The notes under the pieces: generated by a model
Database searches by the model: none
What the model was told of the DNA's origin: nothing
What the model saw: the letters and a program-made list of their open reading frames with translations, nothing else
Source: Isoetes taiwanensis
Lineage: Eukaryota; Streptophyta; Lycopodiopsida; Isoetales; Isoetaceae
NCBI GenBank assembly: GCA_021234155.1
Contig: JAJEKV010000139.1
Span: 1,546,386-1,610,385 of the forward strand
DNA length: 64,000 nt
Reading direction: 5' to 3'
Made by a program: the position numbers and the translations under genes
Part shown: one piece after another, positions 1-64,000 of the stretch
How positions within the stretch are numbered: the first letter of the stretch is position 1
Layout: each line of letters starts with the position of its first letter

Positions 1-128
1 CTTCCAGAGTACTACTTTGTGCAAAACTGGTTAAAATGGCTAGTTAGGAAATTCTGCACTAGATGTTTATTGTTCCTTTATAGAACAACTTGATAATGAA
101 GCACTGCTCCATAGCCTGTGGCACAGCC

Positions 129-232
129 AAAAGATATAAAAATCCACCTTTGCATTTCAAGAACATATCTCGCACCATTCCAAAGATATAAAATCCCTTT
201 TGCGTTCCAAGAACATCTTTCACACCATTCCA
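129..232. repeat. 52-bp tandem duplication, two imperfect units
   Basis: Two adjacent units each run from an AAAGATATAAAA-type start, through a TTGCRTTYCAAGAACAT core, to a CACCATTCC end. They differ by a few substitutions and one small length change. The surrounding 1-494 is AT-rich and shows no convincing gene. Confidence 0.7.
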
Positions 233-494
233 CAGATGTTACATATATGAATGCCCAATCGTTACAGCAACTCGTCTATTTCATTCTAGATATAAATACG
301 AAATTAAGTAGTAGGCATTTTTGAATGCCACAATGTATGTTGCATAGTTTGCAGATATCAATGAAACTGAAAGAAGAACAAAGGAGTGCGAAAAACATCT
401 TAGCATCAATGTATAGAAAACAATGTTCAAAGAATGGGCAAATTATAAAATATAGAAAGAAAAAAAATGAAGAAAGAATACAGTATAATTGGTG

Positions 495-1460
495 TTATGC
501 AGCATAACGGGACAAATTTCTGAGGAATCTGGGAGGCGAAAGGAAAGGGCAATGGGATTCATAAGAAGCGATGCGGCGGAGGCGGCGAAAAGATTTGAAG
601 TAGCGGCGGAGGGAGGATTTCATTTTGGAGCAAAGGGTGGGTTTTTTTTCTCGAATTTTTGACGGAGGAGAGTGGAGGGGGTAAGAGCGCAGATACGAGG
701 CCCGGCTGGAAAAATTTGAATGCGAATAATTTGAATGCGAATACCCTGCACTGCTGCTGCTCAGCATTATGGCGCTCTTTGGATTTGGCAGAAGAATCGA
801 AGCTCTGCTGCAAAAATGGTGCGCTTTTAATTCGGATCGGCTCCTCCAAAACAACGCCTTCATACCCACCCAAGGGGTCCGTCGTGGCCTCATCGTGCTG
901 ACGTGGACCCCCCTCGACGTGCCAAATTCGGTCCCTAGCGACTTTTATTATGAGTCACTCCCTCAAGACTTCCTCTCTACAATAGACTGGAACTCGGTGG
1001 CTCCAGCTTTAATTTGCTTCAATCCCACACGCTATTCCCATGTCCAGTCCAGAACCTGCATGGCTTCTTCTGTTTGCAGAGTGGAAATCGACCCTCCTGT
1101 TCTGCTCAGGAGATCAATTTCCTCAATCAACACGTAAATCCATGTTGCAGGGGGTAGTCCCAGTCACCCATTCCAAGACTTGCTTTTGTCTAATGCCAGT
1201 CGCATCACCCCCTCGAATGCGCTCCCCATTTCCATCCCCACATACATCGTGGATCCACTGGTTACATTCCTTCCATTGGATCAACCTTTGCAGGTCAACT
1301 GCAGTAGGAAGAAAGGTATGTCAATTTCCATGACTTATGGGCAAGGGCAATGTGGTTGTTGGAAGGGGTCCCCAAATGCCTTATTTCCTATAGTAGATTC
1401 TATAAGTTGGTGGAATACATTCGAAATGAGAGCAGGTCTTCTTAACTTGGTGGAATAGAT
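495..1460 (+). other. GC-richer patch with short ORFs, unassigned
   Basis: This patch is much richer in G and C than its flanks. It starts with a purine-rich stretch of GGCGGAGG-like repeats (about 560-710) and a doubled TTTGAATGCGAATA motif near 715-742. An ATG at 769 opens 122 codons (to 1137, starting MALFGFGRRIEALLQ), and another frame stays open from 1180 to 1458. I recognise no domain in either. The composition would suit a first exon with a CpG-rich 5'UTR, but no splice structure can be defined. It could equally be a decayed gene fragment. Confidence 0.25.
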
Positions 1461-2475
1461 TTGGCAGCTACAAATTGAGAGCGTGTCTTTGTTCCTTAAA
1501 AATGTCCTTCCTTATGGGCCCAACCTCAAGGAAGAATCTTCTTGGCAACATGTCATTATGTAAAATTCAGTTGCACCATTAGAAGTTTTCCGAAGGCACC
1601 ACAATCTACAATGCCCCATTTTTATGACCTTTTATCTCGATGAATACCATTGGTACTATTAACTAGAACTAGTGAGTAGAAAAGGACTACCAGCTCCCTG
1701 AATTTCTTGAGCTATGCCCTTAGAAGCTAGCGCATTCTGATCAATTGCAAATCAAAGAAAGCCTTTATATTTAGAAGGCTGCAAGAAAGTACTTATCTAT
1801 ATATAATACTAATGCCGAAATAAGAGGATAGTTTGTGCAGCATCTTGACCATTGATTTCTTTTAAGTTATTTTCATCCCTTGGATTAGCAGTTTGTTTAG
1901 GGCGGTTCGTTTTGGTTCAATGGAAAAACTCGAGTCGGGCACTCTTTTCCTGGTTCTGGGAATCTAATGCTGCGACATTGAAGAGGTCCCATAGGTAAAG
2001 TTTTAAAGCATTTAAAGCTTTTCAAGCAGTCCCCTTCCGCTTATCATTCTAGCAAGGTATGAGCTTTGTAGTATTTGATGTTCATATACCCAACTCTTTG
2101 CCGTCTACAGCATATGATGGCAAAGAATATATATATACAACATGAAACCCTGACGTAACAGAGGCAATACCAGGTTCAGAGGAACGTAAATTCAAAATGG
2201 TGGTTCAAAGCCCGGGGGATTTACATTTTTTGGGTGTACAAAACATGTGAGTTCAACTATAGGGTTTTTTTTTTACTCCTTTACATAGGCATACTTCCCA
2301 TTAGAGGTTTTTTTCACCACTATTTGGGATAAACTATATACGTTAGGGGTTAATTAGCCTTCATAAGTCAGTATACCAGGGGTGTTTTTGGCCACCCTTG
2401 AACGCAGATGGCATATCCCCTTTGTTATAAGCGAATCCCCCGGAGTTCAGAGAACCTATATGGCAGTAAAATGGG
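1461..2475. other. No gene seen; AT-rich left flank of the hAT element
   Basis: AT-rich sequence with stop codons in all frames and no recognisable motif. Bases 2468-2475 (AAAATGGG) are the left copy of the hAT target-site duplication. Confidence 0.6.
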
Positions 2476-2493
2476 CAGGGTTGCCCTTAAGGG
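2476..2493. repeat. hAT left terminal inverted repeat
   Basis: Sequence CAGGGTTGCCCTTAAGGG. It pairs with the reverse complement of 7784-7801 and of the duplicated right end 9790-9807. The CAGGG start is typical of hAT termini. Confidence 0.8.
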
Positions 2494-2997
2494 TAAATTT
2501 GTGAAGGTGTAATTTAGAAATGTTGGCTAATAATAGTTTTTTAGCAATAGCAAAGTTGGCGATTTCATCACAAACTTCAACACTAGCTATAGAAATATTG
2601 GCAAATTTTGACCAACCACGTTTAGCCAAGAAGTTCAATAAAATTCAAGATGTACTAGAACGAAATTTTCTAGGATGCCTACTTAGACAATTATGGTCTT
2701 CTATGGCAACCTGATAACTATTACGGAAAACACTAGGAATTTCGAATGATTCTATTTGGAGTAGTGGAAGAACATGCGAATCAGTTGAGCTACCAAACAA
2801 AGTTGAGTGCAATTGGGGCATATTGTGAGCAATTTATATAGTTAATACACCACTGTTGTCTTAATTAAGTTTGGGCTTAAATAGACAGTTTAAAGATACA
2901 TTGTACTAGCAAAAATATGTCCTTTTTTTACTATTAGTTTGGAATAATGGCGTGTTATCATGGAATAAGAAGAAACCAATTTCAATTGGTCCTAAAG

Positions 2998-3070
2998 GAA
3001 ATATCCTTAAAACCATCGGATGAAATCTTAGGACGAAATATCCTTAAAACCATCGGATGAAATCTTAGGG
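2998..3070. repeat. 37-bp direct duplication
   Basis: Two almost identical 37-bp units, each beginning GAAATATCCTTAAAACCATC, lie back to back inside the non-coding 3' part of the hAT element. A more diverged duplication around a GATTAATTCCTAGAACTGTC core occurs at about 3290-3410 and 3450-3580. Confidence 0.8.
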
Positions 3071-3824
3071 AAAAACATTGTTCCCACGGCATCGATTCGA
3101 TTCTGTAGCAGCCAATTTCAATGTTCATAACACATATTAAACATTCGTTCTAAAGCCTAACTCCAGATTTCCTAGACTTTGACTCAGATCGGACATCGTC
3201 GTCCGCCGATTCTTGGAGCTCCAATTCAGAAAGTCCACATATCCATCTGAAAATAGAATCGTTCAAGCTTGTCTTTTGTCTCCTTCATTTTTTCCTGTAA
3301 TTTAGTTGCAAATCTTATCTATATAACATGGCCTCAATGATTAATTCCTAGAACTGTCTAACTAATAACAGGGACATTATTGTATAACAGAACTCTAATA
3401 ATTGGCATGCTTGTCAAAACCCATTCAAAAAGCAGTGTGGCACACAGCATGTCCTCCAGTAATTTAGTTGTAAACGTTACCTATATAATATGAGCTCAAC
3501 AACGAAATCCCTGCAATGATTAATTCCTAGAACTGTCTAACAAATAACAGCAAAATTATTGCATAACAGAACTGCAACATTTTGGATGCTTGTGAAACCT
3601 CTTCCAGATCTAAAAATCAGTTTTTGATTGGCAGCCTCCTAGAAGCTTACTAAGTCACCACAGTTTGCCTTTATTGTCATGATGCTTCAACTTATTCTTA
3701 CATCAGATGGGTAACCATGGAATGATTCAACTAACCACAGAATGATCCTATTGAACTACAGCTTAAAACCTAAATTGTAATACCTGACAGACATCAAACA
3801 GGAGATGTTTTAGTTCTATATGCT

Positions 3825-4479
3825 CTAAAATAATACAACCTTCTTCAGAGTATACCTGCATGTATATGATCGTAGAGCAATATCCAGATTTTTCTCCAGC
3901 CTATTCCGGACCTTATTCTTTAAATAATTCATGGTGATAAATACTCGTTCATCCTCTACTGAGCCTAGAATCATGGTCTGACATAAACGAGCAAGCCTGA
4001 AATACTCTGGCATTCAGTCTTGAAGAAACTGCCTATTACTCAAGAACATCCAAAGTCTAGTTATTGAACCAGACTCTTTAGGGTTCTCTAGCTCTACACA
4101 TTGAGCCCATATTGTTTTCCCAAAGCATTGTGATTGTTCCAACAATGCATTCCCATATATGATGTTGCACAATGTTTCTGATCCTATAGTAACAGTCTTG
4201 CAGAAATGTATCTTTAAGAGTGCGAAGCTTGCTCTTGAAGTCAATCTGCTTTAAATGCTTATGGTGTTCGTCATGCGTGATGATCCAGAACTGAGGATAC
4301 ACAATAGACATTGCATCTAGCAGCTTGTCTCTTGGAAAACGTTCTTTGGCCACAACACCTGCCATATCTTGAAGATTTTTTCGTACAGAATTAATGATTT
4401 CAGCAAATGTTTCTTTGGTTACTGGAGTACGTCGTAAGAGATGTCTTCGAATCCGTTTCTTTGGTGCATACATCTGCAA
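3825..4479 (-). pseudogene. hAT transposase C-terminal dimerisation region, broken
   Basis: The upper frame (4479-4078) reads RFPRDKLLDAMSIVYPQFW, a typical hAT segment before the dimerisation domain. The lower frame (4244-3825) carries EYFRLARLCQTMILGSVEDE and RVFITMNYLKNKVRNRLEKN, the hAT C-terminal dimerisation block. Joining them needs a frame change. A TGA at 4014-4016 interrupts QD*MPEYF. The sister fragment at 42411-42519 has CGA there, so the stop is a C-to-T change at a CpG. Confidence 0.75.
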
Positions 4480-5441
4480 ATTCCAATATTAGATGTAGAA
4501 GATTTTAGAAATAACTTGAAAGCATAGATTATCACCTGCACTAAATGAGAGTTGACCTTCATGCACAAAGTGTCATTGGCAGCAAACTTTAAAATGCTTT
4601 TATCCCCATCCACAGCGAGTAAGTCATTTCATAATATAAAATTCTCTTTATCATATGGGCCATTAATAAGGTACATGAAATCCAATATGATGCATGCCAT
4701 CTGTCTAGCCTGTACATACTCTGGAATGTACATAGTGCGTTTTGAGCAAGCTTTATCAAGAAATTCATCTCTTTTAGCATAGGCCGCATGCATGCACAAG
4801 AATTCAGAACTTAAACATGCAAAATAATATGAAAATAATATTTGGAACGAACAAGGCACTACAAAACAGATCAAATGAGATTAAATATGGCAGAATTAGC
4901 AGCACTTGCCCATACCTGCTAAAGTTAACAAGGTTTCAATATCTGTGAGCGGAGCAAGCAATAGTATCGGCTTTTCTGAATCTTGACCGCTTTTTGATGA
5001 TAGCTTGTCCATTAATCCTACTAATGAAGGATATTCTAAAAATAAACGTTGCGCTGGTTTATCGAGTGATATCCATCTCGTGCTAACAGTATTTTAACAA
5101 TTTATTACCCTTAGTCAAACCCGCTGCCATCGTTTTGAACTTGTGAAATCTGAAAACAGGGAGACACCAAGGCAAGAATGTACAAGCATGATACAATAAG
5201 AGTGAGCAGGGATTGGATTGTATACGGACTTATCCTGCATACATTTATTACCGTTTCTAACTTATCCATCACATGCCATGTCGTTTTAGGATAGCTAATG
5301 CACTAAGAACATACAAAACATCTAATTATCCATAATCCAAACAATCATTAGCCCCTGTTACTGCTGCAGCAATGTACACAGCGGCACTCAACGTTCTCTA
5401 TATTCACTCTATATTCTCTATATTCACACACAAGCAAGAAA

Positions 5442-6430
5442 TTATAAGCATGATACAGTAAGATGTGGGCAGCATGAGACATATCTTTTTGAACTTCGGC
5501 AAAAGAAATTAGAAATGTCCTTTATCAAGCCTTCGATCTTCCCAACACTGTCAAAATTATCAACAATCTTGTAAGCAAGATTCATTCTATGAGCCATGCA
5601 ATGCACACCCAAAGCGTAAAGGGCCAGTGCAGTTTGAATCCTCATGCTCAGCCCATTACGACATCCCTGCATCACAGAGCAACCGTCCAAGCCAATGCAA
5701 ACCAGCTTTCTTGCAATACCAATTGCCGAAAGCCCCAAATTTTTCTTCAAGCTCTCTTCAACAGTGGCAAATATGTTCTCTGCGGTTGCATTTTTTTGCA
5801 AGTGTGTGATCCTCACGTAAGATGCACGTCTCACAAAGTGGGTCACATAGTATGAGATGGCAAAATATTCACAAGCACGCAAATCTTCTTGCATATTGTG
5901 CTGGAGTACTTCATCAATACATTTTGCAAACTCCCAACCACTTTGCTTAGACCAATGACAATTGGGGAAGTTTTGATTGCATTGCATTTCCAGAATTTCC
6001 TTTTCCTTGGGATAATCAGTCATAGGTCTTCCTTTCCTTAATACGTGAAACACAGCTTGTAATTGCACCAATTTTGCTTGCAGATTTTTATCAGCAACCT
6101 TTTCAAGCAAGTCTTTGATTGGTTTGACAGTAGGTAATTCCTTCTTTGCTAAGTACTCCTTATATTCATCAACATATTGCAAATGCCTACAATCATTCTT
6201 CATTTTCCATGTCACTGTGCGTACTTCCTTTCCACCCTCCATCATCTTAACATATGTTTTATCAGCGTGCTTCTCTATCGTGTTCAACTTCAACTGCATG
6301 TCAACATTATTTCCTTGTTTCCATGAGCATGCATCACAACGTGCTCTACTTGCTCTAGGAAATCTAAACTCGTCTTCCTCAATTATGGGCACTATGCATG
6401 GGAATCTCCTTCTCCAATCTTCTTGAAACT
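5442..6430 (-). pseudogene. hAT transposase zinc-finger and catalytic core
   Basis: The open frame begins FQEDWRRRFPC and has a C-x2-C...H cluster (RCDACSWKQ ... EKHADK) like the BED/TTF-type DNA-binding finger of hAT proteins. It is followed by a helical linker and a core with GLDGCSVMQG, containing the likely catalytic Asp, and then VHCMAHRMNLA, the conserved C-x-AH-x2-NL block of hAT transposases. The frame ends at 5442 (316 codons from the ATG at 6392), probably close to a splice donor after KIEGLIKDISNFF. The N-terminal part of this frame (6391-6430) is repeated at 8407-8446, but the rest is not. Confidence 0.75.
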
Positions 6431-6528
6431 CTCTACCTTAAGTCCATTGACCGGATTTCCTTTTCCACCTCTTCCCCTTGCCATTTTTTGTAACATTGTC
6501 ATGCAGACCATTTGCACCATGATCAACT

Positions 6529-6744
6529 CTAGAACAGAGTTTGCTGCCTCTTTATTTGAACCTCCAATTCTGGTTTTTCATCCTCACATTCACCTACAAT
6601 CACAATGCTTGGCGAGAGCTCCACATGTATACTAGGAGTTTCTTGGACATTTGTTGTGGTAAGAGTTTCCTGGACACTGCTGCTACAAGCTGTTGAATCC
6701 TTATTGCATGTCTGAAAGAATGATAGAATGCTTTTGCTAGACAT
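6529..6744 (-). pseudogene. hAT transposase N-terminal exon
   Basis: The ATG at 6742-6744 starts MSSKSILSFFQ, resembling the short basic LSFF start of many hAT and ZNF862-like proteins. It is followed by a Ser/Thr- and Glu-rich low-complexity stretch and a stop after 71 codons. The next coding frame (about 6430 downward, FQEDWRRRFPC) is different. An AAG|GTAGAG donor-like sequence lies between them, so a short intron or a frameshift separates the two. The block is duplicated almost exactly at 8547-8762. Upstream (7560-7690) is a GC-richer stretch ending in a possible CAGATTAG|GTAATT donor, which may be the 5'UTR exon. Confidence 0.55.
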
Positions 6745-7783
6745 TTTAGATAGTTAAAAGCCTGCAACACATAAAGAACTTTGTTAGAAAATTTGCCTCT
6801 CAGACGATTCACATCTTTATTTATGTAAGATAAATTAGTCGAGTCATGCTGTAATCATCAAATAGATTTAATAGATTAATAAATTAGCTCAAAATTTTGC
6901 AGAAAAAAAAGCCAAAGGATAAAAAGAGATTTTGCAAAATTGCTAATCGTCATGGCAAGAACAGCTTGACATCCTGGTTTCACCTATCAAACTAAAGCAC
7001 TTTATGAACAACATGATCTATGTCCATTGAGTTAACACCAAAGAAAGTTCTACTCAGCATGAAAATTCTAATTAAATAACGTGACTTGTTTCCCAATTTA
7101 AATATCCATACCAATCGCGCCAGGAGTCTCAGTTTTGCGCTTTCATCGCACTCACAAACAAATTACAAATTATCAGAAATTCAAAGTCACTTTATTTAGA
7201 TTTAGATCATATAATTGTGAGCCAAGCAAAAAAACAAAACACAAAGAAAGACCTTCTAAGTAGAAGCATCAAAATCTGGATTGGTAATACGTCTATTACC
7301 TGACTATCTAAAAGCATCTGTACGGAGCGTATCGTTTCTTATTCCATACCTTAGACTCAAATTCGTATCATTTAATCGAAGCCCTGATGAAGTTTTCAAT
7401 ATCATTCAGCTGTTTTTTGCATGAGATGCACAGACTTTGGTTTTCAAAAGCATTCTTCATTTGGAAATGAGATTATGATTTGCAACAAGTTGTAAAGAAC
7501 CCTTTCATTAGTAGACGTTTCAAGGAATGTAATGTTTTAGTACCAAGAAATTACCTAATCTGAGAGGAGGGGGATAAGCAGCGAATTCATAAGGAAACCG
7601 AGAAAAATGGTTGGCGAAACACTTTATTGGAGCCCAAAAATCACGGCGAATAGAAGAAAGGCGGGAGGCAGAATAGTCGAAAATTTGGCTTAAAAAGGAA
7701 AATTTAATTTATTCGTATTCTACTCATCTTTAGCATTATATTTTTTAAAATATTTGAAATCTAGCCATTGGGCTAAAATTAGC

Positions 7784-7801
7784 CCCTTAAGGGCAACCAC
7801 G
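7784..7801. repeat. hAT right terminal inverted repeat
   Basis: Ends CCTTAAGGGCAACCACG, an imperfect reverse complement of the left terminus. The final bases are mutated compared with the duplicated end at 9790-9807 (GGCAACCCTG). It is followed by AAAATGGA, the right target-site copy. Confidence 0.75.
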
Positions 7802-7829
7802 AAAATGGACTCCATTTCAAAGATAGGTC

Positions 7830-7890
7830 CTAGATCGAGAGTGATCCTTTCAAGCGTAAGTACATTTTCTCCAATCAAATTGGTGATGAA

Positions 7891-7932
<42 letters not shown>

Positions 7933-8398
7933 TCTACTGGGACATATAGTTTGAGATCATTGTGGTTTTTTGCAGTGGTTGCTAGGGTTGCATTTTCTTG
8001 GTGCCAAAAGAAGATTTGCGGATGTGTGTATGAAGATCTTTGCTTTTTTTTATCCTCGCCGGTTTTGTTGTCTTATTGTTCTTTTGCTCATTGTTAGGTA
8101 TTTCTACACTCTGCATTTGTTTGTTACTCTGTCAAACTTTTGTGAGGATGGAAACTCTTGAATCATTTTTCTTGTGCAAAGTACTACTTTTCCTTGCTAT
8201 GTGACTTTCCATTGTGCTTTTTAGAGACTCCTCCATTGTAAATGTTTGGTTATGGACTCTCAATGGATTGATATATATCGTTTTTAAAAGTAGATATTCC
8301 TTAGATCTCTAGATAGCACATCATCCCTTTTTTTTTTGAAAGATCAAATTAACTAATATTAATCCAGAGTAAATACAAGACGAGCGATACTAGGGTAC
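7830..8398. repeat. Dispersed segment R2, copy a (with poly-T tract)
   Basis: This segment is nearly identical to 15377-15941. It runs from AGGTCCTAGATC through a TTGGTGATGAATATGA motif, a long T tract (7897-7930) and TTTGAGATCATTGTGG, to AAATACAAGACGAGCGATAC. Its first ~95 bp occurs a third time at 9831-9923. The right part (from a T-tract near 8329) resembles the reversed poly(A) tail of a retroelement. Short ORFs here are open only because of composition. Confidence 0.85.
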
Positions 8399-8406
8399 TC
8401 CTGCCC

Positions 8407-9807
8407 ACACTATGCATGGGAATCTCCTTCTCCGATCTTCTTGGAACTCTCTACCTTAAGTCCATTGACCGGATTTCCTTTTCCACCTCTTCCCCTTGCC
8501 ATTTTTTGTAACATTGTCATGCAGACCATTTGCACCACGATCAACTCTAGAATAGAGTTTGCTGCCTCTTTATTTGAACCTCCAATTCTGGGTTTTCATC
8601 CTCACATTCACCTACAATCACAATGCTTGGCGAGAGCTCCACATGTATACTAGGAGTTTCTTGGACATTTGTTGTGGTAAGAGTTTCCTGGACACTGCTG
8701 CTACAAGCTGTTGAATCCTTATTGCATGTCTGAAAGAATGATAGAATGCTTTTGCTAGACATTTTAGATAGTTAAAAGCCTGCAACACATAAAGAACTTT
8801 GTTAGAAAATTTGCCTCTCAGACGATTCACATCTTTATTTATGTAAGATAAATTAGTTGAGTCATGCTGTAATCATCAAATAGATTTAATAGATTAATAA
8901 TATAGCTCAAAATTTTGCAGAAAAAAAGCCAAAGGATAAAAAGAGATTTTGCAAAATTGCTAATCGTCGTGGCAAGAACAACTTGACATCCGGGTTTCAC
9001 CTATCAAACTAAAGCACTTTATGAACAACATGATCTATGTCCATTGAGTTAACACCAAAGAAAGTTCTACTCAGCATGAAAATTCTAATTAAATAACCTG
9101 ACTTGTTTCCCAATTTAAATATCCATACCAATGGGAGTCTGTGTTTGCAGTTTACTGCACTCACAAACAAATTACAAATTATCAGAAATTCAAAGTCACT
9201 TTATTTAGATTTAGATCATATAATTGTGAGCCAAGCAAAAGAACAAAACACAAAGAAAGACCTTCTAAGTAGAAGCATCAAAATCTGGATTGGTAATACG
9301 TCTATTACCTGACTATCTAAAAGCATCTGTGCGGAGCATATCGTTTCTTGTTCCATTTAGACTTAAATTCGTATCATTTAATCGAAGCCCTGATGAAGTT
9401 TTCAATATCATTCAACTGTTTTTTGCATGAGATGCACAGACTTTGGTTTTCAAAAGCATTCTTCATTTGGAAATGAGATTATGATTTGCAACAAGTTGTA
9501 AAGAACCCTTTCATTAGTAGACGTTTCAAGAAATGTAATGTTTTAGTACCAAGAGATTACCTAATCTGAGAGGAGGGGGATAAGCAGCGAATTCATAAGG
9601 AAACCGAGAAAAATGGTTGGCGAAACACTTTATTGGAGCCCAGAAATCACGGCGAATAGAAGAAAGGCGGGAGGCAGAATAGTCGAAAAATTGGCTAAAA
9701 ATGGAAAATTTAATTTATTCGTATTCTACTCATCTTTAGCATTATATTTTTTAAAATATTTGAAATCTAGCCATTGGGCTAAAATTCGTCCCTTAAGGGC
9801 AACCCTG
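8407..9807 (-). mobile_element. Truncated duplicate of the hAT right (5') end
   Basis: Close copy of 6391-7801: the N-terminal transposase exon (8547-8762 on the minus strand, same MSSKSILSFFQ start), the upstream intron-like sequence and the right terminal repeat, here intact as GGCAACCCTG ending at 9807. The left end stops abruptly at 8407, inside the transposase frame, next to the R2 segment. The element is therefore a partial duplication and not an independent insertion. The flank AAACTGGA after 9807 still resembles the target duplication of the main copy, so the flank was duplicated with it. Confidence 0.85.
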
Positions 9808-10856
9808 AAACTGGACTCCATTTCAGCATAGGTCCTAGATCAAAAGTGATCCTTTCAAGCGTAAGTACATTTTCTCAAATCAAATTGGTGATGAATATGA
9901 TTTTTTTTTTTTTTTTTTTTTTTACATCTTGTTTATCATGAACCAAACTGCACATTTGCAACAAGACGTACTATGATCTAGGTTTAAAGTCTGATCTGTT
10001 TGGGGCTAGTTAAGGTTTACATATGCAAATATGTTTAATGGATTAAAAATTCTCATACACTCTTGCCTACTACACTTGCTTGTATGTCTAAGAGCTTTGA
10101 GCTCCATAATAGTAAGCCTGACACAAACATTTATACAGGGGTATAAATGCTGGTTTTTCTAGTCTATAGAAGCTATTTTGAGAGCTTAGCTGCTGTATCC
10201 TAGCAAAAATTGATATTTCCAATCTAAACTGGTCCGCCAATATTCTGTTGTTACATTGGCAGAACATCAAATGTTTGAATGACAACTAACTACTGCTTGG
10301 TATTAATATTTTCTTGATATTTCCAAACTACTACTGATCTTGACCATTCTACTGAACATAGTTTAAATTGAATGCCTTAAGCATTATCTAAAGTTGATGG
10401 TAGCACCATATAATTTACATTGCATTTTCTCTACTATAAGATTATAAACATACAGTTAGGCATTAATGTAATTATTAGTATTTATATTGTATCGTAAGTT
10501 CGTGAGCATTGAATACCCTTTACACTGGGTGGTTGTCCCGTATTTGCTAACATAAACCAGGTATTTAACTTGGGCTATAGGTTATAATGTCATTGAAAAT
10601 AGCTGAGCTAAAATACGACATCAGATATAACACCTAACTTTTTAATTTTACCTTATTTTCGTATCTTTAGGGTTGGAATATCCCCCTTGCACTAATCGGT
10701 CACGATGACGTAGACCTAATCCGGCATGTCTATTTTTGCTTACAAATCTATATCCGGGTATGATTATTTAAGATCTCTCTGCACCTTGCATACTTCTATC
10801 CTCCTTCCAGTAGCAGATATGATCACGATGGTCTGAATCGTAAGATTACCCTGTGT
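9808..10856. other. No gene seen; T tract and left flank of retroelement copy 1
   Basis: Contains the third copy of the R2 start (9831-9923, ending in a T tract) followed by AT-rich sequence with no durable frame. A single TTTAGGG occurs near 10668. The 5' boundary and promoter of the retroelement that begins coding at 10857 must lie here but cannot be placed. Confidence 0.5.
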
Positions 10857-11177
10857 ATGGGTAGACGCAAAGGAGGATTTAACAAGTCCACTCTGATCAA
10901 AATGGAAGAGGAAAAGAAGAAAGCTGAAAAAAGAAAGAAAAATTTTGAGTTTCATAAACCTACAAAGGTTTTAGTTGTTGGGAAAAGCCCTTATAATTTA
11001 GAAGGGGAAGGCAGTTCTGCACAGGGTTTCCAAATTCCAGCCCCTACGAAGTTGGGCCCTTCCAATCCGCCAATAAATCATGGCATGGATGTGAGTAATA
11101 TTCCAGCAACTCCAGCATCTCCAGTTATTCCTGCAGGCTCCTCTGGCAACAAAAACGATGGCAACAATATTAACCAG
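10857..11177 (+). CDS. Exon 1: basic N-terminal domain of the element's protein
   Basis: The ATG at 10857 starts MGRRKGGFNKSTLIK, followed by a Lys/Glu-rich helix (KMEEEKKKAEKRKKN) and FEFHKPTK, then a low-complexity Pro/Ser/Asn tail. Copy 2 starts MPRKKGDLNHATRKRM and has YQFHKSVK at the same place, which supports the start. The highly basic character suggests nucleic-acid binding or nuclear targeting; this is inference, as no family is recognised. The exon ends AACCAG|GTTTCT at 11177/11178 after exactly 107 codons, so the intron is in phase 0, as in copy 2. Without splicing the frame would stop four codons later. Confidence 0.65.
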
Positions 11178-12489
11178 GTTTCTGAGCTTTAGTTATTTCT
11201 ACTTCCAGCCATAATTTGATGTGTTGTGTCTTTAGATCTAATTCCAGCATTTATTACCTCCTTTATCTGATCCAAAGGATTTAAGTCTTTGTTTACTATC
11301 TCTATGTGCTTTGTCTTTGTGTATGGAACTATTTCTATCATGTGCAAGGATATGTTCTGTAAGCTGGATTGCCATGTTATTGGTGCTAAGTTGAGAATTC
11401 TTGTATATCTAAATTTGGCTTCTACCATATATTGCTGGCGATTTTTCCATCTTTAGCTCTAAGTCCATTCTCTAATTGGCTATGATCATTCGATTCATTA
11501 ACTGGCCTACTTGTTTGACATGTATTTAGCACATAAAACAAGGTCTAATGTCTTCATTGTATAACATATCTTGATCCTGAAGTTGATTGTTGATGGTAGA
11601 TCGCAGCTTTATTTCTATATGTCTGACTTAATGGACTATAAAAACCTGATCCCTTTTTATATCTTAACATTGTATTTCTTAGATCTAGATACTATTACAT
11701 TATTGATGCATGGTATTCTCAAAATCTGGCTATTAATTTCTATTGTAGTTCCAGGCTGCTATAGGTCTGCTCCTGATTATTAGTTTGTTGCATGCTCTAT
11801 TCTTGGACACAATGACACAATATTTACAGAAACTGGCCTTGTTATTGCTTAGATTTTAGCTAACCTTTTATTGTTCCATGCTTTATCACTTTGTTGCTTC
11901 ATTATAGTTTTATCATTATATTTTGACTACCATAACAACCTAGATAACCTGTCAGTATTGGGCTTCATTTGCCGATTCCTTTGATTTTTAACACTTAGAT
12001 AAGTGTTTTTCTGGAAAATATACAGAATATGCATCGGCTCTGGTGCTGGACAGAGAGCTTGTTCGAACAGTTCAAACTCATGCATACTTATCTTGTTGTT
12101 TCTTCTGAATGCTTCTAAGAATGTCCTTTGATAGTTGTCTTGGAATACTTTTGCTGACATGATACATTTACACTAGAATCATGTTTGTACCCCGTTTTTC
12201 TAATTTGCCTTAGCCCATGCTTTTCTATACATGGTATCCAGTGTCCATAAACATTCTCTAAGTGGTAGAGAGCTCAGGATTTTCAGGATCTTATCTTATC
12301 TTTGTAATTCTATTATTTGCAGATATGTAGTTAAAATGTTTAAACTAATGTAAATCCAATTTCTGACCTGCCTGCTACTGTGTACTATTATGGGTAATAT
12401 CCTCTACATGTTTATATCTTTTGGTTTGTTTTGGTGAAGGGCGTTAAGCCGAACAAGTTTATTGCTTACCTGTTTTGTGGCTTATGCAT

Positions 12490-12536
12490 TTACCCAGTTC
12501 CTGGCTAACTTGCATTTGGTTCCACTGCAGGTAACC
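12490..12536 (+). promoter_or_regulatory. Putative recursive splice site (ratchet point) in intron 1
   Basis: Reads TTTACCCAGTTCCTGGCTAAC, then a pyrimidine-rich stretch and CACTGCAG|GTAACC (junction 12530/12531). It combines a branch-point-like CTAAC, a 3' splice site and an immediately adjacent 5' splice site. The same island stands alone in the otherwise unrelated introns of copy 2 (20105-20150) and its duplicate (26393-26438). Splicing of exon 1 to this AG would recreate CAG|GTAAC for a second step to exon 2 at 13386. An alternative is a very short skipped exon. Confidence 0.5.
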
Positions 12537-13385
12537 AAACTTGTTCCTCCATATGAAGTTCGTTTCACAGTAGTTTGGGCAAAAATATTTTTGCTTAAAC
12601 CAGACTTGCAGACATATGCCTACTGCAGAACACTATTTTTCACTTGGATTAGAACACTATGCTTGCGAAACTATCTCTTCAGTAAATTTGTATCTTGCCA
12701 TTATGTTTCTACTTTCCTTATGCCATCTTTTTCATATTATGATGGTATTCTGTGTTTTTATACTGCTACGAGTCTCTACTTAAGACCAAAACTCCAACTT
12801 GGTGGTCTTGATTAGCTTCTTAAAAATGATCTTTTTGTCTGTTTGAACTTCAACTGTTATATGAATGTTATAATACGTGTCATAGATCTTATTCTTGCCT
12901 TTGGTACCTCATTTATCTGATCTTATGGAAATTTGCCCTTGCTTACTAGCTCTGTATTTTTTTATTTATATGAAACCGTTTCTATCTCGTACCAAAGTAT
13001 GCTCTTTATGGTGGGTTGCCATATTATAACATGTAGATATCTAAGCCTTATCAATTTTGTCTTGTACCTTATTTTAATACTTTCTGGTTATGTCTTATCT
13101 TTATTTTGTTTATATGACTCTTTGAAGTATGTATTAATTTTCCTTATTAATCAATGTCTCAAATCAAGGCCTGGATTAGATAATCACCTGTATCTAGTCT
13201 AGGACTGCAGTTAAAAGGCTTTTTTGTCCAAACGGGCTCAGAGGTCTTAAAAGTCTGATGTAAATCAGACTTAAAAAAGGTTTTTTAATGTTATTTCAGT
13301 TTCTAGATTTAACCTAGAACCTTGTTTTGAGGGCAGGTGTACTCCATCATGATACAGCTTAACCAATTTATTTGATTTTTCACAG

Positions 13386-14970
13386 AATTCAGGACTCAAA
13401 CAGCATAAGGATGATTTGGACATTAATACCATTTGGATTAAGGAGCTCGTATTACTCAAATATGACAAATGTGGGATATCAAGTCCAAACTTTGCTGTAC
13501 AGACCTTAATTGCCTGCATTAAGATCAAGGAAGTACATGAATTTATTGTGCATAAGGAAAGTGGCTTGATAGACAAGAACAAATCGCCAGTCAGCTATTA
13601 TGGATTCAACGGATGGTTTGCTGTTTTTTACAAAATGAAGAAAGCTTCCTTTAAACTTGAGGTTTGTAAAACTCTGATCACTAAAATCTATATTGACATG
13701 GATAGTGTTCTATTTTCTAGAACTTGCAATGAGGATGACCTAGGCAGAAAATTTCTTATTGGCTTAAAGCACTTAGAAAAGGTTCATGAGATGAAATCCT
13801 CACTTCAAGTTGATGTTGTAGCTGATGAAAGTTCTGCTGATTATCTAAATGAGGATACAAAAAACTGCTTGTTTTCTGAGACTGATTTGTCAGATGATGA
13901 TCTTTTTGGTGGTGATGATAATAGCAATAAAAATGAAGAAGTTAGTCATGATGATGATCAGGAAGAAGTTCCCACATTAACCTTACAGAATTCAGCAAGA
14001 TTCCCGATCATACCTGAGCAAAATGTTGAATGTTATGCCTCTACCTGGTCGCATGCTATTTGGAAAAGTCAGAATTTTGGTGCACTAGCTCCGATCAATG
14101 TTGAAACCTGGAAAGCATTAACAGGAATCTTGGATGATGAAATTAGATTGGGGGTCACAAAAGCTACCAAAATGGAGAAGTACTTCACAAAAAAGGAAAT
14201 TTCATTACCCTTTAACATGGATTTTTTTGAACAGCCTTGCATTATGAATTCAAACATCCATATCAGTCAAAAAGGGAACATGGCTTTTTCAAATGATAAA
14301 AGGGATGGATTTTTCTTGAAGAAGATTTGGAGAACTCATTGCCCATTTGTTACATGTGCATGTGTGAAAGATCCCAAAAAGATCAGCAAAGACGGGGAAT
14401 GCAAATGCAGTATTATTTGGATTGATCATGCCATATGGTTCATGTTAAATAACCTTGAAGTTATTTTCCCTGATTCTACACCCATTGCTAAAATGGTTTG
14501 CCTTACAAAACTTCTTCATAATGTGCTCAAACCTGCCATACTTGCCTATCTATCTTACTTGGAAGTTAGAAGGGTTTTTATAGAGATGACATTATATTAT
14601 GCTGAGTTTCCTGATAACAATCTTAAAATTGCTTTTGGGAACTCAAAACTTGCTGATATTGCTGAAAAAACCCTTCGACCTATTTCCTTCAGACAAAGTC
14701 AACCACATAGTGGCAAAAACTCTCCATTTTCTAAGCCGGCTAGTGCTTCCAGCAATATGACTACCAGTATGTTTTCTCCTAAAAGACCCCCCAGGGTCAC
14801 TATGGATCCAAAGCTGGATGATAAATGCAATAGGGCACTGAATACTAAATGCATCAATCTTGATGACACAAATGACGACGACTACTCTGTCACAAAAGTG
14901 AGCAACAAAGTCATTTCACTTGATGATAGCACTCCACTCAAACTGGATTACAATGAAAAAATTGGGTTAG
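13386..14970 (+). CDS. Exon 2: ~530-residue protein of unknown function, copy 1
   Basis: The exon follows a TTGATTTTTCACAG acceptor (AG at 13384-13385) and is in frame with exon 1: NSGLKQHKDDLDINTIWIKE. The first Met codon is internal, so independent translation is unlikely. Visible features: a conserved YDKCxISSPNFAVQT start; an acidic Asp/Glu stretch (about 13880-13970); ECYAxxxxHAIWxSQNF; a Cys/His cluster RTHCPFVTCACV...ECKC (about 14333-14410); YLEVRR; and a Ser/Lys-rich tail ending in VISLDDSTPLKLDY. All these blocks recur in copy 2. No known domain was recognised. The frame continues to a TAA at 15036-15038, but a donor-like G|GTTAGT at about 14965 probably ends the exon, since similarity to copy 2 stops there. 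The length is intact and free of stops. Confidence 0.65.
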
Positions 14971-15179
14971 TATCTTTATTAATGCATTTTGCTTTTTACT
15001 GTCTTTGCTATTTTCTTGATATCTGTGCTAAGACATAAAAAATATTTTTTCCCCATATTATATGTCCGACACCCAAGGGTTTTTATGAAAAAACTTTCCC
15101 TTGGGATGTTGTGTATGACAAAAAAGTTTTATCCTCATGATGCTTTGTTCTTTTATGAACAGACTTCAACCCTCTTCTT

Positions 15180-15307
15180 TCCCTCGAAAACCCTTCGGGG
15201 CGGGGGTTTTTTAACCCGGACAATAATAAGTTTGCTGCGCTCCTTCTGGGTCCCATAGGCCGATTGGTCTCAGTGGACGATAAAAAAACTATTCTATTCT
15301 ATTCTTT
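15180..15307 (+). mobile_element. Short element with (TTCTA)n tail, copy A
   Basis: About 130 bp: CCCTTCGGGGCGGGGG (a potential hairpin), TTTTTTAACC, GCTGCGCTCCTTCTGGGTCC, then GTGGACGATAAAAAA and about three TTCTA/ATTCT units. It matches 18680-18851 closely. The pentamer tail is also present at the 3' end of the LINE fragment at 41250-41275. It is best explained as a SINE or the 3' end of a LINE copied by the same reverse transcriptase. There is no coding capacity. Confidence 0.65.
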
Positions 15308-15376
15308 AGTTGAGTTTTTATACTCTTTAAAGTTACAAGTACTGGACTCTGGCTACAGGGTACCAGAGCTCAGCAT

Positions 15377-15442
15377 AGGTCCTAGATCAGAAGTGATCCT
15401 TTCAAGCGTAAGTACATTTTCTCAAATCAAATTGGTGATGAA

Positions 15443-15479
<37 letters not shown>

Positions 15480-15941
15480 GGACATATAGTTTGAGATCAT
15501 TGTGGTTTTTTGCAGTGGTTGCTAGGGTTGCATTTTCTTGGTGCCAAAAGAAGATTTGCGGATGTGTGTATGAAGATCTTTGCTTTTTTTATCCTCGCCG
15601 GTTTTGTTGTCTTATTGTTCTTTTGCTCATTGTTAGATATTTCTACACTCTGCATTTGTTTGTTACTCTGTCAAACTTTTGTGAGGATGGAAACTCTTGA
15701 ATCATTTTTCTTGTGCAAAGTACTACTTTTCCTTGCTATGTGACTTTCCATTGTGCTTTTTAGAGACTCCTCCATTGTAAATGTTTGGTTATGGACTCTC
15801 AATGGATTGATATATATCGTTTTTAAAAAGTAGATATTCCTTAGATCTCTAGATAGCACATCATCCCTTTTTTTTTTTTGAAAGATCAAATTAACTAATA
15901 TTAATCCAGAGTAAATACAAGACGAGCGATACTAGGGTACT
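15377..15941. repeat. Dispersed segment R2, copy b
   Basis: Near-identical to 7830-8398, including the T tract (here 15450-15478) and the right-hand T tract near 15868-15879. It lies directly downstream of the truncated retroelement copy 1. Here it is not followed by the hAT duplicate seen at 8407. Confidence 0.85.
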
Positions 15942-17782
15942 CCCACACTGGAGCGAGCACCCTCATGGCATGTATACCTACCTACGACTCAAGGCACAAA
16001 CCTGCCAATACTGTCTATAATGAGGAAGGTCCTTTCCCAGACCGCTACCTTGAACTGCTCTTTCCGAGGGGATGCCAGATAAGAAGCACATCATCCTTTT
16101 AGTGGTATGGTAATAGCATCTTAGTTGCTATTCATGGTGCATAGCAGAGCATCTTAGTTGTTGTTCATGGTGCGTAGCAGAATTTTGGAAAGAATCATGG
16201 CTATTTGGAAAGAATCATGACCACATGTTGCTTTCATTCCAAATCACTAGAAAGAATGAACCTATGCGATCTAATCAAATAGATTAATATTAATCTATTG
16301 AGTTATGCCACATTTTCACCATCATTGTTCTGTAAACACTTGCAAAAGCACACCCCATCGAGTTACGAAATTGGTTTTCAAAAGCATTAGAAAATGCATT
16401 GTGCAACTGTTGTGGCTGCCCTTGATGCTCCATTTACTGCACATTTGTGCTCTTTGATGCCATGAAAATTCATGTTCCTTACAAAAAAAAAGCAGGAGAC
16501 TCAAGCTTCGTCTCTCATATTCATTTTATTTTTGCACAAATGCTTTTATCAAATGCTCAGATTCGTTTATGTGCCATATTATATGCCCGATTGATTTACA
16601 TGCTATATGTGAACAAGTTTTCTGAAACTCAGATATAATTGTGAATTGCATTATTGTTGTCAATGTACTTGATGTCATTTTGTTATTTAGCTGATTATTA
16701 CTCTAGATTTTGCCAGGAATTGCCACCCTCAAAACAGTAATATCTTATTCTTGGATTCATGTATGTCATCAATTTTGATTGGGTATCGTTGTTTCAAATA
16801 AGTGGTAAAGATTTGGTTGCCAAAGAAAAAGACAGAGAGAAGGATGAGAAAGAAAAGCGAGGACAAAAAACCCCTATCTATTTTCTTCTTACATCCCAAT
16901 GGATGCGTGTAGGCTACAAGTATGTCCCTTTGGATATGTATTTCATTCCATATGCTTTGTTCTATCTTGGTTGATGCAAGTTGAATGGAGTGAGAGAGGA
17001 AAAGTAAGAGTTTTGCTATCTATTTTTGCTTAGTTTGGCATGTGTGAAACATTTAAATTCATTTCCACAGATTTGTAAGCATAATATTCATGGGTGTTTT
17101 TGGTGGTGACAGATGGTGTATATCACATGGAAAATTTGAAGCTCAAACTTAGGAGTTTGCCTCTTTGGCATGCATGAATGGAGCGTGCTAAGAATTAGAG
17201 AACAACATGAATCGATCCTTTATAATTATCTCTTTTTGTAGCTAGGACACACCATTGAAGTCCTCACCTTAAAACTTTCATCAAAGGTGACCATGTACAC
17301 ATCTATTAAACTTTGCATCTTGTTTTAGGTTACAGTAATTACAAACAACTGCAGAGGAGAACTGAATATGTACTAAATTTATAGTTGAGAGTATCAATAG
17401 ATCATCTTCTGGCTTGAGAATCATACTTTTTGAGAAAGGCATATCGCCCGGATGCATCGAGATGCCCGCTTATGAGTCCGATGCAACGACATTCGGAAGG
17501 ATTGGCTACCGCTATTGAAGTGATTCTTTGACCGATGCCGTGTAGACAATCATTTACACATTTGGCAAATCAAATGCATGAAATTAAATGATGTTTATTG
17601 ACATCTTTTCAACATAAATTAGGATTGTCTTAAGAAATTACCATGCAAAATAAAATAGGATTGTCTTTAGATTTCTTTCTTAAGCTTTGTCCTTTCCAAG
17701 ATTTCAAGCATGGATTTTGGGGCAAGGCCGTGGTTTTAAATCTTGCATTACATCTTATCGCTCTTATAACTTAGTTTAGATG
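15942..17782. other. No confident gene; AT-rich
   Basis: Mostly AT-rich with scattered stops. A Lys/Glu-rich stretch at about 16800-16880 (GKDLVAKEKDREKDEKEKRG), which looks exon-like, is too short to assign. Two 19-bp-scale duplications around AGCATCTTAGTTG (about 16106 and 16148) and GGAAAGAATCATG (about 16186-16220) are visible. Confidence 0.4.
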
Positions 17783-18250
17783 TTTTTTTTTTTTTTTTTG
17801 AAGAACTGTGTCATCAATATATTAAAAGAATGGTAATGTTACAAAGCAAGTGAGGAGGAAGGAGAACGCCCCAAAGAGACAAAGGATACCTCGACACTCC
17901 ACAACAAACTCACAAAAAAAACGCAACTCTATCTTTGTACAAACCGACCATCACCATCTACAACACCCAAGAAGTCCCGCCAAATGGCAAATTTCCGCTC
18001 TACTAATCCCGGGAACACCAAAAAGCTTTGAAATAGCTTGTACCTGAGTCGAGGAATCAATCCTTGGTCCATTTTTTTTCTCCATATCACGTTCTTCATT
18101 TTTTGGTTGCCCGAAGGGCTAATCCTAAGCGAAGTTGTGAGGAAATGGGAATATGCAATGAATATCTTCAATCGAAGGCCGAGATTTGTGGAGAGGGTAG
18201 ATTTGATCAGAATATCTTGAATGGATGGCCAGGGATAGTAGCAAAATAAA
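17783..18250 (-). mobile_element. Possible LINE 3' end (reversed poly-A tail)
   Basis: A 17-T tract at 17783-17799 precedes a ~450-bp region whose minus strand keeps an 80-codon frame (18171-17929) containing KLFQSFLVFPGLVERKFAIW, followed on the same strand by an AT-rich 3'UTR-like stretch and the A tract. This is the arrangement of a 5'-truncated non-LTR retrotransposon. The protein segment cannot be assigned to a family with confidence. Confidence 0.3.
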
Positions 18251-18679
18251 AAGATATCGTTCCTGCAATTTCTTTCTAAATCGAATTCATGGAAATATTC
18301 TAAGGAGTGCCAATTTGCATGAAATCAGTGTTCCTCTAGTTTTTCCCCTGAGATCCGAACTAGGATCTCTGTCTCAGCTTGTCCTTGCTATCAGATTGCA
18401 TTAGGGGTTACGAATTTGGATTCTGCTCTGTTGGGGCAGTCCTGCAGGTAGGAGGTCGAATCACTGCATGGTTGGCCTGGCATACACAGGTTGCAGGCGA
18501 CCAAGGAGTCGCCCTTCAAATCCAATCCTTCCTCTATTTATTTCCCTTCACTTCGGTTTAGAGGGAAACCCTATGTTGTGTCAGCAACCTTGTTATATCT
18601 TAGATTTCTATAAAAGAAGCAGTTGTCCTAGAGTTAGAGGTATGAGCTGATCCTATATAATTCAGATGTATCCTGTCAC

Positions 18680-18851
18680 GGTTTTTCCCCCAAACAACCC
18701 TTTATGGGCGGGGAGGGAGTTTTTTTAACTTGGCCAGTAATATGCTTGCTGCGCCTCCTTTGGGTCCCATAGGTCATTGGTCTCCGTGGACGATAAAAAA
18801 CAATGTTCTATTCTACTCTATTCTATTCTATTCTATTCTATTCTATTCTAT
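18680..18851 (+). mobile_element. Short element with (TTCTA)n tail, copy B
   Basis: Matches 15180-15307 through AACCCTTTATGGGCGGGG, GGGTCCCATAGG and GTGGACGATAAAAAA, and ends in about nine TTCTA units (18806-18851). The tail is longer than in copy A, consistent with a younger insertion or microsatellite expansion. An upstream TATAAAAG near 18610 is unrelated as far as I can see. Confidence 0.65.
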
Positions 18852-19177
18852 AAACTTTGGAGCTATTTTTGAGAAGTTGAAGGAACAAATGAAAACCATA
18901 TCCCTTTTATTGAGGTTAGAGCTGGAACAAGGATTTCAGCCAAATTTGAGGGAGGAGTAGATTTGACGATTTTGGCCAATTCGAATGTGTGGAAGAGTTT
19001 TTTTTTTTTTTATTATTTGAATATAATTATAGAAGTATAATGTGAAAAAAGTGGGATATGAATGGACCAATAGTTATTAAGGTGCTTTGCCTACAATGGG
19101 TCGTTGAAGTTTAATGTTAAAAGGTTGAGCATGGAATACAAAATACAATGTCTAGAATTATTACCTTCAAAAAAATT

Positions 19178-19278
19178 TTAGGGCAAACAAGATGCCGGAT
19201 ATTAGCTTTAGGGCAACGTGAAGCCGCTGGAACCATACCGGATTTTTGCTTTAGGGCAACACGAAGCATCTGGAACCA
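19178..19278 (+). repeat. Three spaced TTTAGGGCAA repeats in the 5' flank
   Basis: TTTAGGGCAA occurs near 19179, 19207 and 19250, the last two heading ~43-bp units that share the GAAGC..CTGGAACCA core. TTTAGGG is the plant telomeric unit. The same block recurs at 25451-25560 in the duplicated copy. Confidence 0.6.
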
Positions 19279-19484
19279 GGAGGATATTTATAGGATTAAA
19301 GAGATAAGAAGATATGACAGCTTGGAATGAAGAACACACGACAGTCTAATTTAGGTATGATGCTACACTTAGAACTGTCGGTATTAAGGATTGTGTCCGC
19401 TACTTAAGACATGCGACTCTGAATATGGTAATTCCCTGTTTTAGAAGTAGAAGGCCGCTACCGGGCGGATCCCCAGTAGCAAAC

Positions 19485-19835
19485 ATGCCCAGAAAGAAAG
19501 GGGACTTGAATCATGCTACCCGTAAGAGGATGGCTGAAGCAAAGCAGAATGAAGGGGTAAGTAAGAAGATCTATCAGTTTCACAAATCAGTGAAGGATCC
19601 TGCCTTAAAGGCTTGCCAAAGTGGAGAGAAAGGTAAGGCAGGGGATAAGGATTATGCTGAAGGCACAGCAATTCCTAAACCCATTTCAGATTATGGGGAG
19701 GGAAATATCAATGCTGCAGACACCAGAGATGCTTCCAAGGATGATACATATGAAGTTGCTTACAACAACAAAGAGGCTGAATGTACTGAAGGAACCAGTA
19801 TGGAGAAACCAAAGGGATCTACTCGAATCTCTAAG
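19485..19835 (+). CDS. Exon 1: basic N-terminal domain, copy 2
   Basis: I chose the ATG at 19485 because MPRKKGDLNHATRKRM aligns with MGRRKGGFNKSTLIKM of copy 1; an upstream ATG at 19425 in the same frame is unmatched. YQFHKSVK follows, then a Ser/Thr/Glu-rich tail. The exon ends at TCTAAG|GTTTGATAG (19835/19836) after exactly 117 codons, so the intron is in phase 0 and the TGA two codons on is avoided only by splicing. The protein is small and basic; a nucleic-acid binding role is inferred. The duplicate at 25767-26123 is frameshifted. Confidence 0.65.
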
Positions 19836-20104
19836 GTTTGATAGTAGCAGCTTGAGAATTTAAATTGATAAGCTTATGGATGATAATTTGGATGCTGAAT
19901 TTGATCTTAAATAGGAAAATTAAGAATGTAACATGGTGTCCTAGTTTCCAGGATAATGATAGAAACAGCCTTAAAATGATCTCATGGACTGATTTCTCTT
20001 GGAAGCTTATGTTAAATATATTTGGCTAAGTAGCGTAAATATAGGCAGGGTGAAATGGGATAACCTCAAGGAAATCCATGACACCTGCTAGTAGCTTAGG
20101 CTTT

Positions 20105-20150
20105 TACCCAATTCCTGGCTAACTGTCCTTTGGTTCTACTGCAGGTAACA
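20105..20150 (+). promoter_or_regulatory. Putative recursive splice site in intron 1, copy 2
   Basis: TTACCCAATTCCTGGCTAAC, then TTTGGTTCTACTGCAG|GTAACA (junction 20144/20145). It is the only clear block of similarity to intron 1 of copy 1 (12490-12536), with branch-point-like CTAAC, polypyrimidine tract, AG and an immediate GTAAC donor. Confidence 0.5.
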
Positions 20151-21214
20151 GATTTCCTTGCTCTCTGTTTTGTATTTTCAAAAGGAGACAAAAGCTGATC
20201 CATGTAATTCCTGAAGATGGGGAGGAAATTTAGCATTCATGAACATATGTTTTCAGTATGCTTGGTAATATCTTCTTCTTGATGGATTAGCGATTGTATG
20301 GATGTAAGTATGACCAGAAATATATTTGCTTATGCAATTGACCTTTTAAAGAAGTGTCTAAACAATGGAAAATAATGAGAATTTTTCTAATTTATTTGCT
20401 GGGTATATGGTCTTTTATTGGAGATCTTGTGAAATTATGAATTTAAAAGTGTCTTAGGCATATGCTGTATAGTTTATTTACTGGATACATGGAAATAAAT
20501 TCAGAGTATGCTTGATAATAAGTTGAATTGTAGCTTGAAGTGGTTGATCTATTTGCTGGAATTTTGCTTGTGAACAAGCTTAAATGTGTTTCGAGCCTAT
20601 ATCAGGGAATATATGTCATAGATGCATGGATATGGAAACATATTGGTTTAAAGGAATTTAGTGCATTTGCTGTTTGCATGCAAAACAGAAATATGGATTG
20701 GATTTTAGCTATGATACATTTAGAGATGTAATGGAATTCTGGGGCAGAATAGTGATAATGTATTTTAAAGAGTCATTTGGTCAAGTGAAAGCAATAATAT
20801 GAATACTTTCAGAACATGATGATATTCCAATGGTCACTTATTAGGATAATGCTTAAGGTAAAGTTGGCTTAGCTCAACGTATCATATGATTGAAGTTAAT
20901 TTGCTAAATAGATAAACATATCTCCATTGTGGGTTATTGAATTGGAAAAAGACATAATTAAAATTGGATATAGGATAAAATGTTTAACCAGGACATTGAC
21001 CTAGACATAAGGGTATCTGCTTATGTTTAGGACTGCAAATTGGGCTGTCTTTTTGACAGAAAGAAAGAGGTTCTAGTAGTCTAGAACTGATTTGGGGGTC
21101 TTTTTATGTCATACTTCAGTTTATTGGTTATACCAATAACAATGTCTCTGGTTTGTTTAAATTTCAGATATAAACTAATTTTGCTGATTAAAACTTGGAT
21201 GTTTGCGTGTATAG

Positions 21215-22798
21215 GAACCACATGGGGATGAGGAACTTGACATTTATAACCAATGGATCAAAGAATTGGTGGCGTTTAACTATGACAAGTGTAAGATCAG
21301 CAGCCCAAATTTTGCTGTTCAAACAATTCTTGGGTGCATCAGGAATAAGGATATTCATTCCTTCATAACTTTCAAAGAGGTTAATCTATGCAATAAATCC
21401 CTATCCCCTGTTTCATATCTGGGATTCAGTGGCTGGTTCAAGGTGTTTCAAAACATGAAGAAGACTAATTTCGAGTTCAATAAATGTAAGGGCATCATCA
21501 CTACCCTTTATTCTGATATGGAAAATATTATGTACATGAGAACTTGTCTTGAAGATGAAGCTGGGTTGAAATTTGTTGCTGGCATCACAGCATTGGAAAC
21601 AGCTAATGATATTATGCCAACTTTTCAGAAAGATGAAGTGGTCATTCATAATTCAGAAGTAGAAGTTGATGGAGATACCAATGATTGTTTGTTTTCGGAT
21701 TTTGACCTTAAGGAAGAAGACCTTGCAGGAATAAATTACAAAAAGGAAAGGTTACTTGATATCAAAGAACCACTCAATAAGGAGCTGGATTTGGATGAAA
21801 ATGTCCCTGAGTTGACATTATCGAACTCCACATGTTTTCCAGTTCTCATAGAACAGACCGTGGAATGTTATGCAGGGATTTATGACCATGCTATATGGCT
21901 TAGCCAGAATTTTGCAGCCCTGGCCCCCATAGATTTGGAGACTTGGATTGCCCTGGCTGGCATATCTAATGAAGAGATTAAGGAAGCAAAAGCTGCTGCA
22001 CTCAAACTGGAAAAAGCTTTCTCAAGTATTAATCCAGATCTCAATTTCAAAATGGATTTTTTTGGACTTGTTTGCGTGAAAAATGCTCCCATTGTTATCA
22101 GCCAAAAGGGACACATGGCATTTGCAAACATTGAAAGAAACGATTATTACCTGAAACGCATCTACAGAACACATTGCCCTTATTTCAGGTGCCAATGTGA
22201 AAAAGAAAAATTCAGCTTCAAGAAAAATAATGATGATAAGGGCAAGTGCACAATAGTATGGTTTGACCAAGGGGTATGGTACATAATGAACCATATGGAA
22301 AAACTGTACCCGGGGTCAACTCCAATGCTAAAAATGGTCATTATGACCAAGTTGTTGAACAAGATCATGAAACCAGCTGTTTTGGCATATATATCTCATC
22401 TGGAGGTTAGAAGGATTATGATCGAAATGACATTGCAATATGCCAAGAATCCGAATACTAATCTGAAGGAAGCATTTGGTGGTAGCAAAATAGCTGATAT
22501 CGCAGAAAAAATGATCAGACCTGTGTCTTTTTTGAAGGACAAAATATCTGCTAATAAAAAGTCTTTTTATGGAAAACCTGAGGCTAGCAGTAACAGTACT
22601 CGATCAAAACAGAGTACAACTCGTACTCCTAAAATGCCTCCAAGAATCACCTCTGACCCAAGATGCACTAGGGAGATGGCCCAGATTCCCAGCACTCCAA
22701 CCTCAGGAAATGTGGTTGTTTTGGATGCTTACTCCATTACAAAACTAGATGACAAGATTATATCATTGGAAGATAGTGCTCCTTTGAAACTTGATTAT
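21215..22798 (+). CDS. Exon 2: ~530-residue protein of unknown function, copy 2
   Basis: The exon follows the acceptor GCGTGTATAG (AG at 21213-21214) and is in phase with exon 1: EPHGDEELDIYNQWIKELVA. Blocks shared with copy 1: YDKCKISSPNFAVQT; FSGWFKVF; an acidic middle; ECYAGIYDHAIWLSQNF; a putative zinc-binding RTHCPYFRCQCEKE...GKC (about 22168-22255); HLEVRR; and near the end VVVLD and IISLEDSAPLKLDY, which look like SUMO-interaction motifs. No catalytic family is recognised. It could be a structural or Gag-like partner of the RT. Read straight on, the frame stops at 22817-22819; a weak in-phase donor TAT|GTGGAA at 22798/22799 would link it to the RT exon. Confidence 0.65.
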
Positions 22799-23012
22799 GT
22801 GGAAGATTCACAAGAATGAAATTTGAATCTTTTCGGAGTATATAGAAGCCCTTTAATATGTGGCTGATTTTTGAAAAAGACATAAACATGTAAGACAGCA
22901 TTACAGTCTAGTGCCATTGGGCCAAACATTTTGGAAATATAAATATCAATACTTTCTGAAATTTTTTCCAGTAAACTAATTTGGTAAATTCTGATACATG
23001 GTATTTTTGTAG

Positions 23013-25085
23013 GTGCAAATTGTGAAGAACAGGACCATCATAAGAGATATAAACAAAAATAGACGTTTGCAATGCAATGAAAGAGATAAGGATGCAAAAA
23101 TTGTACATATGACATTTCTTTCTAAAGCAATGGAAAGCTTTGACATTAAAGGTATTTTCTACAACATCATGTATGAAGTATTTCAAGATAGAGGGACAGA
23201 AATTGTAGACAATACGAAATTTGCATGGAGATATGTCGAACAGATTAGGGATAAGGTGTATAAACCATTCCTAGTATTTGCTGATGGTGGGGTTAAGAAA
23301 TGTCCATGCTCAAACCCTAATTTAGCAAAATTCATTGACCAAAGGATAGGCCATGTCAGAACTACTAGCCTGGACATTATACATTCCACAATGCTAAAAA
23401 AGGCAATGGAATGTGGCCTGAACCATATCCCTGACAATGCCTTAAGCATTCAAGAATTTATGGAGGAATTTGCTAAAATGTGCGAGCAATTTTTTCTAGT
23501 GCATAAATATGAGTTGCTAGATCTCTCAGACGTGGATGTGTTGAACTTATGTGAGTTATTACAAAAAATGGCACATGCACAGATCGTGGACTTGAAGAAT
23601 ACTCTTGGCCAAAAAAGATTCTTATGGAAAGACAAGTGTGTACAAAAGAATATTGAATGGCTCAATAAGAATTTATATGTGGCAGGCTTGGATAAAGCAG
23701 CAAATAATGCTGTTTTCATTTGTCCGAAACACATCTTCCAGATGGCCAAACTTAGATTGGAGAGTGCAGATTTCCAAAAGCAGGAACTTAGACCTGATGC
23801 TGTGAAAAAGAAATGTGTTTTAGAAATAAAAAATCATAATGGAGAAATACAGGTACAAAGTATGAAACTCCCCTACTTAATGGCAACATACAAGGAGCAT
23901 AAAGGAGAGTATAGGTGGTTGACAAATGCCCACAATACATTATATACTGAAATTGATGCTACCATAACAGGGATTTTAAATAACTTCTTGGATATATGGC
24001 CTAAAGTCTGCTTTAAGATGACTGCAAAATTTCGATTCTGGAACCCAAGGAAAATTAATGCTTGCTGGATAGTCAATTCCATGTATGATGTGGTTTTAAA
24101 CTTACCATGCAGAATCCACAATGTCTTTTCTGCCGACATAATGAAATGCTATGAGAATATTCCTTTATTTGGGGATGAAGGCATTATAGAGATCCTAAAT
24201 GAAATTGCTGACATGATTTGGGAGTATCAAATGATGGAACATACTTACTTTGACATGCTCATCAAAACAAAGGGTGATGGGATCAAAGTGAAATGGGCTA
24301 AGTCCTCCAAAGACAAAGAGAATATCAGTTGGAAATTGGTTACCAAACAGGAATTTAAAAATATTAATGCTTGGCTTTTGAGCAGCTGCTACGTACAGAT
24401 GGGAAATGAAACATGGAAACAGATTAAGGGAATACCAATGGGCTTTAGCTGCAGCCCTGCGTGGTGCAACTTGTACCTTGCATGGTACGAATTGAGGTTC
24501 ATACTGAACTTGGCACATAACAACAAATATGATCTCATTTACAGATTCCAACATGCAACAAGATACATAGACGACCTAAATGTGATCAATGGGGGCCATG
24601 TGATGGAATTTCTTACTATAGAGGCTGAATTCCCTATTTACAACTTAAATTGTCTAAGTATTAGAGATGAAACAGGTTATGAGGCAAGGGAGAACTCAAG
24701 TACTCCAATTGGAGTTACATGTAACTTTCTGAATATGTCATTTTTGGTCACTGACCACAATAGGGGAACATTTAAAATGAACAGGTATGACAAGAGGAAC
24801 AACTTACTATTCAAGGTGAACAGGTTTATCAGAGCGGATAGCTGCAGACCATACAGACAAGCCTCTAAGGTAATCATTTCACAAATAGCACCATATGTGT
24901 ATGCCCACTCAGAAGCAGAGGAAGCAGCCAAAAGTCTACATGAATTGATCGAAGCTTTTGTAAGTAATGGTTTTGGAAGAAATAAGATTACCCGGATTGT
25001 GCTGGATATTGTACAGGGGGAGGAATTTCCTGGTTTACTGTACAAAATACAGGAAATGGTAAGAAGCCTTAAGCGTATGATATAA
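23013..25085 (+). CDS. Exon 3: Penelope-like reverse transcriptase, no GIY-YIG
   Basis: The frame opens directly behind an acceptor, GTATTTTTGTAG|GTGCAA, and an in-frame TAG overlaps that AG. The exon has no ATG until residue 33, so it is translated after splicing. Numbering from 23013: GHVRTT (113-118); DKAANN..FIC (227-237); YKEHKGEYRWL (293-303), equivalent to the PK-HK..R block; motif A ADIMKCYENIP (374-384, Asp375); motif B IPMGFSCSPAWCNLYL (474-489); motif C RYIDDL (517-522); NFLNMSF; and RYDKRN (591-596). The DKAANN, YIDDL and YDKRN combination marks a family I know from invertebrate and plant genomes as Penelope-related. The frame ends at residue 690 with no GIY-YIG or other nuclease, so target-site choice would have to be nuclease-independent or use an end such as a telomere. 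All motifs look intact. Confidence 0.7.
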   Translation: MQIVKNRTIIRDINKNRRLQCNERDKDAKIVHMTFLSKAMESFDIKGIFYNIMYEVFQDRGTEIVDNTKFAWRYVEQIRDKVYKPFLVFADGGVKKCPCSNPNLAKFIDQRIGHVRTTSLDIIHSTMLKKAMECGLNHIPDNALSIQEFMEEFAKMCEQFFLVHKYELLDLSDVDVLNLCELLQKMAHAQIVDLKNTLGQKRFLWKDKCVQKNIEWLNKNLYVAGLDKAANNAVFICPKHIFQMAKLRLESADFQKQELRPDAVKKKCVLEIKNHNGEIQVQSMKLPYLMATYKEHKGEYRWLTNAHNTLYTEIDATITGILNNFLDIWPKVCFKMTAKFRFWNPRKINACWIVNSMYDVVLNLPCRIHNVFSADIMKCYENIPLFGDEGIIEILNEIADMIWEYQMMEHTYFDMLIKTKGDGIKVKWAKSSKDKENISWKLVTKQEFKNINAWLLSSCYVQMGNETWKQIKGIPMGFSCSPAWCNLYLAWYELRFILNLAHNNKYDLIYRFQHATRYIDDLNVINGGHVMEFLTIEAEFPIYNLNCLSIRDETGYEARENSSTPIGVTCNFLNMSFLVTDHNRGTFKMNRYDKRNNLLFKVNRFIRADSCRPYRQASKVIISQIAPYVYAHSEAEEAAKSLHELIEAFVSNGFGRNKITRIVLDIVQGEEFPGLLYKIQEMVRSLKRMI

Positions 25086-25253
25086 AAAAACAATCTGAAA
25101 ACTTTGAGTTATTGGTTGAATAAGGTGGAACAAGATTGGTGGGGTAGGGCCTTGGTGCAACAAGGTCCTATGCCCCTTGTTGCTACCAAACAAAGTTAGA
25201 ATTCATGCATATAAATATTAATAGGCCCCCCTGACCTGTGGTAGGAGGCAGGG
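25086..25253 (+). other. 3' flank of copy 2
   Basis: Non-coding sequence between the RT stop and the start of the repeated 5' segment. It contains a small imperfect inverted repeat, GGTGCAACAAGG...CCTTGTTGCTACC, which could form a hairpin at the element's 3' end, and a TATAAATATTAAT stretch. No poly-A signal is convincing. Confidence 0.4.
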
Positions 25254-25766
25254 TTTTTTATTATTTGAATATAATTATAGAAGTATAATGTGAAAAAAGT
25301 GGGATATGAATGGACCAATAGTTATTAAGGTGCTTTGCCTACAATGGGTCGTTGAAGTTTAATGTTAAAAGGTTGAGCATGGAATACAAAATACAATGTC
25401 TAGAATATTGTTTGAATACTAACATTTACAGGAAAGTATTACATTCAAAAAAATTTTAGGGCAAACAAGATGCCGGATATTAGCTTTAGGGCAACGTGAA
25501 GCCGCTGGAACCATACCGGATTTTTGCTTTAGGGCAACACGAAGCATCTGGAACCAGGAGAATATTTACAGGATTAAAGAGATAAGAAGATATGACAGCT
25601 TGGAATGAAGAACACACGACAGTCTAATTTAGGTATGATGCTACACTTAGAACTGTCGGTATTAAGGATTGTGTCTGGCTACTTAAGACATGCATTCTGA
25701 ATATGGTAATTCCACTGTTTTAGAAGTAGAAGGCCGCTACCCGAGGGCGGATCCCCAGTAGCCAAC

Positions 25767-26123
25767 ATGCCCGTAAAGAAAGGGGACTTGAATCATGCTA
25801 CCCGAAGAGGGATGGCTCAAGCAAAGCGTAATGAAGGGGTAAGTAAGAAGATCTATCCGCTTCACAAATCGCTGAAGGATCCTGCCTTTAAAGGCTTGCC
25901 AAAGTGGAGAGAAAGGTAAGGCGGGGGGATAAGGATTATGCTTTGAAGGCACAAAAGAATTCCTAAACCCATTTCAGATTTTGGGGAGGGAAATATCAAT
26001 GCTGCAGACACCAGAGATGCTTCCAAGGATGATACATATGAAGTTGCTTACAACAACAAAGAGGCTGAATGTACTGAAGGAACCAGTATGAAGAAACCAA
26101 AGGGATCTACTCGAATCTCTAAG
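25767..26123 (+). pseudogene. Broken duplicate of exon 1
   Basis: Starts MPVKKGDLNHATRRGM. It is frameshifted after about 40 codons relative to 19485-19835 by extra bases near 25887 and in the GCGGGGGG region near 25922-25928. The donor TCTAAG|GTTTGATAG is kept at 26123/26124. Confidence 0.8.
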
Positions 26124-26392
26124 GTTTGATAGGAGTAGCTTGAGAATTTAAATTGATAAGCTTATGGATGATAATTTGGATGCTGAATTTGATCTTAAGT
26201 AGGAAAATTAAGAATGTAACATGCTGTCCTAGTTTCCAGGATAATGATAGAAACAGCCTTAAAATGATCTCATGGACTGATTTCTCTTGGAAGCTTATGT
26301 TAAATATATTTGGCTAAGTAGCGAAAATATAGGCAGGGTGAAATGGGATAACCTCAAGGAAATCCATGACACCTGCTAGTAGCTTAGGCTTT

Positions 26393-26438
26393 TACCCAAT
26401 TCCTGGCTAACTGTCCTTTGGTTCTACTGCAGGTAACA
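26393..26438 (+). promoter_or_regulatory. Third copy of the putative recursive splice site
   Basis: Same sequence as 20105-20150, with CTGCAG|GTAACA at 26432/26433. It is part of the large duplication and therefore not independent evidence of conservation. Confidence 0.4.
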
Positions 26439-27384
26439 GATTTCCTTGCTCTCTGTTTTGTATTTTCAAAAGGAGACAAAAGCTGATCCATGTAATTCCT
26501 GAAGATGGGGAGGAAATTTAGCATTCATGAACATATGTTTTCAGTATGCTTGGTAATATCTTCTTGCAGTAGATTAGCAGTTGTATGGATGTAAGTATGA
26601 CCAGAAATATATTTGCTTATGCAATTGACCTTTTAAAGAAGTGTCTAAACAATGGAAAATAATGAGAATTTTTCTAATTTATTTGCTGGGTATATGGTCT
26701 TTTATTGGAGATCTTGTGAAATTATGAATTTAAAAGTGTCTTAGGCATATGCTGTATAGTTTATTTACTGGATACATGGAAATAAATTCAGAGTATGCTT
26801 GATAATAAGTTGAATTGTAGCTTGAAGTGGTTGATCTATTTGCTGGAATTTTGCTTGTGAACAAGCTTAAATGTGTTTCGAGCCTATATCAGGGAATATA
26901 TGTCATAGATGCATGGATATGAAAACAGATTGGTTTAAAGGAATTTAGTGCATTTGCTGTTTGCATGCAAAACAGAAATATGGATTGGATTTTAGCTATG
27001 ATACATTTAGAGATGTAATGGAATTCTGGGGCAGAATAGTGATAATGTATTTTAAAGAGTCATTTGGTCAAGTGAAAGCAATAATATGAATACTTTCAGA
27101 ACATGATGATATTCCAATGGTCACTTATTAGGATAATGCTTAAGGTAAAGTTGGCTTAGCTCAACGTATCATATGATTGAAGTTAATTTGCTAAATAGAT
27201 AAACATATCTCCATTGTGGGTTATTGAATTGGAAAAAGACATAATTAAAATTGGATATAGGATAAAATGTTTAACCAGGACATTGACCTAGACATAAGGG
27301 TATCTGCTTATGTTTAGGACTGCAAATTGGGCTGTCTTTTTGACAGAAAGAAAGAGGTTCTAGTAGTCTAGAACTGATTTGGGG

Positions 27385-28100
27385 TTTTTTTTTTTTTTTT
27401 TTTACCATGGTGAGCTTTCTTTGGTATTCCATGTTCTTTTGCATGATAAAATTGGCAATATTCAGGTACTAACTATAAGTTCTTGTTACTTGTTTTAAAC
27501 ACATAAGCAAAGACAAAAAATAAAATGATAAAAGTCTCCAATGAACAGAATGATAAAAGTCCATCTCCAATTAACGACGGCATTATAGGACCAAAATAAT
27601 ACACGATGAAAAAGTACTTTAGACGTTTTAGTTTCCAGCTACTGCATTTAATGTTCCCAATAACTTTTCCATGTTATTAGTACTCTAAATACTACTGAAT
27701 GATATTCTAATTGAACTTTTATTAATCTTCTTTATTTTGCTGAGTAACTTCACTTTTAAAACGTTTTTTGTCATTACTGGTGCAGTCATTTCTTTTACGT
27801 TCTTTTTTCTTTGTTTATTATGCATGATGCAAACTTAGACTTGAATTGAATCCAATAGTACATATTGATAAAAAAGCATTTAAATATGTCAAAAAAGCAT
27901 TTTTAATGAACTACAAAATGACAAAAATTGAAGTAAAACTGCCACAACGAAGACTTCTATTTGGATATAAAATTTAGAGCTATGTTCTTATAAGATTGAC
28001 ATGTACATATGTCACAAAAAGAACTAAATGTTGACACAATTTTGTTATTACCTATAAAAGTCAGAATTATGTTATAAAAACAATATATGATTGTTATATC
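27385..28100. other. No gene seen; AT-rich
   Basis: Opens with a T tract (27385-27402) and continues as AT-rich sequence with stops in all frames. It separates the truncated tandem unit from the minus-strand LINE fragment. Confidence 0.5.
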
Positions 28101-28869
28101 TTAGTTTTTGCTAGATTTACCGTTAGCCCGGTATTCTTCCCCTTGCTGTTCTGCTATGTAACCCTGCAAAGCGTCTATGTATATCCCATATAGAGTTGGG
28201 GATAGCGGGCAACCCTGTTTTACGCCTGTGTCACAGTTTATTGGCTGTCCTTCTTGCTCTATCTTGGCATGTACCCTATGGTATAGTCTTGCAATCGATC
28301 CTACCATGTTTCTTGGAGCTTGCATGTCCATCAAACTTTGTAATAGCTTCTCCCTCGGGACTGTGTCGAATGCTTTCCTGAAATCTACAAAACAGCAGAT
28401 GATCTTTCTTCCCTGTGCCTTGTTCTGTTCTATTAATATCTGAAGGGTTACTAGATGGTCTGTGGTTGAGTGTTCCGGTCTGAATCCTGCTTGCCCTTGT
28501 GCTCTCATGTTTCCCTTTTCTGCCCATTTCTTTAATTTGTTTGTCCGGTGCCTTTCTAGAACCATTTTCACGAAAATGGAACTCACCATTATTGTTCTAT
28601 AGTTTCCTGGATCTTGCCTGCTTCCTGCCTTATGTAGAGGTATGACTCTATTGTACGTCCACCTGTCTGGAAGCTCTGTATGTATTATGCCATTGAAAAT
28701 GTCCATGACCTGTTTGCCAATTTCTGTTTTAGCACATTTCAATAATTCCACGGTCAGACCGTATAGATCCTGGGCTTTGTGGTTAGCCATCCTGTTTAGG
28801 GCTATCATTACCTCTTGCATGTTGAAGCATGGTTTATCCTATCCTGCAAAGATTGGTATTGGTACGGGG
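28101..28869 (-). pseudogene. LINE reverse transcriptase fragment, catalytic box deleted
   Basis: The frame from about 28820 reads MANHKAQDLYGLTVELLK (the KA-G-DG block), RTIMVSSIFVKMVLE, QAGFRPEHSTTDHLVTL, FVDFRKAFDTVPREKL (motif A) and GVKQGCPLSPTLYGIYIDAL (motif B). These are classical LINE RT blocks. After GEEY the sequence jumps to RANGKSSKN in this frame; at nucleotide level it resumes at a point matching GLTVNLAKTK of the copy at 37.8 kb. About 130 bp that would encode the YADD box (motif C) are therefore missing, and the enzyme cannot be active. Confidence 0.85.
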
Positions 28870-29591
28870 GTTTGAAGTTTTGAAGTTTCTCATATGGTGA
28901 CATACAAACTGCATGTTTGTCTGCAAAACCGTTTGGAATGAGTCATTATGAGGTTTTCAATGTTGAAGCCTCATTCAAGGTGAATCTCTTACATGTTCTT
29001 TACAATTAAACGTCGTTCTAGATTCTATACTTCTCGTAAAATCTTATAATATTTTGTAAATCTTGTTATACAAGATAATAAATTCTAGACATCTATACCC
29101 CACAAACGAGGAACTTTGTGTACGGTGTAGATTAAGGAATAAAGGGCGAATATGCCTATCCAACGACTCTCGCCCCTCGTCACCAGGTTGAATCCTTTTA
29201 AACAAAAAAGGGGGTTTAAGGGGAATTTAATTTTAAAGGCGTAATGTAATAGTTTGTGTTATCGTTAAAAATTTTTTGCTTCGGGGCCAAAAAAAACAAC
29301 AACATTAATATCTAGCATAATAACAACACACGGATGATAAAAGATAAATTAATACGGAAAGCAACAACAATTGAGCTTTGGAACCATCGTTTTGTAGTTT
29401 GAAGATATAATCTTCAATCGACAAGAAGTATAGAATCTAGAACGCCGCGTTTAATTGTAAAGAACATGTAAGAGATTCACCTTGAATGAGGCTTCAACAT
29501 TGAAAACCTCATAATGACTCATTCCAAACGGTTTTGCGGAACAAACATGCGCTTTGTATATCACCATATGAGAAACTTCAAAACTTCAAAC
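28870..29591. mobile_element. Non-autonomous element with ~165-bp terminal inverted repeats
   Basis: The left arm 28870-29036 starts GTTTGAAGTTTTGAAGTTTC and is the reverse complement of the right arm, about 29423-29591, with few mismatches. The ~390-bp centre is AT-rich and has no ORF. Long inverted repeats and no coding capacity suggest a MULE-like or foldback MITE. A target-site duplication could not be recognised. It is inserted in the LINE just upstream of its RT domain. Confidence 0.75.
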
Positions 29592-31334
29592 TGCAATACA
29601 TATTATTATGATCGCCTGCAGAGAATACACATCATGGTAATGAAGTTGAATCTGTTGCAAATAACTCAAACAAAGCTGGGAATGATTTGAATATGTTGCA
29701 TAAGATAACAAAGCTTGAAGATTGAAGAAAAATAGAGTGCTTGAAGCTTCATTGCCGCATTTAGGATGTCTTCATAATACAATGCCCTCATAATTCCAAA
29801 TCATGTAACATTCGAAATATGGATACAAAAGGACTTTCAAAGGACATCTCACCAAAATGGAGGGGCTGAACCTTCATTCTTGTACTCAAGGTACTCTACA
29901 TCTTTATAATGCACTTGGAGATTCGATGACACGTGCACAAAAGCAATGAGAATTTCCTTCATTTTGGTGGACTGCCATATCATCATAGGCAAAGCATTAC
30001 ATAGTGACACATTTTAGTGACACATTTGCTTCACAATTCAAGATCATGGTATGAGTTGAATACACCGCAAGAAAGTGCGAATGAGTTGAACATGATGCAT
30101 AAGATAACAATCGGATAAATAATAGTTTGTTGACTTATTTGCCAAGTTATCATATTTTTTAAAAAAGACAATCACCATATCTTTGCCCGTTCGGATAACA
30201 TGCAATGGACCCGTATGTGTTTCATGAGCTCTTCATTCTTTATTCAAAACCGCAGAACTTGACATGTTTAAAAAAGACAATCACCATCATATCTTTGCGG
30301 TTCGGATAACATGCAATGGACCTCAGTATGTGTTTCATGAGTTCTTCATTCTTTACTCAAAATGCAGAGCACTAACATGTACCTGCATAATCGAATAAAA
30401 TACATATTGCAATAATACCACTGGCATGAAAGTGATGATCTTTGAATCAACAGATGAAAATGAATCAAAGGCCTTTCGAGTGCTTCTCTGCTTTGTCTTG
30501 TCGTGATCTTGCTTTTAACAAAATGTTCATAACTTCACGGCTCCACACTCCAATTATTTGGAACTTCTTGAGATCTTCCAGATATTATAATCGAAGTCAG
30601 CATTAAGGGGTACGAATGAAGAGCAGAAGTTGTGGCATTCAAAAACATATGAATTACCTCTATCCTTTGACTGGCCAGCAAGATATGGATGTGATTTCTA
30701 AATATTGTACTGAAAAATGCTTGAATTTGTTGAGATATTTACTTGTATGCAGCCTAATAAGTCTTAAGTATCTGCTTCCACTTTCTACAACAAAAGCTTA
30801 AATCCATCTGCTTCTCGCCTTTGGTTCTATGCCCAAAGATCACACTTATCATCTCCTATTCTGTAATAGATGTAGCAAAGAACTGTAATATAATCACTTT
30901 ATGTGTTTCTACATATTCAGCTGTGCAAGGGTTTTTATGATCACACGTATCATCATCTGCATCTTTCTTGGTATTGTACAAAGCGATTACGAGGTCCCAG
31001 CACTGAACAATCTTGAATAATCGGGGCTGTTGAAGCTGCACCTGATGGAAGAGCCTACATTTGTTCAAAGTCGCAGTGATTGCTTATGGCCCCGACCTTA
31101 TAGTTGCATGGCTTATGGAACTAGATAAAAATGTTACTTCCCGCTTTTACTCTGAGCCCTAACGGTTCCAGAAGTTAACGTAACAATTGTGGGATGCTAA
31201 AAATGATGTGTGCAATGCATCCCCGCCATGGCCGAGATACCTAACATGCTCGATGGGCCATGTCCAACAGTATGTTTATCTTCCTTCGGGCTTTGTGGGT
31301 TTGATAGCATGAAGCATAGGCCGATCGGTTAGTC
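29592..31334. other. AT-rich insertion within the LINE; no gene
   Basis: No durable frame. It contains loosely repeated phrases around GTTGCATAAGATAACAA (about 29693 and 30098) and the exact-looking duplication at 30160-30380. It may be part of a larger non-autonomous element related to the flanking inverted-repeat unit. Confidence 0.4.
30160..30380. repeat. ~108-bp tandem duplication
   Basis: Two units begin AAAAAAGACAATCACCAT and contain TTCGGATAACATGCAATGGA and GTGTTTCATGAG, starting near 30162 and 30270. They differ by a few indels. Confidence 0.8.
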
Positions 31335-32535
31335 TGCACAAGATTAGTCTAGTATGGACCTTAAACAAAGTAATAAAAAAAATGGGACTATGGTAGGTGG
31401 CACTAGGATGGTGAGGCTAAAAAGCCATGCCCCTAGAGTTGCCCCTAGGAACCTAGACTTCCTAAGGCGGGGATTAAATCACGCTTTACAAAGTGTGCAT
31501 GTAAGGCAAAAAGTTTTGCCAACGGATGTGTGGTGAGTTGGTATATGCTTAATTATGCCAAAAATAAATGTGCATTTGGTCATGGGTTCAAACCTTGCCA
31601 ATGTATGTTTATCTTTGGGAGTTGGTTATTGGAGGTATACGATCATGATCCCGGCGTGGTAGAACTTAAAAGCTCTATGTGTCCTCCACTTTTGGCTTTT
31701 GGTAGTGGGATAAACCAGCTAGTCTGCAGTACAAGATTAGTCTAGTATGGACCTTAAACAAAGTAATAAAAACAATGGGACTATGGTAGGTGGCACTAGG
31801 ATGGTGAGGCTAAAAAGCCATGCCCCTAGAGTTGCCCCTAGGACCTAGACTTCCTAAGGCGGGGATTAAATCCACGCCACAAAGTGTGCATGTAAGGCAA
31901 AAGTTTTTGCCCAAATCGGATGTGTGGTGAGTTGGTATATGCCTAATAATGCCAAAATAAATGTGCATTTGGTCATGGGTTCAAACCTTGCCAATGTATG
32001 TTTATCTTTGGGAGTTGGTTATTGGGGGTATCATGATGATGATCCCCGTGCTAGAACTTAAAAGCCTCTATGTGTCCTCCACTTTGGGCTGTGGGGGTAG
32101 TGGGATAAACTAAAGTCCTGGTACAAGATTAGTCTAGTATGGACCTTAAACAAAGTAATAAAAACAATGGGACTATGGTAGGTGGCACTAGGATGGTGAG
32201 GCTAAAAAGCCATGCCCCTAGAGTTGCCCCCAGGACTCCAGACTTCCCTAAGGCTGGATTAAATCCACGCCTACAAAGTGTGCATGTAAGGCAAAAGTTT
32301 TGCCCAACGGATGTGTGGTGAGTTGGTATATGCCTAATAATGCCAAAATAAATGTGCATTTGGTCATGGGTTCAAACCTTGCCAATGTATGTTTATCTTT
32401 TGGAGTTGGTTATTGGGGGTATACGATGATGATCCCCGACGTGTTAGAACTTAAAAGCCTCTATGTGTCTTCCACTTTGGCTGCCGCAAGGTAGTGGGAT
32501 AAACTAGCTAGTTTGTACAAGATTAGTCTAGTATG
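31335..32535 (+). repeat. Tandem array of three ~395-bp units with tRNA-like pol III boxes
   Basis: Each unit begins AGTCTAGTATGGACCTTAAA (31349, 31739 and 32132). Each contains GGATGTGTGGTGAGTTGGTA, which fits an A box (TGGTGAGTTGG), and about 50 bp on GGTTCAAACC, which fits a B box. The array ends with GTCTAGTATGGACC at 32527-32540. The units are near-identical apart from short indels. It is best read as a tRNA-derived SINE or a satellite built from one. No coding capacity. Confidence 0.7.
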
Positions 32536-32545
32536 GACCCCGATG

Positions 32546-33760
32546 ATGATGATTATAGGAAAACTATGCCAAAAAGCGTATTAAACTACAAAAAAAACCC
32601 CTGTTATTATGCTACATATTCCTCCCATCCAGTTGTTCCAATACTATCATGCTCATTCCCTGTTTTCATATTCTCCCCTCCCTTCCTTTTGAATCCCCTC
32701 CAAAATCTTCGGGGCTGTTTCTTCAGCAATTTTGCCATACCCCATTGATGCTGCAGCAAGTTCTTATTCCGTTTTAACTTCAGTAGTCTTATGTATGCTG
32801 CTTTTTCTGTCTGGTATGTCTCCTTCCCTATGTGGCCTTTGGTTATTCTTTTTGTTCTCTCCTTTTCGTCATCATACCATACCGATGCCTTGAAGGCCCC
32901 GCTCTTTCTTTAGTTTACGTTTTTCCCGAATACATCATTGCTACTCTCACCATGATGTCATTGAGTATATTACTATTGTCATTCGCATTGTGTTTTCCCC
33001 ATTCCCATTTTCCCATTTCCTCCCCGACCATTTGTATGAATGTATCGTGTATTTTTTTTGAAATTGGATCCTCATCCTCGTTTTCTCTTCCTCCTTTTTC
33101 CCTCGTGTTATTGCTCGTATTAGGTCCCACCCCTTTGGTGTTAATTTGATGGTCTATGACTTTCCCTTTTTTCGGCCGGATCCTCGTAGCATGTGTCCCT
33201 ACGACTCGTTCTACTTGCTTTCGATGGTTCAAAATTACATAATCTACTATGCTCTTACCATGTGCATTCTGACTCGTGAAGCTCCCTGATCCCCTCCATT
33301 TTTCACTCCATTAGCTATGATTACCCACTTGCCGTGTAAACTTCCGGCGGCAATTTGCCTTTAGCGTTGACCTGCTCGTATCTCTACGCCATTCTGTGTT
33401 TTTCTTTGTGTATATTATCGACCATCGGTTTCATCAATGTTCGGTGCTTTGCTTTTGTTCTTGTGGAGTTCGGCATTTAAAATCCCCTACTAGTATTATT
33501 GGCCCTGTTCTTTCCATTTCATCATACTTTCCCTAGGTCCGGTAACTCTAGCTTGTCCTTGTTTGGCGGATAGTATGCTATTATCGAAAATATGTCTTGT
33601 TTGTTTTGCAATTGAATATTCAACACCATGTATCTTTTATTGATATCCGAATGTAAAATACATGTTGCCTAGCTATACTATTCTTTACATAACGGGCCGC
33701 CCGCGACTTCCCCCTCCCTATCGAAATCCTTATCTTTTCAACACGGAAGCGGTTTGATAT
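32546..33760 (-). pseudogene. LINE endonuclease domain and linker, frameshifted
   Basis: On the minus strand near 33650-33550: VLNIQLQNKQDIFSIIAYYP, the central AP-endonuclease motif (..YYPPN..). Near 33510 there is a GDFK block like LINE GDFN. Near 33240: SIVDYVILNHRKQ, matching the end of the endonuclease (IDYVL). Then SVWYDDEKERTKR and AAYIRLLKLKRNK (about 32900-32800), the usual PWYDEECK and YK-LLR-KR linker before the RT. The blocks sit in several frames with small indels between them. Confidence 0.65.
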
Positions 33761-35830
33761 CCCTCTTCCTCTTGCGACCTCTTGGCGTTGTGCTCCCATG
33801 TCTCTACTAATATACTATGTATCGCGTATGGGCACCCTCTAGTCTCTCTCCGTCATCCCGCACGGTGTCAGTGTGGTTCCGATTACCATATTGTCGTCTC
33901 TTCCTCGAGTTGCTCCTTTGGGGTCTCCGTGCCTTACATCGTTACTTTTGTTCTTCTTGGCCTTCCTCGCGGTTTTATTTAGTCGGGGTTGGGCCCGCAA
34001 TCACCACTTGGCTGTTTCGGTCGCCCGTCTCCCCAGCGGCTTCTTTTACTCCTCACGTTACGTTTCCCTTCCGGTTATGTCTTAGCGGCTCCCCGGCTTT
34101 CTGCTCTCCACGCCCCGTTGTATAGTCATCCCGGGGTTTATATTTTCCTTCTCCAATTACATTTGCTTTTTGCTTGTCCCTATGTTCCCACATTACGTTC
34201 TTCGCGACGGGCCCGGCTGTTCTCTTACCCTCTTGTGAAGGTAGACTTTGCCATTCGGACCCCCGCTTTGTATCCACGCTTGGTTCGAGCTCCACGGCTT
34301 TGGCTAACTCCTGTGCGACCCTTGGTTATTTGCATTCTCGTTAGAGCCTCTCGTACCTTGATCCCATTCCTCAATCACGGATCCCATCCATGATATTCTT
34401 TCTTTGGTTGCCAAAGTCCCTCGATTAATGGGGGTTTGTGTCTCCGATCACCCTCTCCATTGACCTGCCAATAATGCCTTGACAATGGCTCCTGTGTTCC
34501 TTGAACTGTTCTCTATCACCTCTGCGATAACTTCGATATATGTCCTCGTTAGGTTTCTCCGCTACTCCAATTAGCCTAACATCATGTTTTTAATTTTACT
34601 CCTCCTCATATTCCATTATATGTGGCTTTATCCTATCAAATGACTCCCATGCATTTAACTCAACATTTGATTTCTCTAATTCAACCAACCTTTGCAGAAT
34701 TTTTGCTTTCTCCTCTTCCAATCTCGTCTATTCTGCATTTCCTCGTTCGTCCTCTCCACCCCTCCTAACCTCCGTCCATGCTTGGGATAGCTAATTTATT
34801 TACGATTGCATGTTTAAGCCAGTCGTTGAGTGCATCCATGCTTTCGAAATTTTTCGATTCTTTTGCTTGTCCATCTGTTCGGAAAATCCCTAAGGTCTTG
34901 TTGGCTCCTTGGCTCTTCTTTGCATCGCTCTCTTCTGGCAGCTCTTGTTGGTATTGTCGGCCATAGTTTACGTTTTGCGAAAAACTACGTGGTGGCTCCA
35001 GGCGGTGCTATGGGTGCTAGACTCCCTCGGTAAAGTGGTAATTAAGTAATACCTCCTTAAAGGGGTATATATTACCTCCTTATAAGCGGTCTTTTATTTG
35101 AAATTACCGTTTTAATTTGAATTCGAGAAATGTCCATAATTATTCCATGGCGATCTCTTTTTATTATTGATCCTCTTTTCGAATCTTGTCATATTTTTCC
35201 TCTTAAATGGGTTGGCGAAGGCGATCAACACCGATTGCGATTAGTTGTGGTTGCCTACCGCATTAATTATGCATTTATCGCGATTAAACATTCCATCATT
35301 TACGCATTCTTGCATTTACGTCATTTGGTGATAAGGAACAGGTTGGGGCCGAGCCGCGCTATCTTGCCTATGGCGGGGTTATACCAGAAGTAGTCCATAA
35401 TTTGCCCCATTCTCCTTTTTGACAATTGGGGTATTCTTCCTACCCCAGATAAAGTCATATTTTGCTCTCCGGTGTCAGCGAGTTTTAGTGGTCGGGTTAC
35501 CAAGGTGGGTCTAGCCCTCGCTATCGGTGTGTCTGTGGAGGCTTAGCCTCTACAATCGTAGCTTGTCAGATCCACCTTTACTCACGGGTTCTTGTAACCT
35601 TTTTGTTTCTGTACTTCCGGTGGTCGGTTTTACCTTCTGAAGTATGTTCCCTCGATATTTGTGCGTTTTGTCGTCCGCATATCGTCCACTCTCCTTGACC
35701 TTTTTTTGTCTTTTAAATCCGGTATTAATGCCGTCCGACGTATGGCGGCTTTTATTATCTATATTTTGCTTACATATCACCCTTTGTCCCGGATTTCTCC
35801 GTCGTCTACCATCTTAAGCTATCCTTTTCG
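33761..35830 (-). pseudogene. Probable LINE 5' part / ORF1, badly decayed
   Basis: On the minus strand a coiled-coil-like segment, RLEEEKAKILQRLVELEKSN, lies near 34730-34670 and fits a LINE ORF1 protein. Other long plus-strand frames here (for example 33817-34393) are pyrimidine-rich Ser/Pro/Leu translations of the wrong strand and look spurious. No RRM or zinc knuckle could be recognised. Confidence 0.4.
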
Positions 35831-36464
35831 TGTTCGTTGATTTGGTTTCTACCGTGATGTGGTTCACCTTCCTGGATGTGCTTTATCCCCTTCTTTTATT
35901 GTTGAGCGAATCACATTTGTTGTTTTTAGCATGCCTACCTACCATGTATATGTCCATGGGGGATACTGGGTCAAAGTGTACCTCTGAGTCTCTTCCTCAT
36001 TCATAACATAAATGTCACGAAGGTATCCGGTTCCATAACTAATTGTTTACAATGGTTAGAGAATATAATATTTTAGACAAGAAGCGATTCACACCAGAAG
36101 CAGGCGGTTTAAGCTACATAATAAAGCCTGTTTTACAAGTAACAAGTAACATCCGACATTTTAATTTTGTAATCAAAAATTTTTCTTCTCACACCGGATA
36201 TATTTTGGCGATTCAACCGTAGTTAAAGCATAGTATTTCCTTAAAACCACATACATCACTTTTTGCGCAAGTGTTCATCCACTTCAACTAAACATTTATA
36301 TTGACCATGGTATGCCACGGATCACTCATCTTGGCGGGTTGACAAAGACCACCTATGAAACATGAGCTAAAAAAAGATTGATTCAAAAGAAAAAAAAAGA
36401 AAAGAAAAACACTTCAATCCCCTCCACTTTTGCCCTTCCTTAGTTTCTTCCTCGTTGCTTTCCT
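35831..36464. other. No gene seen
   Basis: AT-richer sequence between the minus-strand LINE and the duplicated plus-strand block. The AG-rich stretch at 36370-36480 opens a Lys/Glu-rich minus-strand frame by composition only. Confidence 0.4.
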
Positions 36465-38604
36465 CATTCATTTCTTTTTGCTTCTTCCATGTCGAGAGGC
36501 TCTCTATCTTCTTGACCTTTTCAGTTTCTTGACATGTAAGCACGGCATATAAAATCCTTTGGATTTTTCTCATAGCGGTATGCATATCTTGCCGTAGTTA
36601 AGCCTATCATAAGATTATGTTGGTATTTGGAGACTTATGTATTCTTGCATGCATCACCGAACTGTTAAAGCCTTTGCATCACTCTATCCATGTCTTGTGC
36701 CGGTTTGTATCGTTCTTATCTGCTAAAACTCCAAGCACTCCTAGAAGGCCAGGGTTATAACACGCATCCCTCATCACTGCGCATGGTGGATCACGATCAC
36801 AAAACAAGCAATGGATGCGACCACCCGGCTTATGCATGGCGACGGACCTTTACATAAACATATGCATTAGGCTTGCATATGCACCGCGGGTTAAGATCTT
36901 GAAGATCAGATTCGAGGACGCCCAGTGGTTGCCGGAACCCCCTCCTTGAAAAACTTGGTATTTGCCTATCCCCATCAGCGATGCCATGACCTTCTTCCCC
37001 TTATCCATTACAATTCTGAATTATGCCTGATCTGGGTCGAGCGCTGCACTTTTTGCCGAAGCCGGAGCTCGAAGAATATAGAACTTGAAGACGGAGCTTC
37101 ACTCTTTGTCTTCTCCTTGTTCACGCGACAAATAGGTCTGAACATTTTCAACGGCATAATACATCTGGGCTTCCAGACATGTGGACGTACAATAGAGTCA
37201 TACCTCTACATAAGGCAGGAAGCAGGCAAGATCCATGGTGAGTTCCATTTTACGCAAAATGGTTTGGAAAACAGCGACAAACAAATTAAAGAAATGGGCA
37301 GAAAATGGAAACATGAGAGCACAAGGGCAAGCAGGATTCAGACCGGAACACTCAACCATAGACCATCTAGTAACCCGCGCCGGATATTAATAAAACGAGG
37401 GAGGCCTGAGGGGAAGAAAGATCATCTGGCTGTTTTGTAGATTTCGGAAAGCATTCGACCGGATCCAGGAGGAAGCTATTACAAAGGTTGATGGACATGC
37501 AAGCCCCAAGAAACATGGTAGGATCGATTGCAAGACTATACCATAGGGTATATGCCAAGATAGCAAGAAGGACTGACCAATAAAGCGTGACACCAAGTAA
37601 AAAATAGGGTTGCCCGCTATCCCCAACTCTATTTGGGATATACATAGACGCTTTGCGAGGGTTACATAGCGAACAAAACAAGGGGAAGAATACACCGTTA
37701 GGAGACACGAAGGTATCGATTATGCTATACGCTGATGATAAGTATGATGGCCACAAAAACAAGGGAATGCACAGATCGCTAAAAATTCTAGAACAATTAC
37801 GTGAAAAAACCGGGCTAACGGTAAATCTAGCAAAAAAAACTAAGATAGTCATATTCGGCATAAGAACAGGGCGCAGACCCTTCGGATATAGGGAAACGGA
37901 AATAGAGGAAATAGCGAAATCTGAGATATCTAGGGCGATGCACGTGGCGCGAGGGAAGTGGGCTAAGGTAGGTACCGGGTTCCAATCAGCTATAGGAAGT
38001 TATTTCAATATGAAGAATTTACGCATAAAAAGCGGGATAATTGACCCGGGACATCAAATGCTACTTATTCAAAGTCAAAGAGTAGCCACCCTACTCAATT
38101 ATATGGGGGCAGAAGCTTGGGGCCAGCCTAACACACAAAATGGGAAAAGCGAGGGAAGGAATCCTTAGGCAATGGCACGAGGGGAATTCAAAAGCAGGAC
38201 AAATCATGCCCGACAATCATGGTCCCCAACGGGGGGCAAAACCAATGGAGGTGAGAGCATGGGAGAGAACCATAAGGTACGATTAAGGACAATGCGAGGG
38301 GAGACCATCGAGAAATTGTCTAGTATTGCAATCACCGAGTCCACAAAGTCACACATTCCTGATAGGCGGATGGTTTAAAGATGTGGCAAAATGGACCGAG
38401 AGATGGGATTAAACTGGCGACCTAATAAGCGAAGGGCGATGGAATGAGGAGTGGGCGGAGACAAAGCCACAAGAGCATGGTGCAAAACACCGCAGGACCC
38501 AAGACAATCGGCTCATGGCGGTTTTTAACCAGAATCGGCCGGTGGGACATCGGATGTATCGGGATAACATCTTGGGGAAAAAGCCGACTCCTCGAGAGAT
38601 TCAT
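36465..38604 (+). mobile_element. Duplicated block, unit A: flank plus 5'-truncated LINE
   Basis: 36465-37139 is a non-LINE flank also present at 38605-39250. LINE homology begins at about 37140 with FNGIIH, the same truncation point as in unit B. RT blocks follow in shifting frames: DHLVTL-equivalent, KVSIMLYADDK (about 37713, motif C), TGLTVNLAKKTK (about 37808), then the C-terminal domain. The unit ends abruptly at about 38604, where unit B begins. Because flank and truncation point are shared, the pair is a tandem duplication after insertion and not two insertions. Confidence 0.65.
37140..38600 (+). pseudogene. LINE reverse transcriptase, unit A, frameshifted
   Basis: Same family as 28101-28869: nucleotide-level alignment is evident for long stretches. 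The sequence is broken by many short deletions, for example loss of the GGAAACTATAGAACAA-equivalent after 37231. The longest readable part (37653-38168) contains LYADDK, LKILEQLREKTGLTVNLAKK and a C-terminal region ending in YMGAEAWG, the LINE (Y)GAEVWG block. Not functional. Confidence 0.7.
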
Positions 38605-41275
38605 TTCTTTGCTTCTTCCATGTCGAAGGCTCTCCCTATCTTCTTGACCTTTTTCAGTTCTTGACATGTAAGCACGGCATATAAAATCCTTTGGATTTTC
38701 TCATAGCAGAATATGCATATCTTCTTGTAGTCGCCTATCCTTAAGATTATGTTGGTAGCTGGAAGACTTATGTATTCTTTGCATGCATCAGAGCCTGTTA
38801 AAAATTTGCGCATCCTCTATCCATGTCTTGGCACCGGTTGTATCGTTCTTATCTGCTAAAACTCAAGCACTCCTAGAAGACCGAGGTTATAACTTGCATC
38901 CCTCATCATTGCGCATGGTGGATACGATCACAAAACAAACAATGGATGCGACCCGCGGCTTATGCATGGCAATGACCTTTACATAAACATATGCATTAGA
39001 GCATATGCACCCGCGGGTTAAGATCTTGAGTCTGGATTCCGAGGTGGCACCGTGATTTACTGGAACCCATCCTTGAAGCTTCTTGGATCCCTATCCCCAT
39101 CGCGCGACGTGATGACCTTCTTCCCTATCCATTACAATTACGATTATACCGATTCGGGTCGTGAAGCTTGAAGCGTTTCCCGAAGAAGAATATAGAACTT
39201 GAAGGCCAGACTTCACTCTTTTGTCTTCTCCTTATTCTGGCAAATAGGTCACCGAGACATTTCAAACAGCATAATACATACGGGGCTTCCAGGACATGTG
39301 GGCGATACAATAGAGTCATACCTCTACATAAAGGCGGGAAGGCAAGATCCATGGTGAGTTCCATTTTAAAATGGTTTGGAAAGGCAACTGACCCGACAAA
39401 TTAAAGAAATGGGCGGAAAATGGAAACATGAGAGCACAAGGGCAAAACAGGATTGAACAGAACACTCAACCATAGACCATCTAGTAACCCTTCGGATATT
39501 AATAGAAATGAACAAGGCCGCGGGAAGAAAAAGATCATCTGCTGTTTTGTAGATTCGGAAAGCATTAAAACCACGATCCAGAGGAGAAGCTATTACAAAG
39601 GTTGATGGACATGCAAGCCCCAAGAAACATGGTAGGATGATTGCAAGACTATACCATAGGGTATATGCCAAGATAGAGCAAGAAGGGCGGTAATAAAACG
39701 TGACCACAGTAAAGCAGGGTTGCAGCTATCCCCAACTCTATTTGGGATATACATAGACGCTTTGCGAGGTTACATAGCGAGCGACAGGGGAAGAATACAC
39801 CCTACGTTAGGAACCTGAAGTGGAATTATGCTATCTGGCGATGATCTGAGTATGATGGCCACAAAAACAAGGGAATACGGTTGCTAAAAATTCTAGAACA
39901 ATTACGTGAAAAAGAAAAAGGCTACAACGGTAAATCTAGCAAAAACTAAGATAGTCATATTAGGGCATAAGAACAGGGCATGAACCCTTGGATATAGGGA
40001 AACGAAAATAGAGGAAATAAATTGAAATCTACGATATCTCCCAAATGCGATGCACATGCCTTTTGCAGTGGGCTAAGGTGCGGATACCCGGTTCCAATCA
40101 GCTATAGGAAGTTATTTCAATATGAAGAATTTCTGCAACAAAAATGTAATAATTGATAACATCAAATGCTGCTTATTCAAATGGTAGCCCACTTTCTCAA
40201 TTATATGGAAGGCTGAAGCTTGGGGGCCGAGGCCTAACACACAAAAATGGGAAAAGCAGGAAGGAATCCTTAGAGCAATGGCAAAGACGCATTGGAATTC
40301 AAAGAAATCACGGACAAATCACGCCAACGACAATCATGGTCCCGCGAAAGCGGGGCAAAACCAATGGAGGTGAGAGCATGGGAGAACCATAAGGTACCCG
40401 ATTAAGGACAATGCAGGACCATCGGGGAAATTGTCTAGTATTGCAATCACCGAAGTCCACAAAAGTCACACGATACGATAGGCGTGGATGGTTTAAAGAT
40501 GTGGCAAAATGGACCCGAGAGATGGGATTAAACCCGACGACCTAATAAACGAAGAGGCGATGGAATGAGAGGTGGGCGGAGACAAAGCCACAAGAGCATG
40601 GCTGCAAAAACACACGAGGACCCAAGACAATAACGGCTCATGGCAGTTTTTAACCGTCGGCCGGTGGGACATCGGATGTATCGGGATAACATCTGGGAAA
40701 AGCCAAGAATATCTTGGCTAGGTTCGGGATGGGAAGTCACGATCGAAATCGAAAAAGACGGTGGAGGAATAGACAAGGAGGGCCGGATATGCGAGAATCT
40801 GTGACAATGGGAGAGTAGAGGATGAGAACCACATGAATAACGATTGCCCGATATCACGGGAACATCGAGACAAAAGTCTGAAATATAAGATGGAGGCAAC
40901 GGTGTATATCCCTCGATGACAATAATTTAATCGCTTCGAGATTTTGGCGGGCGATCCGAGGGAATGATGATCCGAACCGAGAGAAGTACGCGGAAAAGAG
41001 GGTTTGTAATATGAACCGCATAAAAGCGCTCCATAAAACCCCATACAAATTATTCCGTTAAAAGCTGATTGATAACGACGCATTACCGCGTACCACGGCG
41101 AAGCAAAGCGTGGGTCTTGGTAATAATAGAAAAAAGTCACCTTGAAAAAGCTACATCATAACAATGATGTACTGGTAAAGCGCCCTTTTAGGGGCTTCGC
41201 CCATGCTACACAAGTCCGAACTGGCGCACAAGGGACGTTAATGTCTATTCTATTCTATTCTATTCTATTCTAATT
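38605..41275 (+). mobile_element. Duplicated block, unit B: flank plus LINE with 3' end and (TTCTA)n tail
   Basis: Repeats unit A and continues further 3'. Near 40790-40850 it has a cysteine-histidine motif (C-x2-C..EDENHMN..C) like the C-terminal zinc knuckle of LINEs. Near 41184 there is a small hairpin GCCCTTTTAGGGGC, and the tail consists of about five TTCTA units ending at about 41272. The tail defines the true 3' end of this LINE family. More indels than in unit A. Confidence 0.65.
39250..41140 (+). pseudogene. LINE reverse transcriptase, unit B, frameshifted
   Basis: Collinear with unit A at nucleotide level. No frame stays open for more than about 80 codons. The YADD region is degraded (GCTATCTGGCGATGATCTGA near 39830). 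Not functional. Confidence 0.65.
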
Positions 41276-42410
41276 GCATAACAAAATGATATAAAATATG
41301 TTCTAGGAGAGTCACAAATGATAGGATACAAAGGATATAAAATGATATGAAATGTGACACAATAGTTGAATAACTTGAATATAAGTTTGATACAAACATG
41401 TCTTGCAATTGTTTTAAATCACGCCTTGTGTCATTTTGCATTGTATAGACATGATGTAATACTTGACTTAAATATTTATGCCTATAGGACATCAAAGTAT
41501 AGTACTTTTACCGTCAACCTTGTGACATCTAGTGGGAATTTGAGAATGCACATAGCGCTACTTTTCTTGATGCTATATTCGATGAAATACAACCTATTTT
41601 ATTATAGTGCTTTTCAACCAAGAGCAATGACCATGTATGCGAATCAACAGTACCTCTCGCACTAAGTTGGAGCGCCACGGTGCATCAGTAGGGTAAAACT
41701 AACCTGTCTCACGAGTGTCTACCAATTGTTATTGATTTGTATTTAAAATTACATACAGGTACCATTGTGATCCTCTTTAAGAATCTCAAATGAGAGGGAA
41801 TCAACCCTTAAATCAATGCTATGTGGCTTGATTAATTTAGATTAAATATCTAGCATAATAACATGGGGTTACCTTTATAATTTTTATATGCTTTATTATG
41901 GTTTTACTATGGAGGTATTTGTGTGGATGTAGGAATATATTTCTAGAGTGCATTCTTTCTTAACTGTCGATTTATGAGGAAAACAATTGTGTGGTCATGA
42001 TTTAGGTTCGTCTGCATGTGATTTTCAACCCTAAATTTTCAAAGTGTTTCATGAAGATGTAGATAAAATTTTTTAGGGTCGGTCCTAAACGTATTCCTTG
42101 GTTGCACAACTGAATTCGTTCTGGGATAGAAAATCTCAGCACCTCCAACCCGTTTGGAAGTCGACGAATCACCCTCCTCTGGTTTCATTCCAGCTAAATG
42201 TTTACTTAAGCATGTATTTATGGTTCGGGATTTTTTGTTTTGCTGATTTTTATGCAGAAATGGGTCCATCTAGGTATTGTAGTCTCATCGGACCCATCCA
42301 TCGTGAGAAGAAATATGTCGCAAAAACAAGTTTGGACATTTATGTTCCTTTACTTTATTTTTAGGCAACAAATACTTTATTGATTCTTATGCTTCTTTCT
42401 CGCATCTAGA
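41276..42410. other. No gene seen; AT-rich
   Basis: AT-rich with stops in all frames. No repeat or motif recognised beyond the LINE tail at its left edge. Confidence 0.5.
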
Positions 42411-42519
42411 GTTCATCCTCTACTGAGCCTAGAATCATGGTCTGACATAAACGAGCAAGCCTGAAATACTCTGGCATTCGGTCTTGAAGAAACTGGCTAT
42501 TACTCAAGAACATCCAAAT
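42411..42519 (-). pseudogene. Fragment of hAT transposase C-terminus
   Basis: A ~109-bp near-identical copy of 3946-4054 (minus-strand MPEYFRLARLCQTMILGSVE). At 42478-42480 it keeps CGA where the main copy has the TGA at 4014-4016, so it derives from a less decayed hAT copy. Both ends are abrupt and no terminal repeat is near. Confidence 0.85.
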
Positions 42520-42839
42520 CTGGGAAAACTGGCAAATCTCAAGTGGGTTTAATTCAATCTCTATGTGAAGTTTGGAGTTTTGACAAATCATATGAAGCTT
42601 GGGTTGGAGCTTTAAGCTAGAGCAAAGCTTTCTCATTTGCGAGCTTGAAGCCGAGATTTGAGGGCATCGTTTGAACTTGGAGCGGTTCAATGTGAATGGT
42701 GCGAAAGGTAAATCCATGGCTTTTAGAATGGGTTTTGCTCTGAAAAGTCATTTAAAAATATTAGGGTCGGAATGGTCGATTTTGCCCAAAACTTTTTTTT
42801 TTCCCTACTTTCATTTTGCTAAGCATCAAGGAACTACTT

Positions 42840-43570
42840 CAAGTGATGGTGATACTCTTCACTTTGCTACATGCACCTGTGCTTTTGCACATTCCATCGG
42901 GGGAACCATTGAACTCGTTTCTCCTTCCAGCAGGCTTTAAAGCACTGCAGATACAGTGCCATGGCATAAGCAAGGTTGGGAGGACAAGCATCACCCATAG
43001 CGACCGCCTTTTGAAAGCAGATGATGTGGAGATCCAGTGCAACCCTCTGAAGAGGCAAGAAACCTCTCTCTCATAGGAAGATCTGATGTGGAACTATGGG
43101 CTTCACCCCAAGTCCCTGTGCTAAGAAGGCTTTCTGCACCTGCTCGAGGTCATTCTGAGTGGTGAGGCTAGTCCCAAACCTCGACCTCATATAGGAGAAT
43201 AAGCTCTATCAAAGCCCTGAACAAGTGAGACTGATGAGTCAAGCCATACAACTCTACTTTGGGTGATCGTTGTTCTATATGGCATACAGTGCTTTCCAGC
43301 CCCTTGTCACGCGTAGTGGAATGGAAGTGTCCCAGTATGTGGTAGAAAGAAACTCCACTCCTAAATATTTGTAGATGGTGCCACCTCCACATTTTGACCT
43401 TGATAAGTGAATGAGGGAGGCATTGGCTGGCACGACGATGAGAAGAGCGTTCCTTGGTCTTGGTCAGGATTAGCCCGCATGCCGATGGACCAAAAAATTA
43501 TCCAGGGACATCCAAATGGCACTTTGCATGCCCTCGGAGTCTGCGAAAGTAAGGGTCCACATTCTATATA
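42840..43570 (-). pseudogene. LINE RT C-terminal part, minus strand
   Basis: On the minus strand: LILTKTKERSS (about 43470; the VN-KTK block), FTYQGQNVEVAPSTNI-like sequence after a frame change, and FRALIELILLYEVEVWD (about 43215-43165), matching the LINE LLYGCEVWG block. A further ~300 bp downstream stays partly open (MPLQRVALDLHIICF) and may be the distal C-terminus. Several frameshifts. This is a different family from the LINE at 28-41 kb. Confidence 0.5.
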
Positions 43571-43609
43571 TGAGCTGCCTAATTATATGGTGTAGGATTT
43601 GAGCTCCCA

Positions 43610-43905
43610 TTCACCCTTGTTCAAAAAGCCAGGCAATACTTATATGCTGTTTTGTTGACTTTTAAAGGCTTTTGATTGACACAGTGCCTCGAGACAAGTT
43701 GTGGGACAGATTGACATAGTTGGAGGCCCCTATGAATTTTCTTAATGCCATATCATGGTTGTATGAGTCATGTTCAAGCTAAGTGATAACCGGAAACGCC
43801 CATCATCGGTAATATTGGGCAGCTGTTGGGGGATGCTTGTCTCCCATGTTGTTTTGGCCGATATATTGATCAGTTGGAAGGTAGAGCTCCGAAGCAACAC
43901 ATGCC
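43610..43905 (+). pseudogene. LINE RT core part, plus strand (inverted relative to its neighbour)
   Basis: Read with small frame changes: FVDFKGF.LTQCLETSCGTD, which matches the FVDFKAFDTVPRDKLW block (motif A), then ISWLYES, and GDACLPCCFGRYIDQLE, which matches GCPLSP-LFG-YID-LE (motif B). It lies head-to-head with the minus-strand C-terminal part. The two would be consecutive in an intact LINE. Confidence 0.55.
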
Positions 43906-46900
43906 ATGGATTTCAAAATGCAAACCAATAAAAAATGCAATGTGATTGCAATTATTTCACAATGTCAGTTGTCAACTATTTCTTTCTCTAGTGCTCCAAT
44001 TTTTTTAGGCATCCTGGACCCACCAATGATCCATTATTCACTTTGGCCATTGATTTTAACATTTTAGCCATTGGCTTGAAGTTTTGGTCATTGACCCCAA
44101 CATTTTTACTTTAACTTGTCAAAAAGCCTTCTTTATAGCTTCTCCTCTACCATTTAAATTGGGCGGTTGCCCAATTTAGAGTGCAAAAGTTCTGAAAGCC
44201 TTCAAAAGATATCACATAGAGTAATGAGGAATGAGTGGCATATAAGTAAGAAGAAGACCATTACCATGTTGGTCGGGATTCCTAGGCCACTTCCCACCGC
44301 GGCCGTAATTGGTACTAGGGGCCTACGCCTCATCATTCAGGTCAACAATTCCATCGAATAATAATGTCGGCACTATTACAGCTATGCTTGGTGTATTGCC
44401 ATTCAAATTGGTAGGGTGCTTAATTTAAGAGGTCGAAGTCCTAAAAGTCTTTCCCAAAGCCCATCCTCTACCCTAAGCAATAGCAACTCTTGTGGCCCCC
44501 TCCCAAATGCCAAGGACATGCAAAACTGATGGGGATGGTCATCAAACCCCAGACCAGACCAAATTCTAGTCACTAGCTGATGGCACCTTACCCTTCAGAC
44601 TCCTCTTGGTGGAATACATGGACAATTAACCTCAAAAATGGCACATAAGACAAGAAAGGTAAAGATAGATGCCTCTATTATGAGAAAAGAGATGCACCCA
44701 AAGGCTTAGTCAACAAAGTTGGTTCAGCCGGGCTACCTCTTCTCAAGCCATTAGGTGCATACCGGATCCGGCACATGTGATGAACTAAAAAAATCCGGGG
44801 CAATGGTTGAGGGTAACACTACTAGGATTGCGGGCCTAGCATAAAGATACCATCCTCGGCGTTCCAATTGCTCAAAAACAACTAGCTACAGAGAAACGGC
44901 GTTATAGGCATTGTGGCGCATTCAACAAACTTTAGGATAGTCTCGCTTAGGAGGAAAGTTTGAAAGGCAAGCGGGGATAAGTTGGATCCTATCCACTAGC
45001 ATGGCCACCATAGCGAGCAATGGGGAACATTTTGAGCACGAGATGAACGTAGCTATCTCACGCCTTCAATCAAAATCGAGGAGATCACCACCATTCAATG
45101 GGTCATCCATGCGACCCACGAGCAAAATTCGGTCTTGACTTTAGACTCTTCAAAGGCAGGGCCAACATTCTCGAGAAACCTCATCGACATGGGACATTGC
45201 AATTACCTCTAAGCTATAGAGGTTGAAGTATAGCTCCGTTATACGGGATCTAGATATGCAAAAGCTATGGGTAGTAGTTACTTAATAGGATAAAGGCCTC
45301 CATGCAAATGCTCATGAGCAATTGCAACATTGTACATGTGAATTAGCCAGACAGAAATTACTCAAATAAGTACTGAGCTCTCAAATTTAAGGGGAGGGAG
45401 GGGGGAGGCTACTCCATATGCTACGACTACCGCGCATGTTCAAATGCCCAAATGACACGAACCTAGGCAGGCCAGTGTCATCTCATCCCCAGCACAGACA
45501 ACAACCTGCACCTCATAGACAGCAGCCAGGACCTACCGAGACGGCCAACATTGCCCGAGCATCTGAGAACAATGAGGACAAAGACGTAAGAGCCACAATG
45601 TGGTGGTCTATGGCCTCGCTGAGGAAGCAGGGGAGAACCTTATTGGATGGCTCCAAATTCTGGTTCTCTGCCATATGATATCTCACACTCCCGTGCACAT
45701 TGCTAGGGCTACCTTCATGGTGTTCATAATGTCTTGTGAGAAAAGCTATATTATGTCAAGGCAAGCATTTGACTTCACTTTACATTGACCATCACCTCAT
45801 TTGATGCAGCAGGTATGCAAGAGTTGCCCCAAACTAGAAACATTTTTTCATGTAGGAGGTTTTAGGGAGGGGGCACTCGATCCAGGGCAAGATGTGGGTC
45901 TTTGGCCCACAAATGCTTGGTCACGATGTGCCACACTAGTGCCGCTACAAGCCTTGGGGATCCCGACATATCTGCCGCAAAAGGTACATTTGCAATTCTT
46001 TGTATTCATTAGCGCCTAGCGAGTTCACGAATGTCGATGTCGTTCCTGCTGCCCCTATTGCGGCTTCTACCCCATCAGCTCTGTTTGCTTCATCTACATA
46101 CGCTCTGCACCCGCGTGTTGTTCCTACTTCTTAACCCCCTGTGATCACACTTTTGAAGTCTCAATCTATATCGATGTCCATACATAGGGAATTGTGCATA
46201 CATATATTCTCTTGGAACTATATGGGCTTCTCTGGCAAAAATAGTCTCAACTCCATGGCTGTGGATATCGATTTCATCTCCTTATGGAGAAATGGAAGCA
46301 TGCAAACCACATGCGACCAGATCTGGGGGGCTATCAACACTACTCATTATTGTGGCGATCCCTACTCATATCGATGGCCCTTGCGTATAGAAACGGGGAG
46401 TTCATCCCTCTGTCGCTACCGCAAGCACTGCTAACATGAGGCCGTCTACCTATCATCGGACTCTTCATGGTGAGCAAGAACCTTAAGGGGAAGAATAGAC
46501 GTGTCATTCGTCTCGTCTCCCTCGGGATCTACCTAGCTACGGAAGCCCATAAAGCGTAAGCACATGGCATCACATAGAATACATATATCCCACCTCGAAG
46601 GATGGTTCACCATAACATAACATCCGAAACAACAACATCGGTAAGCATCAACAAAAGAAAAAATCTTATCCAAGGCTCGAGACTCGCATAGGGATCGACG
46701 TTGGGATCTCCGAAGTCAATGCGGATAGAATTCATAACAATGGATTTACCGACATAGAACATATGGTTGGGTAGTCCCTCCATCGCCCCTCCGGCATACT
46801 TTGCGGATAGTCGATAAGTATTGGGGATCTACTCACAGGTTGCATCTCGATCCCGATGAGGCCGGAGGAATCACTCCCCTCTAGAAGGTCCATGCCAACT

Positions 46901-47319
46901 TCTGAGAGCTAGAGAGCCCTTTGCTGCCGTCTCGGCTTGAACCCCACCAAGGCTGACAGATCACCTAGGAAGATGTCGAGCCCATACCTTGCCCATACTT
47001 CGGTGGCAAGCTATTAAGCCTAGCTCTGGCGTTCCCTAGCCATCGCTATGCACGGAGGGATCAATCAGCCCGAGACAAGCCTTCCTTGTCGGTCGGTCCT
47101 AACTTCCCGCCACCCGGCCGGGGGGGCTCCTATACACACGAGCCGCGTGGTGGGAATTAATGAGGCTATCTAGGTACATCATCTATGAAAACTCGGGTCT
47201 CTACCCCTTCCCAATACACAAGAGATGCACATAGAGGGTGCAAAATCAGTCTTGGGTAGCGAGAAATCACCATCTAGGCCCGTATATATGTGCTTAAATT
47301 GTGGTGTGTTTTAAAGCTG
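43906..47319. other. Unassigned degenerate sequence left of the LTR element
   Basis: No intact gene. Around 46200-46560 traces such as FSWNYMGFSG and, in another frame, FMVSKNLKGKNRRVIRLVS recall a LINE endonuclease start, but too weakly to call. The 44.4-46.1 kb part is GC-balanced with short frames only. It is probably old, indel-damaged retroelement sequence. Confidence 0.35.
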
Positions 47320-48943
47320 TGTGATTTGTCGGGGGAATATATCGCCATAAATAATTATATTCACGGATCCGTCACCATACAAGTCTATCTTCATAGCCTT
47401 GTATACCATAGATTGTGGCACTAGGGGGGCATGGCTAAGTTATTCTCATAGCTTAGCCAACCATAGGTTAAGCCATTATCCGTGGCCTTAACCTGTTGGG
47501 CACGCCACCGCAGGGACTCACCCGATTGGTGCCACGTGGCATCCTAGGTGGACCCTAACTTATATAGGCATAAACCCTAACCCTAGACCTCTTTTCCAGC
47601 CCTAGCACCCAGAGACTCACCTACTTGTTGAAACCCGGTTTGAACATGGATTCGTGTGGCATAGGTCTGGTGCGGCCCATTGGGTAGACCCGTTCTTGGA
47701 GGAGGAGCAGCTTGTGAGTCAGAAGACTATGGAGGCGCCCGGATCTGGAGGAGCATCGAGGGCGGCGGTATGTAGGATAGTAGTTGTGATAGCTCATGCC
47801 AATTAGCAATCCGGATGTGCTAGTATTTTGTATCTAGAGTAGAGCCATCCTAGAACCCATATTCAACATCTTGAACCCTAATCAAGGAACCCTAACTATT
47901 AGTTAGTTGTGCGATTAGGTTAAGATGTTCTTCTTATGATTATTCTCATGATGATTATGTGATGATGGTTGATCATGTTTGCTCCTCTTGTATTGGGAAG
48001 GGGGTGAGACCTAGAGCCATATGTAGTATGCTCTAGAGTGAATCCCTTAGTTCCTATTAGTTAGCGACTTTGTGCATAGGAGCCCACCGGGCTATTGAGG
48101 CTATGTTATGACTCGGCACCCGGATACTTGAGGGCTAGAGGGAAAGTGGAGGAGGATCCTGCCGGTGGGGGCTTCGAGGGGGGATCCCATAGTGGGCTAG
48201 GCTTATGGTGGGTCACCCGTGTGGGCGAGCATGGGTCAGGCACCTCTGGGGCAATGGTGTTGCCACCCTCTGGGGCTGCAAGTGTTGGCTTGGCTCGTTT
48301 TGGGGGTTGATTCGGTCAGTGCAGATGCGTGTGTCACCCGCGATTCTCTAGCGCCACGGCACCTCTAGACCACAGGAGGGGGAGATGCAACCCTTCACGC
48401 CTCATCGGACCAGGGGGGAGATGCAACTGGGGTAGTCCCAGATGGGTGATGCCATGGGATTGCGTATCCAGGAAGGCTAGAGTCTGTCGAGCCTGATCTA
48501 GCCCATGCGCAAAGTATGCACGGGGAGGGGGCGGATGGAGTGGTCAACCCCTAGCCATTGTTCTATGCCAGCCTACGCCATTGCCATGTCTCGATTACTG
48601 CTCTATCTTGAGGCCTGGCCGGTCGGTCATCCTCCTTGCAGTGCAGGCCGGGTAGGAGCTCTCTGTTTTATAGTTTGTGATTATCATCTATGCATTGGGT
48701 TGTAATGCGATGCACTACCCTCAGAGGTAGTATTTATATATGTTTTATGCTAGTTGACGTGTTATCGCTTCATTATAGAGCCCATAGGGAAAGGCGGCAT
48801 AAGACACCTTACGTGTTCCCTTCCGCACTAGAGTCACCTCGAGTCGCGGGGTAGGCGAAAAAGGGCCCATCACGGTTCTTGGCCCGGGATGGGGGATTTC
48901 ACAGGGTGTCTGGCCGGCGTATGTTTAGCGAGGGGCGTCCACA
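47320..48943 (+). repeat. 5' LTR
   Basis: Begins TGTGATTTGTCGGGGGAATA and ends GCGTCCACA. It aligns along its whole length with 58823-60458. A TATA box, CTTATATAGG, lies at about 47558-47567, upstream of a conserved CATAAACCCTAACCCTAG stretch, which contains telomere-like CCCTAAA units. Confidence 0.8.
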
Positions 48944-48944
48944 A

Positions 48945-48960
48945 TGGTATCGAGCAATGT
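48945..48960 (+). promoter_or_regulatory. Primer-binding site (initiator Met-tRNA type)
   Basis: TGGTATCGAGCAATG directly after the LTR end matches the plant retrotransposon primer-binding site TGGTATCAGAGC with one base missing. Minus-strand DNA synthesis would be primed here. Confidence 0.75.
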
Positions 48961-49420
48961 TCTTGGTTGACCAAGAACTAGCAATGACCATAACCATGAA
49001 GTAGTCCTAACAGGCCTATAGGGGTGTGAAATAAACATTTCCACCATCGAACCGCGAAAATGGGGAAAAAAAATTTTTCTCTAGGTAGTGGGTCGGACTT
49101 AGGTTAAGTGTTAGACGAGGGGTTTGAGTGAGTCAAGCGCACCTTCTAGTAAATTGGGAGTGAAAATCATGCATCTGCATCAAATTTCACCTAAAATGGG
49201 TCAAGAATCATGCCAATCGGAGACCAATTGAAAAATGGCGCCAAATTCATAGATTGCACTTGAACCATTAGAAAAATTCGAAATTCAAGTATAATATCAA
49301 TTAATATGGATTTAACATATATATTTAATAATTAAATAAGCACTAAATATCTTGTAATTAATAAGGGGGCTAATAAATAGGGGTAATTATGGTAGGAGAA
49401 TATTCTCGGGGACCCTCCTC

Positions 49421-49428
49421 TTTAAATA
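49421..49428 (+). promoter_or_regulatory. TATA-like box before the H3-like gene
   Basis: TTTAAATA about 95 bp upstream of the ATG at 49521. It is followed by a pyrimidine-rich leader (CACCTCATTTTTCCCTCC...), as in plant core promoters. It suggests that the H3-like unit arrived with, or evolved, its own promoter. Confidence 0.4.
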
Positions 49429-49520
49429 TCTCGACACCTCATTTTTCCCTCCAAACTTTCCTCTACCTTCTCTCTCTTGACCAGCCTATCCCCCCACTGT
49501 TTTTCTAGGCCCCGTTAAAT

Positions 49521-50600
49521 ATGGCTCGAACCAAACAAACCTATAGGAAGATCGCCCTAGGGCCTACCCTCCATGGCGCAGAGCAGCGGGCGCCATGTGA
49601 AGAAGATACGAGCACCCTACGGCCCAAGAAGGGGGAAGAGGCTTCCCCTACCAGCGGCGGCGGCCGGGACGGGTCAGATCCGATGCCGAGAAGCGACCCC
49701 TGGGTCGGCGGGGACACCAAAGAACAGAGCGAATCTAGCCGCCGAGGCCCACTGAGACCCGGAGCAGGAGGGAGGCGAGGTCCAAGAGCAAGTGGAGGCA
49801 GGCGGGGCCTTGACCCCCAAAGAAGAAAAAGGAGAAGGTCGAGTGGCTCAAGAGAGGGCCGCAAGGAGGAAAGAGGGAACAGGAGGAGGAGGCGGGCCCG
49901 GGAAAAGCTGAGGAGGAGGGCGAAAGAGGAAAGAAAGCAGCCCGGTCCCAGCCCAGAGGCAGAGCCGTGATAGAGCCTCACGTGAGGAGGGAGGCGGTGG
50001 AAGGAGGAGGAGGGAGGGGAAGAGATGGCGGGGGGGGCAAGGTAGGACCCGAGACCACCTTACCGATTAATGGCCCAAGCCACCTAAGGTGTGCAAAAGG
50101 CGAGAAGCCGAGAGCGGGCCTTAGCCTTGGGAAGGGCCGGAGTCTCACAGCACTTACTCAAAACATACCAAGAATACCTTAGATGGGTGGACAAAGGTAT
50201 AATGATTGGTACTGCCGTGAGAGCGCCCGGCCGACTGCAAGTGGAGGCCCGGGAACCAGCCAAACCCCGCCACCGGCCCGAAGCCAGAAGAAGACCCACC
50301 ATGGGCTAACTTCGGTACACTCCGTGTCTTCAGGAGATTAGACACTTTCACCGGTGCACTAATCTCCTTATTAGGAAGGCACCCTTTGGCGACTTTCATG
50401 CGGGGAGATGTCTGCGGCGGTTAGTCACCGAAAAGCTTCTGAGTGGCGTCGCTCACAACTTCGGAGTCTTGCAAGTAGCGTGGTACGAAACTCACCCGGT
50501 TGTTTGAGGAAAGGGAACCTCTAGCGGCGATCCACGCGAAGAGGGTGACCTTTGATGCTTAAGGATATATACTTGGCGTCGCATCCCATAAGGAATACCC
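49521..50600 (+). pseudogene. Histone H3/CENH3-like gene inside the retrotransposon, degenerate
   Basis: The ATG at 49521 starts MARTKQTYRK; canonical H3 is MARTKQTARK. An Arg/Gly/Glu-rich tail follows to a stop at 49968. From 50313, in the same frame, RYTPCLQEIRHFHRCTNLLI and RKAPF correspond to the H3 alpha-N/alpha-1 region; HF...TNLL and APF are CENH3-like. Further on VLQVAWY may be alpha-2. In the next frame LTRLFEEREPLAAIHAKRVT (50491-50550) matches loop 2 and the start of alpha-3 (LFEDTNLCAIHAKRVT in H3). After a second shift MLKDIYLAS (50555) matches the MPKDIQLAR end. Spacing from alpha-1 to alpha-3 fits the histone fold within a few residues. The tail-to-core distance is long, so introns or a CENH3-type long tail are possible; TGTCTTCAG|GAGATT at 50333 could be an acceptor. 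In-frame stops and two frame changes make it non-functional as read. Confidence 0.7.
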
Positions 50601-53600
50601 TTGAGGATGCATTCTTGTTTAAAAGTAATGTAATTATTAAAGTCTCCTATAAATATAAAATTTTGTTGTAAAAAGCTGACCTCAATTCTTGTATGAAATT
50701 ATGTCTAAATAGCTCAAATTTCACTTTAAGTTTGACCATTAAAATTGTATTGTTGAAGGAAAAATTAATTAGTTAGAAACCCTAGCTTAATTAGTTCAAA
50801 AAAAAAACTGCCAATTAGAAGGCTTAAACCGGTCGAAAATGGGGTCTAGCCCTCGGCCTCGGGGGCTACTTCTCGCGACGCCACCCGATTCGACATTTTG
50901 ATACTAGAAATGTCCAATTAAAGTAAGAAAAGTTGCTAGTTAGGGTAGAATCGTGCTGAAAGTCATGTTAGGATGTTTAATTTTCCTAAAAACCCTTGTA
51001 GAAAGTAAATTGACCCGAAACCGGGTCGCGTCGCGAAAAACCACCCTGCGTCCTCGACGGAGAGCCAATTCTCATGGCGCCACCGATTTAAACTCAATCT
51101 TGCCTAGATTGACCAATTTTGACCCAACAAACTCTCATGTAGTGTTTCTTGCTTTGATTTGTCTAGAATTGCCTTGCGTCATGGTAGCTCATTTGGACAC
51201 CGAGGGCCATAGATTTGGAGTCTTCCCCATCAAGAACCTTTGTGCCTGCAGCAGGGGCACCCCTAGTCTATAAAAAGGGCCCTCATTTGTCATTTTCTCC
51301 CCATCAGAACTGCTCCTAGCTCCTGTGGCGATTTTCTAACCCCTTGCTCAAATCCAGCAGCCATTTTTCATAGCCATCTCTGCTCAATGGCGCCATCAAG
51401 CTTTGTTAGATGGTACAATGACTCTAATCACATCCGTGAACTCCTATTGAGCAAGCCTTTCATGTCTTGATCATCTCTTTGATCTTCATGCCACCTTAAC
51501 CGAGAACCCCTATTACAGCCCAGGCATCATGTGTCAATATGATCGACAAATTACGCCCTCGGAGTTAGCTTGCCACCTAGGGGAGGGAAATGGGTTTCTC
51601 TAGATTCTCTTGCTCAAGCCATAGGTGGGGGATCCAGGGGCAAGAACAAGCTCTGGGATAGAACCAGAAACATGCCAGACTACATGACACATAAGCATCA
51701 TAGGCATAGGTATCTTTCGAATAGCGGCCTTAGCATTGTTCATGCGGTATAGAGGCCGATTAACCAACCGGGGAGCCATCAATCCAACCCTTGGATTTGG
51801 CACCACTTTCGACACCCGAACGCTTACGGATAAGCATTGGGGAGATCGAGACCTCAGCATCACGAACACTACGGCTCCACATAGCGGGAACACCTATGTT
51901 GCGGTCAGTGCGACTATGAAGAGGAGGAGGAAGAGAACAAGTTGGGAGATGAGGGAGAGGAGAATGGAGGCTATATATGGCTTCGACAACAAGAAGTTCT
52001 AAAGCGAGACTTGAGCCACGGTAAATCGGCCCTTACCCGGTGATTATCGGCCCGAGGAGTACATATTCGCTAATCAGGCATCCCTCAACCTTCCCTGTCG
52101 GGAGGAGGGCCTCGGGGATCGGCGAGCTTCTAAGCCTCATAGCACAAGAGCAAAGGCGGTGAACTTCGCCGACTACTCCTACCAAGAGATCCCACGGGGA
52201 GGTAGCGGCGACACTCCTATCTGCAGGAAAAACCATGTCCAGGACATCGGTATTATCAACGGTTAGGTACATGTTTTGCAGCCGGAAACCATCATCATCA
52301 GAAAGAAGAAGAATTTCAAGAAATCCAAAGCGGGTTGTACAAGCGGGGAAGAGGCCCAAGCTCCGCCGACCGGTCGCTCGAAGTATCTCTGCGAAGCATC
52401 TAGCGGCATCAACTTGGAGAAGCGCAAAACAACTATGGGAGGGATCCGCGAAGATCGATTGCATTAGATGTGTTCGTGGCGGCACAAAAGGAAGAGTCAC
52501 GGGGAGGCGGGGGCAGGCCGCGGGGGGCAAATCACTTCGGTACTACCTTCGGCCCTTAGTCAAGGTCGGATGATAGTCTTCCACAAGGAATTCAGCCCAA
52601 AGGGGTGAAGAATCCGGGTGGCTCCTCATAGCACTCGGGGTTTGGACATCATGCGGGATAGATTTTGGAATGGACCATGTGATACTCTTCAAAGATCGGT
52701 AGCCCTTCATGCCCTCGACTTATGAGGGGCCACCTCGGATGCGCACTTGTCGGTGAGTGGCGGCAAGCGCACGGGAACTCCCAAAGACCACAAGTGCTTA
52801 AAGAGCATTGGAGGGGATCGATGGCTAGAATCCCTCTTGAAACATGGGCAAGGGCACGGGATTCAAGAAAATCAAGAACTTCTTCAAGCGGCGCCATTGA
52901 TTGGAAGAATTGTTTGCTAACTTAATTAAAATTACATTGTAACTCCTTTTAAGTATTATCATAAATGTCCATTAAATGTATTTCTATATACTAATTAATG
53001 TATTACAATGATTTTGACTTGTAAAAGAAATTTTCATATGATTTCTTTTGTACCTAACAACAATTTAATTGTAAGCAAAATGATCATTGCCTAACCTAAT
53101 AACATCTATTAATGATCAATCCTTGCGACCAAGGAACTCAAGTCACGGGATCTCAAGATCGACCTACCGACCCACATAATTGGGTACCAAAGGAATCTGT
53201 TTGGCGGGGAACAAAGAAGATGTCGGCGGGATATGTCACGAGGAGGCGGTCAAGCGCAAGGTTGGTGCGGATGAGGAATCAGATGCAACACCTCATCAAC
53301 CAGGGCGACACCTCTCATGAATGCAGGGAAGATGGTCACCCACCTCCACCTTGTTTTCGGGGTGGTGGCGAAAGTTCCTCGGCCCGGGGAAGGGAGGGCA
53401 ACGAGGGAATGTCGGGGGATAGGAGAAGGAAGAGGAGAACCGGGGAGTCCATCATCATCTAGCTCCGCTCATGGGGGCTCTCTTCGGTGAGGACAGCTCT
53501 ATTCAGATGAAGTGACTCACAGCACACCTAAAGGCAAGAAAAAGGGCAAGAAAGGCAGGATGATTACGAGAAAAAAAGGTGGATAGTGCTATGAGCAATG
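50601..53600 (+). other. Long leader between H3-like gene and gag, mostly unassigned
   Basis: 50601-50830 is AT-rich and 3'UTR-like. At 51269-51278 a strong TATA box, TATAAAAAGG, precedes a CATTTTCTCCCCATCAG start-site-like stretch. From 51550 to 53460 several Arg/Gly-rich frames open on both strands (for example 53112-53462, which contains MRNQMQHLINQGDTSHECRE). None is recognised. This may be a second cargo gene, an untranslated leader, or frameshifted 5' gag. Confidence 0.35.
51269..51278 (+). promoter_or_regulatory. Internal TATA box
   Basis: AGTCTATAAAAAGGGCCC is a good plant TATA context, ~2.3 kb downstream of the 5' LTR and followed by a pyrimidine-rich leader. It could drive a second internal transcript. 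Confidence 0.4.
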
Positions 53601-54374
53601 TATGGAAGACAAAGAAAGGCTGGGCCAGTTCTCGGGGAAAGACGGATCCCGTCGCATGGAAGGCTGAAGCATGGCTTGATGAAATGGAAGAATTTGGTAA
53701 CTCTTACGAATGAAAGACAAGGATATAGGGAAAGTTACTCTGACTAACCTCATTGGACGGCAAGGATGCAGTGGAAGGGATATGCTAAGTCTAACAAAAA
53801 GAGGAACAATTGTAGATTTAAGACTTTTAGCAAGGCTTTAAAGTAAGCACTATGTACCAGGTCTCATACTAGTAGGCCAGGATCCGGCTGTTTTACGAGG
53901 TTGAATCGAGGTACCTTATCGGTGGCTAAGTATACGAAGAATTTATGAGGCTTTCGGGCTGAATGTTCACGGAGTCTCGAGAGGAGGCAAGCGTGGATAC
54001 TTACATTGAGGGTTGAACAAAGAATATCAAGAGGCTTGTTAGAGCAATCAACACGGTCGGTCCTTGCCAAGAAGATAAAGCTATAAGTTTGGAGGAGGCA
54101 CCGGCAACTCCGGCCCGGAGAAGCGATCAACCTTGAGGTAAGTTCAGAAATGATGCTCGGGGGACAATATCCGGGGTAAGCAATGGCGGCTACACCATCG
54201 AAGTCGAAGGGCCCGAGGTAAGGGTAAAGCAAAGCTTTTGGGGACCGTAAGCCCGCGACGAATGCATCGGGGGGCGCCTCTTAAGCGTCTCCTAGACAGT
54301 CTGCCGAAGGAAAAGAGACAGGAATGCATTGAGAAGAAGTTATGCTTGGTGCTTCCGGCCAACACGGACACATG
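53601..54374 (+). pseudogene. Gag, frameshifted
   Basis: DPVAWKAEAWLDEMEEF (53646-53696) matches the DPVKAEAWL-EIE start of plant Ty3/gypsy Gag. KDIGKVTLTNLIGRQG (near 53719) corresponds to the KV-LAT--L-G-A-WW block, here without its Trp pair. Near 54342, GASGQHGHMI is the remnant of the CCHC zinc knuckle (C-x2-C-GQ-GHI-C). Several frame changes. Confidence 0.6.
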
Positions 54375-55193
54375 ATTGTCCATTCGTCATCTGCAATCGG
54401 CTTTGGCGAGAACTCTTGGGCCCAGGGACTCCCCAGCGAGCGGACGAGGGGCGATGACCAACCAGGGAGGGCCCGCGACTTCATAGATGGTGAGTGTCAC
54501 ATATGTGCAAACATTGAGTCAGATGAGATAGAGAATCAGTCAACTGTCATCGCGGCTGATGGGATCATAGATAGTAATCCTTATGTAGTCCTCATAGATA
54601 CAGGTAGCTCTCATAATTTTGCATCTCCTAGATTGGCTGCTCTAATGAAGAATAAGGTATTGAAGTCTAAGCCAAGGCCCATTTGCTATGGCCAATGCGC
54701 CATTCGGCACACTAAGGGGAGGAGGATCACCTTTGACATAGACCTTAGTGGGGCTAAGTGGCCGATGGGAGCAGAAGTCATGGACATTGGAAGATATGAT
54801 TTGATAGTGGGGATGGAATTTTTGAAGCCAGCCAAAGCCATGATTGATTCGCCCAGGAATGAAGTCACCATGGCGGCACCCAGGGCATTCGCTGACAAGT
54901 TGATAGTGAAAGGTAAGAAGCTACATTCTCCTATGCAGTGTATTTCTTTGAAGCAGCTAAGGAAGAGTATAGAAAGGAATAAAGTGGATTACATCTTGAG
55001 GTTGGAATCAGTTGGGCCAGGCAAGCAGGAGGGAAGTGACCCAAAGGGGAATCACTTGCCCAGGCAGATAGCAAGGCTTATTTCAGAGTTCAAGGATGTA
55101 TTCCGGATGAAATCCAGGCCACCTTATAGGGGTGTAGAATGTGAGATCACATTGGCTCAGGATCTGAAGCCTACCAAGAAGGGCGCCATATAG
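54375..55193 (+). pseudogene. Aspartic protease and start of pol
   Basis: One frame open to 55193 contains YVVLIDTGSSHNFASP with the retropepsin DTG at 54597-54605, then RRITFDIDLSGAKWPMGAEV and DLIVGMEFLK (the second conserved protease block, GMDWL-like). The end of the frame, [20 protein letters not shown], is the usual linker to RT (LPP-R--DH-I-L). It is the best preserved segment of the element. A stop at 55191-55193 breaks it before the RT. Confidence 0.8.
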
Positions 55194-55790
55194 AATGAGC
55201 ATTCCAGAATTGACTGAGCTCAAGAAACAGCTGCAGGAATTGCTCGAGCTTGGATTTATAAGAGCAAGTGTGTCTCCTTTCGGAGCACCTATACTCTTTG
55301 TCAAGAAGAAAGATGGGAGCTTAAGAATGTGCATAGACTATCGCCAGCTCAACAAGCAGACGATAAAGAATAAGTATGCATTACCAAGGCGGATGACCCT
55401 AATGGACCGATTACAAGGAGCAAAGGTATTCTCTAAGATTGATTTGAGATCGGGGATACCATCGATAAGAATAAAAGAAGAGGACATCCATAAGGCGCTT
55501 TGGGAACGGCAGTGCGGTCATTTTGAGTTCCACGGATAATGCCCTTTGGATTGTCGAGCGCTCCAATAACGTTTATCGCCTCATGAACGATATCTTGAGA
55601 GACTTCTTGGATGAGTTTGTTATTGTCTTCTTCGACGACATCCTAATCTACACAAGTCCCTTGAAGAGCATTGTCGGCATCTCGGGGAAAGTGTTGGAGA
55701 AATTGAGGCGTCATCGGTTGTATGGGAAGCTCTCTAAGTGCCACTTTGCAACAGGCCGGTGGAGTACTTGGGGCATGTAGTAACATCAGG
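55180..55790 (+). pseudogene. Reverse transcriptase, frameshifted
   Basis: Frame 55195-55539: [57 protein letters not shown] and [10 protein letters not shown] (motif A). Frame 55523-55780: NDILRDFLDEFVIVFFDDIL, with the FDD catalytic box at about 55631, then HRLYGKLSKCHF. These are standard Ty3/gypsy RT blocks. The QY-F-VMPFGL block between motifs A and C is damaged by the frame change near 55530. Confidence 0.85.
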
Positions 55791-56430
55791 GAATCTCCAC
55801 GAGATCCATCTAAGATTGAGGCAATAGTTGATTGGCCAGCTCAAAGGAATGTGGCAGTAAGAAGCTTTCGGGTTGGCATGGATACTACTGAAAGTTCGTG
55901 AAGGACTTTGCTAAGTGGGCGTCCCCTACATGGACCCTCACTAAGGCCAAGAAGATTAAGGATTGGGCTAGCCATTGGTTAGAAAGCCCAAGCTTCTTTT
56001 GAGAAGCTTAAAGAGGCCTTAACAACAAAAGACCACCCGGTGCTTGTTCTCCCCGGATCCAGTAAGGATAAGTTGATAGCAACAGATGCAAGCAAGATAG
56101 CAACAGGCAGTCTTGATGCAAGAAGGAAGGGTAATTAAGCCTCGACTCAAAAGAAGATGAACGGCCTTGAACAGCTACCCAACCCATGATCGGGGAGCTC
56201 CTAGCCATTGTCGAGGGCATTGAGGATATGGAGGCATTATTTACGGGAAGGAAGTTTAGGTTAGATCCCATCATCACGAGCCTTCAAGTATCTTTTCACC
56301 CAGCCACTCCTCAACTTAAGGCAAAGGAGGTGGATGGAATTCCTTGAGGAGTCTGATTTTGATATTATATATAAGCTGGTAAGCAATGTTGTAGCGGATG
56401 CCCTCTCTAGGAGGCCATTTCGCACAAGGG
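55791..56430 (+). pseudogene. RNase H, frameshifted
   Basis: LVLPGSSKDKLIATDAS (about 56041-56092) contains the first catalytic Asp of the gypsy RNase H. Near 56185 ELLAIVEGIEDMEALFTGRK matches [31 protein letters not shown] and SRRPF (56346-56420) form the domain end. Frames change at least twice. Confidence 0.75.
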
Positions 56431-57560
56431 CCTTTTGTAATGCGATTTCCACTCTTCGAGTGAGTTTGGCAAGAAGATTGAGGAGTCCTTGCCAACCGTG
56501 TGGACTTCAAGGAGGTGTGGGAAAGCCTCTCCAAAGGAAGCCAGAGCAGAAAGGGGAGGGGAAGCCTTCAAGCATTTTAAAAAGGAAGGCAACTGTTGTA
56601 CCACAAGCATAAGTTGTGTGCGAATCTTGAGGTAAGGAAGTTAATTCTTCATGACACACATAATTGCAGTAATAGCGGGGCATCTTGGGCTTCATGAAGA
56701 CATATTTCAAGATTCGGCGTACTTCTGCCGGCCAGGGAATGAAGAGGCGGAGCTGCATATATTGGGATTGCGGTTATGTCGCTGAGACCAAAGCGGAGCA
56801 ACCGGTTCCGGGTGCTTTAGAGCCATTGGGGGTGCCAAATGCAAAGTGGGAGGTCATAAGTATGGATTTCATCACGGGACTCCCTAGAACTCTTGAGGCA
56901 AGGATGCATTGATGGTTGTCGAGATAAGTTATCTAAGATGGCACATTTAATTGCCTTGCAAGACTACCGGACACCGCATTAGAACCTTTGCCAAGTTATT
57001 TGTAAGGGAGATTTTTAGACTCCATGGCATGCCTCGGAGATAATATCTCACGATAGAGATTCTAAGTTCATGGAGTGCCTTTTGGCGGGGATCTCTTTAG
57101 CACCATCCGTGACGAAGCTCTCCATGAGTAATGGCATATCATCCCCAAGCAGATGGCGGGGCGGAAAGGACCGAATCCGGATCATTGAAGACATGCTTGA
57201 AGCTATGTGTGGAACAAAGCGGTCAAAGTGGGATGAGTACATTCACTTGGTGGAATTAGCCTAGCGGTGCCAAAGCGGGGAGTCATCTCAGATGTCGCCT
57301 TTCATGGTGAACTACGGCTACCAGTGCTTAACCCCGGATACCTGGCACAATCCTGTGTCCAAGGTAGAAGTGTCCCAGCAGATGTTAGGGGATATGCAGC
57401 AGCTAGTAGAGGAAGGGGTTATTTATTGGCGGCAAAGTCGGCGGAAGAGTGTAGGCCGGCAAAGCCTGAGGACCGTAAAGGGAGTTTAAGGTGGGAGATA
57501 CGTTTGGTTGAAGATCAAGGTGAAGCAAGCCAAGGCATGGATTGGGAGTCGCAAAGAAGC
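56431..57560 (+). pseudogene. Integrase, frameshifted
   Basis: VRKLILHDTHN then GHLGLH (about 56635-56690) retains part of the HHCC zinc-binding region. AKWEVISMDFITGLPRT (about 56838-56888) contains the first catalytic Asp. DSKFMECLL (near 57058) holds the second. WDEYIHLVELA and MSPFMVNYGYQCLTPDT (57292-57342) are the usual end of the core. The frame changes several times. Confidence 0.75.
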
Positions 57561-57910
57561 TTGCCCCTAGGTGGAGCTGGGCCGTTCAAGATTTTTAGAG
57601 AGTGGGCTCTCAAGCCTACAAGTTGGATCTTCCAGCCCATCTTAAGGTCCACAAGGTCTTCCACGTAAGTTTATTAAAAAGGCACAATCCTAACCCTGAG
57701 GAGGTTTTGGATACTCCAACCTTGTTGGAAATGACGGAGGAGCAAGTAGAAATAGTGCCCGAAGTTACTTCTTGATAAGTCATTCAAGAAGACTAGGAGG
57801 TCTCGGTTCCTCCAATATTTGGTTAAGTGGAAGCACTTGCAGCGTGGAAGATCACGACATGGGTATTGAAGCAAGATTTGGAGAAGCAATACCCGTGAGT
57901 TTATGAAGGA
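57561..57910 (+). pseudogene. Post-integrase tail with chromodomain remnant
   Basis: Near 57615 AYKLDLPAHLKVHKVFHVSL followed by LKRHNP is the conserved GPY/F-region end of gypsy integrases. After about 30 residues, KTRRSRFLQYLVKWKHL (about 57789-57838) matches the chromodomain core (R---YLVKWKG). Chromodomains direct integration to methylated-histone chromatin. The C-terminal aromatic cage part is degraded. Confidence 0.6.
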
Positions 57911-58808
57911 GTTTGATGGGCCGTCCTCCCCTTGGTCGAATTCCGACTTGCCGTGGTTAGCTAGTATGTTGATAGTTAGCTTTGAGCCCGGCGCATGCAT
58001 TCTACTTAGGAGGGTGCATGTGCCAGAACCTTGGATCGTGTGGGGCGATGATGGATCGCCTTTAGGGCATTCTCTAGGCCACACGCACCAAGGTGCGCAT
58101 GACCATTAGGGTCATGCGAGTGAGGAATGAGGCATGGTGGGCAATGATGGGACATAGATCGGGTGATCTCTATGCCACGATGCGGGTACGCACCACCCGG
58201 CCGTAGGAGGGTCATGGTGAAGCTTAAGTGATCATCTTGTGATGATGGGATCGTGAGAGACGTTCCCCTAGCTGAAACCCTCGGGGCATGATGCCTTTGG
58301 GGTGTACTCGATCCGGGGGGATCGTGTACAAGGTAGCACTTCGATCATGGGCAATGATGGGAGCATCTTAAATGATCCCCTAGCTCAAATCCGAAAGGGC
58401 CATGATCTTGGGCAGGGGTAGTAGGACAACCTTGAGCCGTGGTTCGGCTCAAGGAGGTAAGGGGTGGTCCCCTAAAACCACAAATTATTAACTAAACTAA
58501 CGTAATGTGCTCATTTTGCGTGGCAAGTAGAAGGAGGACTTCAACGAGGAGCGCGTTACGAGAAGATAGGGGGAGCCATAATTAGATTATGAACCCTAAT
58601 AACTCTTATAATAGTATTTTGAATTATTATAAGAAATAACGATGTTAAGGCTATATAATTTTGTATAAGTACAAATATGGCCTAAAATTTTGACTTGAAC
58701 TAATAAAAACTTGATTGCTAAGCTAAGCTAAAGGTTATGACATGTTGTTGTTTTGCAGGCATAAGGTAGGTTCGTCACCTTAGCGCAATGCTGAGGACAG
58801 CATTGTCC
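57911..58808 (+). other. 3' untranslated region before the polypurine tract
   Basis: Rich in loosely repeated GATGATGG/ATCATG phrases (for example GATGATGGATCG, GGGCAATGATGGG at about 58138 and 58350). No recognised ORF. Confidence 0.5.
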
Positions 58809-58822
58809 TAAGGGGGGGAGAA
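58809..58822 (+). promoter_or_regulatory. Polypurine tract
   Basis: TAAGGGGGGGAGAA directly before the TGTGAC start of the 3' LTR. It is the expected primer for plus-strand synthesis. Confidence 0.75.
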
Positions 58823-60458
58823 TGTGACGGTCCAGGGGAATATACGCCATAAATACGTATATTCCTGGATCCGTCACCATACAAGTCTATCTTCATAGCC
58901 TTGTATACCATAGATTGTGGCACTAGGGGGCATGGCTAAGTTATTCTCATAGCTTAGCCAACCATAGGTTAAGCCATTATCCACGTGGCCTTAACCTATT
59001 GGGGGCACCACCACGGGACTCACCCGTTGGTGCCGCGTGGCATCCTAGGTGGACCTAACTTATATAGGCATAAACCCTAACCTAGACCTCTTTTCCAGCC
59101 CTAGCACCCCGAGACTCACCTACTTGTTCGAAACCCCGTTTCGAACATCGTTCGTTGTGGCATAGGCTGGTGCAGCAGCCCCAGCAGGGTAGACCCGTTC
59201 TTGGAGGAGGAACAGCAGCTTGTGAGTCGAAGACTATGGAGGCGCCCGGATCTGGAGGGAGAGCATCAGGAGCAGGTATGTAGGATAGTAGTTGTGATAG
59301 CTCATCTGGAATTAGCAATCCAGATGTGCTAGTATTTTGTATCTAGAGTAGAGCCATCCTAGAACCCATATTCAACATCTTGAACCCTAATCAAGGAACC
59401 CTAACTATTAGTTAGTTGTATGATTAGGTTAAGATGTTCTTCTTATGATTATTCTCATGATGATTATGTGATGATGGTTGATCATGTTTGCTCCTCTTGT
59501 ATTGGGAAGGGGGGTAGAGACCTAGAGCCATATGTAGTATGCTCCTAGAGTAGATCCCTTAGTTCCTATTAGTTGCGGCCTGTGCATAGGAGCCCACCAG
59601 GCTATTGAGGCTATGTTATGACTCAGCACCAGATAACGGGGCTAGAGGGAAAGTGGAGGGAGGATCCCTGCCGAGTGGGGGCTTCGGGGGATCCCATAGT
59701 GGGCTAGGCTTATGGTCGGTCACTTCGTGTGGGCCGAGCATGGGTCCGACACCTCCTGGGGCAATGGTGTTGCCCTGCCTCTCGGGAGCTGCAAGTGTTG
59801 GCTTGGCTCTCGTTTTGGGGGTTCACTGGCACGAATCGTGTGTCACCCGCGATTCTCTAGCCGCCTACGGCACCTCTAGACCACGGGAAGGGAGATGCAA
59901 CCCTTCCCGCCTCATCGGACCAGGGGAGATGCAACACAGGTAGTCCCGATGGGTGATGCCATGGGATTGCGTGATCCCGAAGGCTAGAGTCCCGTCGAGC
60001 CCCGATCTAGCCCATCCGCAAAGTATGCAGGAGAGGGGGGCGGATGGAGTGGTCAACCCTAGCCATTGTTCTATGCCAGCCCTCGCCATTGCCATGTCTC
60101 GGTCTGCTCTATCTTGAGGCCTAGCCCGGTCCAGGTCATCCTCCTTACGAACCGGGCGGGGTAGGAGCTCTCATGTTTTATGGTTTGTGATTATCATCTA
60201 TGCATTGGGTTATGTCGCGATGCACTACCCTCCGGTAGTATTTATATATGTTTTATGCTAGTTACGGCGTGTTATCGCTTCGGCCGTTATAGGAGCCCAT
60301 AGGGGAAGGGCGCAAAGACACCGCCGTGTTCCCTTCCCGCACTAGAGTCACCTCGGAGTCTTGGGGGTAGGCGAAGGCCCATGCGGTTGCTTGAGCGGAT
60401 GGGGATTTCTGCCAAAATTAATGCGGCGGGCCGATGTTTAGCGGGAGCGTCATAAACA
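58823..60458 (+). repeat. 3' LTR
   Basis: Begins TGTGACGGTCCAGGGGAATA and parallels the 5' LTR to about 60458. The TATA box is at about 59058-59067. The end (GCGTCATAAACA) is less clear than in the 5' copy (GCGTCCACA). Differences between the two LTRs are mainly 1-10 bp indels. Confidence 0.8.
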
Positions 60459-60959
60459 CGACGTCGTGTGATTGACGTCTTGAGAGATAGGTGCGATCCG
60501 TCAAATGGCAAAATGAGAGAATCATTACCTTGATGGTGCCGGAATTATGAACGCAGTAAGCCCGCCATATTGGTGGATGGCGGGCTTGCCCATCTTGAAT
60601 TTAAGGAAAATGAAGGGGTTATTGCTTTCAACGAATTGCCTAAACCGAAATCCAATAATATGCCCTCACAAATTTGAAGATATACAGAAATCCAAAAGAG
60701 ATAGATCAAATTCCTCTCCCCAGAGGTAAAATTTCACCTTCAAAGGAGAATAAGAAATTGAGACTAAGTGACCGCAGAATAAAGGAAATTTCAGGTGAAA
60801 TCTTTGAAGTCTTCAATCAAATTACTAAAATGTTCATGACAGTGACAAAGGGCATATCCTTGACAGTCTTCTTTGGAAGGCAAGAGACTTACCAATTGCT
60901 TCTATGAAGAAATCTAAGTAGGCAACCGTGGACGAGCAAATGGTAAAGAATTTGAAACA
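60459..60959. other. Spacer; hairpin and possible upstream exon
   Basis: A perfect 11-bp inverted repeat AAGCCCGCCAT / ATGGCGGGCTT (60558-60568 and 60577-60587) encloses an 8-nt loop. From 60674 to 60907 a Lys-rich frame (LRLSDRRIKEISGEIFEVFN) is open and may be an N-terminal exon of the transposase-like gene that follows. No family evidence. Confidence 0.4.
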
Positions 60960-63935
60960 ATGCAGGAACATAAGTATAAGAGGAATTATGACATGCTTCG
61001 TGCAAGAAAGTCCACCCTGGTAATGGCAGCAACAGGCACAAATGGTACCAAACCCATGAACCAAACAGAAGTGGTCAGATTGCTCAACATCTCAAAGAAA
61101 ACAATTTCAAATGCTATTAAAATGCAAGCTAACATAGGGGAAGGACCTTGGTCAATGTTCAGGAGGAGGAAGCGGATGGATAGCATATTAGATTACAATA
61201 GAGAAGCTATTATCAAGTTCTGGACAGAGAATATAACAGTTTCTCTATACAGGAAAGACGTGAGGAGGTATGTATCAGAGACAGGAATAAAGATGGAACA
61301 TCCAATTCACTTTCTTGAAGTCGGACAAGTAAGTATTCATCCTATATTCTAGATTCATTATATGTAGCAATTATTTGGAATTTATATGACTTCCCTACAG
61401 TCGCAATTCTACCTCAGGCTTATAGAGGAGAATCCTGATATCAAATTTGAATTGCAGACTTTTGAGAGGTTGAAACCGAGTTTTGTAAAGAGGATCCACG
61501 AAAGGCATACATGTTGTTGCCTCTATCACTTGAAATTTGAATACATCATGCAGGGGTTGAACATCATGAGAAAATCGGATGGAGTTCATGACAATTGCAA
61601 CTGCCATTGTGACATTTGTGGCCTTGGCCCAAAATGTGCAGCCAAGAACATACAATCAAGTGAACCAGTGATTTATAGAGACAAGTGGTCTGCAGCAAAG
61701 GTGATGATGAAGAGTGTAAAAAATGTGGGTTGGATAGAATTAAGAAATGTCCACAGGAAATGGATGGCACGGGTTCATTACTAGTTACTTGGAAGACATT
61801 TGAAAAGCAACCTATGGACTAGGATAGAGAATTCAGGGATGCAAGAAAGGTTTTGAGGTACAAACCTGTCTTAAGATTAATACAGAAAGAGAAGTCCCAG
61901 AGAGTTTCAAGAGGATGTGAAGAAGGTAATATCAGATTTTGTTCCACATAATTACACAGCACATTGGCAGACCAATCAGTTTAAACAGTGGGTGTCATCA
62001 TATCCAGAAGATGCAATTGTATCTGTTATTGACTTTGCAGAAAATTATAGCATCAAGATCTAGAATGAGCCCCAGTCAATGCACTGGCACACAGACCAAG
62101 TTTCTATACTTGTTCACGTAACATGTAGACATGACAAGAGTGATGATATTCATGTTCCTGTGCAGATAGAAGAAGATTGTCCAAAGAAGGAAAAAAAGAA
62201 TACAAGATTGGAGTAGATCAGGTATAGACTCAACAGTGGTAGAAAGATTATAAAGAGACTCACTCTTACATTTCTAATGATAAAGTGCATGACTCATTGT
62301 TTGTGGAGCACCACCTACAAAAGCATGCTGGATGGCTTAAGGAACAGGGAATAGAATATGAGAAGCATTGGATATGGAGTGATGACTGCTCATCACAATT
62401 CAGGTCAGCAAAACTTATTTTTTTCTTAGGCAGGTATTATACAATGAATGACAAGAGAGTGATGTGGAACTACTTTGCCACTGCTCATGGTAAAAATGAA
62501 TATGACGGCGCAGGTGTTGTTATCAAAAGGCTGCTAAGCAAAGAACAACTCAAACACAATAGTGCACAACTGAGACATGCCAAAGATATTGTAAAGTTTC
62601 TGTGTACATATTTCAGCAGTCTACCAGTTGATGAAACAGATGAGATCAGAATGCTTTTGTAATTAATAAATAAATCCATTATTTAGAATATACAAAGATT
62701 AAATTCTTTACCTAAGCATGCATATGTTAATCTCTTGAGTTCCTAGGCTTAAGTAGATCCGACAGTCGGGATTGATGGGATCTCCATTTACCAAGAGGTT
62801 AACTGGCCAGGCCCGTCACATTTGATGGTAGCAGAAAATCTGTTACCGTTGGAACATCAGAAGCAAGTATTCTAGCCAAAGCTGGTTTTTCGTACAAAGA
62901 TATAGCTGATCGATCCTTACATAGGGCAGGTCCTCAAGTGCTAATTGCTCTTTATTTGAGTCGATTGACTTGCATATAATTGCAGGTGCGTGTCAATTTA
63001 TGGAGGCACATGAGGTGTGCACTTTCTGTTATTTCTTCGATCCACTTTTCTACTCAGTTTTAAATAGAAAAAGTAACAAAATAGTTGGATTTGTATCGGA
63101 TATAGATTTTGAAGTCTGTGAATACCGTTCATTCCTGCATGTCATGGTCATCACTGGACCATGTATCTCATTGCTGGTGTTGTATTTTGACAGCATGGGC
63201 CTCTTTGCAGGGATAGAGCCAGTGCAAAGGATTGTAGTTGTGTCTTAATATTTGCCCAACAGATTATTTTTTGCATTAGGTTCAATCCCTTGCAAAAGAT
63301 TTTTTTGGGAAATTGAACCTGCTGTAGTGGCAAACATGAAGGAATATGAAGTTGAAACACTTAAAGGTACAAAAAAGATTCGTTGTATCAAGCTTGTTTG
63401 CAGGAGTAGATCAAACAGGCTTGCTCATAGATGCCTCTCATATTTCTGCTTGTTTTGTAAGAATCAGAACTGGGACTCCTGCATCAATGCAGGTAGATTT
63501 GGAAAGTGGGAGGTAACTGACTTAAAACCAGGAGTTGAAAAGAGAAAGAAGACTCTTGAAGAAGCCAATGAATGGATCAGTAATTTGGTTGAGGTAGGTG
63601 ACAATTTTGCAGTGAATGCTGAAGCAGACAATTCAGAGGGTGTGGATTTCCACATCCCCAAGCGCATAGAACCCAAATCCACACTTGAGGATTCATAAAA
63701 AGATGGTTGGGGTCTTAAATTTAGAGTCAATGAGGTCATCTTGAGTGGACACTATTATCAATTCTTGGGGAATTCCAAGTATATATTGCTTACTAAACAA
63801 TCCGAAGCCTCCATGCACAGCCACATGGTTAGATATCCTAAAATTGATATGGAGAAAATAGAAGGCACGGACATGTACAGAATTTCACAGGAGACCCATG
63901 AAAAAATTATGGCCAGTCTCCCAATAACCTTATGA
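60960..63935 (+). pseudogene. Cys-rich transposase-like gene (HGK/DG family), multi-exon, broken
   Basis: Exon 60960-61328 carries a helix-turn-helix (MNQTEVVRLLNISKKTISNA) and RRKRMDSILDYNREAIIKFW. CAA|GTAAGT (61328/61329) to TTCCCTACAG (61400) is a clean 72-bp phase-0 intron. Exon 61401-61784 has FERLKPSFVKRIHERHTCCC and a Cys cluster CNCHCDICGLGPKC. About 61920-62300 gives HNYTAHWQTNQF, SVIDFAENYS (Asp at 62031), a TAG at 62061-62063, then QSMHWHTDQVSI. 62285-62662 has HWIWSDDCSSQFRS and NYFATAHGKNEYDGAGVVIK, which with the earlier Asp resemble a DDE-type core. 63285-63935 gives a second Cys-rich block and VEVGDNFAVNAEADNSEGVD. I recognise the family only as widespread uncharacterised transposon-like proteins in animal genomes. 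The stop and frame changes near 61785-61920 and 62170-62270 indicate a pseudogene. Confidence 0.55.
62663..63250. other. Probable intron or insertion inside the transposase-like gene
   Basis: Between the HGK block and the distal Cys-rich block. It contains a CATATAATTGCAG acceptor-like site at about 62985 and a 92-codon frame (62970-63248, LFYSVLNRKSNKIVGFVSDI) of unclear relevance. Confidence 0.35.
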
Positions 63936-64000
63936 TTCTTTGACACTTAACCAAATTGATTTGATTCTTTGCAACTGATTTGTTTTTTCAGCATATAAGC
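63936..64000. other. Right edge, no feature
   Basis: Short AT-rich remainder after the TGA that ends the frame at 63935. The transposase-like gene may continue beyond the window. Confidence 0.4.

What the first reader, a model, noticed from the sequence alone, without database searches (positions are those of the whole stretch)
49521..50600. A Ty3/gypsy retrotransposon carries a histone H3/CENH3-like gene upstream of gag
Between the primer-binding site and gag of one LTR element lie, in order: MARTKQTYRK, the H3 alpha-1 equivalent EIRHFHRCTNLLIRKAPF, then LFEEREPLAAIHAKRVT and MLKDIYLAS, with spacing close to a real histone fold. HF..TNLL and APF resemble plant CENH3 more than replicative H3. 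I know of no described LTR element family with an H3 cargo. Capture of a centromeric histone by a chromodomain-bearing element would be a striking link between element and centromere chromatin. It could also be a CENH3 retrocopy or gene fragment that landed in the element by chance.
Basis: partly seen in the sequence, partly recalled or inferred. Interest (0 to 1): 0.92.

Follow-up and report, generated by a model that had tools for sequence, protein, structure and literature searches.

The report
Retrotransposon family encoding its own histone
A jumping-gene family in what is very probably a quillwort carries, as a standard gene of its own, a long-tailed version of the DNA-packing protein histone H3, and natural selection keeps that gene working, which suggests that the element manipulates the chromatin of its host.

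Summary
The finding is real, and bigger than reported. Window 49521-50604 is a frame-broken copy of an H3-like gene (ORF1) between PBS and gag of a chromodomain Ty3/gypsy element (LTRs 47320-48943, 58823-~60455). In the host assembly (1.66 Gb, very probably Isoetes taiwanensis) 40 of 40 scored DNA matches carry the H3 fold stretch; 20 fetched copies all have the unit at the same place. Five of these 20 read as one open frame of 361-364 aa, MARTKQT to the end of a complete H3 fold (PF00125 E 5e-29 and 1e-28 in the two scanned). ORF1 is under purifying selection (dN/dS 0.084; gag 0.120). A second, related element family fuses a different ~310-aa N-part to an H3 fold 84-87% identical to host H3 in two copies compared; 135 non-canonical H3-like hits were scored, 6 fetched, 2 shown to be such elements. 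CENH3 origin is not supported: loop 1 has H3 length, and the fold is nearer to H3 (59%) than to three recalled CENH3s (46-51%). The nearest published cases found are fungal hAT transposons with H3-like genes. The window copy's frameshifts may partly be assembly error. Best mechanism, inferred: a chromatin anchor.

The parts
47320..48943 (+). 5' LTR (starts TGTG, ends CACA)
   Evidence: Pair with the 3' LTR, K2P 0.071 or 0.056 by alignment settings; ends read by eye
48945..48955 (+). Primer-binding site TGGTATCGAGC; of 21 aligned rows (window and 20 copies) 14 read TGGTATCAGAGC (initiator tRNA-Met type, recalled), 6 lack one A, 1 lacks the region
49421..49429 (+). TATA-like box TTTAAATAT about 100 bases before ORF1, then a CT-rich leader: possible internal promoter
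   Evidence: present in 21 of 21 aligned rows; function inferred
49521..50604 (+). ORF1: H3-like gene, frame-broken in this copy; open frame of 361-364 aa in relatives L012, L016, L021, L024, L027
   Evidence: PF00125 E 4.9e-29 in L012
50310..50604 (+). Histone-fold part of ORF1
   Evidence: PDB H3 E 8e-30 for relative L012
51387..52900 (+). ORF2, unknown protein of about 500 aa, broken here, open in L021
   Evidence: similar to ORF2 of family B (BLASTP of the two alone 3e-13, 21% over 437 positions); no Pfam hit for L021 ORF2 at 0.1, none meaningful for family B ORF2 in Pfam or PDB
53110..54480 (+). gag, broken here; Retrotrans_gag and Ty3_capsid in L021
   Evidence: limits approximate
54342..55193 (+). 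open frame with aspartic protease (RVP_2), start of pol
   Evidence: E 6e-9
55195..55780 (+). reverse transcriptase pieces (RVT_1)
   Evidence: E 1.4e-7 and 3.8e-7
57599..57866 (+). integrase C-terminal SH3-like part and partial chromodomain
   Evidence: SH3_Tf2-1 2.9e-10; Chromo 9e-4 here, 1e-10 in L020
58810..58822 (+). polypurine tract AAGGGGGGGAGAA
   Evidence: sequence read
58823..60455 (+). 3' LTR (end uncertain by a few bases)

Best explanation
The feature is one copy of a standard gene of a chromodomain Ty3/gypsy lineage, laid out LTR - PBS - ORF1 (H3-family histone) - ORF2 - gag - pol with chromodomain - LTR. Shown: ORF1 is present in every fetched family member, is open in some natural copies, holds a complete H3 fold behind a long family-specific N-terminal part, and is under purifying selection like gag. 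Inferred: the H3 fold pairs with host H4 and is loaded by host chaperones, so that the protein sits in or on nucleosomes and anchors the element's own N-terminal part to chromatin. The N-part is the working end: either it holds the pre-integration complex or Gag on chosen chromatin, or it keeps the element's own chromatin from being silenced. Which of the two is open. In family A the first ten residues (MARTKQTYRK) also keep the K4 and K9 surroundings of the H3 tail. Confidence: about 0.95 for an element-encoded, selected H3-family protein; about 0.55 for chromatin anchoring.
For: H3 unit colinear in 20 of 20 fetched family-A copies; 40 of 40 scored DNA matches carry the fold stretch, of 720 candidates. 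Five of 20 open end to end; PF00125 4.9e-29 and 1e-28 in the two scanned. dN/dS 0.084 for ORF1 (tail 0.086, fold 0.049) in the 10 pairs of 5 open copies, beside gag 0.120 and an ORF2 part 0.082 in 3 copies each. L012 and L021 differ at K2P 0.021 with 3 indels in the ORF1 stretch, but 0.194 with 39 indels in the spacer behind it. The three open copies tested (L012, L016, L021) have perfect 5-base target duplications and LTR K2P 0.014, 0.023, 0.029. Family B: 5 of 6 fetched ORF1s open (chosen by me from the list, not at random), PF00125 8e-41 to 2.6e-41 in the three scanned, dN/dS 0.128, fold 0.033; LTR pair, PBS, ORF2, gag. All 9 recalled H3-H3' and all 8 recalled ASF1-face residues equal host H3 in the four rows printed, two of A and two of B.
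Against: No expression, protein or binding data. Family A lacks the RYRPGT stretch, and 5 of 16 recalled DNA-contact residues differ. Only open copies entered the dN/dS, and the 10 pairs are not independent. The chromodomain looks like group II without the aromatic cage (my reading), so reading of a methylated K9 by the element itself is doubtful. No known fold was found for the N-part of B or for ORF2. Fifteen of 20 fetched family-A copies are not open.
Confidence: 0.58

Rival explanations
1. Decoy: ORF1 titrates H3 chaperones or H3-tail enzymes (K9 methylation, readers) and so blunts host silencing, without lasting deposition in chromatin.
For: Tail residues 1-10 of family A nearly equal H3 (MARTKQTYRK); recalled chaperone-face residues fully kept in the four rows printed.
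Against: In family B the tail is replaced (MA.TKSAPDP and the like), yet the fold is the better kept part (dN/dS 0.033 against 0.147), which speaks for use of the fold rather than of the tail.
Confidence: 0.2
2. Particle protein: ORF1 packs nucleic acid inside the virus-like particle, as a partner of Gag.
For: Highly charged low-complexity tail; the gene lies upstream of gag and is conserved like gag.
Against: The recalled H3-H3' and chaperone faces are fully kept in the rows printed, needless for simple compaction; ORF2 lies between ORF1 and gag.
Confidence: 0.12
3. Passenger: a host H3 or CENH3 gene piece was caught by one copy and is carried along without function.
For: The window copy is broken; 15 of 20 fetched copies are not open; the fungal hAT precedents were read by their authors as drifting or inactivated.
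Against: dN/dS 0.084 and 0.128 in two families, same slot in 20 of 20 fetched copies, ORF1 as constrained as gag, and frameshifts that may be assembly error.
Confidence: 0.04
4. Captured CENH3: the gene descends from CENH3 and steers the element to centromeres.
For: HF, TNLL, APF and LM residues as in plant CENH3 in family A; the broken window copy scores slightly higher with the CENH3 references (115, 110) than with H3.1 (107).
Against: In open copies: loop 1 of H3 length, RK at 63-64, no C-terminal W, 59% to host H3 against 46-51% to three recalled CENH3s; family B 84-87% to H3. In the tree family A sits on a long branch (0.81) with no firm place among H3 and CENH3.
Confidence: 0.06

Closest known systems
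hAT DNA transposons with an H3-like gene in fungi (Pyrenophora tritici-repentis H3L, PMC3538342, passages and section 20 part 1 of 2 read; Pseudocercospora fijiensis and relatives, PMC6710886, abstract read)
   Same: A mobile element carries an H3-like gene and multiplies it; in P. tritici-repentis with insertions in the tail and a further ORF of unknown function.
   Different: DNA transposons; 26 very similar copies in one case, hundreds inactivated by RIP in the other; the authors speak of possible drift or of inactivation. Here: LTR retrotransposon, plant, two diverged families, purifying selection, an N-terminal part of 270-310 aa.
Ty3/gypsy elements with extra domains, such as the AlkB demethylase of Phalaenopsis giants (PMC9289625, abstract and section 12 read)
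   Same: Host-like domain fixed in an LTR element lineage and plausibly used against host control.
   Different: Other domain. Section 12 of that screen of 121 angiosperm genomes speaks of 15 unusual domains and names PMD, G-patch, AIR1, DUF1409, YgdH, L26, B3, ArgoL2 and 2-ODD, no histone; its figures and supplement were not seen.
Plant chromoviruses (Tekay, CRM, Galadriel, Tcn1-like; PMC2864245 and PMC3350952, passages seen)
   Same: LTR, PBS for tRNA-Met, gag, PR-RT-RH-IN, chromodomain.
   Different: The passages seen describe gag and pol, with extra ORFs in some; no histone gene.
Histones of viruses (bracovirus H4, Marseilleviridae doublets; recalled, nothing read)
   Same: Selfish element with its own histone.
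   Different: Large DNA viruses, not retroelements.

Membership tests
Ty3/gypsy chromovirus | LTR pair, tRNA PBS, polypurine tract, target duplication | tested here: met
   perfect 5-base duplications in 3 of 3 relatives tested (L012, L016, L021), none clear for the window copy
Ty3/gypsy chromovirus | gag, then PR - RT - RNase H - integrase in Ty3 order | tested here: met
   (Retrotrans_gag, RVP_2, RVT_1, RT_RNaseH, Integrase_H2C2, in the window or in relatives L021, L026, L016); no match to the integrase core was sought or seen
Ty3/gypsy chromovirus | Chromodomain at integrase C-terminus | tested here: met
   L020 PF00385 1e-10, window partial 9e-4; group II type by eye only
Histone H3 family | H3 profile over the whole fold | tested here: met
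   PF00125 4.9e-29 (L012), 2.6e-41 (L032); PDB H3 8e-30. The window copy itself is broken and gives no Pfam match by pieces
Histone H3 family | Assembles with H4 into nucleosomes | not testable with these tools
   Only residues compared
CENH3 | Lengthened loop 1 and closer to CENH3 than to H3 | tested here: not met
   with recalled Arabidopsis, rice and maize CENH3
CENH3 | Groups with the host's own CENH3; centromere localisation | not tested
   Host query sent 17 times, never answered; localisation needs experiments
H3 retrocopy or passenger fragment | No selection; absent from other family members | tested here: not met

The most novel reading that the evidence does not exclude
This lineage builds its own nucleosome: an H3-family histone fused to an element-specific domain replaces host H3 on the element's incoming or integrated DNA, or on its target sites, and thereby controls where it lands and whether it is silenced. 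It would be the first retrotransposon known to me to code for a part of the nucleosome.
Probability: 0.35. Interest if true: 0.96.

Novelty: new variant of a known kind. Interest (0 to 1): 0.88.

Why it matters
Plant genomes silence transposons through chromatin marks written on histone H3. A retrotransposon that makes its own selected H3 turns this contest round and gives a natural experiment on what an H3 tail may be replaced with. It also bears on annotation: such genes would inflate histone counts of the host. Eight paper searches (open-access PMC only; listings seen, of which one search showed 15 of 49 papers and one search showed 12 of 44) listed no paper whose title or abstract start tells of an LTR retrotransposon with a histone gene. 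'Histone' does not occur in the main text of the Isoetes taiwanensis and Isoetes sinensis genome papers.

Tried and rejected
Chance resemblance: rejected. One-copy insertion: rejected. CENH3 origin: rejected for now. Unselected passenger: rejected. Nested second element between H3 and gag: rejected, the region is ORF2, open in L021. Decay of the window copy as plain ageing: doubtful. Against L012 its ORF1 shows 94 substitutions and 88 indels in about 1 kb (K2P 0.0995); ORF2 and gag give 0.064 and 0.063, LTR 0.041, spacer 0.031, leader 0.016, and PR-RT, though coding, only 0.019. Differences are about three times more frequent at CG and CHG sites (0.184, 0.170) than at CHH (0.054) or A/T (0.069). 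Uncorrected long-read error at methylated repeats, deamination, or a mosaic by recombination would fit in part; they cannot be told apart here. LTR distances are therefore upper bounds. A scan of IMG/VR with family-B ORF1 gave 1 relative of 26 stretches, 38% identical in the fold only (L041), not followed. Rfam at gathering cut-offs: 0 matches. Pfam and PDB gave nothing useful for ORF2 or for the N-part of B. Structure prediction was not run, because loci from the genome search are not among the sources that the tool names.

Full report
What is in the window. The LTR pair 47320-48943 and 58823-~60455 bounds an element of about 13.1 kb with a tRNA-Met type primer site (48945-48955), protease and reverse transcriptase, an integrase C-terminal SH3-like part and a partial chromodomain. 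It is scattered over frames. A frameshift-tolerant alignment gives 107 to 115 against three recalled H3 or CENH3 references, while 300 shuffles reach at most 45 to 52; of 566 tiles of the window, none outside 49276-50850 exceeds 40 and 45 for two of the references, and for the third the tiles not printed are at most 49. By pieces, Pfam sees nothing (0 of 4) and the PDB gives H3 first at weak E-values, 0.01 and 0.28 (one non-histone, at E 0.04, is among the 60 of 168 rows shown).

The host. The window's assembly has 1,658,258,908 bases in 1110 contigs. The Isoetes taiwanensis paper gives 1658.30 Mb in 204 scaffolds and 909 contigs (PMC8566536, passages seen). I take the host to be this quillwort; the match is by size and contig number only.

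The family. A DNA search of the genome with the fold stretch (50300-50620) found 720 first-look candidates, of which 40 were scored and all matched: the window itself and 39 places at 82-86% identity. Twenty of these 39 were fetched as stretches of about 10 kb; they are the next best after the window copy by score, not a random sample. In 20 of 20 the H3 unit is present and colinear with the leader; 18 of 20 also show 5' LTR in the fetched stretch (all but L010 and L013), and 19 of 20 run on colinear into gag (not L020). Five of 20 (L012, L016, L021, L024, L027) have one open frame from MARTKQTYRK to the end of the fold, 361-364 aa. L012 and L021 were scanned: PF00125 at 4.9e-29 and 1e-28. After ORF1 follow ORF2 (open in L021), gag with capsid and weak zinc-knuckle matches, protease, RT, RNase H and the integrase zinc-binding domain, each shown in one or another copy.

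The second family. A recalled plant H3.3 as query gave 9031 first-look candidates; 150 were scored (the cap). Fifteen are canonical H3 genes (97-99%). The other 135 are 72-87% identical over most of the fold; 45 of these 135 lie in open frames of 400 aa or more without a stop, and 8 of 135 have a stop in the match. I fetched 6 of the 135, chosen for long frames or high identity: 5 of 6 have an open ORF1 of 409-419 aa, made of about 310 aa of new sequence and a complete H3 fold; L030 is interrupted. What the other 129 lie in was not looked at. One copy (L033) was followed on both sides: LTR pair of at least 1.25 kb at 94.5%, primer site right behind it, ORF1, ORF2, broken gag and protease by eye, RT start; a second copy (L032) shows primer site, ORF1, ORF2 with one stop, gag and protease (Pfam), and LTR-like sequence on its 5' side. 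Short parts of the LTR (70-76%) and, in the first copy, of the RT (72% over 536 positions) align with the window element, and the two ORF2s are similar (21% over 437 positions, 3e-13 for the two alone). The simplest reading is one acquisition before the two families parted; two captures into related elements are not excluded, because family A sits on a long branch.

Selection. Nei-Gojobori counts over all pairs: family A ORF1 344 synonymous and 109 non-synonymous differences, dN/dS 0.084 (tail 0.086, fold 0.049); family B 0.128 (N-part 0.147, fold 0.033). Gag gives 0.120 and an ORF2 part 0.082 in three copies each. ORF1 is thus held as tightly as gag. Only open copies entered, and pairs overlap in ancestry. 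Without that condition the signal is weaker but there: against L012 the window and the 19 other fetched copies together differ at codon positions 1, 2, 3 by 319, 282, 527 in the tail and 69, 65, 87 in the fold, decayed copies included. Three open copies have perfect 5-base target duplications (read by eye) and LTR distances of 0.014 to 0.029, so copies with an open ORF1 did transpose.

H3 or CENH3. The intact fold of family A (L012) is 59% identical to a host H3.3-type gene (L035) and 46, 51 and 48% to recalled Arabidopsis, rice and maize CENH3; two family-B copies are 84 and 87% to host H3 and 57-69% to CENH3. Both families have the H3 loop 1 length and RK at 63-64. Host CENH3 was not obtained.

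How it may work. All residues that I recalled for the H3-H3' bundle (9 of 9) and the ASF1 face (8 of 8) equal host H3 in the two copies of each family printed; of 16 recalled DNA contacts, family B keeps 15 and family A 11. This fits a protein that still pairs with H4 and is handled by H3 chaperones. The part in front of the fold differs between the families but is selected in both. Hence the anchor model: fold for attachment, N-part for the element's purpose. Family A also opens with a near copy of H3 residues 1-10. A TATA-like box is kept in 21 of 21 aligned rows about 100 bases before ORF1, which hints at expression apart from the LTR promoter; the same words were not found before ORF1 in the two family-B copies searched. 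The functional content of this paragraph is inference.

The window copy. Relative to L012 its ORF1 has 94 substitutions and 88 indels in about 1 kb, while the noncoding leader and spacer on both sides have K2P of only 0.016 and 0.031; ORF2 and gag stand at 0.064 and 0.063, but PR-RT, also coding, at 0.019. With an indel for nearly every substitution and a threefold excess at CG and CHG sites, this is not how neutral decay usually looks. Residual long-read error in methylated repeats is a serious possibility, a recombinant copy another, so I do not use the frameshifts of the window copy as evidence of age or loss.

Known work. Fungal hAT transposons with H3-like genes are the nearest published case found (PMC3538342, passages and section 20 part 1; PMC6710886, abstract). 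LTR elements with other captured domains are known (PMC9289625, abstract and section 12). Eight searches of open-access papers (listings, two of them partial) brought up no LTR retrotransposon with a histone; subscription papers and preprints were not searched.

Noticed in passing
window 19006-27392: 2.1 kb direct terminal repeats (96.3%) around a 534-aa ORF (21215-22819) and a 690-aa RT-like ORF (23013-25085, RVT_1 2e-5); perhaps Penelope- or DIRS-like (recalled). By eye, a diverged relative of the 534-aa ORF lies at 13353-15038.
   Followed up: no
window 36466-40701 and 28101-28838: Two tandem 2.1 kb units (82.6% identical) and a related stretch on the other strand that looks like a LINE-type reverse transcriptase by eye.
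   Followed up: no
window 31330-32539: Tandem array of units of about 390 bases, 91-92% identical.
   Followed up: no
window 5442-6437, minus: 331-aa open frame that by eye resembles hAT-type transposase-derived proteins.
   Followed up: no
L036 2673-3125, minus strand: A further 151-aa open frame between ORF2 and gag of family B, without Pfam match; a similar one lies in L040 at 1643-2137.
   Followed up: partly
L041: IMG/VR contig of 4 kb with a stretch 38% identical to the fold of the family-B histone; not examined.
   Followed up: no
window 47320-56010 against L012: Differences are uneven along the element and enriched at CG and CHG sites: possible assembly error in methylated repeats of this genome.
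   Followed up: partly
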